A stretch of DNA of 64,000 nt from Flavobacteriales bacterium (GTDB lineage Bacteria > Bacteroidota > Bacteroidia > Flavobacteriales_D > Sanyastnellaceae): the NCBI GenBank assembly GCA_018402085.1, contig JAGYJM010000002.1, positions 124,001 through 188,000 on the forward strand, written 5' to 3'. Positions 1 through 64,000 of this stretch are shown one piece after another; position 1 is the stretch's first letter; each line of letters begins with the position of its first letter. The translations under genes were made by a program, and so were the position numbers. The notes under the pieces are model-generated. The model saw nothing but the letters and a program-made list of their open reading frames with translations. It was not told the DNA's origin and did not search any database.

Positions 1-245
1 GGGCGCGCGCCGCAGGAGAGGAGGAGTGCTTTGTGATTGGCGGCGGACAGATCTACGCGCTTGCTCTTGAAGAAGGATTACTCGACCGCATGTACCTGAC
101 GCATGTCCATGCGAGCTTCGAGGGGGATGTCTTCTACCCGAAATTTGATGAGAACCAATGGAATGTGCAGGTGCTGGATGAGCACCCAACGGATGAAAAG
201 CACGATTACGCCTTCACCATCAAACAATACGACCTCAAGAAATAA
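1..245 (+). CDS. folA: Dihydrofolate reductase, C-terminal part (cut by window start)
   Basis: The open frame runs in from the left edge (first full codon at 3), so the N-terminal half of the enzyme lies outside the window. The visible part carries the family's nucleotide-site motif FVIGGGQIYA, followed by the typical C-terminal strands (YLTHVHASFEGDVFYP, then DEHPTDEKHDYAFTIKQY). The enzyme reduces dihydrofolate to tetrahydrofolate with NADPH in the cytoplasm. A later glycine-site gene, glyA, in the same window also uses folate, but it is not linked to this gene. The next gene starts 36 bases downstream on the same strand, so co-transcription is likely. An apparent start at 33 is internal to the domain and is not the real start. 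Confidence 0.9.
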   Translation, partial: ARAAGEEECFVIGGGQIYALALEEGLLDRMYLTHVHASFEGDVFYPKFDENQWNVQVLDEHPTDEKHDYAFTIKQYDLKK

Positions 246-281
246 GTTCCGCTTGGCTATCTTCGACGGCAAACTGCGCTC

Positions 282-866
282 ATGAACTGGATTGACTACC
301 TCAGCGACGGCATCCTGCACATCACCGATTTCGAGGGTTATGACCACATGGTCTACCTCATTGCCCTCGTATCGATCTACGATTACCGTGAAATCAAACG
401 GGTCATTTTGCTGGCTACGGCCTTCACCATTGGGCATTCGTTGACCTTGATCCTCGCCGGACTTGAGCTGATTCGTCCGAACAGCGGTCTCATTGAATTC
501 CTCATTCCTGTATCGATCCTGTTGACCGGATTGTCAAACTTGCGCTACGCGAAGCGTCACAATACCCCGGTGTCGTACCATGGGGTGCGCTATTTGATTG
601 CTATTGCCTTCGGTTTGATTCACGGCATGGGCTTTTCGACCTACTTCCGCATGATCGTCGATCGCGGTGAATCCATCGTGCAGCCGCTGTTATTCTTCAA
701 TCTCGGCGTTGAAGTAGGCCAGCTGTTGATTGTGATGGTCTTCATGCTCATCACCTTCTTGTTCCAGGGCCTGTTCCGCATCCAGCAACGCGACTGGATT
801 CTCTTCTTTGCGGGCGTTACCTCGGGTATCGCGGGCATGTTGTGTCTGGATACGTGGCCGTGGTGA
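282..866 (+). CDS. HupE/UreJ_2-like integral membrane protein
   Basis: This 194-residue protein has about six predicted membrane segments. It shows the conserved polar motifs of the HupE/UreJ_2 family: an H..D.....DH pattern near residues 13-25, FTIGHS near 48, GLIHGMGF near 110, and FNLGVEVGQ near 139. Family members are thought to be membrane proteins, some linked to nickel or other metal transport. The Bacteroidota members are mostly uncharacterised, so a transport role is only an inference from the buried His and Glu residues. It follows folA by 36 bases. No hydrogenase or urease genes are visible nearby, so a specific nickel role is not supported here. Confidence 0.75.
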   Translation: MNWIDYLSDGILHITDFEGYDHMVYLIALVSIYDYREIKRVILLATAFTIGHSLTLILAGLELIRPNSGLIEFLIPVSILLTGLSNLRYAKRHNTPVSYHGVRYLIAIAFGLIHGMGFSTYFRMIVDRGESIVQPLLFFNLGVEVGQLLIVMVFMLITFLFQGLFRIQQRDWILFFAGVTSGIAGMLCLDTWPW

Positions 867-870
867 GAGA

Positions 871-891
871 GTCTGGAGTCTGGGGTCTGGA
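871..891. repeat. Three tandem 7-mers, GTCTGG(A/G)
   Basis: Units at 871-877, 878-884 and 885-891 read GTCTGGA, GTCTGGG, GTCTGGA. This simple heptad repeat lies directly after the HupE-like stop codon. Its purpose is unknown. Confidence 0.8.
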
Positions 892-983
892 GAGAATTCA
901 AAATGTATAATTCATGATGCATAATTAGAGATGGTTGGCGTTAGCCGTTGTGTCTGTTATTATTCTTGTTTTTTAGTAATTAT

Positions 984-1130
984 AATAAGGCTCCCCTGAA
1001 ATCAGGGGAGCTGTCCAGCGTGAAAACGCTGGACTGAGGGGTTTTAGGGAGCACCTCCGTAACCACTCCTCATCAACCTCTCAGCCCCGCATGTGCGGGG
1101 CAGCTCTCCTCATCTGAGGAGAGCCTTATT
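984..1130. repeat. 147-bp cruciform, REP- or MITE-like palindromic element
   Basis: Perfect 10-base inverted ends (AATAAGGCTC at 984-993 and GAGCCTTATT at 1121-1130) enclose four strong hairpins. These are CTCCCCTGAAATCAGGGGAG at 991-1010, GTCCAGCG...CGCTGGAC at 1013-1034, GCCCCGCATGTGCGGGGC at about 1084-1101, and CTCTCCTCATCTGAGGAGAG at about 1104-1123. The whole can fold as one multi-arm structure. No transposase frame lies inside and no clear target duplication is visible. Comparable hairpin elements are familiar from Bacteroidota intergenic regions, but family membership cannot be confirmed here. Confidence 0.75.
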
Positions 1131-1193
1131 CAGGTCTCAACAATGCTGAATCCTGATTTACTCTTCACTACTCATTATTGACTCATTACTAAT

Positions 1194-1421
1194 CTCCCGG
1201 TTTCCCGGTTTCCCTAAACTGTCGATCGGTCCATCGGTCGATGCGCTTCGCTTCGCAAGACCGGCGGCAATAGCCGCCGCCACACTAGGAGTACTTAAAT
1301 GATTCAAGGCAGCGCAAGTATGCGCTGCTTTCCGGCCGTTCCCCAGTTTCCCGAAACTGTCCATAAGTCTATAAGTCCATCGGTCGATGAGTCGATGCGT
1401 CATGAGTCGATGCGTCATTAG
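1194..1421. repeat. Two degenerate repeat blocks sharing 'aaactgtc' and 'tccatcggtcgatg'
   Basis: Blocks around 1194-1243 and 1343-1421 share a run of CCGGTTTCCC/CCAGTTTCCC, then AAACTGTC, then TCCATCGGTCGATG in the same order. The second block ends in a near-tandem duplication of GAGTCGATGCGTCAT (about 1389-1420). Between them lie two hairpins (GGCGGC.TAGCCGCC near 1263-1280 and GCAGCGC...GCGCTGC near 1309-1329). The function is unknown. Confidence 0.6.
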
Positions 1422-1440
1422 ACCCACCCATCCGCCGCTT

Positions 1441-1520
1441 CCCGATGAATCGGGACAAGTTCCGCGGCGAAAAAAGAACACCATGCACCACCCACCCAAC
1501 CGTTCCCGATAACAATCGGG
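1441..1520. repeat. Two CCCGAT...ATCGGG hairpins
   Basis: CCCGAT-GA-ATCGGG lies at 1441-1454 and CCCGAT-AACA-ATCGGG at 1505-1520, each followed by GAC or GACT. The first is nested inside a larger imperfect palindrome, CATCCGCCGC (1429-1438) with GCGGC (1464-1468). That arrangement resembles a dispersed GGATG palindrome whose loop has been enlarged. Confidence 0.55.
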
Positions 1521-1531
1521 ACTGCAATACC

Positions 1532-1539
1532 TATCTTTG
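1532..1539 (+). promoter_or_regulatory. Bacteroidota-type promoter -7 element TATCTTTG
   Basis: TATCTTTG matches the Bacteroidota -7 consensus TAnnTTTG and lies four bases before the GTG chosen for yidD. Transcription would then start at or next to the start codon, giving an almost leaderless message. I see no convincing -33 TTG at the usual spacing. Confidence 0.5.
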
Positions 1540-1543
1540 TAGT

Positions 1544-1798
1544 GTGAAATGGGTACGAACCATCGCGATTTTTCCCATCCGGGTGTACCAGGCCGTATTG
1601 TCGCCCTTACTGGGGCAGAATTGCCGACACGAACCTACTTGCTCGCAGTATAGCGTTGAGGCCATACAAGAGTGGGGCGTGTTCAAAGGCATCTGGCTCG
1701 GCATGAAGCGCATCTCGAAATGCCACCCGTGGGGAACGATGGGCTACGACCCTGTACCAAAGAAAGAACCTAAAGAACACACCCATGAAAAAGTTTAG
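1544..1798 (+). CDS. yidD: Membrane protein insertion efficiency factor YidD
   Basis: This protein of about 84 residues has the full YidD signature: [17 protein letters not shown], then [15 protein letters not shown], then [15 protein letters not shown] and the final GYDPVP. YidD is a small, amphipathic inner-face protein that helps YidC insert membrane proteins. I start it at GTG 1544 because family members begin only a few residues before the I(R)xYQ helix; the open frame extends upstream to 1445, but that part is repeat translation. The three conserved cysteines are present. Its 3' end overlaps the next gene by 14 bases, so the two are probably translated together. Confidence 0.9.
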
Positions 1799-2267
1799 TC
1801 TGCTTGTATTGGCTGCTGTAATGCTGGCCGCTTGTGGTGAAGCTCCGAAAGAGCAGAGCGAATCCATGAAGAAAGCCGAAGAAGTGCACGAGACCCTCGT
1901 GAAACTGAGCGGTGACGTTGCCGATATGATGCACGCCAAAATCGGTGACCTCGAAGCTAGAATGGAGGATGCCACCGCACAAGGCGATTCGCTGATGGCT
2001 GTCAAGCTTGATTCTCTCAACCAGCGCCTCGAGTCATTGCACGCGAATTTCCACGATTGGGAGGAGAATATGGTGGAGATCCCCGGACATGCACATTCTC
2101 ACGACCACGACCATGAGCACGGCGAGCATTGTGACCACGACCACGATCACGAGCAAAACAAGATCATGGAAGGCATCTCTGATGAAGAACACCTCGAGAT
2201 TCAGCAAGAGCAACTGCGCCAAATCGAAGAGCTCAAAAAAGAGATTGAAACTGTAAGCGTTAAGTAA
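1785..2267 (+). CDS. Secreted lipoprotein with coiled coil and His/Asp/Glu-rich metal-binding tract
   Basis: This 160-residue protein starts with a lipoprotein signal peptide ending in LAAC (Cys17). A charged helical region follows (about 25-90, likely coiled coil). A histidine-rich tract at about residues 101-124 is built from [19 protein letters not shown]-like units. A second charged helix follows to the end. The His tract should bind transition metals such as zinc, nickel or copper, and the lipid anchor places it in the periplasm or outer membrane. It sits between yidD (14-base overlap) and hemB (gap of 2 bases). I do not recognise a named family, and its link to heme synthesis is only positional. 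Confidence 0.8.
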
Positions 2268-2269
2268 GT

Positions 2270-3250
2270 ATGCTCATTCGTCCGCGTCGCAACCGTCGCA
2301 CTCCCGCCATTCGTGCCATGGTGCGCGAAACGCACCTGTCAGTTGACAACCTGATCTACCCGTATTTCGTGGTAGATGGCAGCAAGAAGAAGATCGCCAT
2401 TGAATCGCTGCCGGATCTGTACCGCTGGTCTGAAGATGAACTCCTGCGTGACTTCGATGAAGCTATGGAGCTCGGTTTGCGCAATTTTGTGCTGTTTCCG
2501 GCGGTAGAAGACAAGCTCAAAGACAAAGAGGCCACGTATTCGATAGACGAGAACAACTTTTACCTGCGCATCATCCGTGCGGTGAAAGAACGTTTTCCGG
2601 AGGCGAGTCTGATGAGCGATGTGGCGATGGACCCCTACAGCTCTGACGGCCACGATGGCCTCGTTGAAGACGGTAGTATTCTCAATGATGAGACCCTGCC
2701 GATTCTGAGCGACATGGCCGTAGCCCAGGCAGAGGCCGGCATCGATATCATTGGTCCGTCAGATATGATGGACGGCAGGGTGGAGGCCATCCGCGATGCG
2801 CTTGACCAGGAGGGCTTCGAAGAGGTGGCGATCATGTCGTACACGGCGAAGTACGCGAGTGCGTTTTACGGTCCGTTCCGCGATGCCCTCGACAGCGCGC
2901 CAAAGTCCGGCGACAAGAAGACCTACCAAATGGATCCGGCCAATAAGCGTGAGGCCCTGCGCGAAGCGGCATTAGACGTTGAAGAGGGGGCTGATTACCT
3001 CATGGTGAAGCCGGCGCTGTGTTACCTCGATATCATCCACCAGCTCAAAGAAGACTTCGACGTGCCGGTCACGGCGTACAACGTCAGCGGCGAGTATGCC
3101 ATGCTGAAAGCCGCGGCGCAGAAGGGCTGGCTCAATTACGATCAGGCGATGCCTGAAATGCTGCTTTCCATCCGCCGCGCGGGTGCAGACGGTATCCTGA
3201 CTTATTTCGCAAAAGATTTCGCGCGGTTGGTGAAAAACAATGCATTATGA
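2270..3250 (+). CDS. hemB: Delta-aminolevulinic acid dehydratase (porphobilinogen synthase)
   Basis: HemB condenses two 5-aminolevulinates to porphobilinogen, the first common tetrapyrrole precursor. The 326-residue length is normal. The two Schiff-base lysines are visible at Lys194 (in SYTAKYASAFYGPFR) and Lys247 (in YLMVKPALCYLD). The metal region near residues 117-130 reads DVAMDPYSSDGHDG: the three cysteines of zinc-type enzymes are replaced by Ala119, Asp121 and Asp129, which marks the magnesium-type, non-zinc active site. It starts 2 bases after the His-rich lipoprotein, and its stop overlaps the next start (ATGA). Heme supply for respiration is the expected role. Confidence 0.96.
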   Translation: MLIRPRRNRRTPAIRAMVRETHLSVDNLIYPYFVVDGSKKKIAIESLPDLYRWSEDELLRDFDEAMELGLRNFVLFPAVEDKLKDKEATYSIDENNFYLRIIRAVKERFPEASLMSDVAMDPYSSDGHDGLVEDGSILNDETLPILSDMAVAQAEAGIDIIGPSDMMDGRVEAIRDALDQEGFEEVAIMSYTAKYASAFYGPFRDALDSAPKSGDKKTYQMDPANKREALREAALDVEEGADYLMVKPALCYLDIIHQLKEDFDVPVTAYNVSGEYAMLKAAAQKGWLNYDQAMPEMLLSIRRAGADGILTYFAKDFARLVKNNAL

Positions 3251-4545
3251 AGCAGTGGCTGATTCTTTCGGGTGTGGTTTTTTTTCTTTTCGGCGCAAAA
3301 GCGCCGGGATGTGGACAATCGAACTACAAAAATATTGTCATTGAACGATACGATGGCAAGGGCTTCCAGCCCTGTGAGCCGTCGATTGCCATAGACGTGA
3401 ACGACCCGTCGATTGTAGTCGGAGGAGCCATTCTTGACAAGGTGTACACCTCGCAAGACAGCGGCAAAACCTGGAGCATCGATCGCCTGACTTCGCGTTA
3501 TGGCGTGTACGGAGACCCTTGTATTGTGTCTTCCCCGAAGGGCAGCTTTCACTTCCTGCACCTCAGTGATCCGACAGGGCAGGGGTGGGCGAATGACAGT
3601 CTCCTTGATCGCATTGTCATCAACAACTCATTCGATAAAGGCAAGACCTGGGATGAGGGCTACGGCATCGGACTCGATCCGCCGCGCGACCAGGATAAGG
3701 AATGGGCCTGTACGGATGCGAAAGGCAAATACCTCTATGTCACCTGGACCGAGTTCGATAAGTATGCAAGCGAGGAGCCGGGTGACAGTACGTACATCCT
3801 CTTTTCACGTGGCAACAGTGAGGGTACAGAGTGGACCGAGCCGATTCGCCTGAACAAAATCGCCGGCAACTGCCTTGATGGCGATGCAACGGTTGAAGGC
3901 GCCGTGCCGTGCGCCGGACACAAGAAGGATGTCTATGTGGCCTGGGCATTGAACGACACCATCTGGTTTGACCGCAGTGACGACAACGGCAAGACCTGGC
4001 TTGAAGAAGATATTCCTGCGGCCATCATTGCGGGTGGGTGGGATCAGAAAATTCCGGGTATCAACCGCACCAACGGAATGCCCGTGACGGCCTATGACCG
4101 TTCAGGCGGCGAGCATGACGGTCGCATTTACATCAACTGGACAGACCAGCGCAACGGCGAAGACGATACCGATGTTTTCATCACGTGGTCTGATGATCAC
4201 GGTGATACATGGGCAGAGTCAATTCGTGTCAATGATGATGGAGCCGGAAGCCACCAGTTCTTCACCTGGCTGGCTCTCGACCAAAGCACGGGTTATCTCT
4301 ATACCGTCTTCTACGATCGACGCAATTACGATGATCTCCAAACCGATGTCTACCTTGCTTACAGCGAAGACGGTGGCCAAACCTGGACGAACGAGCGCAT
4401 CTCAGAGAAGCCCTTTGTCCCGACCGAGAGCGTCTTCTTCGGAGATTATAACAACATCAGCGCAGTCAACGGCGTCATTCGCCCCATCTGGACCCGCTGC
4501 GATGACCGGCGCCTCAGCGTGTGGACCGCGTTGATCAATCGGTAA
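3247..4545 (+). CDS. Secreted Asp-box (BNR-repeat) beta-propeller protein, sialidase-like fold
   Basis: After an N-terminal signal sequence of about 20 residues, the 432-residue protein shows five Asp-box repeats of the S-x-D-x-G-x-T-W type. They are SQDSGKTW (69-76), SFDKGKTW (about 127), SDDNGKTW (about 244), SDDHGDTW (about 316) and SEDGGQTW (about 377). These mark a six-bladed propeller as in sialidases and other exo-glycosidases. I cannot see the full arginine triad of true sialidases, so substrate and activity stay open. The start overlaps the hemB stop by 4 bases. A dispersed GGATG palindrome (3291-3311) encodes the end of the signal peptide (GAKAPG). A terminator follows at 4576-4615. 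Confidence 0.8.
   Translation: MKQWLILSGVVFFLFGAKAPGCGQSNYKNIVIERYDGKGFQPCEPSIAIDVNDPSIVVGGAILDKVYTSQDSGKTWSIDRLTSRYGVYGDPCIVSSPKGSFHFLHLSDPTGQGWANDSLLDRIVINNSFDKGKTWDEGYGIGLDPPRDQDKEWACTDAKGKYLYVTWTEFDKYASEEPGDSTYILFSRGNSEGTEWTEPIRLNKIAGNCLDGDATVEGAVPCAGHKKDVYVAWALNDTIWFDRSDDNGKTWLEEDIPAAIIAGGWDQKIPGINRTNGMPVTAYDRSGGEHDGRIYINWTDQRNGEDDTDVFITWSDDHGDTWAESIRVNDDGAGSHQFFTWLALDQSTGYLYTVFYDRRNYDDLQTDVYLAYSEDGGQTWTNERISEKPFVPTESVFFGDYNNISAVNGVIRPIWTRCDDRRLSVWTALINR
3291..3311 (+). repeat. Dispersed GGATG palindrome, copy 1
   Basis: Stem CGGCGC/GCGCCG, loop AAAA, then GGATG. It lies inside the signal-peptide codons of the Asp-box protein gene and reads in the same direction. Confidence 0.75.
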
Positions 4546-4575
4546 GACATTAAAACACCTCAACGGTATCAATAG

Positions 4576-4615
4576 AACACCCCAGCCCGTATTCGGGATG
4601 GGGTGTTATTTTTTA
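4576..4615 (+). terminator. Rho-independent terminator after the hemB operon
   Basis: AACACCCC (4576-4583) pairs with GGGGTGTT (4600-4607), with an inner CCCG/CGGG extension. A run ATTTTTTT follows. It lies 30 bases after the Asp-box protein stop, between convergent transcription units. Confidence 0.8.
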
Positions 4616-4627
4616 CAGGTCGATATT

Positions 4628-4710
4628 GAGGGGACGGCTTATAGCCGTCCGAGAACTTTTGTGGTTTTACCTGAATATGACTGAGGGGACGGTTTACAGC
4701 CGTCCGAGAG
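4628..4710. repeat. Twin palindromes, two near-identical 28-base units
   Basis: Units at 4628-4655 and 4683-4710 both read GAGGGGACGG-TT-A-AGCCGTCCGAGA with few differences. Each forms a hairpin GGACGG(C)...(G)CCGTCC. They lie between the terminator and the 3' end of the HIT gene. They could act as ends for the greA-HIT message on the minus strand, but neither has a clean T-run there. Confidence 0.7.
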
Positions 4711-4723
4711 AAAAAACGATAAA

Positions 4724-5113
4724 CTACCCTTTCCGAATCTTCTCAGCGATCTCCGCAAGTTCTTCCTGAGAAGGTTTGAGTTTTTCGCGCTCAAAATTGA
4801 TGTCACCTACACCATCAATGGGCACGAGGTGAACGTGAGCATGAGGAACTTCGAGTCCGATCACCGCGACACCGATGCGTTCGCAAGGCACAACGTTCTC
4901 GATCTGCTTAGCAACCCCTTTCGCGAAAACGTGCAAGCGTCCGAGTAGGTCATCGTCGAGATCGAAGATATAATCCACTTCTTTCTTCGGAATAACGAGG
5001 GTATGCCCTTCCCTCAATGGGGAAATGTCAAGGAAGGCCAGGAATTCGTCGCTCTCGGCAATCTTGTGACACGGAATCTCACCGTTGATGATTTTGGTGA
5101 AGAGCGCAGCCAT
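4724..5113 (-). CDS. HIT-family (histidine triad) nucleotide hydrolase
   Basis: This 129-residue protein begins CIFxKI-like (MAALFTKIINGEIP) and carries the histidine triad HAHVHLVP near residue 90, the catalytic His-x-His-x-His signature of HINT/HIT proteins. Such proteins hydrolyse nucleoside phosphoramidates and related adenylated compounds in the cytoplasm. The LAFLDISPLREGHTLVIPK segment is also typical of the family. The usual first zinc-site cysteine of HINT is not present (Ala-Leu-Phe instead of Cys-Ile-Phe). It starts one base after the greA stop, so the two form an operon; HIT next to greA is a familiar arrangement in Bacteroidota. Confidence 0.93.
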   Translation of the reverse strand: MAALFTKIINGEIPCHKIAESDEFLAFLDISPLREGHTLVIPKKEVDYIFDLDDDLLGRLHVFAKGVAKQIENVVPCERIGVAVIGLEVPHAHVHLVPIDGVGDINFEREKLKPSQEELAEIAEKIRKG

Positions 5114-5114
5114 A

Positions 5115-5588
5115 TCAGCGGTTGATTTCGAGTACTTCGAATTTCACGAGTCCGGCAGGAATCTGCACCTCGGCAATCTCGCCCACAGCTTTGCCCAGCA
5201 GACCTTTGCCTATAGGCGACTCTACAGAGATCTTCTTTTCAGCCAGGTTGGCTTCGTTCTCTGCCACCAGCGTGTATTCCATCTCTGCTCCATTGTTGAG
5301 GTTCTTGATCTTCACCTTGGAGAGGATAAACACTTTTGAATTGTCAATTTGGCTCTCATCAACAACACGGGCATTGGCGAGTACATTTTCGAGCTTAGCA
5401 ATCTTTGCTTCGAGCATGCCCTGAGCTTCTTTGGCGGCATCATATTCTGCGTTTTCGGAGAGGTCACCTTTGTCACGCGCGTCGGCAATTTGCTGCGAAA
5501 TGGCAGGGCGTTGAACAGACTTCATGTGATGCAATTCATCCTTCAGTTTTTGAAGGCCTTCAGCGGTATAATAAGTTATTTGTGACAT
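5115..5588 (-). CDS. greA: Transcription elongation factor GreA
   Basis: GreA rescues backtracked RNA polymerase by stimulating cleavage of the transcript's 3' end. The N-terminal coiled coil is visible (YYTAEGLQKLKDELHHMKS..., about residues 5-75), with the DKGDLSENAEYDAAKE tip motif that carries the two essential acidic residues. The C-terminal FKBP-like globular domain ends with ESPIGKGLLGKAVGEIAEVQIPAG. I start it at Met5588 (MSQITYYT), which fits the family, although an ATG two codons upstream at 5594 also exists. Length is about 157 residues. It is the first gene of a two-gene unit with the HIT gene. Confidence 0.95.
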   Translation of the reverse strand: MSQITYYTAEGLQKLKDELHHMKSVQRPAISQQIADARDKGDLSENAEYDAAKEAQGMLEAKIAKLENVLANARVVDESQIDNSKVFILSKVKIKNLNNGAEMEYTLVAENEANLAEKKISVESPIGKGLLGKAVGEIAEVQIPAGLVKFEVLEINR

Positions 5589-5630
5589 AACCATAATAGT
5601 TAACCCGAACGCGTCAATGCGAACGGAGCG

Positions 5631-5665
5631 TAAAAAAGAGAAAACCCTACAACGAGGGCTTTCTC
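5631..5665 (-). terminator. Rho-independent terminator of the PorV-family operon
   Basis: On the minus strand GAGAAAGCCCT pairs with AGGGTTTTCTC around a 6-base loop with one mismatch, and is followed by TTTTTTA. It lies 35 bases beyond the stop of the PorV-family gene and before greA. Confidence 0.85.
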
Positions 5666-5699
5666 TTACTCAAATATAAATAATCTTTGGGTTTCTTTA

Positions 5700-6755
5700 T
5701 CAGAGGTTTACGTGCACACCGATCGAGTGGATTCCGTTAAACGGATTTGTCGTTCGATAGGCATAATCTACACCGATGATGGTGCCGTTTTTACCTGCTG
5801 GAACCTGAAGTGTCAGACCGGCACCAGGACCCGTGATAGCTGTCTGACGTACTTCTTCATCGGTCAGTCCGCTTTCCCAGAGGTAACCTCCCCGGATAAT
5901 CACCTTGTCATTCCATGAAAGTGCAGCACCGGCGCCAAATTGGTCACGAGTAAATGAGTTTGAAGTGAACTGACCATTTGCGGTAAGCTTCAGCGACTCG
6001 GAAAACAGGAAGTCGTAAGCCGCGCCAATGTTTACCATAGATGGTAACTCATAGTTGGCAGAGCGTTGATCAACAGTTAATTGAGTACCTGTGCTTGGAA
6101 TGGTAGCCGTGGCAGTAAGACCATCGCCACTGAAACGCATCGGCGGGCCTACATTACGCAGCGAGATACCCAGCTTAAGGCGGTCATTTTCACCAGTGAT
6201 GTAATTGATTCCGGCATCAAAAGCGATTCCTTGCGAACGAACATTAGCGATTGACTCGGTAATCACTTTCGCTGTGATTCCGCCGTAAATGCTATTCGAG
6301 AAGGCTTTGGCGTAAGAGATGCCGATATAAGACATATTCGGTGAAAACGTACCGATTCCACCTTCCGGCAGATCCTCTGTGGTAATATCAATATCACCAA
6401 AGCCCATCGTCATCACACTAAGTCCAATCACACTGGCATCTCCAACTTTTTGTCCGAGGCCCACGCTGTTCATAGAAATGCCTGAACCCACGAGATACTG
6501 TGTATTTGTAAAGAGCAGTTCAGTGCGGTCAACAAAGGCCAAACCGGCGACGTTCAGGAAAACACTTTCTACTCCTCGAACCGAAGCCATATTGGAATTT
6601 GCAAACCCGGAGCTCCGAGCCCAGGGGTTGATGAGCAGGTGACTGGCACCGGCAGAACCAACCCGGTCAGGGTTGCCGGCGATAGCTGTGGTTATGCACA
6701 TTGCTGACAGTGCGGTGCCTGTGAGAACGTACTTAAGATATGCTGAAATTTTCAT
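5700..6755 (-). CDS. PorV/PorQ-family outer-membrane beta-barrel protein
   Basis: This 351-residue protein has a signal peptide (ends TTAIAG, about residue 27) and the family's opening AGASHLLINPWARSSGFANSNMA. It continues with the VFLNVAGLAF segment and alternating beta strands to the end (GIHSIGVHVNL). PorV (LptO) shuttles T9SS cargo at the outer membrane, while paralogues of this family are often encoded beside large secreted proteins. Here it is the last gene of an operon with a TonB-dependent receptor and a T9SS-secreted protein (gap of 32 bases). PorU and other core T9SS genes are absent, so I read it as a dedicated paralogue rather than the core PorV. Confidence 0.85.
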   Translation of the reverse strand: MKISAYLKYVLTGTALSAMCITTAIAGNPDRVGSAGASHLLINPWARSSGFANSNMASVRGVESVFLNVAGLAFVDRTELLFTNTQYLVGSGISMNSVGLGQKVGDASVIGLSVMTMGFGDIDITTEDLPEGGIGTFSPNMSYIGISYAKAFSNSIYGGITAKVITESIANVRSQGIAFDAGINYITGENDRLKLGISLRNVGPPMRFSGDGLTATATIPSTGTQLTVDQRSANYELPSMVNIGAAYDFLFSESLKLTANGQFTSNSFTRDQFGAGAALSWNDKVIIRGGYLWESGLTDEEVRQTAITGPGAGLTLQVPAGKNGTIIGVDYAYRTTNPFNGIHSIGVHVNL

Positions 6756-6787
6756 TGTTCTGTCTACTGTTTGATTACCGTTTCGGC

Positions 6788-9700
6788 TTAGAAGTTGTCA
6801 AGGTCAACCGGACGCATCACGCCAAACCATTTCAGAATTTTCTCACCTACCCCGGGAACATCCACGTGTATCAGGAAGACCCCACCTGAAATCGGCACAT
6901 TCGCCTGGTTCTTGAGGTCCCAGTCGAGCGATGTCAGTGGGTCTGCCTTCTGGTACTGACGAATCAGGGTGCCCTGAACATTGTAGATGGTCACCGTGCA
7001 CACTTCAGGGAGGTTCGTGATCTTCACCCGGTTATCGAGCTTACCTGTTTCATACTGTGAGTAAGCATAGTAGGGGTTAGGAACCACGTTGATCTCTTCA
7101 AGTGCTTCGTCAAGTGTGGCCTCATCATTCAACACCGTAGCTACATTGCGGGTGGAGAAACGATAGAAGGGGTTCCAGTTGTTTTCTGCCAGATCGTAGT
7201 CGTCAACGTTTGACACGGTGGGCGAGTATTTCTCGAACTTCTTGGCAATTCGTATGCGAATCCGCACATCATTAGGAATCAGTCCTTGTTCAACCGGCAG
7301 CATTTCATATCCGTCATTCAGGAGTGACGAACCTACCCATGTACAGGCGCGGAACACGCGCCGGCGGTTGGTATTGCTGAAGTCGGCCTCCAGGTTATTG
7401 TAGATGAAGCGACCTTCATCATAGGCAGGCATCCGCTCGATGTCGTCTTCTTCAAATTGAGCATTCTTGAAGACGTAGATCCAGTGCTGACCACCCGCGT
7501 ATATCGTTGCACCCAAGTTGGACGTAATACGATCTGATGGGTTCCAGAGCATGTCATTGCCATTGTCTGCTGCAAACCATGAATCTTCACCAAAAGCGAT
7601 GTTCAGGCGCTCACCGGTACCCACATCAATGGCATAACCGGGGAACCATCCCATACCAATAGGCTGTTCGCCATTCAGTGTAGCTTCGGTATCGTTGCCT
7701 CCTTCACCAACGGTGAGACCATTTTTATCTACAGACGGGTGACGACGCAGACGCATTTTCTCCGGGTCGTCAAAATCAGGGGTCAGATTTTGAGCGAGAT
7801 CTTCGATGGGCTGCATTTCAATCACCGCAGCGCGTGTCCACTTGCTCTTATCGCTGGTGAGCACGATATCTACGTTGTTGAGTCCTGAAATCTTCGAGAA
7901 CGGACTCAGGTCGCCTTCCAGTCCGTCAATGGTTGGAGCCACTGCCGGCAGGAAGATGCTCTCTGTCGCACCCTGAGGGGTCACTTCGCCGGTATATGAT
8001 ACCAGTTGGTAGGGAGCCCAGGTGCCACCAAGAAGCGTCTCATACATTTCATCTTCATCGAGCGGGGCACCGGCTTTCAGATCGTCAAAGATGACTTCTT
8101 CTTCAATGTCATCATTTTCACTGACCTGCGTACCGGCGCGAATCCAGTTCAGCTCTGAGAAGCCTTCAGCATCGGGAATACCGGTAAGCCACGGACGTGT
8201 GCGGTCTTCGAAGTCAATGGTGGCTTCCAGCAGTTCGGTGAATTCGTTGTTGTTGGTATACTGGTATTGCTCCCAGGTAATGGAGATTCCCCAATCAAGC
8301 AGGATGTCTTCATTTAGCACTGAAATAGCTTTGATCGAATTGTACACTGCCCGATCGTCATTGGATGGATCCGCATCTGCGAGCATGGTCAGGTTGGTAA
8401 GCTCCCAGAATGCCGTATCGGCATCGTCAATATCAGCATCATCAGGAGCCAGGCGGAGCTCAAACTCTGCGTTAGGCACATTGAGTGGATCAATCACTTT
8501 GATGTCAACCGGCCCGCGGCCCGGGCGATAGGTAAACTCAGTGGTTGTGACATTCTGCAATGCACTCTCCTCTGAAGCGGGATCCATATCCAGAAGCAGG
8601 GTGCCATTGCCCTTGCCTTCTAGGCGGGTAATGGGTACACCATCACCATAGCTTGCGCCGGTGAGCGTACCGCCGTTTTCTACCTCTGGTTTGTGAGGAA
8701 TTCCGGTAAATACTCGGATAGCAGAACCATTAGATGCGGTGCGACTCGCTTTGTACTGCTCGTCTTGCCCGGTTCGTGCCACCGGATCATACTGAGCATA
8801 GTTATTTACACCGTAAGCAAGTACTAGGTAATAGTACGTTTTGTGGTTCACCAATCTGTTATCTCCTTGTGCAAAAGCGTCATTCAGGATACGGAAACTA
8901 TGTTGCACCCCATCATTCTCACCGATAGCCATTGCTTGAGGCACAGGAAGGTCCATTTCTTGGTTTACCTCATAATTGACAACAACATCAATGGTATCTT
9001 TAATGTCAACGGTAGCAAGCAAGCGAGCTTTGTCAACATCTTCAAGGTCAGCAACAGAAACGTCAGCGTCAGAGAGCTGATAAATTTGGTATCCCTGAAA
9101 GACATACGAACGCTGGAGCGTATCAAGTTGTGTACCATCGGCCAGTTCTTCAGGAATTCCGGGGTCGAAGCCCACGTATTCTTCGTTGAAGTTGTTTGAT
9201 AGTGGGTTGTCATTTGTGAGGTAAAGAATCAATTCGCGATCAAGTTCCTGAATGCTCACGTCTGGTGCAGCAGGACCGGATACAATTTCAAAGCAGTTAT
9301 CGAACAGCGCCTGCGCCTTGTCATCAGCTTCACGCATCAATTCAACACTGGCAAACGGATCACCTGCATTCGCACGCGCCCAAACGACCCCTACGGTAAT
9401 GTTATTGTAATCACCCGGCAAGAGCGTGAATGGACCAGCAGCTTGAATAAAGCGACGGTCAGCCGGCGGATTACCTGCAGTTTGCTCAGTCCATGGTGGA
9501 ACGGGCTCACCCTGGGTGCCCCAGTTGAATGGATCCGTATCACCCGGAAACATGTAGTCAGCCGTAATACCGGTTACACCGACATTCACACCATCACCAC
9601 CGTAGTCCATCTCCTGTCCATTCAGCCAAAGACCGTTCATATAGCGGTAGAAGTGGGCAGGAATTTGTGGTTCACCATTGATAGGGTTCAAAGAGTTATT

Positions 9701-10993
9701 GTAGTAAACGAAGCGGCGCATACCGAAACGCTCATTGTCAATAACTCCGTCTCCGTAACCAATACCGATGCCTTCATAGGGAATACCCAACGAGTCAATG
9801 GCATCTGTAAAGATGGTCGTGAGCGGGTTATCGATGCCGTCTTCATCCTGATAAGGTCCTTCAAAGAAATCAACGCCTACGGCAGGTGGGTTTTCACCAT
9901 ATCCGGGTGAGCTGTTTGAAGGCTCATCCACCGCATCGCCATTATAGCAGTAACCCAATCCGCGCTGAACGTCACAACCCACGTAGTCGTCAATGGCCGT
10001 ACCCAGGTCGGCATCAATCCACGTACCAAAGTAGGTGTCACCAAGGGTCTGTGTTCCTTGGTTGATAAGTACGTAGTTATAGAAGGTCATGTTGTTGACC
10101 TCATCGTTGGTCGAAAAGGCAAAGGCCTGCGCGCGTATCTCCATCCCAATTGGCTCACCCTGGGATTCAGAGTGCACATTTCCTTTATCGTTGAAGATCC
10201 AGAAGAAGTTTTGGTCACCAAATAGCGGAACCGGGTCTTCGCGACGACGGTTGGCACAATCTATTTCACCGAGGAAATCGTACCATGGGTAGTCACCGTC
10301 GGAAGGATTGTACTGAGTGTCATTATTATAATCGTAAAAGGGAGCAAGGTAGAGGTCCTGATTCAGGGCCGTATTGCCGTTCCCGGGATAGGTGTCAAAG
10401 TAATTCGGTATAGCATAATCTGCCAATCCTTCTTCTTCGAGGTCACAGGTAGGGTCATTCAAACAATCAAAATACTGGCGATGGCGCTCTGAGTCTTGGC
10501 GAAAGGTGACAAAGAACTGGTCGTATTCTGAACAGACCGCCTCCGTCACTTCTGCAGCACCGGTATTGGTCAGGGGGCCTGGCCAAAAGTCATTACCATC
10601 GGCGCGGAAGGTCACTGCCGCAAGTTTGAGCTGCTGGTCAGGCGAAATACCTCCCATCCAGAGAGCTCCTGCATACAGAGAAGATACCCCTCCGTCTTTT
10701 GGAATCTCATACGAGGCCTGACTGATTGAACGGTCTTGCCACATTGAGCCTCCGGTTTCTATGAGTGCTCGCACATTGTTGAACTCAAGGTCTCGCAAAC
10801 CCGTAGCCGGCGCACAAGCTGCAGCCCGTGTTTCCTGTTGCTGCGAGTTGTTACCGTTGTCATTTGAATTACTGTTTGTTCCTACGTACTTGTAAGCGGC
10901 TGCAGGAGTGCTGAGTCCGAGTACCAGGAGCAATACGAAAAGCGAAGAGAGTGCTTTCATCGTATATGTGGGGTTTTTCTTTAATGCCTTCAT
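6788..10993 (-). CDS. Giant T9SS-secreted protein partnered with TonB receptor and PorV paralogue
   Basis: This 1401-residue protein has an N-terminal signal peptide (about residues 12-34, ending TPAAAY). An Asn/Gln-rich linker follows (SNSNDNGNNSQQQ, about 42-53), then a long acidic region with no domain I recognise. The C-terminal domain of about 90 residues begins INVVPNPYYAYSQYE and contains VTIYNVQGTLIRQY and GGVFLIHVDVPG, which is the pattern of a T9SS type A sorting domain. Its predicted place is the cell surface or medium. Its first ATG overlaps the receptor stop (TAATG), so translation is probably coupled. It occupies the position SusD has beside SusC, but it is not SusD-like. Function unknown. 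Confidence 0.8.
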   Translation of the reverse strand: MKALKKNPTYTMKALSSLFVLLLVLGLSTPAAAYKYVGTNSNSNDNGNNSQQQETRAAACAPATGLRDLEFNNVRALIETGGSMWQDRSISQASYEIPKDGGVSSLYAGALWMGGISPDQQLKLAAVTFRADGNDFWPGPLTNTGAAEVTEAVCSEYDQFFVTFRQDSERHRQYFDCLNDPTCDLEEEGLADYAIPNYFDTYPGNGNTALNQDLYLAPFYDYNNDTQYNPSDGDYPWYDFLGEIDCANRRREDPVPLFGDQNFFWIFNDKGNVHSESQGEPIGMEIRAQAFAFSTNDEVNNMTFYNYVLINQGTQTLGDTYFGTWIDADLGTAIDDYVGCDVQRGLGYCYNGDAVDEPSNSSPGYGENPPAVGVDFFEGPYQDEDGIDNPLTTIFTDAIDSLGIPYEGIGIGYGDGVIDNERFGMRRFVYYNNSLNPINGEPQIPAHFYRYMNGLWLNGQEMDYGGDGVNVGVTGITADYMFPGDTDPFNWGTQGEPVPPWTEQTAGNPPADRRFIQAAGPFTLLPGDYNNITVGVVWARANAGDPFASVELMREADDKAQALFDNCFEIVSGPAAPDVSIQELDRELILYLTNDNPLSNNFNEEYVGFDPGIPEELADGTQLDTLQRSYVFQGYQIYQLSDADVSVADLEDVDKARLLATVDIKDTIDVVVNYEVNQEMDLPVPQAMAIGENDGVQHSFRILNDAFAQGDNRLVNHKTYYYLVLAYGVNNYAQYDPVARTGQDEQYKASRTASNGSAIRVFTGIPHKPEVENGGTLTGASYGDGVPITRLEGKGNGTLLLDMDPASEESALQNVTTTEFTYRPGRGPVDIKVIDPLNVPNAEFELRLAPDDADIDDADTAFWELTNLTMLADADPSNDDRAVYNSIKAISVLNEDILLDWGISITWEQYQYTNNNEFTELLEATIDFEDRTRPWLTGIPDAEGFSELNWIRAGTQVSENDDIEEEVIFDDLKAGAPLDEDEMYETLLGGTWAPYQLVSYTGEVTPQGATESIFLPAVAPTIDGLEGDLSPFSKISGLNNVDIVLTSDKSKWTRAAVIEMQPIEDLAQNLTPDFDDPEKMRLRRHPSVDKNGLTVGEGGNDTEATLNGEQPIGMGWFPGYAIDVGTGERLNIAFGEDSWFAADNGNDMLWNPSDRITSNLGATIYAGGQHWIYVFKNAQFEEDDIERMPAYDEGRFIYNNLEADFSNTNRRRVFRACTWVGSSLLNDGYEMLPVEQGLIPNDVRIRIRIAKKFEKYSPTVSNVDDYDLAENNWNPFYRFSTRNVATVLNDEATLDEALEEINVVPNPYYAYSQYETGKLDNRVKITNLPEVCTVTIYNVQGTLIRQYQKADPLTSLDWDLKNQANVPISGGVFLIHVDVPGVGEKILKWFGVMRPVDLDNF

Positions 10994-13900
10994 TAGAAGT
11001 CGAGTTTTACACCCAACCGGATCTGACGTGGCAGACCTAGGTTGAATGGATTATCCACAAACATTGCGTAGTAGTTGCGGAATGACGCGGGGTCATTTTG
11101 AGATGCAATTTGCGGCTGATATTGCGCGGCAGCCAGGTAACCATCGTCGTCTGGGTTACCGGTAAAGCGATACACAGAATTAATGTTGCGTGTATCTAGA
11201 GCATTCAGCACCCAGAGGTAAACGTTGAGGTTCGCCGTCTTGGCTTTATCTCCTTCACCGCCAAACGTCAGGGTGAAGTTTCGGTCAATGTTGATGTCGA
11301 GGTTAAACTGCCACGGCAGGCGGCTTCCGTTGATCGAACCTTCAGTGTTCGGGCTTACTTCACCGGTGATTGGCACAGCAATGTTCGAAGCGGTGTAAGG
11401 GGTACCTGATCCGAGGTTTGCAATGAAGTTCATACCGGTATTCGCAAATACCTGCTTGCCAAACCAAACCGGACCGTTGTATTCTTTGCCCTGACCGTAG
11501 CGGTAGTCAAGGTTTACAGTAAATGCGTGGCGCTGGTCGTAGTTGAATGGCGCGATCGTACGCAAGTTAGGAAGCCCGGCATTGATAAGTGCAAGCTGTG
11601 CATCAACGGTAGAACCGGTTCCATCGGCAAACTGCAGTACGTAGTTTGCGTTGATTCGAACGTTGCCCGTGCGACGCAGATCGTAGTTCAACGATAATCC
11701 TTTTACGGTACCAAAGTCAAGGTTACCAAATGCCCGGTAAGGTCGAGGGTAAGCGCCGGCAAACTGACGAACGGTGATCATGTCACGGAGTTCACGGTAG
11801 AATGCTGAAATTTTCAATGAAGAACTCTTCGAAAGCACTTGCTGGAAACCAAGCTCGTAGTCGATGGTTTTAGACGGACGAAGGTCGGGGTTGCTGATCA
11901 GGGCATTTCGTGCCTCTATGAAGAGGTAGTCAATCGGACTGAAGCGGTTGGATGAAGTAGGACGCTGGGTGAGGATGTCATAGTGTGCGAAGAATACCGC
12001 CTCATCTGATATGTTGAATGAGAACGATACACGCGGCATCACGTTGATTTGAGGATCGTAGTCGCGGAAGGCTCCTGAATTCAGTTCTGCATCCGGGCCG
12101 TCTACCAGCCATGGGGCTGGGAATCCGTTCGTAGATGCAATCAAATCAGGATCCGCAATCTCTGTACCGGAAGCATTGTACCAGGTTTCTCCATCACGGT
12201 AACCTACAATGCTCGAAGGGTTGTCAATATCGTCAACATAGACTACAAAATCTTCTCCGATGTTGCTCGGTACATTCAGGTCGCTTTCGAGCTGCCCGGA
12301 TAGGTCACCCTGGATATCGCCCACGGTGTAGGCCTGTCCGATGACAAAAGGATCGCGAAGCACCGGCTGGTTTGCGTCGAAGCGGTCAACACGCACACCC
12401 ACGTTGAAGATGATGTCATCAAAGGTGAACTTGTCCATGATATAACCGGCAATGTAAACAGGCTCATACGCGCCGATCGGGCGAGAACGGAAGCCATCAT
12501 CATTGGTTTCGTTGAAGAAGTCTTCAATACTCGGACGGTTGCCGCGTACACGGTTGCCGTGAACATCGAAGCCCTGGTATAGCACGACGTTATTGCCCTG
12601 GTTCAGGAGGTCATCGGCACCAAACATATCAATGGAGAATAAGTCAGGGTCAAGTGCGTCTACATTGATGAAGTCGTTGCCATTTGGGTCAAGGCCGAGC
12701 GCTATACGCAGGTTGCGGTCAAACTCAAACTGGCCGTCGCCGATCAAACGATCATAGGTGACGTATTGGTCAGTACCAATATTCGTGACGGTAGAATCGC
12801 TAGTGTCAATCTCCTTGATGTGGCTGTTGGTGTAAAGACGCGATAACAACCATAAGCTGATTGGATTCAGTGAATAAAAGGCATCGCTGCGCTGCTCATA
12901 CTCAAAACCGACCTGCACTGCGTGATCGCCGATATCGGCAGAGCCCTGAGCAGTCACACGAAACTGATTGTTCTGTGAAACGGAGTACTCATTTGCTTGC
13001 GCCCCATAGTAACTCCAAAGGTTGTAGGTTGAAGGCACAGGCTGCCCGTTCAATACAGCATTGCCATTTTGTACCTCGAGAAGCGTTGAGTATGGCCCCG
13101 GGTTGTTCGGATCGTACGGGTCTGTGTCAAACAGGCTGAAGTACTGGTTGTTGATGGCTGCAATTTCAGGATTGTACTGTGAAGGGGTGAAGGTAACCAG
13201 TGTGTCTTCCCAACCAACATGCACATAGCGCTGTGTTTCAAAATTGTACTCGTACGCTTCTTGCTGAAATACGTCAAACTGACCAATGTGACCGTAGCGG
13301 AAGAATTCGTCTTGGTGGTTCTCGTCTTGACGACGGTTGTAAGTGCTCGTCCAGTCAACCATTACCGTGTAGAAGATATTCTTCAGGTTACTCGCAGAGC
13401 CTTCGTCTTCTTCTTCGTCTTTGAAGCTTTGTGAAAACTTACCATAAACCCTCCAGTCAAAGCTGGTCACGTCTACGTTGTTCTCATGGTTCATGAGCAT
13501 GCGGCTGTAGCTGAACTCATTTTGGCGACTGTAGGCCGCGGTAGCACCAAAAGTCAGGGTAATATCGTCTGATGCCAGCACATCTACCTTGGCAACAATG
13601 TTTGCCTGCTGACGCCCCACGTTGAGGCGTGTAGGGATGTTCTCAAAGGCATCTTCGCCCACGAAATCTGCATTGAACAGGGCGCCGTTAACCTCGCCAC
13701 TCTGGTCGATATTCAAACGAAGGGGGTTGGCAATCAATTGCTGGCGAACATCGTCTTTCATGCGCATCACACCTCCGTAGGCCGGGCGTGGATCCACCTG
13801 ACTGGTGAAGTTTCCGGAGAGAAACAATCCGAGAAGCGGACTGGTCTTATTGCCTTCTTCGTCTTTGCGGAAGGCAAGAGGACCTGAAAGTACACCCTCG

Positions 13901-14679
13901 AAGAGGTTGTATCCATATCGGTCAAGCCCTACGGCTGTTTCGCCACTCCTGACTCCGGAAGTAATGTATTCTACTCCTCCAAACCAGGAACGCGATGAAT
14001 TACGAAGCGAAATGTTCATGACCCCACCGGTAGCATCACCAATGTTGGCAGGAATACCTCCGGTCATAACCGAAACTTCTTCAATTGCAGACTTCGGAAG
14101 ATTCGCTGATCCCCGCACTTTAATACCGTCAATGTATACCCAGGTTGCATCCGGACGACCTCCACGGATCGAAACACCTCCGCCGGTACCGGCCGTGCTC
14201 ACACCGGCGACCTGCGTCGCGAGCGCCACAGCATCACGACCCGGCATCTTATCGATGTCATCGCGGGATATTGTGCCACCGGAAGAACCACCATCACGGT
14301 CAATCAGCGGTATCGAGTACTCCACTACTTCCACCTCGTCAATTTGTACACCGCTCGTTAGCTCGGCTTTGGCAAACTGGATTTTGTTAGAGACCACCCG
14401 CACACCGGTAATCTTTTGAGTGTTGTACCCTACATAGGAAAACACAACGTCATATACACCGGCATCAATCGGTTTGATGGTGTATTCACCGTCGAAATCG
14501 GTGGAGGTACCTTTTACCTGGTTTCCGTTCAGGAAGACCACAACGTTTACGAAGGGGAGGGGTTCACCCGTCTCACCGTCGGTCACTTTACCTTTCAATG
14601 TCCCCGCTGCTACCTGCGCAACAGCTCCCGAAGAATAAAGTACCGCCAGCAAGAACAATAAGTAGATCTTACGCGACAT
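10993..14679 (-). CDS. TonB-dependent outer-membrane receptor with N-terminal carboxypeptidase-regulatory-like domain
   Basis: This 1228-residue protein has a signal peptide (ends GAVAQV, about residue 22). A CarboxypepD_reg-like Ig domain covers about 27-97 (LKGKVTDGETGEPLPFVNV). A plug domain covers about 130-230 (DKMPGRDAVALATQVAGVS..., SIRGGRPDATWVYIDGI). A very long barrel ends with the aromatic C-terminus LGVKLDF. Such receptors import ligands using TonB-ExbBD energy. It leads the three-gene operon with the giant T9SS protein and the PorV paralogue. No SusD is present, and I cannot infer a substrate. The long acidic loops (about 300-900) suggest a large extracellular part that could dock the partner protein. 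Confidence 0.9.
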   Translation of the reverse strand: MSRKIYLLFLLAVLYSSGAVAQVAAGTLKGKVTDGETGEPLPFVNVVVFLNGNQVKGTSTDFDGEYTIKPIDAGVYDVVFSYVGYNTQKITGVRVVSNKIQFAKAELTSGVQIDEVEVVEYSIPLIDRDGGSSGGTISRDDIDKMPGRDAVALATQVAGVSTAGTGGGVSIRGGRPDATWVYIDGIKVRGSANLPKSAIEEVSVMTGGIPANIGDATGGVMNISLRNSSRSWFGGVEYITSGVRSGETAVGLDRYGYNLFEGVLSGPLAFRKDEEGNKTSPLLGLFLSGNFTSQVDPRPAYGGVMRMKDDVRQQLIANPLRLNIDQSGEVNGALFNADFVGEDAFENIPTRLNVGRQQANIVAKVDVLASDDITLTFGATAAYSRQNEFSYSRMLMNHENNVDVTSFDWRVYGKFSQSFKDEEEDEGSASNLKNIFYTVMVDWTSTYNRRQDENHQDEFFRYGHIGQFDVFQQEAYEYNFETQRYVHVGWEDTLVTFTPSQYNPEIAAINNQYFSLFDTDPYDPNNPGPYSTLLEVQNGNAVLNGQPVPSTYNLWSYYGAQANEYSVSQNNQFRVTAQGSADIGDHAVQVGFEYEQRSDAFYSLNPISLWLLSRLYTNSHIKEIDTSDSTVTNIGTDQYVTYDRLIGDGQFEFDRNLRIALGLDPNGNDFINVDALDPDLFSIDMFGADDLLNQGNNVVLYQGFDVHGNRVRGNRPSIEDFFNETNDDGFRSRPIGAYEPVYIAGYIMDKFTFDDIIFNVGVRVDRFDANQPVLRDPFVIGQAYTVGDIQGDLSGQLESDLNVPSNIGEDFVVYVDDIDNPSSIVGYRDGETWYNASGTEIADPDLIASTNGFPAPWLVDGPDAELNSGAFRDYDPQINVMPRVSFSFNISDEAVFFAHYDILTQRPTSSNRFSPIDYLFIEARNALISNPDLRPSKTIDYELGFQQVLSKSSSLKISAFYRELRDMITVRQFAGAYPRPYRAFGNLDFGTVKGLSLNYDLRRTGNVRINANYVLQFADGTGSTVDAQLALINAGLPNLRTIAPFNYDQRHAFTVNLDYRYGQGKEYNGPVWFGKQVFANTGMNFIANLGSGTPYTASNIAVPITGEVSPNTEGSINGSRLPWQFNLDINIDRNFTLTFGGEGDKAKTANLNVYLWVLNALDTRNINSVYRFTGNPDDDGYLAAAQYQPQIASQNDPASFRNYYAMFVDNPFNLGLPRQIRLGVKLDF

Positions 14680-14938
14680 ACAGAATGGCTTTGATTACAC
14701 TATTTCTCAACAAACGGGCGTAAATATAGAAAATATCGCTTCTGACATCAAAGCAGGTTCCATCTACTTTGAGGAGGGCTATTCATTCAGCCATAACGAG
14801 GTTGTCTGAGAGCCGCTAACGTTATCTTCTTGTCACCGTTGGTCGCTAAGATACATAGCCAATCTTCACATGGCACTATCAAAAGGGGGTAAACTGTGAG
14901 AAATGTTTACACGTCAACACGAGAATTTCGCGTCAAGG
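14680..14938. other. Intergenic region between the TonB-receptor operon and the basic-protein gene
   Basis: This 259-base stretch holds no gene I can support. It must carry the promoter of the TonB-receptor operon (minus strand) and the end of the 14939-18190 unit, but no exact TAnnTTTG match and no clear hairpin with a T-run was seen. Confidence 0.5.
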
Positions 14939-15259
14939 CTAACGGAAATGGCGCTTTCGGAACAGGCGGCGAAAAAACGATTCGCTATTGCCCCGCTTCA
15001 TGTGACGCTCAGACTTGCGGCGCGTGCGTTTCATACGCTTGCGTGTCTTACGGTCTTGAATATCAAGGTGCTTCTTCTCGCGAGCACTCATTTGACCTTC
15101 AATTTTCTGCTCGCGAGCCTGCTTGAGGTCACGTTGCTCTTTGGCCTGCTTGTTGGGGTTTTGACTGCGGTCGCGTTGCGCAGTGGCATCAACCGTAAAC
15201 AGGCAGGCGAACAGCACCAAAAGTGTAATCAATCGCCACACGTACTTAAAACGTATCAT
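14939..15259 (-). CDS. Small, very basic secreted protein of unknown function
   Basis: This 106-residue protein has a signal peptide (about residues 1-28, ending VDATAQ) and then an almost wholly charged, Arg/Lys-rich body without cysteines (for example RKTRKRMKRTRRKSERHMKR). No family is recognised. Its start overlaps the stop of the upstream gene by 4 bases (ATGA), which supports it as a real, translationally coupled gene. Its composition suggests binding to a polyanion such as lipopolysaccharide, nucleic acid or an acidic polymer, but that is inference. An overlapping plus-strand frame at about 14903-15286 has no domain and is judged a shadow. Confidence 0.6.
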   Translation of the reverse strand: MIRFKYVWRLITLLVLFACLFTVDATAQRDRSQNPNKQAKEQRDLKQAREQKIEGQMSAREKKHLDIQDRKTRKRMKRTRRKSERHMKRGNSESFFRRLFRKRHFR

Positions 15260-16128
15260 AGGCTGATTTCGTATGTCAGACGTTGAATAATGATGTGCTG
15301 TGTTTGAGAATGAAAGGTCACAATTGCTTGCAGCAAGCCTTCATTTGAACGAAGATACTCGCTGCGGCGCACGGTTTCGCCCTCAGAACGTTCAAAAAGC
15401 TCTTTCAGAAGACCGTCTTCAGTATAGGTGAAAGACCACTCTCGCTCGCCATCCGCCGCTTTTGCGGCGCACCATTGCAAACGACCTTCTTCGTTATATC
15501 GATAGTCAGTGCGCTCCTGGCGCCTGCTCACAAGGTAACTGCGCTCTACTGACATGAGGTAATCATCCTGATAGCGATGCCGCTCACGTATGTAGGGCAG
15601 TCCGTTTTCGTTGTATGTCGTAACCTCAAAGCCGTCTTCAGTGGGGGTCTGTACCTTCAGTTCAGCATTGATAAAGGTGTCTTTTTCTTGCCCTTCTTCG
15701 CCGCGAAAGCGGCGGATATGAACGCTGTCAGGCGCATACGTGAAGCGCTCTTCATAACGCCCACGGCGGTCGTTTCGAATGTACTGTTTCAGACGCTCCT
15801 CATTGCCTAGACCATAGCGCTCAAGAATAGTGTCGACCCGTCCGTGCATGGATCTGAAGGTCGATTTAGCTGCTAACTCACCATTTCGGTCAAATCGAAA
15901 ATGGACTTCCTTACCGGTACGGCGAATCGGCTCATTGCTCTTCTTTTCTTCTTCAATCACCTGTATCGATAAAATACCGTTCAGACCAATGAATGCGGGG
16001 TTGAAGTGAAGTTCGCTGCGGGTATCGGCCAGCGAACGCACCAGAAGCTGCTGTGCAGACATCTCTATACATGCGCAAAGGGCCAGGCCGGTCGCTAGCA
16101 TCGGGTTAATCCATCTGTGCAAGGGCAT
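15256..16128 (-). CDS. Secreted protein with YD-like (RHS-type) repeats, unknown function
   Basis: This 290-residue protein has a signal peptide (ends EMSAQQ, about residue 26). Repeated segments of the form Y-x-E-x-G-x-x-x follow ([48 protein letters not shown]). These resemble the tyrosine/aspartate repeats that form beta strands in RHS and YD proteins. No toxin or protease core is visible, so it is probably a stand-alone repeat protein of the envelope. It overlaps the DUF255 gene by 23 bases upstream and the basic protein by 4 bases downstream. Two dispersed GGATG palindromes (15450-15468 and 15700-15718) lie within it. Confidence 0.65.
15450..15468 (-). repeat. Dispersed GGATG palindrome, copy 2
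   Basis: On the minus strand: stem GCCGC/GCGGC, loop AAAA, then GGATG. It lies inside the YD-like protein gene and encodes AAKAADG. Confidence 0.7.
15700..15718 (+). repeat. Dispersed palindrome, copy 3 (GGATA variant)
   Basis: Stem GCCGC/GCGGC, loop GAAA, followed by GGATA instead of GGATG. It is antisense to the YD-like protein gene. Confidence 0.55.
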
Positions 16129-18190
16129 CAGTGACGTTATTTACCGGTAGCTTACAGGTTTTGTTGAGGCAGACGAAGAGTGTTGAACGATCGGTGAACT
16201 TGCCGTCAAGTAAAGGAAGCGCACCTTCGCTGCCACCCATCAGCAATGCGTTGGGCAGGTAGTGGAGTGCCAGCTCGCGGTGAAGACGTGGTGCCCCATC
16301 CGGACCTGTGACCGCAATTTCATAATAAGGCCAGGTAAGCCAACACATCAGCATAGCCCAGTTGCTGAAATTCTGTCCGTAGTCAAATCCGCCCTGTACA
16401 TTGCGCAGCATTTGCCCGGCCCGCTCGCGGTGAGAGGCATTGTCAAAATAAACCCCCAGTTGCCACAATGCTTTCGCCATACTGGAGTTGGATGCCGGAA
16501 TGACGTTGTCCATTACTTCCTGCTTTCGAGCGATCAACGGGTCGTCAAGGTCACTGGTGAACCAGAACATGCCGCTATCTTCGTCACTGAAATGCTCCGT
16601 TACATATTCGGTGAGCTCGCGGGCGACCTCCAGCCAATGCTCGTCAAAGCTGACCTGGTAGAGCGCAATCAGAGCCTCCAGCGTGAAGCAGTAGTCTTCA
16701 AGATAGCCGTTGATTTTCGCTTCTCCCTTTTTATAACTGTGCCACAAACCGCCATCCTCTCTCCGGCAGTTTGACAGAATAAAGTTCATCGCCTCCTTTG
16801 CCCGCTCGAGGTAAGCGTCTCTGCCCAATACGCGATATGCATCGGCATAGCCTTTGATCATGATTGCATTCCAGGAGGTGAGCTGCTTATCGTCAAGACC
16901 GGGGCGCACACGCTTCGAGCGCGCCTTCATGAGCTGTTCATTGATTTCTTCAAGCCTGATCTTCAATACCCCGGCATCCATCTGATGTTGCTCAGCGTAT
17001 TCAGCAGGGTGAGCCGCGCGCAGGAGGATGTAATTCCCATGCTCCCAGTGTCCGCGGGCATTGACGTTGTAATACTCGGAAGCCAGTGCATAGTCATCGC
17101 CCAGTATTTCTTTCAGCTCTTTTTCCGTCCATACGTAAAACTTACCTTCTTCACCTTCGCTGTCTGCATCGAGTGCACTGTAGAAGCCTCCTTCCGGAGC
17201 GCTCAATTCGCGTTCGGTAAAGGCCAGGGTCTGCTCAATCACGGTGCGGTAGGCAGGTTCATTGTACGCGGCGTAGCCCGCAGCATACAATGAAACGAGT
17301 TGTCCGTTATCGTAGAGCATCTTCTCAAAGTGAGGCACTTTCCAGATTCCGTCTACCGAGTAACGTGCGAATCCACCGCCGATCTGGTCGTAGATTCCGC
17401 CCTGTGCCATTTTGTCGAGTGTGAGGCGTACAAAGCTTTTGACGGCTTCATTTTTGCTCAGATGGCCGTAGTGCAGCAAGAATTCGTAGTTGTTTGGAAG
17501 CGGAAATTTAGGCGCACGGTTCGAACCGCCTTCATCCTGGTCCCAGTGCTTTGACCAGTTTGTGACCATGGTGTCAAGCACGCTGCGTTCAAAGGGTGCG
17601 GAGCCCTCCGCTTTTTCGATCAACTGGCTTTGCTGAATGCCTTTGGTAAGCCTTTCGGCATAGTCTTGCATTTTTTCGGGTTGCTCTTGTTGAATTTCTA
17701 CGAGCGATTCGAGCACTTTCATCCACTGATCAGTCGGGAAGTAGGTGCCGCCGTATACCGGACGTCCGTCTGCGAGGGTAAAACAGTTCAGCGGCCAGCC
17801 ACCTTGCTGGGTCATCAACTGCACGGCATCCATGTAAACCTGATCTACATCAGGGCGTTCTTCACGGTCTACCTTAATGCACACGAAGTGCTGGTTCATG
17901 TACTCCGCAGCGAGCGAATCTTCAAAGGTTTCGCGTTCCATCACATGGCACCAGTGACAGGCACTGTAGCCGATGCTTACCAAAACGAGCTTATTTTCTT
18001 CTTTCGCCTGTTTGAATGCTTCTTCTCCCCAGGGTTTCCAGTTTACCGGGTTGTGGGCATGTTGCAGCAGGTACGGACTGCTTTCATGGATCAGGGCATT
18101 CACTTTCTCTTTACTCATAGCATCCTCGTTATCAGGCGCACCATTGCAGGCACTGAGAAGCAGCAGGCCGACAAAGAACCATCCGTTCAT
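16106..18190 (-). CDS. DUF255 / thioredoxin-fold lipoprotein (YyaL/SPATA20 family)
   Basis: The protein is about 694 residues long when started at Met18190; an ATG at 18199 also exists. A lipoprotein signal ends in LLSAC. The DUF255 thioredoxin-like domain then begins [21 protein letters not shown] and includes the CHWCHVM active-site motif (about residues 78-84) and QGGWPLNCF. The long C-terminal part is an (alpha/alpha)6-type barrel, ending with a second small domain. Most family members are cytoplasmic and of unknown chemistry. The lipid anchor here implies a periplasmic or outer-membrane site. A TAACTTTG element at 18205-18212 fits a promoter just upstream and argues for the later start. 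Confidence 0.88.
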
Positions 18191-18204
18191 ACGCGTCATT
18201 GCTT

Positions 18205-18212
18205 CAAAGTTA
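18205..18212 (-). promoter_or_regulatory. Promoter -7 element TAACTTTG for the DUF255 gene
   Basis: The minus strand reads TAACTTTG, a match to TAnnTTTG, 14 bases before Met18190 and 5 bases before the alternative ATG at 18199. The spacing favours the 18190 start. Confidence 0.5.
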
Positions 18213-18264
18213 CTAAGCGCATCGGGGCCTCTTTCACGTGTTTTCGAAATGAAGTGAACTGGCG

Positions 18265-18272
18265 TACTTTCG
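18265..18272 (+). promoter_or_regulatory. Possible promoter -7 variant TACTTTCG
   Basis: TACTTTCG is one base from TAnnTTTG and lies 58 bases before the start at 18331. Similar variants occur at 27384-27391 and 29931-29938, also upstream of genes. Weak on its own. Confidence 0.3.
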
Positions 18273-18278
18273 TGTAGC

Positions 18279-18298
18279 CATCCTTCGCTTCTGCGAAG
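18279..18298 (-). repeat. Dispersed GGATG palindrome, copy 4
   Basis: On the minus strand: stem CTTCGC/GCGAAG, loop AGAA, with GATG completing GGATG. It lies in the divergent intergenic region between the DUF255 gene and the 18331 gene. Confidence 0.65.
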
Positions 18299-18330
18299 AA
18301 AAGAAAAGCACCCGCTCAGAAAAGACTGCT

Positions 18331-18765
18331 ATGCACAGATTGTTCACACTTGCACTTGTATTGCTGCCGGTACTCTGCGCAAAAGCGCAGGATGTGAGGG
18401 TGCTTTTAATAGAAGAGGTGGAGCTGCTGGCTGGTACCTCATCTTATGATCACCGCCCCTTTGAGGTTCGATTGAAAGCGGGTAAACGAACGCGACGAAT
18501 CGGCTTGATAGAGGATGAGGATGTGACGGTTGAAGCCCGCATTCGTTTGCGCAGACGAAATAGCCCTGCAACCGATACCACCGGTAAAAAAATTGTGTTG
18601 AAGGTGAAGTACATTTGCAATTGGCGCGGACGTTTGCAAAGAACGCGGCGCACGCAGCAGGTGGAGGTAGGCAAAACCTTCGTGATGGAGGAACGGTTTC
18701 TGTATGATCGTGGCTATTTGAATGGAAAGGTAATTCTGAACAGCGCCTGGCGCATTAAACAGTGA
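18331..18765 (+). CDS. Small secreted protein of unknown function
   Basis: This 144-residue protein has a signal peptide ending AKAQ (about residue 20), followed by a beta-rich, Arg/Lys-rich body (RLKAGKRTRRIGLIEDEDVTVEARIRLRRR). I recognise no family. Its stop codon directly abuts the glyA ATG, so the two are probably one message. A dispersed GGATG palindrome (18375-18394) encodes the end of its signal peptide, CAKAQD, which matches a signal peptidase I site. Confidence 0.65.
   Translation: MHRLFTLALVLLPVLCAKAQDVRVLLIEEVELLAGTSSYDHRPFEVRLKAGKRTRRIGLIEDEDVTVEARIRLRRRNSPATDTTGKKIVLKVKYICNWRGRLQRTRRTQQVEVGKTFVMEERFLYDRGYLNGKVILNSAWRIKQ
18375..18394 (+). repeat. Dispersed GGATG palindrome, copy 5
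   Basis: Stem CTGCGC/GCGCAG, loop AAAA, with GATG completing GGATG. It encodes the signal-peptide end AKAQD of the 18331 gene. Confidence 0.75.
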
Positions 18766-20064
18766 ATGATGACAAGAGATCAATTGGTGTTTGAGTTGAT
18801 TGCGAAAGAAGAAGAACGTCAGATAAACGGACTCGAGCTGATCGCTTCTGAGAACTTCGTGAGCCGGCAGGTGCTGCAGGCTGCGGGCTCAGTGCTGACC
18901 AATAAGTACGCTGAAGGATTACCGGGCAAGCGCTACTATGGCGGATGTGAATTTGTTGACCGGGTAGAGCAACTCGCTATTGATCGTGTCAAGGAGCTCT
19001 TTGGTGCGGTCTGGGCCAACGTGCAACCGCATAGTGGTGCCAACGCGAATGCCGCTGTGATGCTCGCTTGTCTCAAACCGGGTGATCGCATTTTAGGTTT
19101 TGACCTGGCGCACGGCGGCCACCTTACACATGGTTCTCCGGTGAATTATTCCGGCAAGTTGTATGAACCGCATTTTTACGGAGTAGAGAAAGAAACCGGC
19201 CGTATTGACATGGAGAAGGTCGCGCTCAAGGCACACGAAGTAAAACCACAGATGATGATTTGCGGAGCATCGGCCTACAGCCGCGACTGGGACTATGAGC
19301 GTTTCCGTGCCATTGCTGATGAAGTGGGTGCTCTGCTGCTGGCTGATATTTCTCACCCGGCCGGGCTCATTGCCGCGGGCCTGCTGAATGATCCGCTGAA
19401 GCATTGTCATGTAGTGACCACTACCACGCATAAAACACTGCGAGGCCCAAGGGGAGGGTTGATCATGATGGGTGCTGATTTTGAGAATCCGTGGGGCTTA
19501 ACCACGCCGAAAGGAGCTGTGCGCATGATGAGTGCAATGCTTGACAGCGCAGTTTTTCCGGGCATGCAGGGAGGTCCGCTTGAGCATGTGATCGCTGCGA
19601 AGGCGGTGGCCTTCGGTGAAGCACTGGAAGATAATTTCAAGGTTTATTCTGAGCAGGTCATTCGCAATGCTGCTGTGCTCGCTGATGCATTGGTCGAAAA
19701 AGGCTTTGATATCATTTCAGGAGGCACAGATAACCACAGCATGTTGATTGACCTCCGTAATAAAGGGGTCACCGGCAAACTTGCAGAGCATGCACTCGGT
19801 GAAGCGCACATAACGGTGAACAAGAACATGGTGCCTTTTGACGAGCGCTCGCCCTTTGTGACATCGGGTATTCGTATCGGTACTCCTGCAGCCACTACAC
19901 GCGGACTGAATGAGACGGATATGGTGTTGCTTGCGTCATGGATCGATCGGGTGATACGTCAGCCTGAAGACTCCGCATCCCTGAAAGTGGTGGGTGAAGA
20001 AGTACAAGCCAAAATGAAGGGTTATCCGCTCTTCGCGGGCGAAGGTCATTCAGCCGCGGTCTGA
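18766..20064 (+). CDS. glyA: Serine hydroxymethyltransferase
   Basis: GlyA interconverts serine and glycine with transfer of a one-carbon unit to tetrahydrofolate, using PLP. The 432-residue length is normal. The PLP lysine is Lys223 in [16 protein letters not shown]. Other signatures are the N-terminal [26 protein letters not shown] (about 44-60), and the C-terminal [15 protein letters not shown]. Start codons at 18766 and 18769 are adjacent ATGs, and the first directly follows the stop of the preceding gene. Its last 19 bases overlap the 3' end of the convergent OstA-like gene. Confidence 0.97.
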
Positions 20065-21581
20065 CGTTCACTCCAGGTGAAGATGTCAAAGCGGTTGGTG
20101 GGGCGGTTTTTGGTCTCCCAAAAGAAACCGTCAAGAATTTTGTCGCTTTGCGTGGCTTTGAACGTGGGGTGTAAAGCGCCAGATGGTTTTTCGATCAGTG
20201 CAATGCGTTCAATCTGGCTACCGTTTATATAAATGAACACGTTACTGCAGTCTGCGCGATTCACGCCCATGACCTGATCGTTTTCAGAGGCATCATCTGC
20301 GGGGTAGTAAACGGTTTGTCCATTTCCCCTGACATGAATTTTGCGTAATTGATTATCTGTGAAATAGCCGGTCAGGTCTCGGCCTTTGATTTGGTTATAG
20401 AAGCCCGGCGCCGCTTCAGAGATGATCATGGCACCGCGGTGAATATCGAGTCGTTGAATGCGGCCGTTGAACATGAGAATATCCATTTTATCGCCGCTGA
20501 TCTGGTTTTCTTTTGACCACAAGATAGGACTGCCGAAGAGTCGCAGTGTGCTATCTGCTTCAGCATAGCTCAGTGAATCAGCGACACCTTGCAGGTCATT
20601 TTTGTAAAACTTCACGCGCTGAAAAGCGCGGATGCGACGGTCTCCTGAGCTGTCAGGAGAGGCGAGCAGGGTGTCAGCGTGCAAGAACAAACTGTCAGTG
20701 TCAAAAAACTGCACCATTTCAGCGCGTTGGGTAACCAGTGATTCATCGCGGCTGTCATCGTGCCAGCCGTATTCTCCGGTGATCAGGTAATTGCTTGTGG
20801 TGTCTCTGATGGCGACGTTTCGAAATACCTCTCCGTAGCCGCGCTTGCCTTCGAAATAGATGCTGTCGCCTTCGAGGTAGGTGGTACTCGAAAGAATGCG
20901 GGCATGATTGGTGAACTGGCACACTTCAGATTGAGTATTGTACCATCCACGTGTGCAGTCAATGTGGGTGTTGTCAGAGACAATGGTGGTAGGACCAAAG
21001 AAGAAAGCAGTTTCAGACCGGGCGTTGTAGCGCAGGGTATCTGATCTTACTTCATACTCCGGGTTGGTGAGTACTACCTTGTCACGAAAGGAGAAAAACT
21101 CGCTTTCACTCTCATAATATCCTTGTTCGCTGGTAAGTCGGTTGTCGTTTTCACTCGAAGTGATGGTACCCCCATTGTAGTAGTTGGCCACCTTGGTTTC
21201 GAGGTCATAGTCGAGGATTTCGGTGATGAGCAGGCGGTCTTTATCAGTCAGTCTGATGTTGTCACGCAGGAGAGCCATTTTTTGGCTGTTGTCAAGGTAG
21301 AGGCGGTCACTGAATAGTTTGAGGCTATCTCCCTGTACAACACGAACATTGCTATAGGCTTCGAAGTCGCCTGATTTGAAACGCCAGGCGCTATCACAGT
21401 ACATGACGGCCTTTTTGTACTGTAGTTGTACATTTCCGATCAGGCGGTCAGCATCGGTGATGTTTTGGTCAAAAAGGATGCGATCGGCGTTGAGGATTTT
21501 GACTTGCGTTTTTTCCTGCGCCCATCCTGTGCTTTTGCACAGAAAAAAGAACATGGCTAAAAAAAGAGACAATCGCATCAT
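20046..21581 (-). CDS. OstA/LptA-like envelope protein
   Basis: This 511-residue protein has a signal peptide (ends TGWAQE, about residue 22). Tandem OstA/LptA-type beta-jellyroll repeats follow, seen as recurring [57 protein letters not shown] units. In proteobacteria such domains carry lipopolysaccharide to the outer membrane; Bacteroidota have several long forms of this kind. It lies 17 bases after purA as the last gene of that operon and overlaps convergent glyA by 19 bases. A role in lipopolysaccharide transport is inferred from the fold only. Two dispersed palindromes (20615-20634 and 21523-21542) fall within it. Confidence 0.82.
20615..20634 (+). repeat. Dispersed GGATG palindrome, copy 6
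   Basis: Stem CGCGCT/AGCGCG, loop GAAA, with GATG completing GGATG. It is antisense to the OstA-like gene and encodes IRAFQR there. Confidence 0.65.
21523..21542 (-). repeat. Dispersed GGATG palindrome, copy 7
   Basis: On the minus strand: stem CTGTGC/GCACAG, loop AAAA, with GATG completing GGATG. It encodes the signal-peptide end CKSTGW of the OstA-like protein. Both stem arms change together relative to other copies (GCG/CGC to GTG/CAC). Confidence 0.7.
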
Positions 21582-21598
21582 AAGCGTCAGCCTTGCCG

Positions 21599-22882
21599 TC
21601 AGGCCATGGCGCTTTCGCGGCGGATGGTTTGCGAGCGATCAGGACCCACCGATACAACGCGAATCGGTACTTTCAATTGCGCCTCGAGGTATTCGATATA
21701 CTGCTCAAGCGCAGCCGGTAGGTTTCCGGCACTTCTAATACCTGTGAGGTCATCTCGCCATCCGGGCATGGTGATGAACACGGGTTCAATCTCTTCAGGG
21801 TCTATGCTGTAAGGCAAGTGATCGATCTCTTCACCCCGGTAGCGATAGTGCGTGCATACCTTGATTTCGTTGAACACACTGAGTACATCCGCTTTTGTCA
21901 TGATCAGGTCTGTCACGCCATTGATCATCACCGCATATTTTAATGCGGGTAGGTCAATCCAGCCACAACGACGGGGCCTACCGGTAGTGGCTCCAAACTC
22001 AGCGCCTTCTTTTCGCAGGGTTTCTCCGGTGTCATCGTGCAATTCAGTAGGAAAGGGGCCGCTGCCTACGCGGGTGCAGTATGCTTTGAAAATGCCAAAG
22101 ACTTTACCTATGCGGTTAGGGGCAATACCGAGTCCGGTACAGGCGCCCGCAGCTACGGTGTTTGAAGAAGTAACGAAGGGATACGATCCGAAGTCAATGT
22201 CGAGCAGTGACCCTTGTGCACCTTCTGCGAGAATGCGCTGTTTGTTATCGAGCTCTCGGTTGAGGTAGTGTTCACTGTCAATGAAAGACATGGTGCGCAG
22301 AAACTCAATGCTCGCCAGCCATTCTTGTTCGAGCGGTTCGAGTTCGAAATTGAAATCATTGTAATGCGAAAGCAGCCGGAGGTGCTTTTTCTTGAGGTGT
22401 TCGTACTTTTCACTGAAGCGGTCACTAATGACATCTCCTATGCGGAGCCCATTGCGGCCGGTTTTATCCATGTAAGTAGGTCCGATGCCTTTGAGAGTCG
22501 ATCCGATTTTACCGGTTCCTTTCTCTTTTTCGGAAGCCGCGTCGAGCAGTCGGTGAGTGGGAAGAATCACGTGTGCCTTGCGAGATATGAGGAGCTGTTC
22601 GCGAATGTTAACATGATGGGGCAAGAGTTCTTCTACTTCACGTTGAAAAATAACCGGGTCAATGACGACACCGTTACCGACGACATTTTTTTTGGAAGGG
22701 TGGAAGATACCTGAAGGGATGGTGTGCAAGACGTGCTTATGCCCTTCAAACTCGAGGGTGTGCCCGGCGTTGGGGCCGCCTTGAAAACGTGCGATGATGC
22801 TGTAGTCAGGCGTGATGACATCAACAATTTTGCCTTTGCCTTCATCGCCCCATTGCAGACCGAGTAGGATATCAACTTTCAT
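21599..22882 (-). CDS. purA: Adenylosuccinate synthetase
   Basis: PurA joins IMP and aspartate with GTP to give adenylosuccinate, the first committed step to AMP. The 427-residue protein begins with the P-loop-like GLQWGDEGKGKIVD (residues 8-21), then PNAGHT (about 38-43), and has GIGPTYMDK and the C-terminal SVGPDRSQTI, all diagnostic. It starts 1 base after the STAS gene stop. Together with fur and rel upstream it forms a compact unit. guaB, the competing IMP-consuming enzyme, lies 11 kb away on the same strand. Confidence 0.97.
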   Translation of the reverse strand: MKVDILLGLQWGDEGKGKIVDVITPDYSIIARFQGGPNAGHTLEFEGHKHVLHTIPSGIFHPSKKNVVGNGVVIDPVIFQREVEELLPHHVNIREQLLISRKAHVILPTHRLLDAASEKEKGTGKIGSTLKGIGPTYMDKTGRNGLRIGDVISDRFSEKYEHLKKKHLRLLSHYNDFNFELEPLEQEWLASIEFLRTMSFIDSEHYLNRELDNKQRILAEGAQGSLLDIDFGSYPFVTSSNTVAAGACTGLGIAPNRIGKVFGIFKAYCTRVGSGPFPTELHDDTGETLRKEGAEFGATTGRPRRCGWIDLPALKYAVMINGVTDLIMTKADVLSVFNEIKVCTHYRYRGEEIDHLPYSIDPEEIEPVFITMPGWRDDLTGIRSAGNLPAALEQYIEYLEAQLKVPIRVVSVGPDRSQTIRRESAMA

Positions 22883-22883
22883 A

Positions 22884-23228
22884 TCAATTCAGAGATTGGA
22901 GTCCCTCTTCGATTGAGGGGTAAATAGTGAGAAGGGCATTGAGTTTAATGACATTCAGCAATTCGGTGATGCGATCAGGAACACGGGTGAACACGACCCT
23001 TGCGCCAGACTCGTTCATTGCAGCTATGCCGCGCACAATGGCATTGATACCGCTGCTGTTGAGGTATTCGAGCCCCTTCAAATCAATGACAAAGTCTTTT
23101 TTTCCATTCCGGAGAGCATCCTGGATATTTGCCCTGAAGTCGTTGTGGTTTTCTACTTCAACGAACCTTCCGGAGAGTTTGATCACCCGGCAGTCTTGTT
23201 CTTCATAGCTGTGAATTTCTGCACTCAT
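22884..23228 (-). CDS. STAS-domain protein (anti-sigma factor antagonist-like)
   Basis: This 114-residue single-domain protein has the STAS pattern: a beta-alpha-beta fold with [27 protein letters not shown] near residues 48-74. The conserved Ser (in NSSG) is the site phosphorylated in SpoIIAA-type antagonists. It probably takes part in a partner-switching pathway that controls a sigma factor or another regulator, but no partner kinase or sigma factor is visible nearby. It overlaps the fur stop by 4 bases and is followed by purA after 1 base. Confidence 0.9.
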
Positions 23229-23668
23229 TCTTTGTTCTCTTTTCGCTGAGCGTAAAAATTCAGCGAGTGGTGCAGGATTTCAATTCCGAAGATTTCTTCA
23301 AGGGTCGATTTAATCTGCTGGATTCTGGGGTCACAGAATTCGAGTACTTCGCCGCTGTCAGTCAGGATGATATGGTCATGCTGCTGGTTTTGATGTGATT
23401 TTTCGAACTGCGCGAGGTTTTTGCCGAATTGGTGTTTGCGCACAAGGCTGCATGCCAGCAGCAATTCGATGGTGTTGTACAGGGTGGCCCTCGAAACCCG
23501 GTAATTCTTATTCTTCATATGTACGTACAGAGACTCGATGTCGAAGTGACCTTCGAATTCGTAGATCTCGCGAAGAATCGCGAACCGCTCAGGCGTCTTC
23601 CGGTGGCCGTTTTTTTCGAGGTAGGCCGAGAAGATGTCTTTGACTTTTTCCTGAATATCTTCGTGCAT
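23225..23668 (-). CDS. fur: Fur-family metal-dependent transcriptional regulator
   Basis: This 147-residue protein has a winged-helix domain ([30 protein letters not shown]..., [23 protein letters not shown]). The dimerisation domain contains the metal-site segment [20 protein letters not shown]. The paired CxxC motifs that bind structural zinc in many Fur proteins are missing; only scattered cysteines are seen. It could equally be a Zur- or PerR-like paralogue, so the metal is not settled. A TAATTTTG promoter element lies at 23689-23696. Its neighbours are the STAS gene (4-base overlap) and purA downstream, and rel/spoT upstream. Confidence 0.88.
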
Positions 23669-23688
23669 AGGCAGCTAGGGCCAAAAAG

Positions 23689-23696
23689 CAAAATTA
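23689..23696 (-). promoter_or_regulatory. Promoter -7 element TAATTTTG before fur
   Basis: The minus strand reads TAATTTTG, a full match to TAnnTTTG, about 21 bases before the fur ATG in the only sizeable gap (59 bases) of this gene cluster. It may start an internal fur-STAS-purA message. Confidence 0.55.
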
Positions 23697-23727
23697 GGGA
23701 AAAAGCGTGTCTTTATCTTTATAGCGG

Positions 23728-25947
23728 TCAGGCCATCTGGCCGGGTTCCATGCGTTGCACATTCAGCACGCCCTCCACATTTCGGAGTTTGTCAATCATT
23801 ACGTGCAAGTGTTCGGTATCGTGCACCTGAACCCGGACGAGCCCGTCAAAAATACCGTCGTTCGATTCAAAGCTGATCGCCTTCATATTGACGTTCATAT
23901 CAGAAGAGATGATGTTGGTGATGCGCTGCACCAAGCCCACGTCGTCAATTCCGGAGAACTGAACGGTAACTTCGAAGTGCTCAAGCTCTTTGCTCGCCCA
24001 GCGTGTTTTAATCACACGGTAGGCGTAGTTGCTCAGAAGCTGCGTAGCATTAGGGCAGTTCACCCTGTGCACCTTGATCTCGCCGTTAACGGTTACAAAA
24101 CCGAAGACGTCGTCACCCGGGATGGGGTTGCAGCAGCGGGCGAGGGTATAATCCATGCGCTGTGCCTCATCGCCGATGAGCAGCACTTCTTTTTTGCCGG
24201 GTACAGGAGCCATGACGCTTTTGGTGTCCTGTCGTTTCTGCTGCGAGGCATCACGCTTTTTGAAAGAAAGTCGCCCTCCGTCAACGGTGAAACCTTTAAG
24301 CTTCTTAATGTCAATATTTCCTTTGGCAATGCGGTAGTAAAGTTCAGTAGCTGTCTCTACGTCATAGTGATCCTGTAAGGCGTTGATGTTCACGCTGAGA
24401 AAGCTGGCGCCAATATTCTTGAACTTTCGACGCAGGGTATCTTTTCCCTCAGCAGCCACTTTTTTGCGCTCTTCTTTGAGGGCTTGCTTGATCTTTTGCT
24501 TGGCGCGAGCGGTGACCACATAGCTGAGCCAGTCTTCTTTCGGGGTTTGCTTTTTGGAGACGATGATTTCAACCTGGTCACCACTGCGCAGCTCGTGACT
24601 CAGGGGAACGAGCTTGTGATTGACCTTTGCTCCGATGCACTGCGACCCTACCTGAGAGTGGATATGAAAAGCGAAATCGAGTGCTTTGGCGCCCTTGGGA
24701 AGGGTTTTGAGATCACCGTTGGGGGTGAAGATGTAGATTTCTTCACTGAAAAGATTGAGTTTAAAGTCATCAATGAATGCAAGCGCATCATCTTCGTGGC
24801 TTTCGAGCACTTCTCTAATTTGTGCGAGCCAGTTATCAAGATTGTGCTCTGCAGATTCAGTGTCTCCTTTATAGCGCCAGTGCGCTGCGAAGCCTTTCTC
24901 CGCTATATTGTCCATGCGACGTGAGCGGATCTGCACTTCGACCCATTTGCCGGTCGGACTCATGACGGTGGTGTGCAGTGATTCGTAACCATTTCCTTTC
25001 GGAATGGAGATCCAGTCGCGGAGGCGATCGGGGTTGGGTTGGTAGAAGTCAGTGACGATCGAGTAAACTTTCCAGGCTTCGGCTTTTTCCTGTTCAATGG
25101 GCGTGTCAACGATGATTCGGATAGCGAAGACGTCATAGATGTCTTCATAACGCACCTGTTTCTTTTGCATTTTGCTCCAGATCGAGAAGATGCTTTTGGT
25201 GCGCCCTTTGATTTCATAATCAATTCTTTCGGCATCAAGCGCTTTGCGGATGGGCACTGCAAATTTGTTGATGAAGCGGGTACGTACGGCTTTGGTTTTA
25301 GCCAGTTTTGCGGAGATTTCCTGGTATTGCTCGGGTTCTTTATACTTGAGCGAGAGGTCTTCAAGCTCAGTTTTGATATTGTACAAGCCCAGACGGTGAG
25401 CGAGAGGGGCATACATGAAGAGGGTTTCTGAAGCGATCTTCAATTGTTTCTCCCGCGCCATGTGATCAAGGGTGCGCATGTTGTGCAAACGGTCAGCAAT
25501 CTTGATCAGGATCACCCGAATGTCGTCAGAGAGGGTCAGCAGCATCTTGCGGAAGTTCTCTGCCTGCATCGAGGAGGTCTGGTCAAAGACACCCGAAATT
25601 TTCGTCAATCCGTCAATGATCCTGCGCTCTTTCTTGCCAAAAAGGTTTTGGATGTCATCGAGGGTGATGTAGGTGTCTTCAACGGTGTCATGCAAGAGTG
25701 CGCACACGATCGAGGTTGTGTCTAAGCCCACTTCTTCAGCGCAAATGCGCGCCACGGCGATGGGGTGATAGATGTAAGGTTCTCCTGATTTTCGGCGCAT
25801 TTCTTTGTGCGCCTCCAATGCAAGATTAAAGGCTTTACGGATGCGCCGGCGATCCTGCGGTGACCTTGACCGTGTCGCAGCGCGTAACAAACCTCGATAG
25901 CGGCGAAGGATTTCCTTCTTTTCGGCTTCCGTATCCCGTTCCACCAT
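23728..25947 (-). CDS. rel: Bifunctional (p)ppGpp synthetase/hydrolase (RelA/SpoT family)
   Basis: This 739-residue protein has all four domains in order. The HD hydrolase (about 40-200) shows HPIAVARICAEEVGLDTTSIVCALLHDTVEDT. The synthetase (about 230-345) shows IKGRTKSIFSI..KM, then RLRDWISIPKGNGYESLHTTV and WVEVQIRS. A TGS domain (about 395-455) and a C-terminal ACT domain (about 660-735) follow. The intact HD motif and the RLRD version of the RxKD motif point to the bifunctional rather than the synthetase-only class. It controls the stringent response in the cytoplasm. It follows fahA after 8 bases. Confidence 0.96.
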   Translation of the reverse strand: MVERDTEAEKKEILRRYRGLLRAATRSRSPQDRRRIRKAFNLALEAHKEMRRKSGEPYIYHPIAVARICAEEVGLDTTSIVCALLHDTVEDTYITLDDIQNLFGKKERRIIDGLTKISGVFDQTSSMQAENFRKMLLTLSDDIRVILIKIADRLHNMRTLDHMAREKQLKIASETLFMYAPLAHRLGLYNIKTELEDLSLKYKEPEQYQEISAKLAKTKAVRTRFINKFAVPIRKALDAERIDYEIKGRTKSIFSIWSKMQKKQVRYEDIYDVFAIRIIVDTPIEQEKAEAWKVYSIVTDFYQPNPDRLRDWISIPKGNGYESLHTTVMSPTGKWVEVQIRSRRMDNIAEKGFAAHWRYKGDTESAEHNLDNWLAQIREVLESHEDDALAFIDDFKLNLFSEEIYIFTPNGDLKTLPKGAKALDFAFHIHSQVGSQCIGAKVNHKLVPLSHELRSGDQVEIIVSKKQTPKEDWLSYVVTARAKQKIKQALKEERKKVAAEGKDTLRRKFKNIGASFLSVNINALQDHYDVETATELYYRIAKGNIDIKKLKGFTVDGGRLSFKKRDASQQKRQDTKSVMAPVPGKKEVLLIGDEAQRMDYTLARCCNPIPGDDVFGFVTVNGEIKVHRVNCPNATQLLSNYAYRVIKTRWASKELEHFEVTVQFSGIDDVGLVQRITNIISSDMNVNMKAISFESNDGIFDGLVRVQVHDTEHLHVMIDKLRNVEGVLNVQRMEPGQMA

Positions 25948-25955
25948 AGCGTGTA

Positions 25956-27227
25956 TTAGAGTGCGGGGAGCACCTTGCCACTCACTTCCCCAAAACCAAT
26001 ACGCAGATGCCCTTTCTGAGCATAACCACGCATCTTGACGGTGTCTCCGTCATTGATGAATTTACGTTCTTCTCCATTATTGAGTTTCACAGGGCGGCTT
26101 CCTTTCCAGGAGAGTTCTAGCATTGATCCGTAGGCGCTCTCATCCGCTCCTGAAATCGTGCCACTCGCCATCATGTCACCTCCGCGAATGTTGCAGCCGT
26201 TTACGCTGTGGTGGGCAAGCTGCTGCGTGAGGTTCCAGTACATGTACTTGAAGTTAGACTTGCAGATCACTGTTTCATCCGCGCCTTCTGGCGCGATACC
26301 CACTTCAAGAGAAATGTCGTAATTCTTCTCACCGTCAAATTCGAGGTAGGGCAATACGGGAGGGTCTTGCGTAGGGCCGGATACTTTAAAAGGTTCAAGC
26401 GCGTCGAGTGTCACAACCCATGGTGATATAGATGAGGCGAAGCTCTTGCCGAGAAAGGGCCCCAAAGGCACGTACTCCCACTTTTGAATGTCACGGGCAC
26501 TCCAGTCGTTAAACAAGACCATGCCAAAGATGTAGTTTTCAGCCTCAGCAGTGCTGATAGATTGGCCCATCGGTTTTCCGGGGTAGGTGATGAAAGCCAT
26601 TTCAAGCTCAAAGTCAAGCAGCTTACACGGACCAAATACCGGAGCAACTGCATCTGCCGGCAACATTTGCCCTTTCGGACGATGAACCGGTGTGCCGCTG
26701 ACGATGATCGAAGAAGCCCGTCCGTGATAACCTACCGGAATATGCTTCCAGTTGGGAAGCAAGGCATTTTCAGGGTCGCGAAACATCTTTCCGACGTTCG
26801 TGGCGTGTTCAATACTGGAGTAGAAATCGGTGTAGTCGCCCACTTCAACCGGCATCAGCATCTCAACCGATGCCATCGGAATGAGCGCCTGCTTCACGTG
26901 GTGCTCTTTATCGCGCAGGTCAGGAACGTCTGAACGCAACAGCTTACTGATGCGGTTGCGAAGTTCGCGGGTAGCCACTTTGCCATGCGAGATAATGATG
27001 TTCAGTGATGAAGTGTCAAAGTCAGCCTGGCTGAAGGGCAGGTTTTCGATATATCCCAATACATGCAGCGCTTTCAGATCAAGCACATACTCGCCGATAG
27101 CCACACCTACACGAGGTGCTTCTTGTGGGGTGCGGAATATGCCAAAGGGCAGGTTTTGAATCGGGAAGTCACTGTCTTCGGGTACCTCCACCCAGGAGGT
27201 CAATGTGGGGTCGTTCGCGCTGATCAT
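25956..27227 (-). CDS. fahA: Fumarylacetoacetase
   Basis: The enzyme performs the last step of tyrosine/phenylalanine breakdown, cleaving fumarylacetoacetate to fumarate and acetoacetate. I start it at Met27227 (MISANDPTLTSW), which gives 423 residues, the usual length; the longer open frame to 27419 would run into the divergent gene. The family N-terminal domain is followed by the catalytic domain with DYTDFYSSIEHATNVG (metal/acid region), PVGYHGRASSI, FELEMAFI, NDWSARDIQKWEY and GDMMASGTISG. A promoter -7 element TACCTTTG lies at 27306-27313. Other genes of tyrosine catabolism are not in the window. Confidence 0.96.
   Translation of the reverse strand: MISANDPTLTSWVEVPEDSDFPIQNLPFGIFRTPQEAPRVGVAIGEYVLDLKALHVLGYIENLPFSQADFDTSSLNIIISHGKVATRELRNRISKLLRSDVPDLRDKEHHVKQALIPMASVEMLMPVEVGDYTDFYSSIEHATNVGKMFRDPENALLPNWKHIPVGYHGRASSIIVSGTPVHRPKGQMLPADAVAPVFGPCKLLDFELEMAFITYPGKPMGQSISTAEAENYIFGMVLFNDWSARDIQKWEYVPLGPFLGKSFASSISPWVVTLDALEPFKVSGPTQDPPVLPYLEFDGEKNYDISLEVGIAPEGADETVICKSNFKYMYWNLTQQLAHHSVNGCNIRGGDMMASGTISGADESAYGSMLELSWKGSRPVKLNNGEERKFINDGDTVKMRGYAQKGHLRIGFGEVSGKVLPAL
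26276..26295 (-). repeat. Dispersed GGATG palindrome, copy 8
   Basis: On the minus strand: stem CGCGCC/GGCGCG, loop AGAA, with GATG completing GGATG. It lies inside fahA and encodes IAPEGADE. Confidence 0.6.
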
Positions 27228-27305
27228 GGGTCGATGAATATGCTTTTTCAGTTTGATGTGCAGGGTTGACAGAGAGGCACCTTGTACTGCACCGGTTCTC
27301 CTGAT

Positions 27306-27313
27306 CAAAGGTA
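27306..27313 (-). promoter_or_regulatory. Promoter -7 element TACCTTTG before fahA
   Basis: The minus strand reads TACCTTTG, a full TAnnTTTG match, 79 bases before Met27227. It supports that start over the longer frame, which would include the element in coding sequence. Confidence 0.55.
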
Positions 27314-27383
27314 ATAATCTCGGCGGCCTGTACCATACAGCTGACCGGTCAAAAAAAGTCAACAGGTTCATCGTTGCTTTTTC

Positions 27384-27391
27384 TACTTTCG
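27384..27391 (+). promoter_or_regulatory. Possible promoter -7 variant TACTTTCG
   Basis: TACTTTCG lies 4 bases before the ATG at 27396, which would make the message nearly leaderless. It has one mismatch to TAnnTTTG. Confidence 0.3.
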
Positions 27392-27395
27392 AAGC

Positions 27396-28001
27396 ATGGA
27401 ACGATGTAAAACCCAACAATCAAAGACCCTGCAACGTGCAGTTTTCTGGGTTTTCAGTGGTTTCCTCTTCGTACATTTCGCCTTTACCCTCGTTCATACT
27501 TTGCCCGACCAGATGCCCACTTACCCGCTGCGGGGAATCGCTCGGGCTTACATGGTGCCATTCTTTCATCAGGGTTGGGCGCTCTTTGCACCCGATGTGC
27601 CGCAGCAACAGTTTGACCTCAACTACCGATACCTTGACAAGCAAGAAGGAAGCTGGTCTGAATGGATGCCGGCTAATGATTTGCAACCTCTGACCTCTCA
27701 CCCGCGCGCCACTCAGATGGTTGAGAAAATGTTGATGCTCGTTGCACGTGACCTCGGCAATAACCTTACATATAACAACAACGATCAACCGCAATATGAA
27801 TTGGTCACCACGGCAAAACCTTATTTCTTCACCATTTACTATGCAGTGCGCAGACATGAATTAATACACGGTACCCGACCCGCATATATTCAGTTGAAGC
27901 TCGGGGTGAGGCATACCGCTAAACCCACGTGGAGCCGCATTGCAACGCCCCCGGAAGACCGTAGTTTCACCTTCCCTCCCTTTGAAGTGACAGACGAATG
28001 A
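27396..28001 (+). CDS. DUF5819-like single-pass membrane protein
   Basis: This 201-residue protein has one membrane segment (about 15-35, AVFWVFSGFLFVHFAFTLVHTL), then FFHQGWALFAPDVPQQQF (about 54-72). The FxQxWxLFAPxP pattern is what I recall as typical of DUF5819 proteins. The rest is a soluble domain of mixed strands and helices. Function unknown. It overlaps the next gene by 4 bases (ATGA), and the pairing with an HTTM-type protein suggests the two act together in the membrane, perhaps in the gamma-carboxylase-like chemistry of HTTM proteins; that is inference. Confidence 0.7.
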   Translation: MERCKTQQSKTLQRAVFWVFSGFLFVHFAFTLVHTLPDQMPTYPLRGIARAYMVPFFHQGWALFAPDVPQQQFDLNYRYLDKQEGSWSEWMPANDLQPLTSHPRATQMVEKMLMLVARDLGNNLTYNNNDQPQYELVTTAKPYFFTIYYAVRRHELIHGTRPAYIQLKLGVRHTAKPTWSRIATPPEDRSFTFPPFEVTDE

Positions 28002-28849
28002 AACAGATCAATGCAATGATCGACAAGCTCGCAAGGGGCACACTGCAACCCAATACCCTGTGGCTTTTTCGTAAATTGACTTATGGCTGGCTGTTGCTGA
28101 ATGCCCTGTTTTTTAGTCCGATCAGAAATCTCTTCTACGGTGAAGATGCGGTGATCATGCGCACGGTACCACCACCCGGATTACTGCAAAACCTCTCTCA
28201 TTTACTCGCGATGAACCGCAATTATGCCGATGAAATTGCCGGTTTGTACTTGCTTTCAATTGTGCTCAGTTTTGCCGGCATCTTAGGGCGTATTCCGCGC
28301 ATCGCAGTATTCTTGCTTGGCTGGCAATTCTACTATGCGAACATCTTTGCGATGAACAGCGGATACATTCTTTTTCTGCTGTTCTCGTTCTTCTTGATAT
28401 TCACGGGGTCAACAAAGAGCGAAGGTGTTTCATCAATCTTGTCAAACCTCGCCATGTTCGCGGCTAAGACGCAGTTTCTGATCGTTTATGCGCTGGCCGG
28501 ACTATACAAGTTACTCGGAGTTATGTGGGTGGAGGGAAGCGCACTCTGGTATGCGCTTCATCTTGAGCATTTTGTTTCAGACAGATGGAGCTTTTTGCTG
28601 GAGGCACCTTTACTCCTGCGAGGGCTCAGTATTTTCGGCATGCTTTACCAGCTGTTGTTTCCCTTGCTCGTCTGGTTCAAAAGAATCAAGGGGCCGCTGT
28701 TCATTCTAGGGCTCCTTTTTCACAGTTTTATTGCCGTTGCGATGCAGTTGCCAGACTTTGCACTCGCCATGGTGTTCGGATACAGTTTGTTTTTTCCGGA
28801 AGAATGGAGTGCGAGCATCAGAAGGTTTTTCCGGCTCAGTATGGGGTAG
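27998..28849 (+). CDS. HTTM-like (gamma-carboxylase-like) multi-pass membrane protein
   Basis: This 283-residue protein has seven to eight hydrophobic segments. The order of aromatic-rich helices (RKLTYGWLLLNALFF, IFAMNSGYILFLLFSFFLIF, QFLIVYALAGLYKLLG..WVEGSALWYAL, GPLFILGLLFHSFIAV) resembles the HTTM domain of vitamin K-dependent gamma-carboxylase-related proteins and the DCC/HTTM family of bacteria. The KL(..)G...W..G.A..Y motif is the clearest. Whether it carboxylates anything is unknown. It is co-transcribed with the DUF5819-like gene and is followed by dispersed palindrome copy 9 instead of an obvious terminator. Confidence 0.7.
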   Translation: MKQINAMIDKLARGTLQPNTLWLFRKLTYGWLLLNALFFSPIRNLFYGEDAVIMRTVPPPGLLQNLSHLLAMNRNYADEIAGLYLLSIVLSFAGILGRIPRIAVFLLGWQFYYANIFAMNSGYILFLLFSFFLIFTGSTKSEGVSSILSNLAMFAAKTQFLIVYALAGLYKLLGVMWVEGSALWYALHLEHFVSDRWSFLLEAPLLLRGLSIFGMLYQLLFPLLVWFKRIKGPLFILGLLFHSFIAVAMQLPDFALAMVFGYSLFFPEEWSASIRRFFRLSMG

Positions 28850-28857
28850 GTAATTTC

Positions 28858-28876
28858 CGCGCAAAAGCGCGGGATG
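28858..28876 (+). repeat. Dispersed GGATG palindrome, copy 9 (intergenic)
   Basis: Stem CGCGC/GCGCG, loop AAAA, then GGATG. It lies between the convergent HTTM-like and MoxR genes. A second hairpin follows (GCGAAC...GTTCGC, about 28877-28895). No T-run follows, so it is a poor terminator. Confidence 0.7.
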
Positions 28877-28934
28877 CGAACACTTCTGGTTCGCTCACAA
28901 GGATGTCACTGACTTCGTGTATCAGGAAAGCGCG

Positions 28935-29906
28935 TCAGAAAAGCTCTTGCACGATACGCTCAACAGAGTAGCCTTCAGCCTCAGCTTTGTAGTTGCGAAC
29001 CACACGATGGCGGAGAATCGGAAGGGCGACCGCCTGAACGTCTTCAATGTCAGGACTGTATTTTCCGTTGAGGGCAGCATGGCACTTCGCCCCGATGACG
29101 AGGTATTGCGACGCACGCGGACCGGCTCCCCAGGAGAGGTAGTCATTGACCATTTGCGGTGCTAGCTCTCTTCCCGGGCGCGTTTTACCGGCGAGTTTCA
29201 CGGCATATTCAATCACATTGTCAGCAACAGGAATCTTTCGAATCAGTTGCTGAAAAAACACGATCTGATCTGCATCAATGACCGATTCAACTTTTGCGGT
29301 ATGGTCACTGGTGGTGTTTTTAACCACGTTCAGCTCTTCGGCATAGCTTGGGTAATCAACCCAGATATTGAACATGAAGCGGTCAAGCTGCGCTTCCGGG
29401 AGCGGGTAGGTTCCTTCCTGTTCAATGGGGTTTTGGGTTGCCAACACGAAGAATGGCGAAGGGAGTGGGTAGCGGTTTCCTGCAGCGGTTACTGCTCGCT
29501 CTTGCATGGCTTCAAGCAGCGCGGCCTGCGTTTTTGGCGGGGTACGGTTGATCTCATCCGCTAGAATGATGTTAGAAAAGAGCGGACCTTTCACAAACCG
29601 GAATTCGCGATTCTCACCGAGTATTTCGGAACCAACAATGTCTGAAGGCATCAGGTCAGGTGTGAACTGAATGCGGTTGAAGCTCAATCCGAGAGCCTCC
29701 GAGATCGTGTTGACGAGAAGGGTTTTAGCGAGCCCAGGTACACCAACAAGAAGGCAGTGGCCATTGCTGAAGATACTGATCACCACTTCACGGATGACCT
29801 CTTCTTGTCCGACAATCACTTTACCAATTTCCTTGCGGAGTTTCGCATAATCCTCCTGCAGGTGGTCAAGCGCTTCTTTATCTGAGTTGTAGTTCGGTAC
29901 GGCCAT
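28935..29906 (-). CDS. MoxR-type AAA+ ATPase
   Basis: This 323-residue ATPase has Walker A GVPGLAKT (about 54-61), Walker B NIILADEINR (about 112-121), a sensor region ATQNPIEQEGTYPLPEAQLDRF (about 155-176), and the C-terminal lid. It matches MoxR proteins, which act as chaperones with von Willebrand (VWA) proteins to mature enzyme complexes or respond to stress. No VWA or DUF58 partner gene lies in the window downstream (the message runs into the convergent HTTM gene), so its usual operon appears to be split. Upstream are the peptidyl-prolyl isomerase genes, 46 bases away. Confidence 0.92.
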   Translation of the reverse strand: MAVPNYNSDKEALDHLQEDYAKLRKEIGKVIVGQEEVIREVVISIFSNGHCLLVGVPGLAKTLLVNTISEALGLSFNRIQFTPDLMPSDIVGSEILGENREFRFVKGPLFSNIILADEINRTPPKTQAALLEAMQERAVTAAGNRYPLPSPFFVLATQNPIEQEGTYPLPEAQLDRFMFNIWVDYPSYAEELNVVKNTTSDHTAKVESVIDADQIVFFQQLIRKIPVADNVIEYAVKLAGKTRPGRELAPQMVNDYLSWGAGPRASQYLVIGAKCHAALNGKYSPDIEDVQAVALPILRHRVVRNYKAEAEGYSVERIVQELF

Positions 29907-29930
29907 TCTTTCTTTCTGTTCGACGAGTCA

Positions 29931-29938
29931 CGAAATTA
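29931..29938 (-). promoter_or_regulatory. Possible promoter -7 variant TAATTTCG before the MoxR gene
   Basis: The minus strand reads TAATTTCG, one mismatch from TAnnTTTG, about 25 bases before the MoxR ATG. It is the third such TTCG variant in the window. Confidence 0.3.
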
Positions 29939-29948
29939 GGAAATATAG

Positions 29949-29962
29949 CGGGCTAAAGCCCG
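29949..29962. repeat. CGGGCTAAAGCCCG hairpin containing a stop codon
   Basis: A perfect 6-base stem with loop TA on either strand. On the minus strand it holds the TAG stop codon of the upstream SurA-like gene (CTTTAG). The hairpin is probably a transcript-end structure or an attenuator between that gene and the MoxR gene. Confidence 0.6.
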
Positions 29963-31305
29963 TCGGTCAGCCAAGGATATGAAAAGTTACAACCTTGTAA
30001 CTCGTCATTGACCCTTACGTAGGTGTCACGCAGACGTTTGCGCACCCATTTGTCGAGTGCCTTGTTGCGCATTTCCTGTTCAGCTTTTTGCTTAAATAGC
30101 AGGTAATCGTCACGTAAGTTACCCCGGTGAGCATCGAAGCGTTCGTCTACCTTGAAAATGGCATAATAAGGAGTACCCGAAGGGTCTTCGAGGTAGATCG
30201 GGTCAGAAACATCGCCAATGGCGAGTTTATCGAGCACCAGGAATACATTTCGGTCAAGGTCATCGACGCCGTGTTTCATGCCGCCGCGCATGAAATTGGC
30301 CACTTTTCCTCCCTGGTTGCGCGTGTCATCATCGGTAGAGTAACGGATGGCCGCTTGTGAGAAGGTGGTACTGTCAGCGAGAATGACGGTTCGAAGGCTG
30401 TCAAGCATTTCTTCCCCAAGCAGGAGGGCATTCTCACTGACAGTCGGACTGAACAGCACGTGGCAGGCGCTGAAGACTTCGCCCCGTCGTTCTTTGACTT
30501 CCATGAAGTGGTATCCGAACGGACTCTCAAACACGCCTGAGATGTCGCCAATTTCAGTGTTGTAAGCCACCTGCTCGAACTCTGGCACAAACTGACCTTT
30601 CTGGATGTTTTCGTAGCACCCGCGCTTGTATTTGGAGCCGGGGTCGTCAGAATAGCGCAAGGCGGCAATAGACATCGTCATTTGGCCGGTTGCGACGAGC
30701 GTTCGCACCGAATCGGCCAGTTGCCTGACCCGTTCTTTTTCTTCCAGTGTAGGGGTGGGTTCTATCACGATCTGGCTGTATTGCACCTGCTCGCTGATCA
30801 GAGGCAAAGAGTCTTCGGGAATTTGTTCGTAGAAGTTTTGTACTTCTTTGGGAGTTGCACTGACGCGACTTTCGAGTTGCATTTGCATCTGCTGAACCAG
30901 CAGTTGATCGCGGATCGGATCATGAAAGTCTGAGCGCCATTGCGCAACACTCTTGCCATATTCTGCTTCAAAAGCTTCCACAGATCCAAACATGGAAACA
31001 AAATAGCTCAAGCGGTTATCGATCTCTGACTGAATCTCAGGCTCAGAAACCTCAAGACTATCGAGTTTGGCTTGATGAAGCAGAAGGTTCTGAAAAAGCA
31101 AATTTTCAAGGGCATCACAACGGGTATCACCATCGGGGTCGAGCCCCTGCATTTTCTGTTGCAGCAGGTCATTTTCAAGGTCACTGTGCAGTACGATTTC
31201 ATTTCCGACAACGGCGATGATGCGGTCAATGATCTCGCCCTGTTCCTGCGCGTAAAGACAAGCCGAAAGCAAGCTGAAACCTAAGAGTGCGTACAGTCGG
31301 ATCAT
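29953..31305 (-). CDS. SurA-like periplasmic peptidyl-prolyl isomerase/chaperone
   Basis: This 450-residue protein has a signal peptide (ends CLYAQE, about residue 20). The SurA N-terminal chaperone domain follows (GEIIDRIIAVVGNEIVLHSDLENDLLQQ). Two parvulin (PpiC) domains come next: about 175-280 (YSQIVI ... GSKYKRGCYENIQKGQFVPEFEQVAY..FGYHFMEV) and about 285-390 (ACHVLFSP...NQGGKVANFMRGGMKHGVDDLDR). Such proteins escort outer-membrane proteins across the periplasm. It is the last of three linked SurA/PpiC-type genes (4-base overlap with the one before). Its stop codon sits in a hairpin. Confidence 0.9.
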   Translation of the reverse strand: MIRLYALLGFSLLSACLYAQEQGEIIDRIIAVVGNEIVLHSDLENDLLQQKMQGLDPDGDTRCDALENLLFQNLLLHQAKLDSLEVSEPEIQSEIDNRLSYFVSMFGSVEAFEAEYGKSVAQWRSDFHDPIRDQLLVQQMQMQLESRVSATPKEVQNFYEQIPEDSLPLISEQVQYSQIVIEPTPTLEEKERVRQLADSVRTLVATGQMTMSIAALRYSDDPGSKYKRGCYENIQKGQFVPEFEQVAYNTEIGDISGVFESPFGYHFMEVKERRGEVFSACHVLFSPTVSENALLLGEEMLDSLRTVILADSTTFSQAAIRYSTDDDTRNQGGKVANFMRGGMKHGVDDLDRNVFLVLDKLAIGDVSDPIYLEDPSGTPYYAIFKVDERFDAHRGNLRDDYLLFKQKAEQEMRNKALDKWVRKRLRDTYVRVNDELQGCNFSYPWLTDGL

Positions 31306-32168
31306 TCGTTCAGTTTTTCTATTTGGCCATCAGCCACTGCTTCATTGAACAGGGCCTCCCTCATTTCTGTGAGGAGTTTTTTCTTTCTTTTATTCAGGAT
31401 CAGGTTTTTGATCTGGTTCTCTACAAGTAGTAACGGAGAAACACCGTCTTTGAGTTTGTAATCGAGAATATTGACAAAGTAGTGCTTTCCGTTGGTAATG
31501 AAATCAGTAGAGGGTTTCGATCTTAGAAAGCTTTCTATGTTGTAGACGTCGAGCGGAATCTGAAGCAGGAGGTCTTCGAGGTACATCCAGGTTTCTACAT
31601 CCAGGTAGTACGTTGCACCGTAGTCAACACAGAACTGTTCAAGCTTAACAAGGTCTTCACCTTCGTCGCTTTCAAAGAGCTTTTTGAATTTTCTCAGGCG
31701 TGGTGTTTCTTCTTCCAGAGCGCAAAACTTGGTTTTGACAATGTAGTCTTTCAGGGTGAAGATCGCCTTGTTTTCTTCGTAATAAGCTTCGATTTCTTCA
31801 GCATTGATTACTGTATCCAGCCGCTGTTGCACATACAGATTTTCGTAAGCGTAAGTCAAGAGCGTACGGCGGTACTGCTCCATCTGATGTTCAAAGCGCT
31901 TACGTTCTTCAGGCAGATTGCGTTCTGCGCTGTAAAGGATGACCTGCTCATTGAGCCATTCATTGACGTATCTCCGGGCCATGGTCAGGCTGTCTTCTTC
32001 GCTGATTTTGTCAGGTACAACAGATGCCACTTCTTCAATGGTCAGTATACGGTCATACGCCCGTGCCACGGCATTCTCAGGCATCTGGGCAGGTTCAGCT
32101 TCTGCTTTTGATTTGCAGGCTGAAAGAAAGGCTGTACAGAGAAGTGTCAGAGTGACTGTTCGGATCAT
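31302..32168 (-). CDS. SurA-like chaperone lipoprotein without a clear isomerase domain
   Basis: This 288-residue lipoprotein (signal ends FLSAC) has the helical N-terminal chaperone layout of SurA/PpiD: a lipid anchor, then a long helical domain with YVNEWLNEQVILYSAERNLPEER and AEEIEAYYEENKAIFTLKDYI. It lacks the parvulin core seen in its two neighbours; no Gly-rich isomerase loop and no GYHxxxV motif are visible. It overlaps both neighbours by 4 bases, so the three are translated together. I read it as a structural or holdase partner of the two isomerases; this is inference. Confidence 0.75.
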   Translation of the reverse strand: MIRTVTLTLLCTAFLSACKSKAEAEPAQMPENAVARAYDRILTIEEVASVVPDKISEEDSLTMARRYVNEWLNEQVILYSAERNLPEERKRFEHQMEQYRRTLLTYAYENLYVQQRLDTVINAEEIEAYYEENKAIFTLKDYIVKTKFCALEEETPRLRKFKKLFESDEGEDLVKLEQFCVDYGATYYLDVETWMYLEDLLLQIPLDVYNIESFLRSKPSTDFITNGKHYFVNILDYKLKDGVSPLLLVENQIKNLILNKRKKKLLTEMREALFNEAVADGQIEKLNE

Positions 32169-34123
32169 AAAATACGGTAGAGAACCTCTCTGTTGACCTT
32201 GAAGTCATACTTTGCACGAAGTTCTTTGATCCACGCTTCTTCCAGGTGATTTTGATATTCAGCCGTGACCATGCCTCGCGCTTCGTTCAGTTCTTTTGGC
32301 TCGGGCTTACGCACTTCTTCAAGTACGATCACATAGTCTTGCCCTTCGTTATCAATGACATAAACGCCGGCCTCTTCCGGAACATTCGCGAAGACGTCTT
32401 TGTCGTCTTTCTCCCAGATACCGGCATCAATACGCACATTGAGGTTTGAATCCTCGTTCACTACTTCTTTGATTTCCTGAATTGTTTTGTCTTTGCGCAC
32501 CATCTTTTCTACACGCTTAGCGACTTTGCTGTCTGCGCAGGTATAAATGGTGCCGCTGTATCGGGTGTTCCACATGAAGCGCTCCTTATTGGATTCGTAA
32601 AATGCTTCGAGCCCACTCGTGTCTTTCACCGCTTTAGACCACACCATTTGATCAGTGAGTTCAAAGAGGAGGATACCATCATGGTACTCATTTATCAACA
32701 GGCGGAATTCATTGTGCTTTTCTTCAAGACGACTGTCTTCGTAGGTCATAAGCTCTGTTTCCACAAATTTTTCGAGTTCGGCATTAATTAGTCGTTGCGG
32801 TTCCATGCCGCGCTTGCGCACACGTGAGTTGTTGAGGTGGTCATAGAAGCTTCTCGCGGTGTAAACTTTTCCGTCAATGCTGAATAGTTCTTTGTTGAGC
32901 TTCTTTTCTTTCTTCACGGTAATACCGTTGTCATTGACAAAGGCCGAATCATCTTCTGCCGCTTTGTAGAGTGGCTTTAGCATTTTGTCATTGACAATTA
33001 CATTGTATGCTTTGCGCAGTTTTTTCATAAAACTTTGGCGCGTAATGTCAGCACGTGAATCGCGGCTCACTTTTGATTTCAGTTCTTGCTGTACTTCATC
33101 AAACTTGGGCACCGGACGATATTCAAGCCGTTTGATGATGTGATACCCATAAGGAGACTCCACGGGTTTGCTGATTTGGCCATCTTCTTTAAGAGCAAAA
33201 GCAGCGTCTTCAAATTCTTCCACCATTTTACCGGCACCAAACCAAGGCAATTCTCCTCCGGCTTGCGAGGTGCTGGCATCTTGTGAATAGCGCATAGCCA
33301 GCTCACCAAAGTCTTCTCCATTCCGGAGCATTTCATAAATCTCTGTGGCCCTGGCTTCAGCTTCTTTGCGGGCTTCAGGATCGTTTTTGTCTTTGTGACG
33401 GATCATTATGTGTGCCGCCCGAATTTCACCACGCGCCATGCGTTTGTCTGTCACCTTAACAATATGGTAACCAAATCGTGTACGAACCGGCGCAGAGATA
33501 TCACCTACCGGGGTATTGAAAGCAGCAGATTCAAATGGGTATACCATCTGGAAAACGGTAAAATAGCCGAGGTCACCCGCATTATCGCGCGCGGAGGGAT
33601 CTTCAGAACCTCCTTTTGATTGAGCAACTGCTGCAAAATCTTCGCCTCCCATGATGCGTTCACGCAATTCTACAATACGCTCATAGGCTTTGAGGGTATC
33701 ATCCGGTGAGGCATTTTGGTCAACCTTGATCAGAATGTGGCTTGCGCGAACCTCCTGGGTTTTTCGTTTGTAGGCTTCTTCAACCAGGGCATCAAGCAGG
33801 TCGTTGTCAATGAGGTATGGACGAGCAAGTTGTTTGCGGTAGCCCTGAAGTTCGCGTTGAAAGGCGGCGCTGGTGTCAAGTCCGAGAGCTTCAGCTTCTT
33901 TCACCTTGAGCTTGAAGTTGATGAAGAGCTCCATGTATTCATCCAGCGCCTTTTTTGTGATGACTGAGTCGCGGTTGTTTTTTTTGAATATCGCTTCAAA
34001 GTCATCAATAGAAACGCGCTCGTTTGCGACAGTTAGAACAGTGTTCGCATCCTGCGCTTGCGCAGCAAACATCATGACGAAGCACAACATGAGCAGTGCA
34101 GTTCTCAGCATAATACGAATCAT
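32165..34123 (-). CDS. Peptidyl-prolyl isomerase with two parvulin domains (PpiD/SurA type)
   Basis: I start it at Met34123 (MIRIMLRTALLM), giving 652 residues; the open frame to 34222 would include the promoter. A signal peptide ends AAQAQ. The helical N-terminal chaperone domain is followed by two parvulin domains: about 115-220 (VRASHILIKVDQNASPDDTLK...GYHIVKV) and about 225-330 (IRAAHIMIRHKDKNDPEA...GYHIIKR). The long C-terminal helical part ends VNREVLYRIL. It should fold outer-membrane proteins in the periplasm. A TACTTTTG promoter element lies at 34153-34160, so this gene leads the three-gene isomerase unit. Confidence 0.9.
   Translation of the reverse strand: MIRIMLRTALLMLCFVMMFAAQAQDANTVLTVANERVSIDDFEAIFKKNNRDSVITKKALDEYMELFINFKLKVKEAEALGLDTSAAFQRELQGYRKQLARPYLIDNDLLDALVEEAYKRKTQEVRASHILIKVDQNASPDDTLKAYERIVELRERIMGGEDFAAVAQSKGGSEDPSARDNAGDLGYFTVFQMVYPFESAAFNTPVGDISAPVRTRFGYHIVKVTDKRMARGEIRAAHIMIRHKDKNDPEARKEAEARATEIYEMLRNGEDFGELAMRYSQDASTSQAGGELPWFGAGKMVEEFEDAAFALKEDGQISKPVESPYGYHIIKRLEYRPVPKFDEVQQELKSKVSRDSRADITRQSFMKKLRKAYNVIVNDKMLKPLYKAAEDDSAFVNDNGITVKKEKKLNKELFSIDGKVYTARSFYDHLNNSRVRKRGMEPQRLINAELEKFVETELMTYEDSRLEEKHNEFRLLINEYHDGILLFELTDQMVWSKAVKDTSGLEAFYESNKERFMWNTRYSGTIYTCADSKVAKRVEKMVRKDKTIQEIKEVVNEDSNLNVRIDAGIWEKDDKDVFANVPEEAGVYVIDNEGQDYVIVLEEVRKPEPKELNEARGMVTAEYQNHLEEAWIKELRAKYDFKVNREVLYRIL
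34048..34065 (-). repeat. Dispersed GGATG palindrome, copy 10 (short loop)
   Basis: On the minus strand: stem CTGCGC/GCGCAG, loop AA, with GATG completing GGATG. It encodes the signal-peptide end AQAQDA of the isomerase at 32165-34123. Confidence 0.65.
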
Positions 34124-34152
34124 AACGCTTGGTGGTTTAATGGTTTGACGGG

Positions 34153-34160
34153 CAAAAGTA
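34153..34160 (-). promoter_or_regulatory. Promoter -7 element TACTTTTG before the isomerase operon
   Basis: The minus strand reads TACTTTTG, a full TAnnTTTG match, 30 bases before Met34123. It supports that start site. Confidence 0.6.
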
Positions 34161-34175
34161 CAATAATGAAGGGGA

Positions 34176-35651
34176 TCAGCGAATGCTATAGTTTGGTGCT
34201 TCACGCGTGATGAACACATCATGCGGGTGGTTTTCTTTTACGCCGGCGTTTGTAATTCGAATGAATTGCGCCTTGCGTAATGAGTCAATACCTGGTGCGC
34301 CGCAATAGCCCATACCTGCACGAAGGCCACCTATGATCTGGTACATGACTTCCTGTGCAGTGCCCTTGTAAGGCACCCTGCCGCTGATGCCTTCCGGAAC
34401 AAGTTTTTTAATGTCGTCTTCTGTGTCTTGAAAGTAGCGGTCTTTTGAGCCTTGTTGCATCGCTTCAATAGACCCCATACCGCGGTATGATTTAAAACGG
34501 CGGCCTTCAAAAATGATCGTTTCACCCGGGGATTCTTCCACCCCGGCGAGCATAGAGCCGACCATAACAGTATGAGCGCCCCCGGCGAGTGCTTTTACAA
34601 TGTCGCCTGTGAAGCGAATGCCTCCGTCAGCGATCACCGGTACGCCCGTTCCGTCAAGGGCTTCAGCAACATTCATCACGGCCGTAAGTTGAGGCACACC
34701 TACACCTGCGATCACCCGTGTGGTGCAGATAGAGCCCGGACCGATGCCTACTTTTACAGCGTCAGCGCCATGATCCACCAGAGCTTTGGCAGCCGCTGCT
34801 GTGGCGATGTTTCCGCAGATGACCTCAAGGTTTGAGAACTTGTTTTTAACGGCACGTAAGGTGTCTAACACGCCGCGGCTGTGACCGTGTGCTGTATCGA
34901 CAACGATTGCGTCAACTCCTGCTTTTACAAGAGCCTCTGTGCGCTCGATGGTGTCTCCTGTCACACCCACCGCAGCAGCCACACGCAGTCTGCCGAACTC
35001 GTCTTTGCATGAATTTGGAAACTCACGCACTTTCAAGATATCTTTATAGGTAATAAGCCCCACCAGCAAATTTTCAGCGTTGACCACCGGAAGCTTCTCA
35101 ATCTTGTGATTTTGAAGAATGGTCTGCGCCTTCGAGAGATCGGTGCCCTCGTGAGCTTTAATGATGTTCTCGCGTGTCATCACTTTCTGAATGGGGCGCT
35201 CCATATCTTTTTCAAAGCGCAAATCACGGTTCGTGACGATACCTGTCAGTTTGCCTTCTGAGCTGACGACCGGAATGCCTCCGATTTTATTTTCCGCCAT
35301 GAGGCGCAAGGCATCTCCCACTTTGGCGTTTTCATGAAGGGTGACCGGGTCTTGAATCATTCCGCTCTCAGAACGTTTCACTTTGCGCACTTCGTTGGCC
35401 TGCTCCTGAATTGACATGTTTTTATGCACCACGCCAATACCTCCCTGACGAGCCATTGCAATGGCCATACGTGCACCCGTGACGGTATCCATTGCGGCAC
35501 TGATGACCGGAGTGTTCAGTTTGATGTTGCGTGTGAAGTGTGTTGTGATGTCAACTTCGCGCGGTAAGATCTGTGAATATGCGGGTAGGAGGAGCACGTC
35601 GTCATAGGTTAGACCTTCGCCTATGACTTTGTCGGATGCCTTGAATGCCAT
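34176..35651 (-). CDS. guaB: IMP dehydrogenase
   Basis: GuaB oxidises IMP to XMP with NAD, the rate-limiting step to GMP. The 491-residue protein has the catalytic loop [10 protein letters not shown] with Cys309, the IMP-binding [10 protein letters not shown] segment (about 345-355) and the flap motif GYCGAPG near residue 460. Paired CBS domains (about 97-210, with the [17 protein letters not shown] and ITYKDILK pattern) can bind nucleotides and regulate the enzyme. A TACCTTTA sequence at 35687-35694 resembles a weak -7 element. It is transcribed alone, 52 bases upstream of the isomerase unit start. Confidence 0.97.
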
Positions 35652-35718
35652 AAATATCAGTGCTTAAAGGAAGCGAAAAATTGGGGTAAAGGTACAAAAT
35701 TTTGTTGCCCTATCTGCC

Positions 35719-37827
35719 TTAATCAAGACCGAAGATGAGCATGGTCAATGTACCTCGTTCTTCGTAAATCCTGCCTGCTCCGTCAGCCACTGATATATGG
35801 AAAGCATACATTCCTTCGGGAACAAGCTCGTTGTTGAAGGTGCCGTCCCATCCTTTCTCAATATTCGTAGTTTCGAAGATCACATCGCCCCAGCGGCTGT
35901 AAATCACCATGCGGTAATTGTTGAAGTCTGCAAAAGAGATGACCGGCTGAAAGGTGCGGTTAACGCCGTTGACGACGAAAGCGTTCGGAACCCAGATTAC
36001 GGGTGATTGCGTGAGGCAAAGTTCATTGCTGAGTGATACTTCTTCGATAAACTGATCGTTGGAGCCTTCATGCGCCACAATAAAGTAACAGAACTCACCT
36101 TCCGTAAATAAGAGGTCACTGACGTCATCTTCGTAGAATGTGACACCACCGGGTACGGTCGTCACAAGCGAGGGAGTTACTTCGTTGTCAATTCTTCTGA
36201 AGATTGAATAATAGTCAACACCGGCAGACCATTCTTCGTATTCATTCCAGAAGAGTGTGTTGACGAGTCGGTCGTTATTGACAATGCCTTCAAGAAGAAT
36301 GGTTCTCCCAAAATTTGATGTGTCTACAATGTCATCACATGAGTTCATCACTTGCACACGGTAGTCATAGTTTGTAAAAGAAGTCTCTAAACCACTATCG
36401 AAGAAAAGCAACTCATTCTGGCCTAGTGCTTCCTGCGCATCAATGATTTGATAGCTCTGCTGGTTTGCTTCTTTGCGTTCCAGAATGAATTCGTGAATGG
36501 TACCGATGTTCGGGTCTGTAGCAACGATGATGGAGGTCTCGTCGGGGCCATCAACAGAAACGGCTCGCACTTCTGTGTACGCCGGAGCATTCGGGTAAAA
36601 AAGCGTTGCTGTGCGGTTATTTGAGCTCGAGGTGTGCCCCCCGGAGTTTGCAAAGGCTCGAACCCGGTAGCGGTAAGAGCTTCCGAGTGTTGCGTCACTG
36701 TGTAAGAAGGTGTTTTCGTCGCCATTTACAATGCCGAGAACTTCTGATGGTTCAAAGTTACCGGAACCCGGTTCCGGCTCTTCGGCGGCATATATTTCAT
36801 AAAATGCCACACCGTCTGTCCACCCGGAGTACTGCGACCAAATCAGGGTAACTTCATCTGTGCAGGGTTGCCATTGGTGGGTTAAAAAAATCGTGCTGGC
36901 ACATTGAAGACTGGCTGCACCGGGATCGGGGTTGCCCGGACTTGTGAAGCAGCTGTCAAATGCTGCGATATTATACCCTTCAGAGCTCAGGTTTGCATCA
37001 GATTCAGGATTGACCCAACTTGTTATTTGCTCGTCATAGATCGTGTCAAGGGCCATGGGGTTGAGCCCGGGGATACATTCGTAAATAATGTACCCACTCA
37101 CGTCAGGTTCAGGCGGAATGGCCCACGAAATTACGGCATCGTTGGTGAGGCTGTCAACAGAAACACTGCTGATCTCAGGGGGAGAGGGGTCTATTTGATC
37201 CTGGTAAGTACCTCCGTCAATGTTGGAGAAGCTGTTGCATGTGCCTCCTGCACTGTAACGCACCTGAAAATCCAGATCAACTTCGCAGATGTCTACCTGG
37301 TGAGTGTATGTGTTGATGCCGGAGCTCAGCGGCGTCTGGAGAATTGGAGACCAGGTGCCTTCAGGATACTCCATCAGTAGTGCAAAGTCACCCGCCATTT
37401 CTGCAATAATACCAAAGACAGGGTAATTCCAGGAGAGTTCAACTGTGCCGGGTTGGAGTCCGTTGTCAGCTTGCAAAAAAACGGAGCATAAGGTGTCACT
37501 CGATGCAGAAAGTTGCCCTCCACCGTCATTGCTTCCCGCGAAAACGAAAAAGCAGTGTGTACCGTCATTGCCATCCACTCCTGTGGCTGTAAAATTTGTG
37601 TTATTGTAATTGGCTACGGTGCCGATCTCGACACTGACGTCAGTTTCAATCAGCTCGTGGATGACGTAATTGGTGAAATTGCCATTGGGGTCGTTGGGCG
37701 CACTCCAGTTGATCGAAATGCTGCCGTCAGCGTTGACAACAGCGCACTCTAGCTCCGGAGCATCAAGTTGCGCATAACCGTTTGTTATGAGCAGCATGAA
37801 TACAAGAGAGCTTAAAAGTTTCCTCAT
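35719..37827 (-). CDS. Secreted multi-domain protein with type B T9SS (gliding-associated) sorting domain
   Basis: I start it at Met37827 (MRKLLSSLVF), 702 residues, because the promoter element at 37854-37861 would place the transcript start next to the first ATG at 37842. A signal peptide ends NGYAQ. The body holds several fibronectin III-like domains (recurring PxxxSWxxP and YxVRA patterns). The C-terminal domain of about 90 residues begins VWVPNAFVVNG and contains VIYSRWGDVIFET, GWDGTFNNELVPEGMYAFHI, the gliding-motility C-terminal (CHU_C, T9SS type B) signature. It is exported through T9SS to the surface. Ligand unknown. Confidence 0.88.
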   Translation of the reverse strand: MRKLLSSLVFMLLITNGYAQLDAPELECAVVNADGSISINWSAPNDPNGNFTNYVIHELIETDVSVEIGTVANYNNTNFTATGVDGNDGTHCFFVFAGSNDGGGQLSASSDTLCSVFLQADNGLQPGTVELSWNYPVFGIIAEMAGDFALLMEYPEGTWSPILQTPLSSGINTYTHQVDICEVDLDFQVRYSAGGTCNSFSNIDGGTYQDQIDPSPPEISSVSVDSLTNDAVISWAIPPEPDVSGYIIYECIPGLNPMALDTIYDEQITSWVNPESDANLSSEGYNIAAFDSCFTSPGNPDPGAASLQCASTIFLTHQWQPCTDEVTLIWSQYSGWTDGVAFYEIYAAEEPEPGSGNFEPSEVLGIVNGDENTFLHSDATLGSSYRYRVRAFANSGGHTSSSNNRTATLFYPNAPAYTEVRAVSVDGPDETSIIVATDPNIGTIHEFILERKEANQQSYQIIDAQEALGQNELLFFDSGLETSFTNYDYRVQVMNSCDDIVDTSNFGRTILLEGIVNNDRLVNTLFWNEYEEWSAGVDYYSIFRRIDNEVTPSLVTTVPGGVTFYEDDVSDLLFTEGEFCYFIVAHEGSNDQFIEEVSLSNELCLTQSPVIWVPNAFVVNGVNRTFQPVISFADFNNYRMVIYSRWGDVIFETTNIEKGWDGTFNNELVPEGMYAFHISVADGAGRIYEERGTLTMLIFGLD

Positions 37828-37853
37828 GAATAGGTTTGGCATAGGTCGGAGTG

Positions 37854-37861
37854 CAAAATTA
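37854..37861 (-). promoter_or_regulatory. Promoter -7 element TAATTTTG before the type B T9SS gene
   Basis: The minus strand reads TAATTTTG, a full TAnnTTTG match, 27 bases before Met37827. It helps choose that start. Confidence 0.5.
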
Positions 37862-37947
37862 CAGCTTCATACTGTAAACGAAGAATTAACCGCTTCATTT
37901 CATTGTCTTCACCATAATAACAACGAAAGCGGCTTCAGGGTTGCCTG

Positions 37948-38901
37948 TTAAAAGCTGAATCTACCTCCGAGATGATGAGCTCCGGCTTCTCGATATTCGG
38001 CAATTATTTGCTCAACCACCGCAGCGGCAGGCATGATTTGGTGAATGCGGGCAGCAACCTGTCCTATTTCCAGTTCACCCTGTTCGAGGTCGCCTTCAAA
38101 CATCCCGCGCTTTGCGCGGCCTCTGCCCAAAAGCTGACGGAGGTCGTCAGCCGAACGATGATTTTCATAGGCCTTTACTATGTCTTGGTAAAAACCATTA
38201 TTCAGGAGTCGCACCGGGGTCAGTTCTTTCAACGTAAGCTGTGTATCGCCTTCGTTCGCTTGAGTAACCCTTTTTTTGAAGGAGGAGTGCGCTGAAGATT
38301 CTTCGGTCGCCACAAAGCGACTGCCGATTTGAACGCCCTCAGCACCCAATGCAAGTGCTGCATGCATTGAGCGTCCATCTGCAATGCCACCGGCCGCGAT
38401 AACTGGTATTTGAACGGCGTCAGCTACCTCAGGAACAAGGCAAAAAGTGGTGGTTTCTTCACGGCCGTTGTGCCCACCTGCTTCAAAACCCTCAGCAACC
38501 ACAGCGTCAGCACCGGCGGCCTCAGCCTTTAAAGCGAATTTTTTACTCGAGACCACATGCACCACTTTAATACCGGCGTCTTTCAAAAAAGAAGTATATG
38601 TTTTCGGATTGCCGGCACTTGTGAATACTATCGGAACACGATGTTTAAGGATTAAACCAATGTGATCTTCAATTTGTGGGTACATCAAGGGTAAATTCAC
38701 GGCGAAGTTGCGCACGCCTGAACCCCGACACTTTTGCAAGTGCTCATCCAATACCTCCGGATACATCGAGCCGGAACCAATGATGCCCAGGCCTCCGGCC
38801 TTGCTCACGGCTGCTGCCAGTCGCCAGCCGGAACACCACACCATACCCGCCTGGATCAAGGGGTAGCGGATGTGGAGAAGTTTGCAGATGCGGTTTTTCA
38901 T
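37948..38901 (-). CDS. Nitronate monooxygenase-like (2-nitropropane dioxygenase family) flavoenzyme
   Basis: I start it at Met38901 (MKNRICKLLHIRYPLIQAGM), 317 residues; the longer frame to 38976 adds an unconserved stretch. The TIM-barrel FMN family signatures are PLIQAGMVWCSGWRLAAAVSKAGGLGIIGSG (about 14-44), EGFEAGGHNG (about 150), PVIAAGGIADGRSMHAALALGAEGVQIGSRFVAT (about 178-210). Members oxidise propionate 3-nitronate or act as enoyl-ACP reductases (FabK-like), so the substrate is uncertain. Dispersed palindrome copy 11 (38101-38119) lies in its 3' third. It stands alone between a T9SS gene and a divergent barrel gene. Confidence 0.88.
   Translation of the reverse strand: MKNRICKLLHIRYPLIQAGMVWCSGWRLAAAVSKAGGLGIIGSGSMYPEVLDEHLQKCRGSGVRNFAVNLPLMYPQIEDHIGLILKHRVPIVFTSAGNPKTYTSFLKDAGIKVVHVVSSKKFALKAEAAGADAVVAEGFEAGGHNGREETTTFCLVPEVADAVQIPVIAAGGIADGRSMHAALALGAEGVQIGSRFVATEESSAHSSFKKRVTQANEGDTQLTLKELTPVRLLNNGFYQDIVKAYENHRSADDLRQLLGRGRAKRGMFEGDLEQGELEIGQVAARIHQIMPAAAVVEQIIAEYREAGAHHLGGRFSF
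38101..38119 (-). repeat. Dispersed GGATG palindrome, copy 11 (3-base loop)
   Basis: On the minus strand: stem CCGCGC/GCGCGG, loop AAA, with GATG completing GGATG. It encodes RAKRGMF in the nitronate monooxygenase-like gene. Confidence 0.65.
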
Positions 38902-39001
38902 TGGGTGCTGAATTGAGGTCAATGAACAAAAATCAAAAAAATGCGTATCCTCGCATAAGTAAGGCGAAAGGTACATTTCTGCTGATCAGGCGCTAAAGCG
39001 T

Positions 39002-39031
39002 TTTGAAACTGCGATGAAAGGTGTATTTTTG
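39002..39031 (+). promoter_or_regulatory. Complete Bacteroidota-type promoter, TTTG-N18-TATTTTTG
   Basis: TTTG at 39002-39005 and TATTTTTG at 39024-39031 are 18 bases apart, the best promoter in the window against the TTTG-N(17-19)-TAnnTTTG pattern. Transcription would start near 39037, which places the GTG at 39040 at the message start and favours the ATG at 39058 for the downstream gene. Confidence 0.7.
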
Positions 39032-39057
39032 TCCATTAAGTGAAGCACCGGCTCACC

Positions 39058-40014
39058 ATGAAAAAACGAATACTACTAGCATTCTGCGCGGTTTTCGCAC
39101 TCACTTCCCAGGCTCAATACCAGTGGGAGTACGGGCTGATGCTCGGAGGAGCGAACTACCTCGGAGACATCGGTGGTAAAGAGCAGACGCGCCGCGATTT
39201 CATCTGGGACATGCACCTGAATCAGACCAATATCGCCATCGGCGCGTATGGTCGCTACAAGCTGTCTAAACGGATGGCCATCTTCGCGTCTTTCAATTAC
39301 ATGCAGATCAACGATACGGATGCTGAGACCACCAACCCTGCGCGTCGCGCAAGGAACCTCAATTTCCGCAACCGCATGTTCGAGCTTTCAGGTCGCGCTG
39401 AGCTTACCCTCTTCTATGATAATGATGTAGGCGGAAAGGGCTACTACAATCCCGATTTTCGCTTCTTTGTGTTCGGAGGTTTGGCGGTTTTCCGACACAA
39501 TCCGCAAGGGCAGATTCGCTGGGATCCAACCGATTCATTTGATGATACCTGGCATGACCTTCGTCCGTGGAGAACAGAAGGACAGACAGAAGATTACGAA
39601 ACTTTCGCGCTGAGTATTCCTGCCGGTTTTGGTCTCTACTTCACCTTTGATAAAGAGTGGAGAATCGGATGGGAGTTGGGCTGGAGAACAACCTTTACAG
39701 ATTATCTCGACGATATCAGTACCACCTACACTGATCCCGCCACACTTTCTACACCAGAGGCCATTGCCTTTGCAAGCCAGACCAATCAGCCGCTCATTCA
39801 GGAGATCAATGACCCTGATGCGGGCACGGTCTTCGATCACCAGTACGTAGAAGGTTTCCGGACCAAGCGTGGTGACCCAACCAATAACGACAGCTACCTC
39901 ACTACCCAGATAACAATCGGGAAAGTCATCAGGGGGCGCAGCCAGTTTTACAGAAAGAAATATTCGTGGCTTCGGAACCGTACCGGTTCGCGACGTTCAC
40001 GTGCGAAATTCTAA
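39058..40014 (+). CDS. DUF6089/PorG-like outer-membrane beta-barrel protein
   Basis: I use ATG 39058 (MKKRILLAFC), 318 residues, because the promoter at 39002-39031 leaves no leader for the upstream GTG. A signal peptide ends TSQAQ. The mature start YQWEYGLMLGGANYLGDIGG and FNYMQINDTDAETTNPARRARNLNFRN..FELSGRAEL match the DUF6089 pattern found in Bacteroidota, related to the T9SS-associated barrel PorG. The C-terminus is unusually basic (RKKYSWLRNRTGSRRSRAKF) instead of the usual terminal aromatic strand. Transcribed alone; a strong terminator follows at 40038-40066. Confidence 0.75.
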   Translation: MKKRILLAFCAVFALTSQAQYQWEYGLMLGGANYLGDIGGKEQTRRDFIWDMHLNQTNIAIGAYGRYKLSKRMAIFASFNYMQINDTDAETTNPARRARNLNFRNRMFELSGRAELTLFYDNDVGGKGYYNPDFRFFVFGGLAVFRHNPQGQIRWDPTDSFDDTWHDLRPWRTEGQTEDYETFALSIPAGFGLYFTFDKEWRIGWELGWRTTFTDYLDDISTTYTDPATLSTPEAIAFASQTNQPLIQEINDPDAGTVFDHQYVEGFRTKRGDPTNNDSYLTTQITIGKVIRGRSQFYRKKYSWLRNRTGSRRSRAKF

Positions 40015-40037
40015 GCGAATCATACATTGATTCACTG

Positions 40038-40066
40038 AAGCCGCTTCACAAAGCGGCTTTTTTTTT
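40038..40066 (+). terminator. Rho-independent terminator after the PorG-like gene
   Basis: AAGCCGCTT (40038-40046) pairs perfectly with AAGCGGCTT (40051-40059) around a CACA loop, followed by a run of T to 40066. It separates this gene from the convergent polysaccharide locus. On the minus strand the AAAAAA tract precedes the hairpin, so it works best in the plus direction. Confidence 0.9.
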
Positions 40067-40817
40067 AACCCTTTCGAAAGAATTGCCCCAGCTTGCGCAA
40101 GGGCTTGAGGGTGAGGGTGAACATACCCGGACTCAGGTCATTCATTCTCCAGGCTTTTCGGTCTTCTCGGTTTGCCCGGATGCGGTTTTTGATAGAAACA
40201 TTGCTTTCACCTCCTTCTCTCATGCGTGTGGTTACCCGCGGTAAATAAGCCAGCTTGATACCGTGTTTATGGATAAAGCGCAGCATCAGTTCATAGTCTG
40301 CAGCAGACCGTAATTCAAGGCTGTACGAGCCGAATTGGTCATAGCATTTTCGCTTAACGAAGAAGGTAGGATGGGGAGGCATCCAGCCACTTTTGAATAA
40401 GCCCGGGCGGTAGTCGCCCGCTTTCCAGTAGCGGATCACTTTGTCTGTTTTGTCACGGTCAACATAAACGAGATCTGCGTAAACAGCATCCGCTTCAGTT
40501 CGCTTGAATAATGATGAGACATCGCTAAGCACGCGCGAGTCTCCGTAAAAGTCATCGCTGTTGAGAATGCCAATCACGTCGCCCGTTGCGAGGTTTACCC
40601 CTTTGTTCATGGCATCATAGATGCCCTGGTCTTTTTCGGATATGATGACGTCAATGTGGTCACGGTATCGGGTGACAATGTCCATGGTGTGATCAGTGCT
40701 GGCACCGTCAATAACAATGTATTCGATGTCATTATGCACTTGCTCAATGACCGATTTGATGGTCGCCTCGATCGTATCAGCGCTGTTCCAGGCGATGGTG
40801 ATAATAGAGATTTTCAT
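40065..40817 (-). CDS. Family 2 glycosyltransferase
   Basis: This 250-residue GT-A enzyme has the GT2 layout: KISIITIAWNSADTIEATIKSV (1-23), IEYIVIDGASTDHTMDIV (about 32-49), SEKDQGIYDAMNKGV (about 60-74) and the DxD-type LNSDD (about 84-90). The acceptor region has GWMPPHPTFFVKRK and the C-terminal HGIKLAYLPRVTTRMREGG. It resembles the WcaA/colanic acid type. It is the last gene of the polysaccharide locus, overlapping the acetyltransferase gene by 4 bases. The sugar is not predictable. Confidence 0.92.
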   Translation of the reverse strand: MKISIITIAWNSADTIEATIKSVIEQVHNDIEYIVIDGASTDHTMDIVTRYRDHIDVIISEKDQGIYDAMNKGVNLATGDVIGILNSDDFYGDSRVLSDVSSLFKRTEADAVYADLVYVDRDKTDKVIRYWKAGDYRPGLFKSGWMPPHPTFFVKRKCYDQFGSYSLELRSAADYELMLRFIHKHGIKLAYLPRVTTRMREGGESNVSIKNRIRANREDRKAWRMNDLSPGMFTLTLKPLRKLGQFFRKG

Positions 40818-41371
40818 GCGTCAATGGTCCTTTTTCGAACAGCTTCGGCCGGGTTGCCCCTGTAGATGGTGTAGGGCTCAAGTATGCCTGAAGCCACGCT
40901 CTCTACTACGAGTACTGCATGACTCTTTACGACCGTGCCCGGTGTGACCATGGCCCTGGCCCCAATCCAGACGCCATTTTCAAGGGTAATGTCGCCTATG
41001 ATGAGGTCAAAAGAAGATTTCTTAAAGTCATGATTACCGCAGAGCAACATGGCACCTTGCGAAAGGCAACAGTGTGCCCCGATCTCAACCTCACCGAGGT
41101 TGTCAATCCAGCAGCGTTCGCCGATCCAGCTGTAGTCGCCAATGGAGAGCTTCCAGGGGTATTTGATATTGACTCCGGGTTTGATCACCACTCCATTTCC
41201 AATCTTTGCGCCAAATAAGCGAAGAAGGTGGCACTTTAACGCGGATAGCGGGAACAGTGGGTTTATGAAAAAAAGCACATTGCAGACATACCAAAGCGCA
41301 ATCCGTAAGCGGGACCCCGGGTTATACCATTCATTGTTGAAGGTGCTCAGATCTGTTTCTTGTTGCTTCAT
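40814..41371 (-). CDS. WcaF-like hexapeptide acetyltransferase
   Basis: This 185-residue protein carries the left-handed beta-helix hexapeptide repeats of acetyltransferases (IGNGVVIKPGVNIKYPWKLSIGDYSWIGERCWIDNLGEVEIGAHCCLSQGAMLLCG, about 55-112, and the later ENGVWIGARAMVTPGTVV). The N-terminal WYNPGSRLRIALWYVCNVLFF, with a hydrophobic stretch, matches colanic acid WcaF-type enzymes. It probably O-acetylates a sugar of the surface polymer. Overlaps of 4 bases on both sides join it to two glycosyltransferases. Confidence 0.88.
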   Translation of the reverse strand: MKQQETDLSTFNNEWYNPGSRLRIALWYVCNVLFFINPLFPLSALKCHLLRLFGAKIGNGVVIKPGVNIKYPWKLSIGDYSWIGERCWIDNLGEVEIGAHCCLSQGAMLLCGNHDFKKSSFDLIIGDITLENGVWIGARAMVTPGTVVKSHAVLVVESVASGILEPYTIYRGNPAEAVRKRTIDA

Positions 41372-42516
41372 TTGCGTCTTGAGAAAAGCTTAAGATTAGC
41401 ACTGATCGTATCGGGGTCATCTGCAATCCGCATCCCGCGCTTTTGCGCGGAGATCTGCCAGACCTTGTATTCATCATCATCCATATCGGCACAAAAATGC
41501 AAAGCTTCAACGAAAGCATTTCCGTCAAGCGGGAGGCTCCACCCGGCTCCGGATTCTTTGAGGTCTTGCCAGGGTGTTTTGTCACTGATAATGACTGGTG
41601 TGCCGCAGATCAGCGACTCTGCAATGGCGTGACCGTAGTTTTCTCCCAGTGTCGGGAGGTAGAAGAAATGATGCCTTGAAAGAATTTCCGGAATGTGCAC
41701 CGGGGCAATTTCACCGGCAAATGTAAGATGGAGAAAAGGTATGCTTTTGGCTGCCTTACGGCAGGATGAGGCGTAGTGGTTTTCATTTAAGGTGCCGTAG
41801 ATCACCCAGTTTACTTTTTCAACGCCTTCTAGTTTCGCGATGTATTCAATGCCTCCGAGAATATTTTTTTCGGCACTGACACGTGCCACGGTCACGAGGT
41901 CGAGTACACCTTTTTTCTTTGGTGGTGCACTGTGTTGTTGATCAGGCATTTGTGACAGGTTTGGAGCTACTCGTACGCGCACATCATTACCAAAAAAAGA
42001 GCGAATTTCTGTAGCCTCTGTTTCGTTCGTAGCGTGCCACGTCAGGCCTTTGAACCATCCGAGTTTCCTTGAAATAAAAAGGAAGAGCTTCTTTTTCGGA
42101 GCCTTGACCGAAAGCGCGCCACTTTTCAGCATGCCACGAGGTGCAAGGATTACTTTTTTCATCATCCCTTTGCGGCGAAAGTAGGCAAGAGGTCTGAGGG
42201 TGAATTCACGGCTGAACAGACTGTTAAAGTAGACATGCTCAAAGGGCTGTTCCATCCAGATTTTGTTCATTAATGCGGGGTTCATCGCGCCGCGCTCGAG
42301 GTACATGATGTGTTCATTCGGCCTTCTTTCGAGCCACTCTCCCGGCGGTATATCCGGATAAGGTTCACTGCTAAGGTGGTCATACCGCGAGGTGATGATC
42401 CAGAAATGGAAGGGCAGTCGGCCCACAAGATTGGCTACGGAACGAATCGGACCTCCCGCTTTGAATCCGGGTAAGTACCAATCAATGAACACCAGTATGT
42501 GCTTAGTCTTCGCCAA
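41368..42516 (-). CDS. Family 4 glycosyltransferase
   Basis: This 382-residue GT-B enzyme begins HILVFIDWYLPGFKAGGPIRSVANLV and has the C-terminal donor motif LVTVARVSAEKNILGGIEYIA (about 208-228) and FYLPTLGENYGHAIAESLICGTPVIIS (about 300-326, with the E-x7-E-type pair). It is a retaining glycosyltransferase acting at the inner face of the membrane. Dispersed palindrome copy 12 (41431-41450) lies near its 3' end. It overlaps the asparagine synthetase-like gene by 14 bases. Confidence 0.9.
   Translation of the reverse strand: MAKTKHILVFIDWYLPGFKAGGPIRSVANLVGRLPFHFWIITSRYDHLSSEPYPDIPPGEWLERRPNEHIMYLERGAMNPALMNKIWMEQPFEHVYFNSLFSREFTLRPLAYFRRKGMMKKVILAPRGMLKSGALSVKAPKKKLFLFISRKLGWFKGLTWHATNETEATEIRSFFGNDVRVRVAPNLSQMPDQQHSAPPKKKGVLDLVTVARVSAEKNILGGIEYIAKLEGVEKVNWVIYGTLNENHYASSCRKAAKSIPFLHLTFAGEIAPVHIPEILSRHHFFYLPTLGENYGHAIAESLICGTPVIISDKTPWQDLKESGAGWSLPLDGNAFVEALHFCADMDDDEYKVWQISAQKRGMRIADDPDTISANLKLFSRRK
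41431..41450 (-). repeat. Dispersed GGATG palindrome, copy 12
   Basis: On the minus strand: stem CCGCGC/GCGCGG, loop AAAA, with GATG completing GGATG. It encodes SAQKRGMR near the end of the GT4 gene. Confidence 0.75.
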
Positions 42517-44380
42517 AGTGATTTGATTGTAGCCAGTGTTCGAGAACGATCAGGTGCCAGAGGCGCGACCAACTGACTTTTGGATCTCCGCCCAGAAAGC
42601 GTTTCCACAGGGCGTCAGTGCCTTGCGGGTTGATCCACGGACGTTGTCCGAGGGCTTTCAGGTGATCTTCACAGAATGGTTTCATTTCGTTTTTCATCCA
42701 GTGATCCCAAGGGAGGGTGAATCCCATTTTCTGGCGGTCGATGATTTCTCGCGGCAGAAGTGGGTCAAGGGCATCGGTGAGCAGCTTTTTCGGTGTATGC
42801 GGGAAGCGCTCCGGGTCGGGCACGCCCAGAGTATAGCTCACCAGGTGATGATCGAGAAAGGGGGTGCGTACTTCAAGCGCATGCGCCATACTCATCTGGT
42901 CGGTATCGCGCAGCAAAACATTCTGAAGATAGGTTCCGATTTCTGCGAGAGACACTTTACTTAAAAAAGGAAGCGAGAAACCGGGTGTGCCGTAGGCAAG
43001 TTCTTCGAGCAGAAAGCGGTGAGGTGCGTATTTCGGTAATTTGCCGCTGCGCAAGACGCTCCGCACGGTACGCTCATCAAATACCAGGCGGTTATGCGGG
43101 TAGAAATACTCAAGTTCGAGGTAGTCTTCGGTGAGAATGGCGGCCGTTTTATCGGAGGCGACCGATGGTTTAACGCTTTTCATGATTTCGCCGCCAAAGC
43201 GGCGGATGAATTTAGGGAAGCTCATCACCCATCGTTTGTCAAGCAAACTGACGGCGCGGGTGAAAATATCATAGCCGGCAAAAAGCTCATCTCCTCCAAG
43301 TCCGGATAAGGCCATCGTGATGCCGGCGTCGCGGGTGACCTTACTGACCACATAGGTGTTCGGGCCATCCCCGCTCGGGTGGTCCATGGCTGCGAGCGCA
43401 TCCGGGATCAGTTCTTTGAAGCGGTCGGGTGTAAGCCTGATTTCGTGGTGGTCAGTGTTGAAGCGCTTTGCGATCAATTCGGCGAAGGGTGCTTCGGAGA
43501 ATTCGCGCTCATTGAAGGTCACGCTGAAGGTGCTGATCGCCGCATCACTAACTTCCGCCATAAGACCCACGATGGCACTGGAGTCTATACCTCCTGATAG
43601 AAAAGCACCGAAAGGTACGTCTGCCCGCATGCGGAGTTCTACGCTGCGTGTAAGCTTCTCGCGCACGTTCTGAAGAATCTCCTTTCTGCTTCCGCTCACC
43701 GGGGTTGCGGCCGCGGCCATATTCCACCAGCGTTCCATTTGGTATTCGCCATCGGCGATGATCATGCGGTGCCCCGGCATGAGCACATTGACGTTCTCAA
43801 CGATGGTTGCCGGCGCGTGTACGGTCTGGTATCGGAGATAATCGACGAGGGCAGCTTTGTCAAGCTTTCGCGGAATGAGGTCACTGGCAAGCAGCGATCG
43901 AATCTCACTGGAGAAGATCAGACGGCTGCCTTGCCATGAGTAGTAGAGTGGCTTGATCCCCATCCGGTCACGGGCGATCATCAGTTGGCGGGCGCCTGCA
44001 TCCCAGATGGCCAGAGCGAACATGCCGTTGAAATGATCAAGGCAATCGGTACCCCACTTTTTATAAGCGGCGAGGATGACTTCAGTATCAGTTCCCGTGC
44101 GGAAAGAATAATCGCTCAGTTGATCGCGTAATTCACGGTAGTTGTAGACTTCACCGTTGAATACGAGCGTGAGTCTGGCTTCTTCATCGCTGAAGGGCTG
44201 GTTGCCGGCATCCGAAAGATCAATGATCGAAAGGCGTCGGTGACCGAGTACGAGGTCTTCGCCCAGAAACGTACCGGCAGCATCCGGGCCCCGGTGGTCT
44301 AGTTTGTCGTTCATTCGGCTGACGACCGCTTTAGGGTCGTCAATTCCGGATATACCGAGAATACCGTTAATGCCGCACAT
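42503..44380 (-). CDS. asnB: Asparagine synthetase-like glutamine amidotransferase (first copy)
   Basis: I start it at Met44380 so that Cys2 (MCGINGILG) is the glutamine-hydrolysing nucleophile; the longer frame to 44404 would bury it. The 625-residue protein has an N-terminal glutaminase domain (DHRGPDA, GHRRLSIIDL, FNGEVYN) and a C-terminal synthetase domain with the ATP-pyrophosphatase loop FLSGGIDSSAI (about 262-272) and ALSGLGGDELFAGY. In polysaccharide loci such enzymes often amidate a uronic or other sugar acid instead of making asparagine. A second, diverged copy lies at 59394-61223. Dispersed palindrome copy 13 lies inside it. Confidence 0.92.
   Translation of the reverse strand: MCGINGILGISGIDDPKAVVSRMNDKLDHRGPDAAGTFLGEDLVLGHRRLSIIDLSDAGNQPFSDEEARLTLVFNGEVYNYRELRDQLSDYSFRTGTDTEVILAAYKKWGTDCLDHFNGMFALAIWDAGARQLMIARDRMGIKPLYYSWQGSRLIFSSEIRSLLASDLIPRKLDKAALVDYLRYQTVHAPATIVENVNVLMPGHRMIIADGEYQMERWWNMAAAATPVSGSRKEILQNVREKLTRSVELRMRADVPFGAFLSGGIDSSAIVGLMAEVSDAAISTFSVTFNEREFSEAPFAELIAKRFNTDHHEIRLTPDRFKELIPDALAAMDHPSGDGPNTYVVSKVTRDAGITMALSGLGGDELFAGYDIFTRAVSLLDKRWVMSFPKFIRRFGGEIMKSVKPSVASDKTAAILTEDYLELEYFYPHNRLVFDERTVRSVLRSGKLPKYAPHRFLLEELAYGTPGFSLPFLSKVSLAEIGTYLQNVLLRDTDQMSMAHALEVRTPFLDHHLVSYTLGVPDPERFPHTPKKLLTDALDPLLPREIIDRQKMGFTLPWDHWMKNEMKPFCEDHLKALGQRPWINPQGTDALWKRFLGGDPKVSWSRLWHLIVLEHWLQSNHFGED
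43190..43208 (+). repeat. Dispersed GGATG palindrome, copy 13
   Basis: Stem GCCGC/GCGGC, loop CAAA, then GGATG. It is antisense to the asnB-like gene and encodes FIRRFGGE there. Confidence 0.65.
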
Positions 44381-45314
44381 CGAGGCTTCGTTTATAAGCA
44401 TCAATGACCTGGCTCAGCCCAGCTTCGAGGGGTGTCATCGGCGTTTTGAGTACAGACTTCATTTTGGTGATGTCAGGTTTTCGCCGGCTCATATCACCTT
44501 CAGGCAGAGCAGGGAGATGTACGATTTTTGACCGGCTGTCGGTGAGTTCGATTACGGTTTCAGCGAGCTGCAGAATGGTGATTTCGTCGTCAGATCCTAT
44601 GTTTACGACCTCATTGATGAGGTGGTTTTCGCGGTAGATGTTGACGCAGGCATTCACGTTGTCATCGATGAAACAGAACGTTCGGGTTTGCTGGCCGTCG
44701 CCGTAAACGGTGATGTTTTCGTGGTTGAGCGCGGCGCGAATGAATCTTGCGACTACGAAATCTTCACTCTGGCGGGGGCCATAGGTGTTGAAGAAGCGGA
44801 AAATGGTGTAGGGAAGCTTGAATTCTTTCCAGTAGGCCCGCAGCCAGGCTTCACCTGCATTTTTCACAATGGCGTACGGGAGTCTCGAATTCAGAGGTGT
44901 AGTGCGCTCATTCTGAGGGATTTCGAACGGTTCGCCATACACTTCGGAAGAAGAGCTGAAGAAAACGCGCTGTACACCGGTGTTCTTGCTCAGGTTGAGG
45001 ATGTTTCGGATGCCATCCATATCAGCGAGCACCCTGACCGGATTTGACAGGGTACGTTGCACGCCTACCAGTGCGGCATAATGGAAAACCACATCGAATT
45101 TCCAACTGAAGAATACGCCGGAGATATCTCGGTAGTCATTGACATCGCACTTAATAAAAGAGAACCTTCCTTTGTGCTCTTCGGGCAGGTTGTTTCGTTT
45201 ACCTGTCTCGAAGTTGTCAACGGCCACCACTTCGTTTCCGGGGTCAGCCAGCAGGGCGTCACACATTCCGCTTGCGACGAAGCCTGCTGCTCCTGTGATC
45301 AAGATTGTTGCCAT
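44367..45314 (-). CDS. NAD-dependent sugar epimerase/dehydratase (UDP-glucuronate decarboxylase/epimerase type)
   Basis: This 315-residue SDR protein has an N-terminal Rossmann motif ILITGAAGFVASGMCDALL (4-22), VDNFETGKRNNLP (about 32-44), the SSSSEVYGEP catalytic Ser region (about 117-126) and YAIVK (about 144-148, Tyr-x3-Lys). The RFFNTYGPRQ and FCFIDDNVNAC segments are typical of sugar-nucleotide epimerases and UDP-xylose synthases. It supplies a modified sugar nucleotide for the polymer. Which one cannot be told. It overlaps the asparagine synthetase-like gene by 14 bases. Confidence 0.88.
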   Translation of the reverse strand: MATILITGAAGFVASGMCDALLADPGNEVVAVDNFETGKRNNLPEEHKGRFSFIKCDVNDYRDISGVFFSWKFDVVFHYAALVGVQRTLSNPVRVLADMDGIRNILNLSKNTGVQRVFFSSSSEVYGEPFEIPQNERTTPLNSRLPYAIVKNAGEAWLRAYWKEFKLPYTIFRFFNTYGPRQSEDFVVARFIRAALNHENITVYGDGQQTRTFCFIDDNVNACVNIYRENHLINEVVNIGSDDEITILQLAETVIELTDSRSKIVHLPALPEGDMSRRKPDITKMKSVLKTPMTPLEAGLSQVIDAYKRSLDVRH

Positions 45315-45323
45315 AGAGCGAAG

Positions 45324-46394
45324 TTAAGACGATTGATTGGCATGATAAGAAGGAATAGGGAAGTGCATTAAACGATCTGCCCAAACTTCAGGTGTGAGCC
45401 TACATGCAAGTTTGTGTGAATGTTCAGCCATCATTGCGCGCTCAACATTGGTTAAGCCGGCAAATTGCTCCATGCAAAGCTGGAGTTCATCTTTGTTTCC
45501 GGCTTCGAAACGGAAGCCGTTCTTACCTGCTTCAAGAAAGGCCGAAGCGGCACCGACAGCATCTGAGCAAATCAAAGGAAAGCCTGCGGCGGCCATTTCA
45601 TGCACGACTACTCCCCAGGGTTCGCGGTGACTAGGTAATACAAACGCCTGTGCTTCAAGCAGGTATGCAGGTAGGTCTACGGGCTGAACAAAGCCTTCAT
45701 GCCGAATGCCAGCGGCGGTGGCACGTTCAACAAAGAGTTCACCGGTTCCTATGCAGATCAACTCCCATTCTGGGTGCTTGTGACGAAAAGCAGAGAATGC
45801 CTCCCAAAGCTCATGAATACCTTTGAACTCTACATACCGGCCGATGTAGATAAATCGTTTCGGGAGTTTGCCAATGTGGTCTTTATGCTGCGCAAAGTGC
45901 TTGGCGAAGAGCTTGGTATCAGCACAGTAAAATCCGAGTGTAATTTCATTTTGAGCGAAGCCAAGCTTTCGGGCGTAACGAGATTGTGGTTCGCCCGGCA
46001 CCCATGCCTGGTCAAAGTGTTTTTTGATCCACAATTTAGCGGAGGCCACCGCGAGCCATTGACGGGGAGTGCCCAGCCAGTGGTTGTCAAGTGCCAGCAC
46101 ATTCAGGCTCTTGCCTTTCATGTTGCGGCACACTTTCAAGTACCCTTTATCGACCCATCCAGAAACGACGAGAAGGTGAGGATTCAGGTTGCTGACGAGT
46201 TCAAGAAGCTGTTGGTCAGTATAGTCAGTGCGGTCGTATAATTTTACATCCGACAGGGATCTGAACTTAAAAGGAGCCTCGCTATTTACCGGCCAGCGAA
46301 CAATATGTATTTCTGTCTTACGCAGGGCGAGTGCTTCAATACTTGCCATGAAATACTCTGCCAGTTCGGTGTATAGGAAGACGATTCGTCTCAT
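45324..46394 (-). CDS. Family 4 glycosyltransferase
   Basis: This 356-residue GT-B enzyme has an N-terminal domain starting RRIVFLYTELAEYFMASIEALA and a C-terminal donor domain with FIYIGRYVEFKGIHELWEAFSAFR (about 183-206), GTGELF and FVLPSHREPWGVVVHEMAAAGFPLICSD (about 252-279, the E-x7-E region). It adds one sugar to the lipid-linked intermediate at the cytoplasmic face. It lies 9 bases after the polymerase-like gene region and its start overlaps that gene's stop by 4 bases. Confidence 0.9.
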   Translation of the reverse strand: MRRIVFLYTELAEYFMASIEALALRKTEIHIVRWPVNSEAPFKFRSLSDVKLYDRTDYTDQQLLELVSNLNPHLLVVSGWVDKGYLKVCRNMKGKSLNVLALDNHWLGTPRQWLAVASAKLWIKKHFDQAWVPGEPQSRYARKLGFAQNEITLGFYCADTKLFAKHFAQHKDHIGKLPKRFIYIGRYVEFKGIHELWEAFSAFRHKHPEWELICIGTGELFVERATAAGIRHEGFVQPVDLPAYLLEAQAFVLPSHREPWGVVVHEMAAAGFPLICSDAVGAASAFLEAGKNGFRFEAGNKDELQLCMEQFAGLTNVERAMMAEHSHKLACRLTPEVWADRLMHFPIPSYHANQSS

Positions 46395-47695
46395 TGTTTC
46401 AATGCGAATTCTTCGAACATCTCAGATTTCTCTGTCGTCTCTTGTTCAATCTGTTCAGCCATTTGCTTCGTATTCTGCTTTCTGAGGTAGTAGTACATCC
46501 AGAGAAATAGCGGAAAGCCGTTGATGAAGTAATGCCCCTGGCGCAGGAGGTACACGATAATGATCACCAGCAGGCTGTTAGATAGCAGCCAGTTGGTGTC
46601 ATTGGCTGATTTGTTTCTGAAAACAACGTTCGAAAACACGAAGTAGAGAATGAAAAGTACACCATAGAGCCCCGTTTCAGACATCAGCCTGAGGAACATA
46701 CTGTTTGCATCGGCTTTGTTGAAGTTGATTTCAATCACTCCGGCCATTTTGGTAAGGGTATAGCGATCAAAGGCAATCTGGTGTGAACCGAGGCCTGTTC
46801 CGAAAATGGGGTTGCTGCGAAAATTCTCCAGCGCTATGTGAAAGTTATTGTACAGTACGAAGCTTGAGCCATGAATCTGGTTGAGGTCTTCGGCAGTTTG
46901 CGAATCACCCGAGAAAACTTCAAAGGTTCCGTCAATTCGGCTCTGGAATTCGGGAATGTTATTGTAGGCATAAAAATACCCAACGATGATGAGCGGACCA
47001 AAGACTGCTGCGTAGCGGATGAATCCGTAGTTGATGAGGAGAAGGAGTCCGGTAATGAAAACGGAAATGATACCGAGCGAGGAGAAGGTTAGCACGTAGG
47101 CAGCGATGATGACCAGGTTTTCCCATCGCTTGAGATAGTATTTAGTCTTCGCGAAAAGGTTGTGTACTGAAACGAAGAAGGCCGGACCGATGACCCCGGC
47201 AAAGTAGGCGGGTTCAGAGAAAATGCTGTTCAGACGGATGCCGGCTCCACCATACGAGTATCCCCATTTATTGAGTATCCATAGGTAATTATAACCAGGT
47301 TCAAACCCCACTAGAAAGCTAAAGACCTGAAAAAGCCCGATTACAGAAACGATCACAGCACCCCTCAGGTAAAGTTTGTATAGTTTGTCTACGTTGAAGT
47401 CAAATGACTGAATAACATAACGATAGAAAAGCACTGAAGAGAAGAAGCCGATGAGGATTTTTAAAAAGATCTGAGGGTTATTCTGCCCCAGCCGCACATA
47501 CACGAAGCCAGAGATTACAGCGGGAAGAAAGAGGAGAACGGGCCCTGCCGGGATACCGTAACGCAACATATATATGGGAAAGAACATGAGAAACACGATA
47601 TAGGTGATGTAGCCCTCAAATGGCGATTTGAAGAAAATATACGAACTGAGAAAAATCGTCAGTCCGATCATCACACGTGCAAACTTGCCCGTCAT
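46391..47695 (-). CDS. O-antigen polymerase/ligase-like (Wzy/WaaL-type) membrane protein
   Basis: This 434-residue protein has about ten to eleven membrane segments and one large periplasmic loop (about 255-330). That loop holds ENFRSNPIFGTGLGSHQIAFDRY (about 290-312), the NPxxGxGxG-like motif that marks Wzy/WaaL proteins, with a conserved Arg and His. It should polymerise or ligate lipid-linked oligosaccharides on the periplasmic side. The C-terminal tail is polar (KQNTKQMAEQIEQETTEKSE). It overlaps the acyltransferase gene by 4 bases. Confidence 0.82.
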   Translation of the reverse strand: MTGKFARVMIGLTIFLSSYIFFKSPFEGYITYIVFLMFFPIYMLRYGIPAGPVLLFLPAVISGFVYVRLGQNNPQIFLKILIGFFSSVLFYRYVIQSFDFNVDKLYKLYLRGAVIVSVIGLFQVFSFLVGFEPGYNYLWILNKWGYSYGGAGIRLNSIFSEPAYFAGVIGPAFFVSVHNLFAKTKYYLKRWENLVIIAAYVLTFSSLGIISVFITGLLLLINYGFIRYAAVFGPLIIVGYFYAYNNIPEFQSRIDGTFEVFSGDSQTAEDLNQIHGSSFVLYNNFHIALENFRSNPIFGTGLGSHQIAFDRYTLTKMAGVIEINFNKADANSMFLRLMSETGLYGVLFILYFVFSNVVFRNKSANDTNWLLSNSLLVIIIVYLLRQGHYFINGFPLFLWMYYYLRKQNTKQMAEQIEQETTEKSEMFEEFALKQ

Positions 47696-49020
47696 CGTTG
47701 TTGTTTGACCATGTCACCACTCAAGACGCGGGTGAATGGTGTTTTCATTTTAATGAACCGCTTCTCAAAGAAATGATAGCTAAGGTAGGAAACCCCGAGG
47801 GTCAGGATGAGAGAAAGGGGGTAGATGAGTAAATTTTCCCATATCGGAATCCACACGTTCTTTCCGATCATGCGTTCAAAGATTTCAATGGCAAAGGTGA
47901 CCATCAACATGTGGTACATGTAGATGCCGTAGCTGATTTTACCCAATTCATGCATGATCTTGTTTTCGAGTGAGATCAGACTCTTGGGGTTACTGCTTAC
48001 ATTGAGGATGATGATCAGAAATGATGCAGAGTAGGCCAGGTATACAATGTCTTGAACTAGACGGGGCGTAAAATAAATCAGGAATGGTATTGACAGGTAG
48101 GCCAGTATTTGTGTGACCGGCAGGTAGATCAGTCTGAGCAGGGCATGGCGTTCTGTAAATAGCAGCCAGGCCCCGATGCCGCCTATGGCCATCGATTCGA
48201 GTTTGCTCATGGCGATAAAGGCACTCAGTACCTCGCCGGTGCGTCCCCAGGCGCCGGAAAAAAGAAACACGATGATTTTAAGCAGAATCATCACGCTGAC
48301 GAATACCAGCATCATTCGGAGTGGAAGGCGTGCTTTACGGATCAGCCAGGGCCATATGAGGTAGAACTGTTCTTCAACACCAATTGACCAGGCCTGTCCC
48401 ACGTGTGGCATTGTGCGAAAGGCGGCAAGAGCAAGATTGGGGAGCATCACTAAATAAAGGAGAAAGCTCTTCCATATCTGATCGGGTGTTTCAAAGATGT
48501 GAACTGTGTAGTTTACATAGAAGAAATCAACGTGCCGCACGACTAAAAACGCCGATACTACCACAAGATAGTAAAGTGGCCAGATTCGGAAAATCCGGCG
48601 CATGTAAAAGGCTTTGATTCCGATCGAACCGGTGCTCTGACGCTCTTTGAACAGCAGGTAGGTGATGAGAAAGCCGCTGAGCACGAAGAAAAATATGACG
48701 CCGAGACCACCGGCTTCCGCAACAGCGGGCTGGTACCATTTCAGCATAGGATCATGAATGACGGATGAGATCGGGTAAGCAGGAACAATGATGCTGTTTT
48801 CGACCCCGGGGATGCTGCTTTTCCCCCATCTCCCCCACAAATCAACCCATCCGTTGACTGTGAACCCTTCAAGCTTTTTGATCAACTCAACATGGGTGAT
48901 GATTACGGCAAAGGCCGCCAGAAAACGGAGACCGTTCAAGCCGGGGAAATAAACCCGGGCTTCTTTATTTTGCTTTACTGCCGACAAGGTTGACGATGCT
49001 TTCGAAAGTTTGACGACCAA
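47692..49020 (-). CDS. Membrane acyltransferase (acyltransferase 3 family)
   Basis: This 442-residue protein has about ten to eleven membrane helices and the family opening YFPGLNGLRFLAAFAVIITH (about 25-44, with the essential His), then FFFVLSGFLITYLLF and the WSIGVEEQFYLIWPWLI motif (about 205-221). Such OafA/NodX-type enzymes O-acetylate (or otherwise acylate) polysaccharides at the membrane. The start overlaps the upstream glycosyltransferase by 56 bases, an unusually long overlap; no later in-frame ATG precedes the conserved part. Confidence 0.9.
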   Translation of the reverse strand: MVVKLSKASSTLSAVKQNKEARVYFPGLNGLRFLAAFAVIITHVELIKKLEGFTVNGWVDLWGRWGKSSIPGVENSIIVPAYPISSVIHDPMLKWYQPAVAEAGGLGVIFFFVLSGFLITYLLFKERQSTGSIGIKAFYMRRIFRIWPLYYLVVVSAFLVVRHVDFFYVNYTVHIFETPDQIWKSFLLYLVMLPNLALAAFRTMPHVGQAWSIGVEEQFYLIWPWLIRKARLPLRMMLVFVSVMILLKIIVFLFSGAWGRTGEVLSAFIAMSKLESMAIGGIGAWLLFTERHALLRLIYLPVTQILAYLSIPFLIYFTPRLVQDIVYLAYSASFLIIILNVSSNPKSLISLENKIMHELGKISYGIYMYHMLMVTFAIEIFERMIGKNVWIPIWENLLIYPLSLILTLGVSYLSYHFFEKRFIKMKTPFTRVLSGDMVKQQR

Positions 49021-50143
49021 TGACCTCCCAGGTGAAGTGATCGAGGCATTTGGTTAATGCTGCCTGCTTCTTCTTTTGCAATTCTGCGCTCGTTATTGTG
49101 GATGCCTGTAAAATAGCTTCCCGAAGGGTCGCCGGCTGTTGTGGTGGGATCAACCAGCCTACTTGCTGGTCCACCTGTGAGTTTACTGCGCCAACGTCAG
49201 TAGCAATTACGGCAAGTCCACGTCCCATTGCTTCCATGATAACATTGGGCATGCCTTCGCTGTGCGAAGGGCATACAAGCACATCCGAAGCGTCGTAAAG
49301 GTTTAGAATTTTTTCACGGTCTTTTACTGCTCCATGATAGGTGAAACGCGGATCGCTGAGGCGCTTACTTATGGGTATGGGGCCTACGAAGTCAACGCGC
49401 AGCTTCTGTTCTTGGGGTATTGACTTCAACACCTGGTGCAGTTCTTCAATTCCCTTGCGTCGCTCATAACGACCTACAAAGAGTATTTTGACGGGGTCTT
49501 GTGATATTGCCGTTTTTTCTCGGATCCATGCAGCTTCAATTCCGGTGGGAATTTCTATGATCTGTTCATCGCGTATTCCGAGTGTACGAATGATCTCGCT
49601 GATTTTTCCTCCGTAGCTGAAGACGTAGTCAGCGTGTATATTATTGAATTTTACGGGGCCTTTGAGGAGGTACTGTTGCAGTTTTGATTTTTGGTCAGCA
49701 GCGGGCTGAAACATTTCATAGCCGTGAAATTTAACCGCTATAGGCGGCCAATCTGTTGCTTTTCCTCTTCTCTTGAGGTCGAGCAGTTTCCAGGCGGTGA
49801 ACCCTTTGGCGTAAATAAAATCGAAGCTGGTCCAGCGGTCTTTGAGGGCGTTATAGATGGCATTGGAGAAAGCCCATGATTCTCTGAGGTAATGACCGGG
49901 CAGTACACCCGGTTTTGGGAAGCGGAGGCAGATGCTTTCGAGGCCATCGGCCGGCACACCATGAAAGAGCGTTGCAACATCGTTCTCATCCGGCGCTTTT
50001 GCGCCGTAAGCCACGCAATGAATCAATGTCACTTTAGCGCCATTGCGCAGAAACTCTCGCGCAAGACAAAGTGAGTGCTTCTGCATGCCTCCCATTACAT
50101 AGGGTGGAATGCCGTCGGTTAATAGAGCAATGTTGAGTGCCAT
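48965..50143 (-). CDS. Family 4 glycosyltransferase
   Basis: This 392-residue GT-B enzyme begins NIALLTDGIPPYVMGGMQKHSLCLAREFL (3-31). The C-terminal part has KILFVGRYERRKGIEELHQVLKSI (about 217-240), FTYHGAVKDREKILNLYDASDVLVCPSHSEGMPNVIMEAMGRGLAVIATDVGAV (about 268-321), the usual nucleotide-sugar and E-x7-E regions. Dispersed palindrome copy 14 (49987-50006) encodes GAKAPDE near residue 47, in the variable loop before the second strand. It is followed, with a 56-base overlap, by the acyltransferase gene. Confidence 0.9.
   Translation of the reverse strand: MALNIALLTDGIPPYVMGGMQKHSLCLAREFLRNGAKVTLIHCVAYGAKAPDENDVATLFHGVPADGLESICLRFPKPGVLPGHYLRESWAFSNAIYNALKDRWTSFDFIYAKGFTAWKLLDLKRRGKATDWPPIAVKFHGYEMFQPAADQKSKLQQYLLKGPVKFNNIHADYVFSYGGKISEIIRTLGIRDEQIIEIPTGIEAAWIREKTAISQDPVKILFVGRYERRKGIEELHQVLKSIPQEQKLRVDFVGPIPISKRLSDPRFTYHGAVKDREKILNLYDASDVLVCPSHSEGMPNVIMEAMGRGLAVIATDVGAVNSQVDQQVGWLIPPQQPATLREAILQASTITSAELQKKKQAALTKCLDHFTWEVIGRQTFESIVNLVGSKAK
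49987..50006 (-). repeat. Dispersed GGATG palindrome, copy 14
   Basis: On the minus strand: stem CGGCGC/GCGCCG, loop AAAA, with GATG completing GGATG. It encodes YGAKAPDE in the GT4 gene. Confidence 0.7.
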
Positions 50144-50215
50144 TTAGTCCTGAGAGCAAAGGTCATGTTTTTAATGCGAAGTTGACAGTGTTGCCCGCAA
50201 AAACGTGAAGTGGTT

Positions 50216-51409
50216 TCAAAGGTCGGCAAGTGCCGTCAACACAACCTGGGACCAGGTGTGATGTTGGATGACTTTTTGCTGCCAGTGTTGTCCGAGAGAC
50301 GTTCGAAGTGTCTGGTCTTCAGTGAGCTTTTTGAGCGCTGCAGCGAGGTCGTCTGTGCCGGGTTTCACTAACAGCCCATCTTTGCCATGCTCCATGACAT
50401 CTTTTACCGGCAGAACATCGGGGGCGATGACGGCTTTACCGAGAGCACCGTACTCAAAAATCTTGACCGGTGAGCCGTACCAGTTTGAGCGCGCCATAAC
50501 GGCGATATCCATGGCTGCGATATGATCCGGTATGAATTGTCCGGTAACAGCCCCCGTCCATACCACGCGATCGCTGATCTTGAGATCTCGGGCGAGATTT
50601 TTGAGGTCATTGAGTATTAGCCCGTTGCCTACGATCAAAGCGCGGAGTTGCGGAAATTCCGGAACGAGCTGTGCAATGGCTTTGAGTAGCAAGTCAACCC
50701 CATGATAAGGAAAAATGGAGCCAACAAAACCTACGACGATGTGGCTATCAGAGAAGCCTCTTGCTGCGCGCACATGTGCTCTGCGATTGGGGTTTCTAAT
50801 GAACTGCTCAGGCCGAATGGCATTGGGAGTGATCACTGTTTTGCCTGCCGCCCCCTGTACTTGTTTTGTAACATATTCTTTCAATGCGCTGGAGACGACC
50901 ACTATGCGGTCTGTATCGTTGAATTGCCGGCACTCGGCGTGAAGGGAGCGCTTGTGATAAGCACTTTTTCCTTCCATGGAAATACGCTCTTCGGGGTAAG
51001 GAGCATTCATTTCGAGGACGTGACGTATGTGGAGTTCATTCGCTACCCGCACGCCGGAAGTCATCATGTAGTAGCCTCGCTCATAGATCAGATCAGGTTT
51101 CCAATCAATGGCTGCCTGCCTTAGGTATTCATAGCCCTTATCGTCTTCACGAATGAGTTTGTAGTCTTTGGCGGTTTGCCAAAGCATCGCCGGGGTGAGT
51201 TTTTTGAACGTGTCTTTCACCTCACCGCCTTCTAGCCTTTCGTCAAGAGGGTTTGGAACGGGGCGCTTGTCGCCACCCATGATGAGTGTTTTTACCTCGT
51301 GGCCCAGTTCACGCATAGCCCGTATGACTTCGCGCATATGAACACCCGGACCGGCGTCGAGGTCAAGGGGCAGTTCGGGATGAGGAGAATAGTAAAGGAT
51401 GCGCATCAA
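50216..51409 (-). CDS. Family 4 glycosyltransferase
   Basis: This 397-residue GT-B enzyme begins MRILYYSPHPELPLDLDAGPGVHMREVIRAM. The second domain has IVVGFVGSIFPYHGVDLLLKAIAQL (about 223-247), VVWTGAVTGQFIPDHIAAMDIAVMARSNWYGSPVKIFEYGALGKAVIAPDV (about 295-345) and a C-terminal cap. Its N-terminal half also holds a long insertion with RRAHVRAARG. The gene stands 72 bases upstream of the next glycosyltransferase and 49 bases after the 51459 gene, the loosest spacing in the locus. Confidence 0.9.
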   Translation of the reverse strand: MMRILYYSPHPELPLDLDAGPGVHMREVIRAMRELGHEVKTLIMGGDKRPVPNPLDERLEGGEVKDTFKKLTPAMLWQTAKDYKLIREDDKGYEYLRQAAIDWKPDLIYERGYYMMTSGVRVANELHIRHVLEMNAPYPEERISMEGKSAYHKRSLHAECRQFNDTDRIVVVSSALKEYVTKQVQGAAGKTVITPNAIRPEQFIRNPNRRAHVRAARGFSDSHIVVGFVGSIFPYHGVDLLLKAIAQLVPEFPQLRALIVGNGLILNDLKNLARDLKISDRVVWTGAVTGQFIPDHIAAMDIAVMARSNWYGSPVKIFEYGALGKAVIAPDVLPVKDVMEHGKDGLLVKPGTDDLAAALKKLTEDQTLRTSLGQHWQQKVIQHHTWSQVVLTALADL

Positions 51410-51458
51410 GTTTCAGGCAAGGTAAAGCCAATGTCCGCCATGAACATTTTGACGCAAG

Positions 51459-52706
51459 TTAAATTGAAATTTTCAGAAGTGAGATAAGCTCAGCCGTTCG
51501 ATTATTAAGAGTGTGCGAATCTACTTTAACGGTATTGCCTGGAATTTGGCCTTGGTGTAGATCAAGAAGGAAGTCTTTTATTTCGGAACTATTAGAGGCA
51601 ATCACACCCAGCTTTTCGGATTGAATGAAAGATGCTACTTCGCCTTTTGGCCCGAGGTAAAGAATTGGTTTTTTGAAAGAAAGTATTTCGTAGAATTTTG
51701 TAGTACGTGAATCTGGCATGTGATCGGGTAACAGCAGCAGGATTGCATCAGCACGTGACAACTCGTCGTATATTCTTTTTCCAATGGGTGGATTTACCTT
51801 GACCGACGGGGAGGTATTGCGCAGGCATAAAGGAATTTGGTCAGGAGTATAAAATCGGAACTCAAAAAGGCTTCTCTGCTCAGGGGCAATGCTGTTCAGA
51901 GCCTGAGGTATATATTTTAAATACTTCTCAATACCCATGTACAGAGCACCACCATATACGAGGGTGGTTTTCTTTTCCTCATCGGCCAGTGACTGATTTT
52001 GTGCAGTTTTGAAATCATCCGGGTCGAAAAAGTGTTCTAGATTATAGAATTGGCATTCTTTGCCGTGTTGATTTTTGCTTTTCAGAAGTGCTGTGAACGA
52101 CGGCAGAGGAGAGGTGACCAGGTTTGCATTTTGAAGCACAAAATTCTCTTTGCGAATTTCCTCTTTCCTTCTGAGTGCTGAAATATTTTCCATGCCGTAG
52201 TTCTTTCCTTCAATCCAGGGGTCACGGTAATCGGTATGAAAGAAAATACTTTGGTGCAGCGATTTGAAAAGGGCACAATAGTAAAGCACATTAAACGGCG
52301 CCCCGGTAGCAATGAGATGGGTAATAGGACGCTTTTCGTTCAGGCTTTTCAGCCGCGTTGTGAGGTAGGGCTCCCATCCAATTGATCGGTCGTAAATAGT
52401 ACCTTTTTCTGTGAGCCTTAATCTGAGTTTGTGGAATCTGTATAAGACTTTCTCAACAAGGTTCTGGGGGCCGTGTGACAAAACACGGGGAAATTTTCTA
52501 GGCAAGGTATTGACATGAAGCCTTGAAGATATAGTGTCAGAAGTCCAGCCTGAATTGTCATATTCTCCCGCAGGCTCTGCCTTGATGACGTTCACCTCGT
52601 ATCCTGATTCGACTAGTCCTTTGGCAAATTTAGCCCACCTTCGCCCTCCGATACCTTCATTCGGAGGGAAATCGAAACAAACAATCACGATGTTCAGCTC
52701 AGGCAT
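51459..52706 (-). CDS. Glycosyltransferase-like (GT4-type) protein
   Basis: This 415-residue protein begins LNIVIVCFDFPPNEGIGGRRWAKFAKGL (4-31), a pattern seen in GT4 and related GT-B enzymes. It has a donor-domain segment KTTLVYGGALYMGIEKYLKYIPQALN (about 248-273) and LSRADAILLLLPDHMPDSRTTKFYEILSFKKPILYLG (about 325-361), the degenerate equivalent of the E-x7-E region. The base composition is visibly more AT-rich than in its neighbours (long runs such as TTTTTGAAAGAAAG), which could mean a more recent acquisition. It overlaps the DegT-type aminotransferase by 8 bases. Confidence 0.78.
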   Translation of the reverse strand: MPELNIVIVCFDFPPNEGIGGRRWAKFAKGLVESGYEVNVIKAEPAGEYDNSGWTSDTISSRLHVNTLPRKFPRVLSHGPQNLVEKVLYRFHKLRLRLTEKGTIYDRSIGWEPYLTTRLKSLNEKRPITHLIATGAPFNVLYYCALFKSLHQSIFFHTDYRDPWIEGKNYGMENISALRRKEEIRKENFVLQNANLVTSPLPSFTALLKSKNQHGKECQFYNLEHFFDPDDFKTAQNQSLADEEKKTTLVYGGALYMGIEKYLKYIPQALNSIAPEQRSLFEFRFYTPDQIPLCLRNTSPSVKVNPPIGKRIYDELSRADAILLLLPDHMPDSRTTKFYEILSFKKPILYLGPKGEVASFIQSEKLGVIASNSSEIKDFLLDLHQGQIPGNTVKVDSHTLNNRTAELISLLKISI

Positions 52707-53796
52707 GTTTACGGATACAGGAACATATATGTTCTAAGGCCTCTTCACTGAGTTCAGGATATATCGGTAGCGATAGGATTTCATTGCAAAGCCTTGTGGC
52801 TGCAGGAAACTCATCTGCTGAATGGCCGAGATCACTGAAACAGGGCATCAGAGGCATCGGCTGGGGGTAATGCACGGCTGTATTGACACCTTCATTTTTC
52901 AAAGCAGCACTAAGCTCATTTCGATTTTTATGTCGGATCACAAACAAGTGATAGGCGTGAGTACCCTCTGACACTGCAGCAGGCAGAACAATGCTTTCGA
53001 CGTCTGAAAGTGCACGAGTGTATTCAGCAGCGATCTTATTTCTGCGTTCTACCCAATGCTCAAGATGGGGTAGTTTGGCCATTAGCACAGCTGCCTGGAG
53101 CCCATCCAGACGCGAATTACGACCGACGTAGGTGTGAACATGTTTTTTAGGCTGACCATGATTCGATAGTTGCCGAATCCGATCAGCGGTATCTGCATGA
53201 TTTGTAACAACAGCCCCTGCATCACCGTACGCTCCGAGATTTTTTCCCGGATAAAAACTGAAGGTGCCAGCAAGGCCAAACCCACCGACATGCTGCCCTT
53301 CAATTTTAGCGCCATGCGCCTGAGCGCAGTCTTCAAGAACAAATAGGCCGGCATTTTCTGCGATTTTCATAATGGCCGGCATATTCGCAGGGCGACCGTA
53401 AAGATGCACAGGAATAATGCCTCTTGTCTGTGGTGTGATTTTCTCTTCGATGCGGGTTACATCAATGTTGAAGTGTTCATCGATATCGACGAAGACAGGT
53501 TTGGCTTTGCGCGACCTGACGGCTTCAGCAGTTGATACCCATGAAAGTGCGGGAACGATAATTTCGTCGCCGTCACCAATACCGATACTATCCAAAACGA
53601 GTTCAATGGCATCCGTACCATTGGCACAGCCAGCTGTGAATGCGACATCAATGTATTGAGAAAAAGCGGCTTCGAACATTGAGGGGAAGCGACCGCCGAT
53701 AAAGGCGGTTTCAGCTATGACATCGCTGATTGCTTTGTCGATGCTATTCTTGTACCTGTCATATTGCGTTTTAAGGTCAACAAATGGGATGTTCAT
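52699..53796 (-). CDS. DegT/DnrJ/EryC1/StrS sugar aminotransferase (WbpE-like)
   Basis: This 365-residue PLP enzyme has CANGTDAIELVLDSIGIGDGDEIIVPALSWVST (about 57-89), Asp156 in EDCAQAHGA, and the Schiff-base Lys185 in SFYPGKNLGAYGDAG. The C-terminal part (NSRLDGLQAAVLMAKL, HYPQPMP) is also typical. With the adjacent Gfo/Idh dehydrogenase (4-base overlap), which looks like WbpB/WlbA, it would transaminate a 3-keto-uronic acid sugar nucleotide to a 3-amino sugar. The N-acetyltransferase of that pathway is not obvious. I infer substrate from context only. Confidence 0.9.
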   Translation of the reverse strand: MNIPFVDLKTQYDRYKNSIDKAISDVIAETAFIGGRFPSMFEAAFSQYIDVAFTAGCANGTDAIELVLDSIGIGDGDEIIVPALSWVSTAEAVRSRKAKPVFVDIDEHFNIDVTRIEEKITPQTRGIIPVHLYGRPANMPAIMKIAENAGLFVLEDCAQAHGAKIEGQHVGGFGLAGTFSFYPGKNLGAYGDAGAVVTNHADTADRIRQLSNHGQPKKHVHTYVGRNSRLDGLQAAVLMAKLPHLEHWVERRNKIAAEYTRALSDVESIVLPAAVSEGTHAYHLFVIRHKNRNELSAALKNEGVNTAVHYPQPMPLMPCFSDLGHSADEFPAATRLCNEILSLPIYPELSEEALEHICSCIRKHA

Positions 53797-54839
53797 GATC
53801 CTTGGTGTTGCATTTTCTGTGCGTCACGAACAGAGTCATAGATCATTTCAATGGCGCGAATGGTTTTGAGGGCCTCGTCACCTTCAACCACGCCTTTTCG
53901 ACCGGTTGCAAATTGTTCAACAATGCCTTCGATGACGCGGTGGTGATTGGAGCTGGTACCTTGATATTTACCGTAGTCGTTTGGCTTGTCTTCAAAGGTA
54001 ATACCCTCCGGCAGCGGATAAGACTGAACATCCCAGGTGTCAATTTCGTTGAGGTATTTCCCGCCGATCTTGATGGTGCCGTTCTCTGCGATGACCGTGA
54101 TGCTGCCTTCATAATTTTTGTTGTAGACGCAAGTTGTCCAGAAGATCGAGCCAATTACACCACTTGAAAAACGAATGGCGGTAACACCACAATCCTCAAT
54201 TTCTATGTCGTGATTTTTTGTGTCTATTTGGGTGGTTGCACTGACCACATCGCCAAACCACCAGATCATCAAATCGATAAAGTGGCTTACCTGCGTATGA
54301 AGAGCCCCACCTTCCAGTGCCTTTACACCTCGCCATGCACTATCGTTGTAGTAGCCTTGATGTCTGTTCCACATCACATTGCATTGCACCATGAAAATTT
54401 GCCCGAGCCTCTTGCTGTCAATTGCCTCTTTGGTAAGTGCGATGGGTTTATTGTAACGATTTTGTTTGACCACGAAAACCTTGCGATCGGCCTCTTGAGC
54501 TTTGGCAATCATGCGCTCGCAATCCTCGGTTCGCAAGGCCATTGGTTTCTCTACGAGAACATGGTAGCCGTGCTCTAAAGCCTGAATTGTTTGTTCCGCA
54601 TGCAGTCCGTGCGGAGTGGCAATGCTCACCATATCAATGTCTATGGCATCGAGCATATGGCTGTAGTCGGTGTAACAGTTGAGCTTGTAAAGCGCTCCTA
54701 GTTTTTGACACACTTCTTCGTTGGTGTCGCAGATGGCCTCAATCTTAACATCGGGATTGGCGTCAAGAACAGCGATGTGTCGCTTACCTATATTGCCGCA
54801 GCCGACAACAGCCACTTTGATGATTTTTTTCTCCGACAT
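53793..54839 (-). CDS. Gfo/Idh/MocA-family sugar-nucleotide oxidoreductase (WbpB/WlbA-like)
   Basis: This 348-residue protein has a Rossmann motif VAVVGCGNIGKRHIAVL (10-26), the catalytic EKPMAL (about 97-102), and the C-terminal-domain segments KQNRYNKPIALTKEAI, WNRHQGYYNDSAWRGVKALEGGALHTQVSHFIDLMIWWFG. These strongly resemble UDP-N-acetyl-glucosaminuronate 3-dehydrogenases (WbpB/WlbA type), including the WRG and GGA(L)..QxSHxxDL motifs. The product would feed the DegT aminotransferase encoded next. An upstream UDP-GlcNAc 6-dehydrogenase is not in the window. Confidence 0.85.
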   Translation of the reverse strand: MSEKKIIKVAVVGCGNIGKRHIAVLDANPDVKIEAICDTNEEVCQKLGALYKLNCYTDYSHMLDAIDIDMVSIATPHGLHAEQTIQALEHGYHVLVEKPMALRTEDCERMIAKAQEADRKVFVVKQNRYNKPIALTKEAIDSKRLGQIFMVQCNVMWNRHQGYYNDSAWRGVKALEGGALHTQVSHFIDLMIWWFGDVVSATTQIDTKNHDIEIEDCGVTAIRFSSGVIGSIFWTTCVYNKNYEGSITVIAENGTIKIGGKYLNEIDTWDVQSYPLPEGITFEDKPNDYGKYQGTSSNHHRVIEGIVEQFATGRKGVVEGDEALKTIRAIEMIYDSVRDAQKMQHQGS

Positions 54840-54927
54840 AGCCTCAGAGTTTCGATTCAGTTGGTCCTAAATAAGTACTGCGCGAATATACCATTTTCAT
54901 CTACCGATATGGCTGTTTTCAAGGGGC

Positions 54928-55596
54928 TCAGAGGCTCAAAACCGAAAGGCTTTCATGTATGTCTGACACCAGGTGGTCTGGGTTTAGTGATTGCAGAAAG
55001 TTCGCCGTCCGAAGGCCTGAGGTTACGGCGATGCAAAGGGCTCCGAGCTGCTGTCCGGCCAGGATGTCAGCTTCTGTATCCCCTATGAAAACGGCGTCGG
55101 TTGAATCAAAGCCGGGAAATTCATCCCGGATGAGTTTTACTTTTATAGCTGACTTTTGTGTCTGGCTCGCCGGGTCTGCAGCGAGAATTGTTCTGAAAAA
55201 GCCATCTATACCCAGGCCTACCAGCTCTTTTTTAAGGTTTTCTGAATGATGCCTCAGCGTGACCAGTACCAGTTTATAACGAGTACTGAGTTTCTCAAGG
55301 GTCTCAAATGCTCCCGGAATAAGCTGGTCGAATTGCTGATAAGCCGGAGTTTCGATATGTGATTTACGGATGCTTGCGAATGAAGAAAGCTCTGCTCCAG
55401 ACTTTAGATGGATTTCCCGCTCAGGCATACCGCTTACTTTGAAGCGCCAGTATTCAGCTTTGGCAAGGGGCTTGTGTCCTTCGTTTGACAGGATATCTAC
55501 GTATGATCTGTAAAACTTCTCGGATACATCAAGGATGGTTCCGTCAAGGTCTACAAAGCAAAAAGATTCTTTTTTCACTTCAACGTTTAATGACAA
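54928..55596 (-). CDS. HAD-family hydrolase (phosphatase)
   Basis: This 222-residue protein has the HAD motif I FVDLDGTILD (about 14-23), motif II VLVTLRHH (about 109-116), the Lys of motif III and motif IV AVFIGDTEADILAGQQLG (about 167-185). The helical cap lies between motifs I and II. In the context of the NeuB/NeuA genes it could dephosphorylate a sugar acid 9-phosphate, but phosphoglycolate-type or sugar-phosphate activity is equally possible. Its 5' end overlaps the methyltransferase gene by 17 bases; the gap to the oxidoreductase is 88 bases. Confidence 0.85.
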   Translation of the reverse strand: MSLNVEVKKESFCFVDLDGTILDVSEKFYRSYVDILSNEGHKPLAKAEYWRFKVSGMPEREIHLKSGAELSSFASIRKSHIETPAYQQFDQLIPGAFETLEKLSTRYKLVLVTLRHHSENLKKELVGLGIDGFFRTILAADPASQTQKSAIKVKLIRDEFPGFDSTDAVFIGDTEADILAGQQLGALCIAVTSGLRTANFLQSLNPDHLVSDIHESLSVLSL

Positions 55597-56353
55597 GGGC
55601 GTGACCGTTCAGGTTGTGGATAACCATGGCGTCTTCAAGGGTGTCTTGAAGCTCATAAACGAGTTTCGTGATACCCGCCATTTTGGAGAATCCAAAATCA
55701 TCAAACACCAGCATCCCTCCATGGGTTAAGCGTGGCCAGGCAAACTCAGCAACATCTTTTGCAGACGCGTAGGTGTCTACATCAATATGGCATAGCTTGA
55801 TTGGAGCATCAGGCAGTAAGCCAGCGCTATCGTCGGGAAAGATGCCTTCCAGAATGTGGCAATTATTGATGTTCAACTTGTCGAAGAAACTCTCTACAAG
55901 GGCCCTGCTGGTGTCGCTATGCTCGCCTCCTCCGTAAAAATTATCACTGGCTGAGGCTTTCACAACACCAGTGAAAGTGTCACAGGTATATACTTCACCT
56001 CCTTCGGCCAACGCGAGCAATGCCGCTGTACCACCTTTCCAGGTTCCTACCTCAAGAATGATCCCTTCAACATGCCTGAGCTGCTTTGAAAGCATGTAGA
56101 GTTCGTAGCAACGATAAATATCTACGAGTGTATGATTCGATACTGAACTGTACGCCTGTTTGAAACCAGGGTCTTGAAACCAGGGCGACAGCGTTGACTT
56201 TGGCAGGATGACGCCTTGTTCAAAGTCGAGCTCGTCTGAACGGTCTTGCCATGGAATTGATATCTCAAGTTGTTGACCGTTATACGCAATATTCGAACCG
56301 CGAAGGGCGGAATTCCGTAGCAGAGTTAATTTATTGTCGTTCATCAGTTTCAA
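55580..56353 (-). CDS. TylF/MycF-type O-methyltransferase
   Basis: This 257-residue class I SAM-dependent methyltransferase of the macrocin-O-methyltransferase type has a long N-terminal lid, SAM motif EGIILEVGTWKGGTAALLAL (about 98-117), and the metal-binding acidic residues in KLCHIDVDTYASAKDVAEF (about 181-199) and LVFDDFGF (about 213-220). Family members methylate sugar hydroxyls using a divalent metal. Here it probably methylates a sugar of the surface polymer. Starts at 56353 and 56344 are both possible; the first overlaps the ATP-grasp gene by 23 bases. Confidence 0.88.
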   Translation of the reverse strand: MKLMNDNKLTLLRNSALRGSNIAYNGQQLEISIPWQDRSDELDFEQGVILPKSTLSPWFQDPGFKQAYSSVSNHTLVDIYRCYELYMLSKQLRHVEGIILEVGTWKGGTAALLALAEGGEVYTCDTFTGVVKASASDNFYGGGEHSDTSRALVESFFDKLNINNCHILEGIFPDDSAGLLPDAPIKLCHIDVDTYASAKDVAEFAWPRLTHGGMLVFDDFGFSKMAGITKLVYELQDTLEDAMVIHNLNGHALVIKR

Positions 56354-57311
56354 TAATTATTTCTTCCCAATAGCGGGTCATAAGTAAATTCTTTTTTAAA
56401 TCGAGTAATGGCTTTACTTGTCTTCCATCCATAAGATCAATAAGCATCGCCGGTATATTCATTCCGGCAGCAACGGTTAGCATGAGTCCTCCTGCGGCGA
56501 AACGCGGATTGACTTCGAGAAAGCGCAACTCTTCGCCAGTTTGAAAGAATTGCACATTGCAGACGCCTACCACTTTGAATGCTTCACAAATGCGGTGAAT
56601 GAGCGGAATGAAGGGCGTATTGTCAATGGTTCGTCCTTTGACACTCTGGCCAGCTTTGGTGGCTAGCCGAATGCGAGGAGCGACGACCAGAGGTTGGTGC
56701 GAACGATCGCAAAGCACATCAACGGTAATTTCTGAACCAGTAAGCAGCTCCTGAATGAGGTAGGGCTTCTGCTCTCCGTGTAAATGCGCAAGTTGTTCAT
56801 GGTCTGAGATCATCCTTGCTCCTGTGCTTGAACTTCCTTCCACCGGTTTAGCAAAAAGCGGGAAAAAGGTGTGCGGAAGTGTTGCTCCTTCAGCAAGGGT
56901 ATAGGTTTTTGGCGGAGCGAAATGCCCCTCTTCGGCAATCCGATACATCTCGGTTTTATCGTTGCAAAGCTTGATGGCATCAGGCTGTGGTAAAAAGGTC
57001 TTAAGCCCTGCAGCACTAAGAATCGATTGATTCGCAGCAATGACGGGGATTTCTTTAGAGAAAATCGGAAAGAGGTAGGTGGCGCCTGTTTTCTTTGCGA
57101 TTTCGCACAGTTGATGGATGTAGTCTTCACTCGTGAAAGGAGCAACAAGGAAGAACTGATCAGCCAGGTACAACCCTGCTGCTGTGCTGTCAATATCGAC
57201 AGCTACAATGTGAAATTCCTCATTCGTGAACTTCTTCAGTGCCTTGATCACACTTATGGCAGATGCAGTGCCTGCACTCGTAATGAGAACCGTTCTCTTA
57301 TTTTTCATCAT
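56331..57311 (-). CDS. ATP-grasp enzyme (carbamoyl-phosphate-synthase-like ligase)
   Basis: This 326-residue protein has an N-terminal pre-ATP-grasp domain (VLITSAGTASAISVIKAL, VDIDSTAAGLYLADQFF). The ATP-grasp fold follows with FPLFAKPVEGSSSTGARMI (about 129-147), QELLTGSEITVDVL (about 176-189) and the metal site FLEVNPRFAAGG (about 271-282). It should form a C-N or C-O bond from a carboxylate, for example an amino acid-like addition to a sugar acid. No such system is fully known from this context, so the acceptor remains open. It overlaps the unknown gene upstream by 14 bases. Confidence 0.88.
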   Translation of the reverse strand: MMKNKRTVLITSAGTASAISVIKALKKFTNEEFHIVAVDIDSTAAGLYLADQFFLVAPFTSEDYIHQLCEIAKKTGATYLFPIFSKEIPVIAANQSILSAAGLKTFLPQPDAIKLCNDKTEMYRIAEEGHFAPPKTYTLAEGATLPHTFFPLFAKPVEGSSSTGARMISDHEQLAHLHGEQKPYLIQELLTGSEITVDVLCDRSHQPLVVAPRIRLATKAGQSVKGRTIDNTPFIPLIHRICEAFKVVGVCNVQFFQTGEELRFLEVNPRFAAGGLMLTVAAGMNIPAMLIDLMDGRQVKPLLDLKKNLLMTRYWEEIIIETDERQ

Positions 57312-58677
57312 GGTGGTGGCTCGCTAAAGGTGTGTCGTTTTGTGTTTGTCTCAAGACGCGGTCAAGAATGTGTTGTTGAGCAAGGTGATGATAAGCATGA
57401 AGTTCCATTTCCTGAAAAAATGCGGTGTTTGAAAGCCCTGATATCTTCTCAATTTGTGTTGAAAGTGCTAAAGATTGGTTGAAACATAGTTGATTTAACT
57501 GGCTGCCTGTAAATGGGAATTCAGGTGTTAAGGCATTTCCAATGAGGACTTTAAATCCGCAAAATAGCCGTTCGTAAATGATGGTGCTGTAAGCTGCAAG
57601 GCCAATATCTGCTTCATGAAATGATCTGACTGATGACACGCCCTCTCGAAAAAAATCCCATTGAATATTCTGACCGAGTTGTTCGCGGTAAAACGCAAGA
57701 GTTCTTGGCCAAACATCAGGCGAACGCTCCCTGGGATGAGGAAAAATCAGCAGGCGCATATCCGTATCGCCAGACAGGTAATCACGTAGCTCGCGAAGAA
57801 TGTATACCTCGGTTTCAGGGATGTAAAGACCGTCATCTGTATGCCCGCTATCTTTGCGCAGCCAACCGGCATGAGAATAAAAGCCCAATACGCCTGCCTT
57901 CGGATCGGGAGAGCTTGGATAATAATCAAAGATATAGTTAAGTGAGGCTTCCGGGATCCACGACTCTCGCTCAGAAACTGAAACCCGTAGTTCATTTTGC
58001 TCTAGTTCTTCTTCCTGATATCCTGAAGTTGTAATGAGTCGATCTGCCTGCAGTACTGAATGATGCGCTCGCAAAGGCCCCGGTGAAGGCACTTTCGTGA
58101 CGAATACGCCGAGTTCTCTCAATTGCAGGTATTGCCAGTTCGAATCAATCAGGTAAGGAGCGTGATCAATCAGAGAGTCGATGTGTTCTTTTTTACAGAA
58201 CTCCAGTAAGGCTGCGATCTCTGTAACGATGTGGATATCCAATGCACGATTGCCTCTGTTTTTTCCAGATATGAGGCATGTGAGCGAGCGAGCGAGACCG
58301 AAGCGCAAAAGAGGTAGCCATGTTTTACGGAACGAGAGAATAGCAGGGAGCTCTTCTTTCGTGAGGTACCAACCCGGCTGAGGATCCAACATCTTGCGGT
58401 AGTATGCGATGACTGGTTCATAATTTCGGGTTTCGGAATTGAAGATCGCACAACGCCTGTCGCCATCTTCGAGACGATGTATACCTTGGGGTTCGGATCG
58501 GTAGATTCGTTTAAGCGTGCGCCATAAAATACGAAAGCCTACAAGCGGGTCGGCGGCTTCAGGACTCGTGAGTCTGTAAGTGGTGTTGTGCAATAAGCAG
58601 TGAGCAGCCTGTTTCTCGAGGTTGTTTGAGGACATTCGGTCAATGTGCCGTCGGTATTTGATGACTGATTCGATCAC
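57298..58677 (-). CDS. Large unknown protein of the polysaccharide locus, possible GT-B transferase
   Basis: This 459-residue protein matches no family I can name with confidence. It has no signal peptide or membrane segment. Its C-terminal half looks like a nucleotide-sugar-binding GT-B domain: GVLGFYSHAGWLRKD (about 263-277), the HP motif in LLIFPHPRERSPD (about 310-322), and SFHEADIGLAAYSTIIYERLFCGFKVLIG (about 348-376), which resemble bacterial sialyl- and polysialyltransferases and CDP-glycerol transferases. It has a DDG at about 281, but too close to HP for the usual sialyltransferase spacing. Together with NeuA and NeuB genes it is a candidate nonulosonic acid transferase. Confidence 0.55.
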   Translation of the reverse strand: MIESVIKYRRHIDRMSSNNLEKQAAHCLLHNTTYRLTSPEAADPLVGFRILWRTLKRIYRSEPQGIHRLEDGDRRCAIFNSETRNYEPVIAYYRKMLDPQPGWYLTKEELPAILSFRKTWLPLLRFGLARSLTCLISGKNRGNRALDIHIVTEIAALLEFCKKEHIDSLIDHAPYLIDSNWQYLQLRELGVFVTKVPSPGPLRAHHSVLQADRLITTSGYQEEELEQNELRVSVSERESWIPEASLNYIFDYYPSSPDPKAGVLGFYSHAGWLRKDSGHTDDGLYIPETEVYILRELRDYLSGDTDMRLLIFPHPRERSPDVWPRTLAFYREQLGQNIQWDFFREGVSSVRSFHEADIGLAAYSTIIYERLFCGFKVLIGNALTPEFPFTGSQLNQLCFNQSLALSTQIEKISGLSNTAFFQEMELHAYHHLAQQHILDRVLRQTQNDTPLASHHHDEK

Positions 58678-59384
58678 CTCGCATCAAGACTCGTGACCCT
58701 CCGCAACGTCTCAAATTCGGTTGCCGTATTCTTAATGATGGTCAGGTCGTCCATGTCCATAGAGCACAGGTGGGCAAGCTCACCGGTGCGCTGAAACGAC
58801 TTCCTTAGCGTGAAGTGCTTTTCGAGGTAGGTCGCTCCATGGGCAGAAGCAAAAAGCGCGGCCGAGTTCCCCAGTGTGTGGTCTGAAATACCGGAGAAAC
58901 GGGTAGATGCAAAGTCCGGCATCTCAAACTCCTCTACCAACGTCGGGTATTTCACCACGCAATAGAGGTATATGGCATGGCCTTCCACCGCGATGTTGTC
59001 AACTTCTTCTTGCGCCATGTCTGACGGTATCGAAACAAATGTGGGCTTTCCGATCGACATGACTTCATGTGTCAGCTCCGGAAATGCCTTGTGCATGCGT
59101 GCTGCCACTTTCAGGTATTTGAGGTCGAGCTTGACGCACCAGTCAAGGTATTTCTCATCAAAGGCAGTCGCAAAGACCGGTATGCCATGGTGATCGCCAT
59201 AGTCGCGGAGGTGCTCAAGCTCTTCGTATGACATGGCGTGGTTCTTTGGCTTGTTGAACTTCTCAGGATCGTACAACTGAACCTTCACGGCTTCTGCGCC
59301 GCCGAGCTTTGATTGAAGAATCATTTGCTCCGCTGCGGCAATGTCGCCGCTGAACTGAGGAGATATTTCTGAAATGATGAACAT
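58674..59384 (-). CDS. neuB: NeuB-family (sialic acid synthase-like) enzyme lacking the SAF domain
   Basis: This protein matches the TIM-barrel part of N-acetylneuraminate synthases: FIISEISPQFSGD, GGAEAVKVQLYDPEKF, PVFATAFDEKYLDW, SGISDHTLGNSAALFAS (SDHT at 167-170) and ATYLEKHFTL (EKH at 188-190). These hold the metal and PEP-binding residues. At 236 residues it is about 100 shorter than usual: the C-terminal antifreeze-like (SAF) domain is missing, and the stretch after EKHFTL is not the usual D-x-xx-S/L-P motif. It overlaps the upstream-reading unknown gene by 4 bases and lies 9 bases after the asnB-like gene. It may still condense a sugar with PEP, or have changed function. Confidence 0.75.
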   Translation of the reverse strand: MFIISEISPQFSGDIAAAEQMILQSKLGGAEAVKVQLYDPEKFNKPKNHAMSYEELEHLRDYGDHHGIPVFATAFDEKYLDWCVKLDLKYLKVAARMHKAFPELTHEVMSIGKPTFVSIPSDMAQEEVDNIAVEGHAIYLYCVVKYPTLVEEFEMPDFASTRFSGISDHTLGNSAALFASAHGATYLEKHFTLRKSFQRTGELAHLCSMDMDDLTIIKNTATEFETLRRVTSLDAR

Positions 59385-59393
59385 GGTTGAAAG

Positions 59394-61223
59394 TTACGTT
59401 TGTTGTTCGAGGAAGATGCGTGCATTGATGAAGTTGAACAGGAACTTTTTATAGCTGTTTGCGAATTCACCACGCTGAAGCACCGCTTCTAGTTTCGGTT
59501 TGTTGAAGTAGTCAAAAATGGGCGATTCATCGAGGAAGTAAGCCAGATGAGACGCATTGTTAAAGTCAAAAATCGAATTGATAGAGGCATTGAAGCCCTT
59601 TTTCTCGCGCGAAAGACGCACCTGGTCGTTCAGGATGCCCTTCATCGATTCGCGGAGAATATACTTATTGTAGCCCTCATGAATCAGGTGCTCTGAAGGA
59701 ATGCTGTATGCCCATTCAAATAAACCGCGATCGAGAAAGGGGCTTCGGTTCTCGATGCTGTACATCATACTGTTCAGGTCATCTTCGTGCAGGATCACTC
59801 TCACCACTTCGTGAAACAGCTCATTCATCATGCGATTACGGAGCAGCGAAGCTCCGTAGTCCGTTTCCGTAAAGGGTTCATGGAAATCTTCGTGCAAGAG
59901 GCTCCTGAATTGCTGATTATTCAGGTAAATGTGATCCCGCTTGTAAGGCTCTTTGATGTAAAGATCAAATTTCCTGAAATCGGGGTGCCGCACGTACTGC
60001 AGCGGATAGGTCTCCCACTCTTTTTTGTATCGCTGAAACTCCGGATGGTTCCTCATCTCATAAAGGTGCAGCACGAAGTGGTCGTAATAACCCGTGAAGA
60101 GTTCATCAGCAGCCGTGCCGGATACTGATATCTTATACCCGTTGTCTGCAATCTGCTGCGAGAGCATCGAGTGCACGAAATAAGAAATGGTTGCCACCGG
60201 TGCATCGTGATATTTCACGAGGCGTTCGAGGTAATCAATATGGTGTTCACTTGGCTCCAGCACGATCCGGGTGCTTTGGCAGCCGGTATCTTTAATGGTT
60301 GCCTGAATGTTGTCGTACTCGTCGTAGCGATGGTCTTTGTCGATGATTGAGAAGGTATGGGCAGTAGTGTTCAGTACCTTGGAGGCAATAGACACGAGAC
60401 TCGCAGAATCTACTCCGCCACTCAGGCAAAATGCGAGAGGAACATCTGACCGCATCCTCATCTTCACGCTTTCAATTAACCGTTCGCGCGTACCTTCAAT
60501 GGCTTCCTCCATGGTCATCTTGCGCTCATTCAAGCGGGGTGCCCAGTAGGTTTGCGCCGGCGGGGCAATCTCACCTTCCTGATGAATCCACATATTGGAG
60601 CGAATCGGCAGTTCCCAGACTCCTTTGAAAAAGGTTTCTTGGGTTTTATAAACCGACTTGTGCCCATTGATCATGTAGCGCAGTAAATGCTGTTCGTTTA
60701 CAGCGAATGAACGGTCAGCGATACTGCGCAATGCTTTTATTTCTGAAGCGAAGTAGAGGTTTTCACCGTCTTCAAAAAGGTACAACGGTTTTTCACCAAA
60801 GCGATCACGAGACAGCAGCAGTGAAGCAGTGCGCTCATCGTACAGCGCGAAGGCCCACATTCCTTCGAAGCGGTCGCAGCACGCTTCTCCCCAGTGGAGG
60901 TAGGCTTTTACGAGTACTTCAGTATCTGAATCGGTTGAAAAACGATGGCCTGCCCGTTCGAGCTCTGTTTTCAGCTCCACATAATTGTAAATTTCACCGT
61001 TGTAGACAAGGTGCACCGGTCCTTCATGAAAGGGCTGATTAGAGCGATCATCGAGGTCAATGATGCTGAGGCGCCGGTGCAAAAGCACCGGGATGCGGTG
61101 TTGATCCTCCCCAACCCAGTTTCCCTCGGCGTCAGGCCCGCGTTTTGCGAGCGTGTGAAGGGTGCGCTGAATGACTTCAGCTGATGGAACTTTTAATCCG
61201 AAAGATCCGGCAATACCACACAT
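59394..61223 (-). CDS. asnB: Asparagine synthetase-like glutamine amidotransferase (second copy)
   Basis: This 609-residue protein starts MCGIAGSFG with Cys2 as nucleophile. The glutaminase domain has KRGPDAEG, HRRLSIIDL and YNGEIYNY; the synthetase domain has FCLSGGVDSASL (about 270-281) and SGTAADELFTGYYDH. It differs clearly from the first copy in the locus (42503-44380) and has longer spacers, including an insertion before HRRLSII that matches dispersed palindrome copy 15. Placed between neuA and neuB, it may amidate a nonulosonic or uronic acid, as related enzymes do in other sugar-acid pathways. This is inference. Confidence 0.88.
   Translation of the reverse strand: MCGIAGSFGLKVPSAEVIQRTLHTLAKRGPDAEGNWVGEDQHRIPVLLHRRLSIIDLDDRSNQPFHEGPVHLVYNGEIYNYVELKTELERAGHRFSTDSDTEVLVKAYLHWGEACCDRFEGMWAFALYDERTASLLLSRDRFGEKPLYLFEDGENLYFASEIKALRSIADRSFAVNEQHLLRYMINGHKSVYKTQETFFKGVWELPIRSNMWIHQEGEIAPPAQTYWAPRLNERKMTMEEAIEGTRERLIESVKMRMRSDVPLAFCLSGGVDSASLVSIASKVLNTTAHTFSIIDKDHRYDEYDNIQATIKDTGCQSTRIVLEPSEHHIDYLERLVKYHDAPVATISYFVHSMLSQQIADNGYKISVSGTAADELFTGYYDHFVLHLYEMRNHPEFQRYKKEWETYPLQYVRHPDFRKFDLYIKEPYKRDHIYLNNQQFRSLLHEDFHEPFTETDYGASLLRNRMMNELFHEVVRVILHEDDLNSMMYSIENRSPFLDRGLFEWAYSIPSEHLIHEGYNKYILRESMKGILNDQVRLSREKKGFNASINSIFDFNNASHLAYFLDESPIFDYFNKPKLEAVLQRGEFANSYKKFLFNFINARIFLEQQT
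61075..61095 (+). repeat. Dispersed GGATG palindrome, copy 15
   Basis: Stem CGGTGC/GCACCG, loop AAAA, then GGATG. It is antisense to the second asnB-like gene and encodes the extra RIPVLLHR before the conserved HRRLSII motif. Confidence 0.75.
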
Positions 61224-61226
61224 TGG

Positions 61227-61817
61227 TCAAGTCTTATCCGGAGCGTGTTTGGCCCTGAAAACAGGTGACTGCTCTAAGGCACGAATGTCGTCAATCGTAT
61301 GGACATCTGCGTTGTTTGCGATCACAAATCCACAGTGGGCGCTTAGAAATGGATTGAAGATGGCATGTTTTTTTACAATCCGAAAGGCGGCATTCTGCAC
61401 CCCTGAACTGTCACAGCTCATCACTTCCCACAAGCGGTGCGCCTGCATCAGCTCATATCCGCTGCGAAGCTGTTCTGCGGTTAACTCCGGAGAGTTGGCC
61501 TGGGCAATAATGACTGTGTCTACTTGTCCGTTGGCTTCTACAAGCGGATCTTGCACCGCTTGACGGATAGCGATGATTTTTGGTGTGGAGTCGTCGGCCA
61601 GATCGGCTGGTCGCTTCAGAGGAGTCGCTCCCGCATCCTGCGCTTTGCGCAGTATTTCATCATCATCGCTACTCACAAAAACTTCGTCTACAAAAGCACA
61701 TCCGCCGAGGGCTTCGAGGGTATAATAAAGCAGCGGCTTACCAAAGAGAGGGTATATGTTTTTGCCTTTCAGGCGCTTTGAGCCACCTCTGGCCGGTATG
61801 ATCGCTATGGTTCTCAT
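61227..61817 (-). CDS. neuA: Acylneuraminate cytidylyltransferase (CMP-nonulosonate synthetase)
   Basis: This 196-residue protein has the family P-loop-like start IAIIPARGGSKRLKGKNIYPLFGKPLLYYTLEAL (4-37), then VSSDDDEILRKAQDAGATPLKRPADLADD (about 48-76), AQANSPELTAEQL (about 104-116) and the end HTIDDIRALEQS. It activates a nine-carbon sugar acid with CTP. It is shorter than classical NeuA (about 225-230). With the short NeuB it points to a nonulosonic acid in the surface polymer. It overlaps the MurG-like gene by 4 bases. Dispersed palindrome copy 16 (61634-61652) encodes LRKAQDA. Confidence 0.9.
   Translation of the reverse strand: MRTIAIIPARGGSKRLKGKNIYPLFGKPLLYYTLEALGGCAFVDEVFVSSDDDEILRKAQDAGATPLKRPADLADDSTPKIIAIRQAVQDPLVEANGQVDTVIIAQANSPELTAEQLRSGYELMQAHRLWEVMSCDSSGVQNAAFRIVKKHAIFNPFLSAHCGFVIANNADVHTIDDIRALEQSPVFRAKHAPDKT
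61634..61652 (-). repeat. Dispersed GGATG palindrome, copy 16 (3-base loop)
   Basis: On the minus strand: stem CTGCGC/GCGCAG, loop AAA, with GATG completing GGATG. It encodes LRKAQDA in neuA. Confidence 0.65.
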
Positions 61818-62902
61818 GAAATTCGGTTGAGAATGTCTTGCGCAATGATCTCGGCTCCGTTCACGCCCATCTCATGGTCACGCATGTTTTCTACAATGGT
61901 TTTGTACTCATTGCGAATGAACTGCGGAAGCAGCCTCGCCAGGTCTTCGCGAAAGGCTTCGATACTGATGAATGTGCCCAGTCCGCATTTTTTTAAATTG
62001 AGGATATTCTCACTCATTTCAGGGTTCATAGCCTCGCCAATCAGTAACATGGGGGTGCGCAGTCCAATGCATTCGCTGATGGTGTTAAAGCCTGCACGAC
62101 CGATCACCAGATCCATGTCACCGATGTAGTCTACCATAAGCTCGTTGGCATCAATGAAGCTTATGTTTTCCTGGTCACGTTGCATTTTCGACGAAACGTA
62201 GAACTGAAAATCGTTGAGATCGCGCACCGAATCCAGCGCCTTTTCAATGCTCGGTTGCAAAAGACCTGAACCACTGTCCATGATCATCACCCGGAAGCGA
62301 CCATTGCGCTGCACCTGTTTGTGATTGATCTCTTTTCTCAGAATCAGCGGCACCTGCCGAGCATTGTCGCGATAATAATGAAGGATTTCTTCGGGCGTGA
62401 ATGGCGGAAAGTAAAGCACGTCGGCCATTTTTGCCATTTCAAAAAAGCGATAGATGACCTTCGTGCTCAGCGGTGGAGGGTAGAGCTTGGAGAAGAACCA
62501 GTCCCAGGTAAAATGAGCGACGCCAAAAGCTGGTATGTTGCGCTCCACGGCTGCTGGAAAAGCCTCATATACAAAATCAGAAAGTACAAAATCATAGCCG
62601 GGCGTTGCAGCCTCTTCTTTAAGCCAATCTGCAGAGCGCTCAAGATAGCCGGCATAGCTCATTCGAATGGCAGCGAGATCAGGAGATCCGCTGGGAAGTT
62701 TGTGCCAGGTGATGTTGTTGTAACGATTGACCGCATTCACATCCTCAATAAGCCTTGAGGCGGCTTCCAGATGATGCTGGGTTTGCACGGTAAATGCTAT
62801 TGGTGCACCAAGGTCGCGCAGCGCTTCAATGATGGCGCGTTGGCGGACGATATGCCCGTATCCTTCGTCTGACAGGAATACCTTAGAATGCAGCGTGTTC
62901 AT
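61814..62902 (-). CDS. MurG/GT28-like glycosyltransferase or nucleotide-sugar hydrolase
   Basis: This 362-residue GT-B protein begins KVFLSDEGYGHIVRQRAIIEAL (7-28). Its C-terminal part has RVMIMDSGSGLLQPSIEKAL (about 204-223) and DLVIGRAGFNTISECIGLRTPMLLIGEAMNPEMSENI (about 264-300), the MurG/GT28-type donor site. In sialic-acid-like loci, proteins of this fold (PseG type) can instead hydrolyse UDP-sugars before the NeuB step. It is the first gene of the locus by transcription order, 46 bases from the T9SS gene upstream, and overlaps neuA by 4 bases. Confidence 0.75.
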   Translation of the reverse strand: MNTLHSKVFLSDEGYGHIVRQRAIIEALRDLGAPIAFTVQTQHHLEAASRLIEDVNAVNRYNNITWHKLPSGSPDLAAIRMSYAGYLERSADWLKEEAATPGYDFVLSDFVYEAFPAAVERNIPAFGVAHFTWDWFFSKLYPPPLSTKVIYRFFEMAKMADVLYFPPFTPEEILHYYRDNARQVPLILRKEINHKQVQRNGRFRVMIMDSGSGLLQPSIEKALDSVRDLNDFQFYVSSKMQRDQENISFIDANELMVDYIGDMDLVIGRAGFNTISECIGLRTPMLLIGEAMNPEMSENILNLKKCGLGTFISIEAFREDLARLLPQFIRNEYKTIVENMRDHEMGVNGAEIIAQDILNRIS

Positions 62903-62948
62903 GCAGTAGCGGGTCCATGTGCCACGCAGACGTCAGTCTGAACAGGTC

Positions 62949-64000
62949 TTATTGAATCACAATGTGTTGCTGTTCTTGCTGCTGCCCGTCGTGGAGGCGG
63001 ATCAGGTAAGCTCCCGCATTCAGGTTTGGCAAAGCCACCTGAAGGAAGCCGGCATCTTCCGCGCCCGCAAAGGTATGGGAATAGACTAGTTGTCCGAGAA
63101 GATCATACACTTCGATGAAAATCAGTCCGAAGTACTTACCATCAGGCAGTTGCACAGTGAGCTGGTCTTGAGTCACCGGATTGGGGTAAAAAGAGGCTGC
63201 ATCTGTACCCTCATCCACTATGTTCAGGCTAAGTTCCATGGGGTTGCCGGGAACGGGAGCTAGTGGGTTGGTGTCAATAATGGTCACCGGACAAAAGAAG
63301 CCATAGTCGCCTTCTTGAGGATCAGCGCAAGCATCGAACATACCTACTTGAGGTTTGGCAGCCACGCGATAGGTTTCGCCCATTTCGAGACCGATGCCGT
63401 TCAAGCCAATGATGGTGTTCGGAGTGTACGCAACAATCGCCGGTCCCGTCGGAGTCATGGTAGGATCCATGGGGTCGATAGGCGCAAATTGCCAGGCGTA
63501 TTGATCGGCTACCGGCACAAACTGGCATTGCACAAAGCCACCGAGAAACTGAGAGCTATTGCAGAAGGCAGCCTGGACATTCGTGTAAGGTAGCGGGTTG
63601 GTAATGATGAAAATCGGCTCACTCCATGGGCCCCATACACCACAAAAGTTCACGCGCACCTCAATGCTGTAGATCTTGTTATAACGAATGCAAGTAATGT
63701 CACTGAGGTAAAGGAAGCTTGAGGATCCGCCGCTGTGCACGAAGGAGGTGTTGCCGTTATCGGTCGTTAACCGCCACTCCAGAAGTTGATTGGTACCTAC
63801 GAAAATCGCTTTGATTTCTCCGTCGAGGTCATAAGACTGGCCGATGTACGGTGGTTCTACTTGCGTATTCGGAAAGTCTTCCATTTGTATCGGACGGGTT
63901 TCGCCCCACCCGCTCCAGTAGCCGTTATTGGCCTCCTGGATTTGAACACGCACATTGTATGTGGTTCCAAAGCAGAGCCCCCCAACGGCATTTAAATTCA
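62949..64000 (-). CDS. Secreted protein with type A T9SS sorting domain (cut by window end)
   Basis: The frame stays open to the window edge (upstream codons read VGGLCFGTTYNVRVQIQ), so the N-terminus and signal peptide lie outside. The visible 350 or so residues contain fibronectin-like beta segments with paired cysteines (ITCIRY, VNFCGVWGPWSEP, AFCNSSQF, QCQFVPVADQYAWQF). The C-terminal T9SS type A domain follows (ASFYPNPVTQDQLTVQL ... IEVYDLLGQLVYS ... LPNLNAGAYLIRLHDG). The protein is exported through T9SS to the surface. Ligand or activity unknown. It ends 46 bases before the polysaccharide locus. Confidence 0.85.
   Translation of the reverse strand, partial: NLNAVGGLCFGTTYNVRVQIQEANNGYWSGWGETRPIQMEDFPNTQVEPPYIGQSYDLDGEIKAIFVGTNQLLEWRLTTDNGNTSFVHSGGSSSFLYLSDITCIRYNKIYSIEVRVNFCGVWGPWSEPIFIITNPLPYTNVQAAFCNSSQFLGGFVQCQFVPVADQYAWQFAPIDPMDPTMTPTGPAIVAYTPNTIIGLNGIGLEMGETYRVAAKPQVGMFDACADPQEGDYGFFCPVTIIDTNPLAPVPGNPMELSLNIVDEGTDAASFYPNPVTQDQLTVQLPDGKYFGLIFIEVYDLLGQLVYSHTFAGAEDAGFLQVALPNLNAGAYLIRLHDGQQQEQQHIVIQ

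Follow-up and report, generated by a model that had tools for sequence, protein, structure and literature searches.

A probable CMP-nonulosonate transferase beside a short NeuB, and a possibly separate ATP-grasp/TylF/HAD cassette, in a Flavobacteriales surface-glycan locus

Introduction

Four overlapping genes follow a NeuB gene in a 64,000-nucleotide stretch of a Flavobacteriales genome (hereafter, the window), encoding a 459-residue protein (HP459), an ATP-grasp enzyme, a TylF-type O-methyltransferase and a HAD-superfamily phosphatase. Do they serve a nonulosonic acid alone, as one module for its transfer and decoration, as a first-pass annotation had proposed, or do they act on more than one sugar? 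Our analysis suggests that they are more likely two units than a single module. One is HP459, a probable CMP-nonulosonate transferase, as indicated by its GT-B fold, motif geometry, profile matches, and NeuB neighbourhood and co-occurrence; the other comprises the remaining three genes, which look tied to the Wbp diamino-uronate branch. The combined model, a nonulosonate transferase plus a separate ATP-grasp/TylF/HAD cassette for a Wbp-branch sugar, is tentative, and we give it slightly under an even chance.

Organization of the locus

The genes are transcribed from the minus strand in the order NeuB, HP459 (57298..58677), ATP-grasp (56331..57311), TylF (55580..56353) and HAD (54928..55596). 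All four open reading frames after NeuB had been placed correctly by the first-pass annotation, as had their position directly behind it: successive overlaps are 4, 14, 23 and 17 bases, and 88 bases separate HAD from the gene after it. The 236-residue NeuB (58674..59384, minus strand; PF03102, 91 bits) comprises the barrel only, its reading frame stopping where the barrel ends, and the C-terminal SAF domain is absent as judged by Pfam and by alignment with full-length NeuB; a full-length NeuB lies approximately 5 kb past the end of the window. Preceding the short NeuB on the same strand are an AsnB-type amidotransferase (59394..61223; Pfam and NCBIfam above cut-off), a short NeuA/PseF-like cytidylyltransferase (61227..61817; PF02348, 74.8 bits; TIGR03584, 95 bits, below cut-off) and a PseG/GT28-like protein of the MJ1255 type (61814..62902; PF04101, 33.5 bits, above cut-off; TIGR00661, 50.5 bits, below cut-off). 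Beyond the HAD gene, also on the minus strand, lie a WbpB/WlbA-like Gfo/Idh dehydrogenase (53793..54839) and a WbpE-like DegT aminotransferase (52699..53796), both unusually diverged. The order PseG-like, NeuA, AsnB, short NeuB and HP459, with Gfo/Idh, DegT and three GTs further on, is found in six relatives' loci too, so the arrangement is not due to chance. The locus also encodes a secreted protein whose tail, judged by eye, resembles a type IX signal.

Predicted fold and motifs of HP459

The AlphaFold (AF2) model of HP459 has a pLDDT of 93.5 and a GT-B fold, and the H314-P315 motif is invariant in both alignments (37/37 in A5, 25/25 in A1), which bears out the fold and HP motif noted at first reading. 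The HP-x-E motif (H314, P315, E317; 57727..57738, minus strand) is the expected donor-phosphate site. Fifty residues past the His stand S364-T365 (57583..57588, minus strand), S364 being invariant and position 365 being T or S in 35 of the 37 aligned sequences; in the Mannheimia haemolytica polysialyltransferase, according to PMC5517516, S339-T340 stand 48 residues after H291. A candidate catalytic-base loop, D178-S-N180 (58138..58146, minus strand), lies 136 residues ahead of H314 and is flanked in the model by strand 168–171 and helix 179–188. N180 is present in all 37 sequences and D178 in 35, the two exceptions carrying H or A, and hhalign pairs the segment with E209-G of a second HP protein. 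The strict D/E-D/E-G motif is absent from HP459 (residue 179 is G in 1 of 37 sequences and residue 177 is not acidic), and we therefore do not place the protein in a known sialyltransferase family (GT38, GT52 or GT80); despite this absence, D178 occupies an equivalent kind of loop at an equivalent spacing.

Structure comparison by VIA-align matched HP459 to GT-B chains with Z up to 14.4. The polysialyltransferase 5wcn reached Z 12.7 (rmsd 4.0, 268 residues aligned), tied with other GT-B rows, and the 50 Foldseek matches listed included the CDP-ribitol enzyme TarL and no polysialyltransferase.

Family relationships and likely donor of HP459

HP459 matches no Pfam or NCBIfam family at E up to 0.1. 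For the family PF07388 in particular, there is no match above the curated cut-off in HP459 and none in its genome, and the family is not among the nine listed for 25 HP459 relatives at E up to 1. Profile comparison with hhalign gave E 9.4e-5 against six PF07388 members, which themselves score 30–42 bits to their own family, and E 1.4e-4 against a PF05159 set. In a seven-fold profile check, HP459 matched the second HP protein at 91% and the GT4, GT28, GT_51459, Gfo/Idh and DegT controls at less than 1%. Grouping with CDP-glycerol transferases, which would have contradicted the first-pass annotation, depended on the members chosen: the six best-scoring PF04464 members gave a control-like result (E 0.16, probability 0.4%), whereas 18 members, weak ones included, gave E 1.6e-5, level with the other sets. 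PF04464 has no match in the window's own genome.

A NeuB-family gene lies within 3 kb of HP459 in 31 of 47 relatives' loci, leaving 16 that lack one at this distance, and among the 47 are 10 loci in which HP459 adjoins WbpBDE with no NeuB nearby. Across sampled family genomes, NeuB is present in 24/24 that carry HP459 and in 2/13 that do not.

Use of a different donor (for example CMP-Kdo, a CDP-alditol or a UDP-sugar) in place of a nonulosonate would fit the equally good match of the PF05159 (KpsC/KpsS family) set, the 10 loci next to WbpBDE and the TarL match. We consider it unlikely, however, given the genome-level co-occurrence with NeuB, the failure of the best PF04464 members to match, and the QxxxD motif of beta-Kdo transferases, which is not conserved (Q-x3-D within the 60 residues upstream of HP in 7 of 37 sequences). 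As a nonulosonate transferase, HP459 would be an inverting GT-B enzyme: the short NeuB and short NeuA encoded alongside it would make the CMP-activated nonulosonate (or a related CMP-ulosonate), and HP459 would pass it to a surface glycan as this grows. In catalysis, the CMP phosphate would be bound by H314 and S364/T365, with D178 acting as the base.

A swapped slot next to the Wbp genes

In six sister loci, the slot that holds ATP-grasp, TylF and HAD in the window is filled by HisH, HisF and WbpG, the acetamidino module, and WbpD lies between WbpB and WbpE. The ATP-grasp/TylF/HAD content of this slot occurs in one genome only. WbpD accompanies WbpB and WbpE in all 16 loci that hold both (15 by label, and L076 by reading the frame). 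The window genome has no WbpD ortholog, its best match being 36% identical over 120 residues (52 bits), and no WbpD gene stands between the DegT and Gfo/Idh genes, which overlap by 4 bases and so leave no room for one.

The window Gfo/Idh protein matches PDB 3q2k/3q2i, which we take to be WlbA, at approximately 230 bits (next best, 83). Its DegT neighbour matches WbpE at 270 bits, under scyllo-inositol transaminase (350) and QdtB (316), and groups with its six sisters with 99% SH-aLRT support. Judging from solved relatives and from orthologs in sister loci, and with this reservation about DegT, the window appears to encode the WbpB and WbpE of the Wbp pathway. Both have drifted: WbpB is 57–59% identical to its sisters, against 77–83% among the four sister pairs measured, with a tree branch of 1.61, and WbpE is 55–57% identical, against 65–73%. 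The drop is far smaller for PseG-like, NeuA, AsnB and NeuB. The Wbp enzymes are not alone in this: HP459 and GT_51459 also show greater divergence in the window, and so, to a slight extent, do the T9SS-like protein, an acyltransferase and one GT4. Taken together, the exchanged slot content, the lack of WbpD and the divergence of WbpB and WbpE point to the Wbp diamino-uronate branch, and away from the nonulosonic acid, as the target of the three genes; of the proposed transfer-and-decorate module, transfer by HP459 is thus retained as likely and decoration is not. HisH and HisF occur with the short NeuB in 9/9 loci and in 0/10 loci with WbpBDE and no NeuB, so the nonulosonate could instead be the sugar that the amidine module decorates.

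The ATP-grasp/TylF/HAD cassette

The ATP-grasp ligase is PRK12767-like with a PylC-like N-domain. It exceeds the Pfam cut-offs (in brackets) for PF15632 (ATPgrasp_Ter) with 73.8 (29.1), PF02655 (ATP-grasp_3) with 58.2 (23.2) and PylC-like_N with 55.7 (27), scores 228 bits against NCBIfam NF009405 (PRK12767.1-4), under the cut-off of 390, and matches PDB 2pn1 at E 1.2e-28. TylF matches PF05711 (52.6 bits, cut-off 23) and the mycinamicin III 3''-O-methyltransferase in the PDB (E 4.2e-8), and HAD matches HAD_2 (PF13419; 67.4 bits, cut-off 23.8). Of 21 Bacteroidota loci with a related ATP-grasp, 17 have a HAD, identified by eye from its motif, as the immediate neighbour, and 10 have a DegT within three genes; a literature search found nothing on this recurring ATP-grasp and HAD pair. 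The closest ATP-grasp relative found (36%, L051) is accompanied by HAD, a WbpE-like DegT, AsnB and a Gfo/Idh of weak similarity, and nothing within 20 kb is labelled NeuB or WbpD. The expected tie between ATP-grasp and NeuB does not hold, as NeuB is near the related ATP-grasp in 1 of the 21 loci examined, nor does co-occurrence with the short NeuB, which is present in 11/37 sampled family genomes, whereas a close ATP-grasp is found in 1 of 114 genomes of the family, the window's own.

Amide formation by the ATP-grasp is plausible, but on a sugar other than the nonulosonate and perhaps on an amino group. In the two-part model, the cassette would stand in place of HisH/HisF/WbpG, and the WbpD acetyltransferase would have been lost from this genome as well, a direction of exchange that we infer. 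The ATP-grasp would form an amide on UDP-2-acetamido-3-amino-2,3-dideoxy-uronate, the expected WbpB/WbpE product; the simplest such reaction would be acylation of the 3-amino group otherwise acetylated by WbpD. O-methylation by TylF would fall on the acyl group or the sugar, and HAD would take off a phosphate carried in with the acyl group.

By analogy with Campylobacter jejuni Cj1438C and Cj1435, the ATP-grasp might instead join a phosphorylated amine to a polymer uronate carboxylate, with HAD dephosphorylating and TylF methylating the product. For the C. jejuni capsule, amide formation by an ATP-dependent ligase and subsequent action of a HAD phosphatase have been demonstrated, according to PMC11800397, and the frequent ATP-grasp–HAD adjacency fits such a pair; nevertheless, the 20 proteins scanned included none recognisable as making serinol-phosphate or ethanolamine-phosphate, and the lost WbpD would go unaccounted for, making this alternative rather improbable. 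Somewhat less probable again is a single module in which the ATP-grasp adds an amino acid or amine to the nonulosonate carboxylate: the overlaps straight after NeuB, the replacement of HisH/HisF, which occur with the short NeuB in 9/9 loci, and one ATP-grasp locus (L157) with NeuB and a NeuA-like gene nearby speak for it, but the rarity of NeuB in ATP-grasp loci, the divergence of WbpB/WbpE and not of NeuB/NeuA/AsnB, and the unexplained loss of WbpD outweigh them.

Significance

If the two-part model is right, an unclassified transferase group joins the HP-motif GT-B enzymes, and environmental Bacteroidota gain a nonulosonate transferase candidate. The window genome is a natural experiment, the one genome in which an amide-ligase cassette seemingly replaces sugar acetylation and amidine formation, and it thereby makes the function of the recurring ATP-grasp and HAD pair testable. 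A bolder version is a long shot: HP459 would represent a new CMP-nonulosonate transferase family that Bacteroidota use with either form of NeuB pathway, short or long. The cassette would replace acetylation of the Wbp diamino-uronate with an amino-acyl or glyceroyl amide that carries an O-methyl group, and this sugar, made without VimA, might tether type IX secreted proteins.

Comparison with known systems

HP459 resembles the bacterial polysialyltransferases of GT38 (M. haemolytica PST, 5wc6/5wcn) in its GT-B fold, its HP motif with Ser-Thr about 50 residues later, and its acidic residue in an N-domain loop at a spacing of 136–138 residues to the His. It differs in lacking a PF07388 match, in having D-S/A-N instead of the strict D/E-D/E-G, and in a structural match that begins only at residue 73. 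In the profile comparison with the KpsC/KpsS beta-Kdo transferases (PF05159, GT99/GT107 type), the HP motif lines up, as does the Ser-Thr segment further on. The QxxxD nucleophile motif, invariant ahead of HP in retaining beta-Kdo transferases (KpsC, WbbB), is not conserved, and HP459 has no Pfam match.

The window shares WbpB-like and WbpE-like genes with the Wbp/Wlb pathway to 2,3-diamino-uronates (WbpA-B-E-D, WbpG/HisH/HisF), and its sisters add WbpD and the acetamidino module; the window genome departs from this pathway in lacking a WbpD ortholog and in carrying ATP-grasp, TylF and HAD in the amidine-module slot. A link to type IX secretion is speculative. The Wbp/Vim linking-sugar pathway of Porphyromonas gingivalis and Tannerella forsythia (PMC7468200) likewise combines WbpB, WbpE and AsnB-type amidotransferases in a Bacteroidota locus, and an amino-acid amide is among its possible products, although, unlike in that pathway, a Pfam scan of 30 window proteins showed neither VimA nor VimE. 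The C. jejuni capsule enzymes Cj1438C and Cj1435 offer a likeness by function and pairing: an ATP-dependent amide former would, by analogy, be coupled to a HAD phosphatase within a surface-glycan locus.

Gene order around HP459 and the cassette

The short NeuB gene (NeuB_short, 58674..59384) runs, with overlaps throughout, into four minus-strand open reading frames, so the first-pass annotation was right that the group directly follows NeuB. They encode HP459 (57298..58677), a 459-residue protein with the HP motif H314-P315, and a cassette of ATP-grasp (56331..57311), TylF (55580..56353) and HAD (54928..55596) proteins. The overlaps are 4 bases for NeuB_short/HP459, 14 for HP459/ATP-grasp, 23 for ATP-grasp/TylF and 17 for TylF/HAD, and an 88-base gap separates the HAD gene from a WbpB-like Gfo/Idh gene (53793..54839), which is followed by a WbpE-like DegT gene (52699..53796). 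Pfam and NCBIfam both recognise the ATP-grasp and HAD genes, Pfam recognises the TylF gene, and neither assigns HP459 to a family. The solved structures nearest to the Gfo/Idh protein are 3q2k and 3q2i (approximately 230 bits), which we take to be WlbA; the DegT protein matches WbpE at 270 bits, but scyllo-inositol transaminase at 350 and QdtB at 316.

Upstream of NeuB_short are AsnB-type amidotransferase, short NeuA/PseF-like and PseG/GT28-like genes. Past DegT lie glycosyltransferases, an acyltransferase, a weakly O-antigen ligase/Wzy-like protein, an epimerase and a second AsnB-type gene. Of the two AsnB-type amidotransferases in this one glycan locus, that at 42503-44404 is found too in relatives with no NeuB nearby, and that at 59394-61223 is seen only in loci with NeuB_short. 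GC content is 0.43-0.51 over 50000-63000 and 0.46-0.48 across the cassette, giving no indication of a recent foreign insert in that interval, and promoter and terminator scans scored at or under the shuffle mean.

NeuB_short has 236 residues and no SAF domain. In ten aligned sequences it keeps E6, K34, K92, Y146, H169, E188 and H190 of the full-length NeuB barrel, presumably the catalytic residues. A full-length second NeuB lies approximately 5 kb past the window end, within a second nonulosonate-like gene set (L003:5607-11526; L003 is a stretch of the window genome). This set comprises an M28-type protein, the full-length NeuB, an SDR, a PRK06209-type class III aminotransferase, an SpsF-like cytidylyltransferase and a GNAT protein; the aminotransferase scores above its cut-off, and M28, SDR and GNAT were identified by eye. 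Elsewhere, NeuB-family matches sit within open frames of approximately 550-590 residues, possibly fusions (G020:C26, G039:C1, G057:C1 and L064:1690), and a 455-residue frame at L026:1566-2933 is apparently a fusion, its halves resembling, by eye, a PseG-like and a GNAT-like gene that are neighbours in another locus, L025.

A different slot content and a diverged Wbp branch

Six sister loci with the same gene order (L031, L052, L053, L054, L056 and L058) carry HisH, HisF and WbpG-like genes between HP459 and Gfo/Idh; in L029, on the same contig as L058, the slot genes exceed the cut-offs of HisH, of the acetamidino family AglZ/HisF2 and of WbuX. The sister loci also place a WbpD-like acetyltransferase between Gfo/Idh and DegT, and WbpD occurs in 16/16 loci holding both WbpB and WbpE (15 by label, L076 by reading frame). 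The window has no WbpD, its Gfo/Idh and DegT genes overlapping by 4 bases, and across the whole window genome the best match reaches just 36% over 120 residues.

The greatest change is in the Wbp enzymes, as seen from window identities to the six sister loci set against the range in four sister pairs: 57-59% versus 77-83% for Gfo/Idh and 55-57% versus 65-73% for DegT. The nonulosonate synthesis genes have changed little (NeuB_short 76-82% versus 79-86%, AsnB 62-71% versus 65-78%, NeuA 65-73% versus 65-80%, PseG-like 62-70% versus 64-79%). HP459 (36-41% versus 43-53%), the glycosyltransferase GT_51459 (40-42% versus 47-55%) and some others have changed somewhat; the remaining comparisons are 45-51% versus 45-52% for GT4_50216 and 50-53% versus 56-62% for GT4_48965 (both glycosyltransferases), 48-54% versus 54-60% for the acyltransferase and 47-48% versus 52-61% for a secreted protein. 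Quick trees group the window DegT with the six sisters (99% SH-aLRT, branch 1.17) and give the window Gfo/Idh a branch of 1.61 and no firm place. The secreted protein, of 567 residues (62949-63998, continuing to L003:2653), is kept next to this locus in sister genomes too, and its tail resembles, by eye, a type IX secretion sorting signal.

ATP-grasp and HAD as a recurring pair

At E ≤1e-30 the ATP-grasp occurs in one of 114 family genomes, the window's own, and at E ≤1e-45 in one other genome among 395 of the phylum; the NF009405 model at 1e-50 matches 21 of the 395, the window genome included. Besides the window, we compared 21 ATP-grasp loci (20 NF009405-type plus L051), three of them on short contigs (L140, L145, L152). 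In 17 of the 21, the immediate neighbour of the ATP-grasp is a HAD gene, identified by eye from its N-terminal DxD motif; the exceptions are L150, L152, L154 and L155. Fourteen of the 17 HADs have approximately 215-232 residues and a D-L-D-D-T-L-Y-like motif, one of them truncated at a contig end; the remaining three are a 104-residue form, a KdsC-like protein and a 187-residue protein in L051. DegT lies within three genes in 10/21 loci and four genes off in L051 and L143. Because HAD adjoins in 17/21 loci and NeuB is present in 1/21 (L157), ATP-grasp and HAD form a recurring pair independent of NeuB. Among the titles and abstract openings listed for ATP-grasp in glycan loci and for HisH/HisF with nonulosonates, none concerned this pair.

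The window TylF has three matches at 1e-25 in the 395 genomes, itself included, and the other two lie in loci without a label of this ATP-grasp. One of them (L093:4500-12005, from G453 of another family of the phylum; 36% identity) also holds NeuB-like, NeuA-like, SDR and DegT genes and an ATP-grasp-like frame (by eye), which may be a further connection between TylF and nonulosonates.

HP459 and its neighbourhoods

HP459 relatives occur in 24/60 genomes (own included), all among the 37 sampled from its own family, and in 0/23 from other families of the order. NeuB occurs in 38 of the same 60: in 24/24 with HP459, in 2/13 family genomes lacking HP459 (in one of them weakly, at E 3.9e-7) and in 12/23 outside the family, an association among mutually related and partly incomplete genomes rather than a count of independent events. 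In a second genome-contig collection, a single-protein search returned no relative, and a search with a seven-sequence alignment returned 37 loci with names attached. Many of these come from Flavobacteriales genomes assembled from metagenomes, some are filed under Cryomorphaceae or Crocinitomicaceae, and some of the names (Chryseobacterium gleum, for instance) read like placeholders.

With the window excluded, 31/47 non-duplicate loci have a short or long NeuB-family gene within 3 kb of HP459. Among the other 16, ten have HP459 adjoining WbpB, WbpD and WbpE, and two (L071, L075) begin close to a contig end, so that their missing NeuB is uninformative. SpsF-like and KdsC-like genes sit beside HP459 in several long-NeuB loci. 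Fourteen loci recorded both with and without a name enter the HP459 tree a single time, and 15 (those plus L024) enter the adjacency count a single time; L024/L084, one locus whose HP459 has an in-frame stop, was left out of the 25- and 37-sequence alignments. The tree joins the window protein, whose branch is long (1.42), to the six sister loci with support of 98/89. In L069, L070, L072-L074, L076 and L078-L080, a ThiF/MoeB-like gene, some with a rhodanese-like end, lies between fabF/rnc and HP459 and marks a constant chromosomal position for the glycan locus.

Fold and class of HP459

An AF2 model built from the window sequence together with 36 relatives reaches a mean pLDDT of 93.5, and its Foldseek and VIA-align matches are GT-B glycosyltransferases and epimerases. 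VIA-align scores peak at Z 14.4, and the CDP-bound polysialyltransferase 5wcn reaches 12.7 (rmsd 4.0, 268 residues); no GT52 or GT80 structure is among the VIA-align matches listed, which excludes nothing. The top Foldseek rows are generic GT-B enzymes (OGT-like, NeuC, MurG), with the CDP-ribitol enzyme TarL at rank 34 and no polysialyltransferase among the best 50. With structural rows tied this closely, the donor cannot be named from the fold by itself.

A profile search of the PDB gave chance matches only, and 25 relatives scanned against Pfam yielded scattered matches of low score, the best relevant being Capsule_synth (2/25, E 0.021). Against small, hand-chosen sets from which L096, L120-L123 and L135 (short, weak or second matches) were left out, the HP459 profile matched PF04464 (18 members) at E 1.6e-5, PF05159 (8) at 5.8e-5 and PF07388 (12) at 1.3e-4; two GT4 sets and the GT28, GT_51459, Gfo/Idh and DegT controls were all below 1%. 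Restricted to best-scoring members, PF07388 held at E 9.4e-5 (six members, scoring just 30-42 bits to their own family, modestly above cut-off), as did PF05159 at E 1.4e-4 (five entries but four different proteins, L101 and L102 being two matches in one 723-residue frame). A grouping with PF04464 had looked real with 18 members and was rejected when it fell to E 0.16 with the six best, four of which have no HP dipeptide. Because PF07388 and PF05159 held and PF04464 fell, HP459 is placed with the HP-motif GT-B enzymes, apart from the best CDP-glycerol transferase members, as judged from small sets with modest PF07388 members.

A second 459-residue HP-motif protein (L003:2749-4128) lies next to Wzx, approximately 0.7 kb past the window end. 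It has no Pfam match above cut-off, and the HP459 profile matches it at E 9.4e-7. It carries E209-G210, HP at 340 and STT at 382; E209-G, HPxE and YSTT are invariant in 8/8 aligned sequences, and hhalign pairs E209 with D178 of HP459.

Proposed roles

We propose that HP459 most likely transfers the sugar made by NeuB and NeuA to the glycan, and that the most likely target of the cassette is the Wbp sugar. The ATP-grasp would form an amide: in the simpler case on the 3-amino group, which would stay unacetylated when WbpD is missing, otherwise on a carboxylate; the HAD would remove a phosphate and TylF would methylate. This joint reading, a CMP-nonulosonate transferase plus a separate cassette for the Wbp sugar, is tentative, at slightly under an even chance, and overall confidence is lowered by the profile sets separating HP459 from CDP-glycerol transferases, which are weaker than first judged. 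The first-pass annotation had noticed a real feature, and its suggestion of a nonulosonate transferase gains from the fold, motif spacing, profiles and NeuB neighbourhood; its single transfer-and-decorate module for the nonulosonic acid loses ground to the NeuB-independent ATP-grasp and HAD pair.

The replaced module could itself have acted on the nonulosonate rather than the Wbp sugar, since HisH/HisF track NeuB_short (9/9 loci) and are absent from the ten WbpBDE loci without NeuB. A working precedent for an amide ligase paired with a HAD comes from C. jejuni (Cj1438C and Cj1435; PMC11800397). Amino-acyl Wbp sugars are known from P. gingivalis, whose type IX linking sugar bears an N-seryl group (PMC7468200).

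Comparison with known transferases

H314, P315, E317, S364, E369, R370, S268, W272, R274, E290 and N180 of HP459 are identical in 37/37 sequences and D178 in 35/37; in the model, D178 sits in a strand-helix loop. HP459 differs from GT38/52/80 in not conserving the strict D/E-D/E-G (PMC2169525) and from beta-Kdo transferases in having QxxxD (PMC10148158) in just 7/37 sequences. A 'DDG' at residues 281-283 was rejected as the former motif, residue 282 being D in 8/37 and lying in the C-terminal domain. The Mannheimia polysialyltransferase has a base, E153, in a loop after a strand, then H291, then S339-T340 at the phosphate (PMC5517516): the acidic residue precedes the histidine by 136 residues in HP459 and 138 in the polysialyltransferase, and the Ser-Thr pair follows it by 50 and 48.
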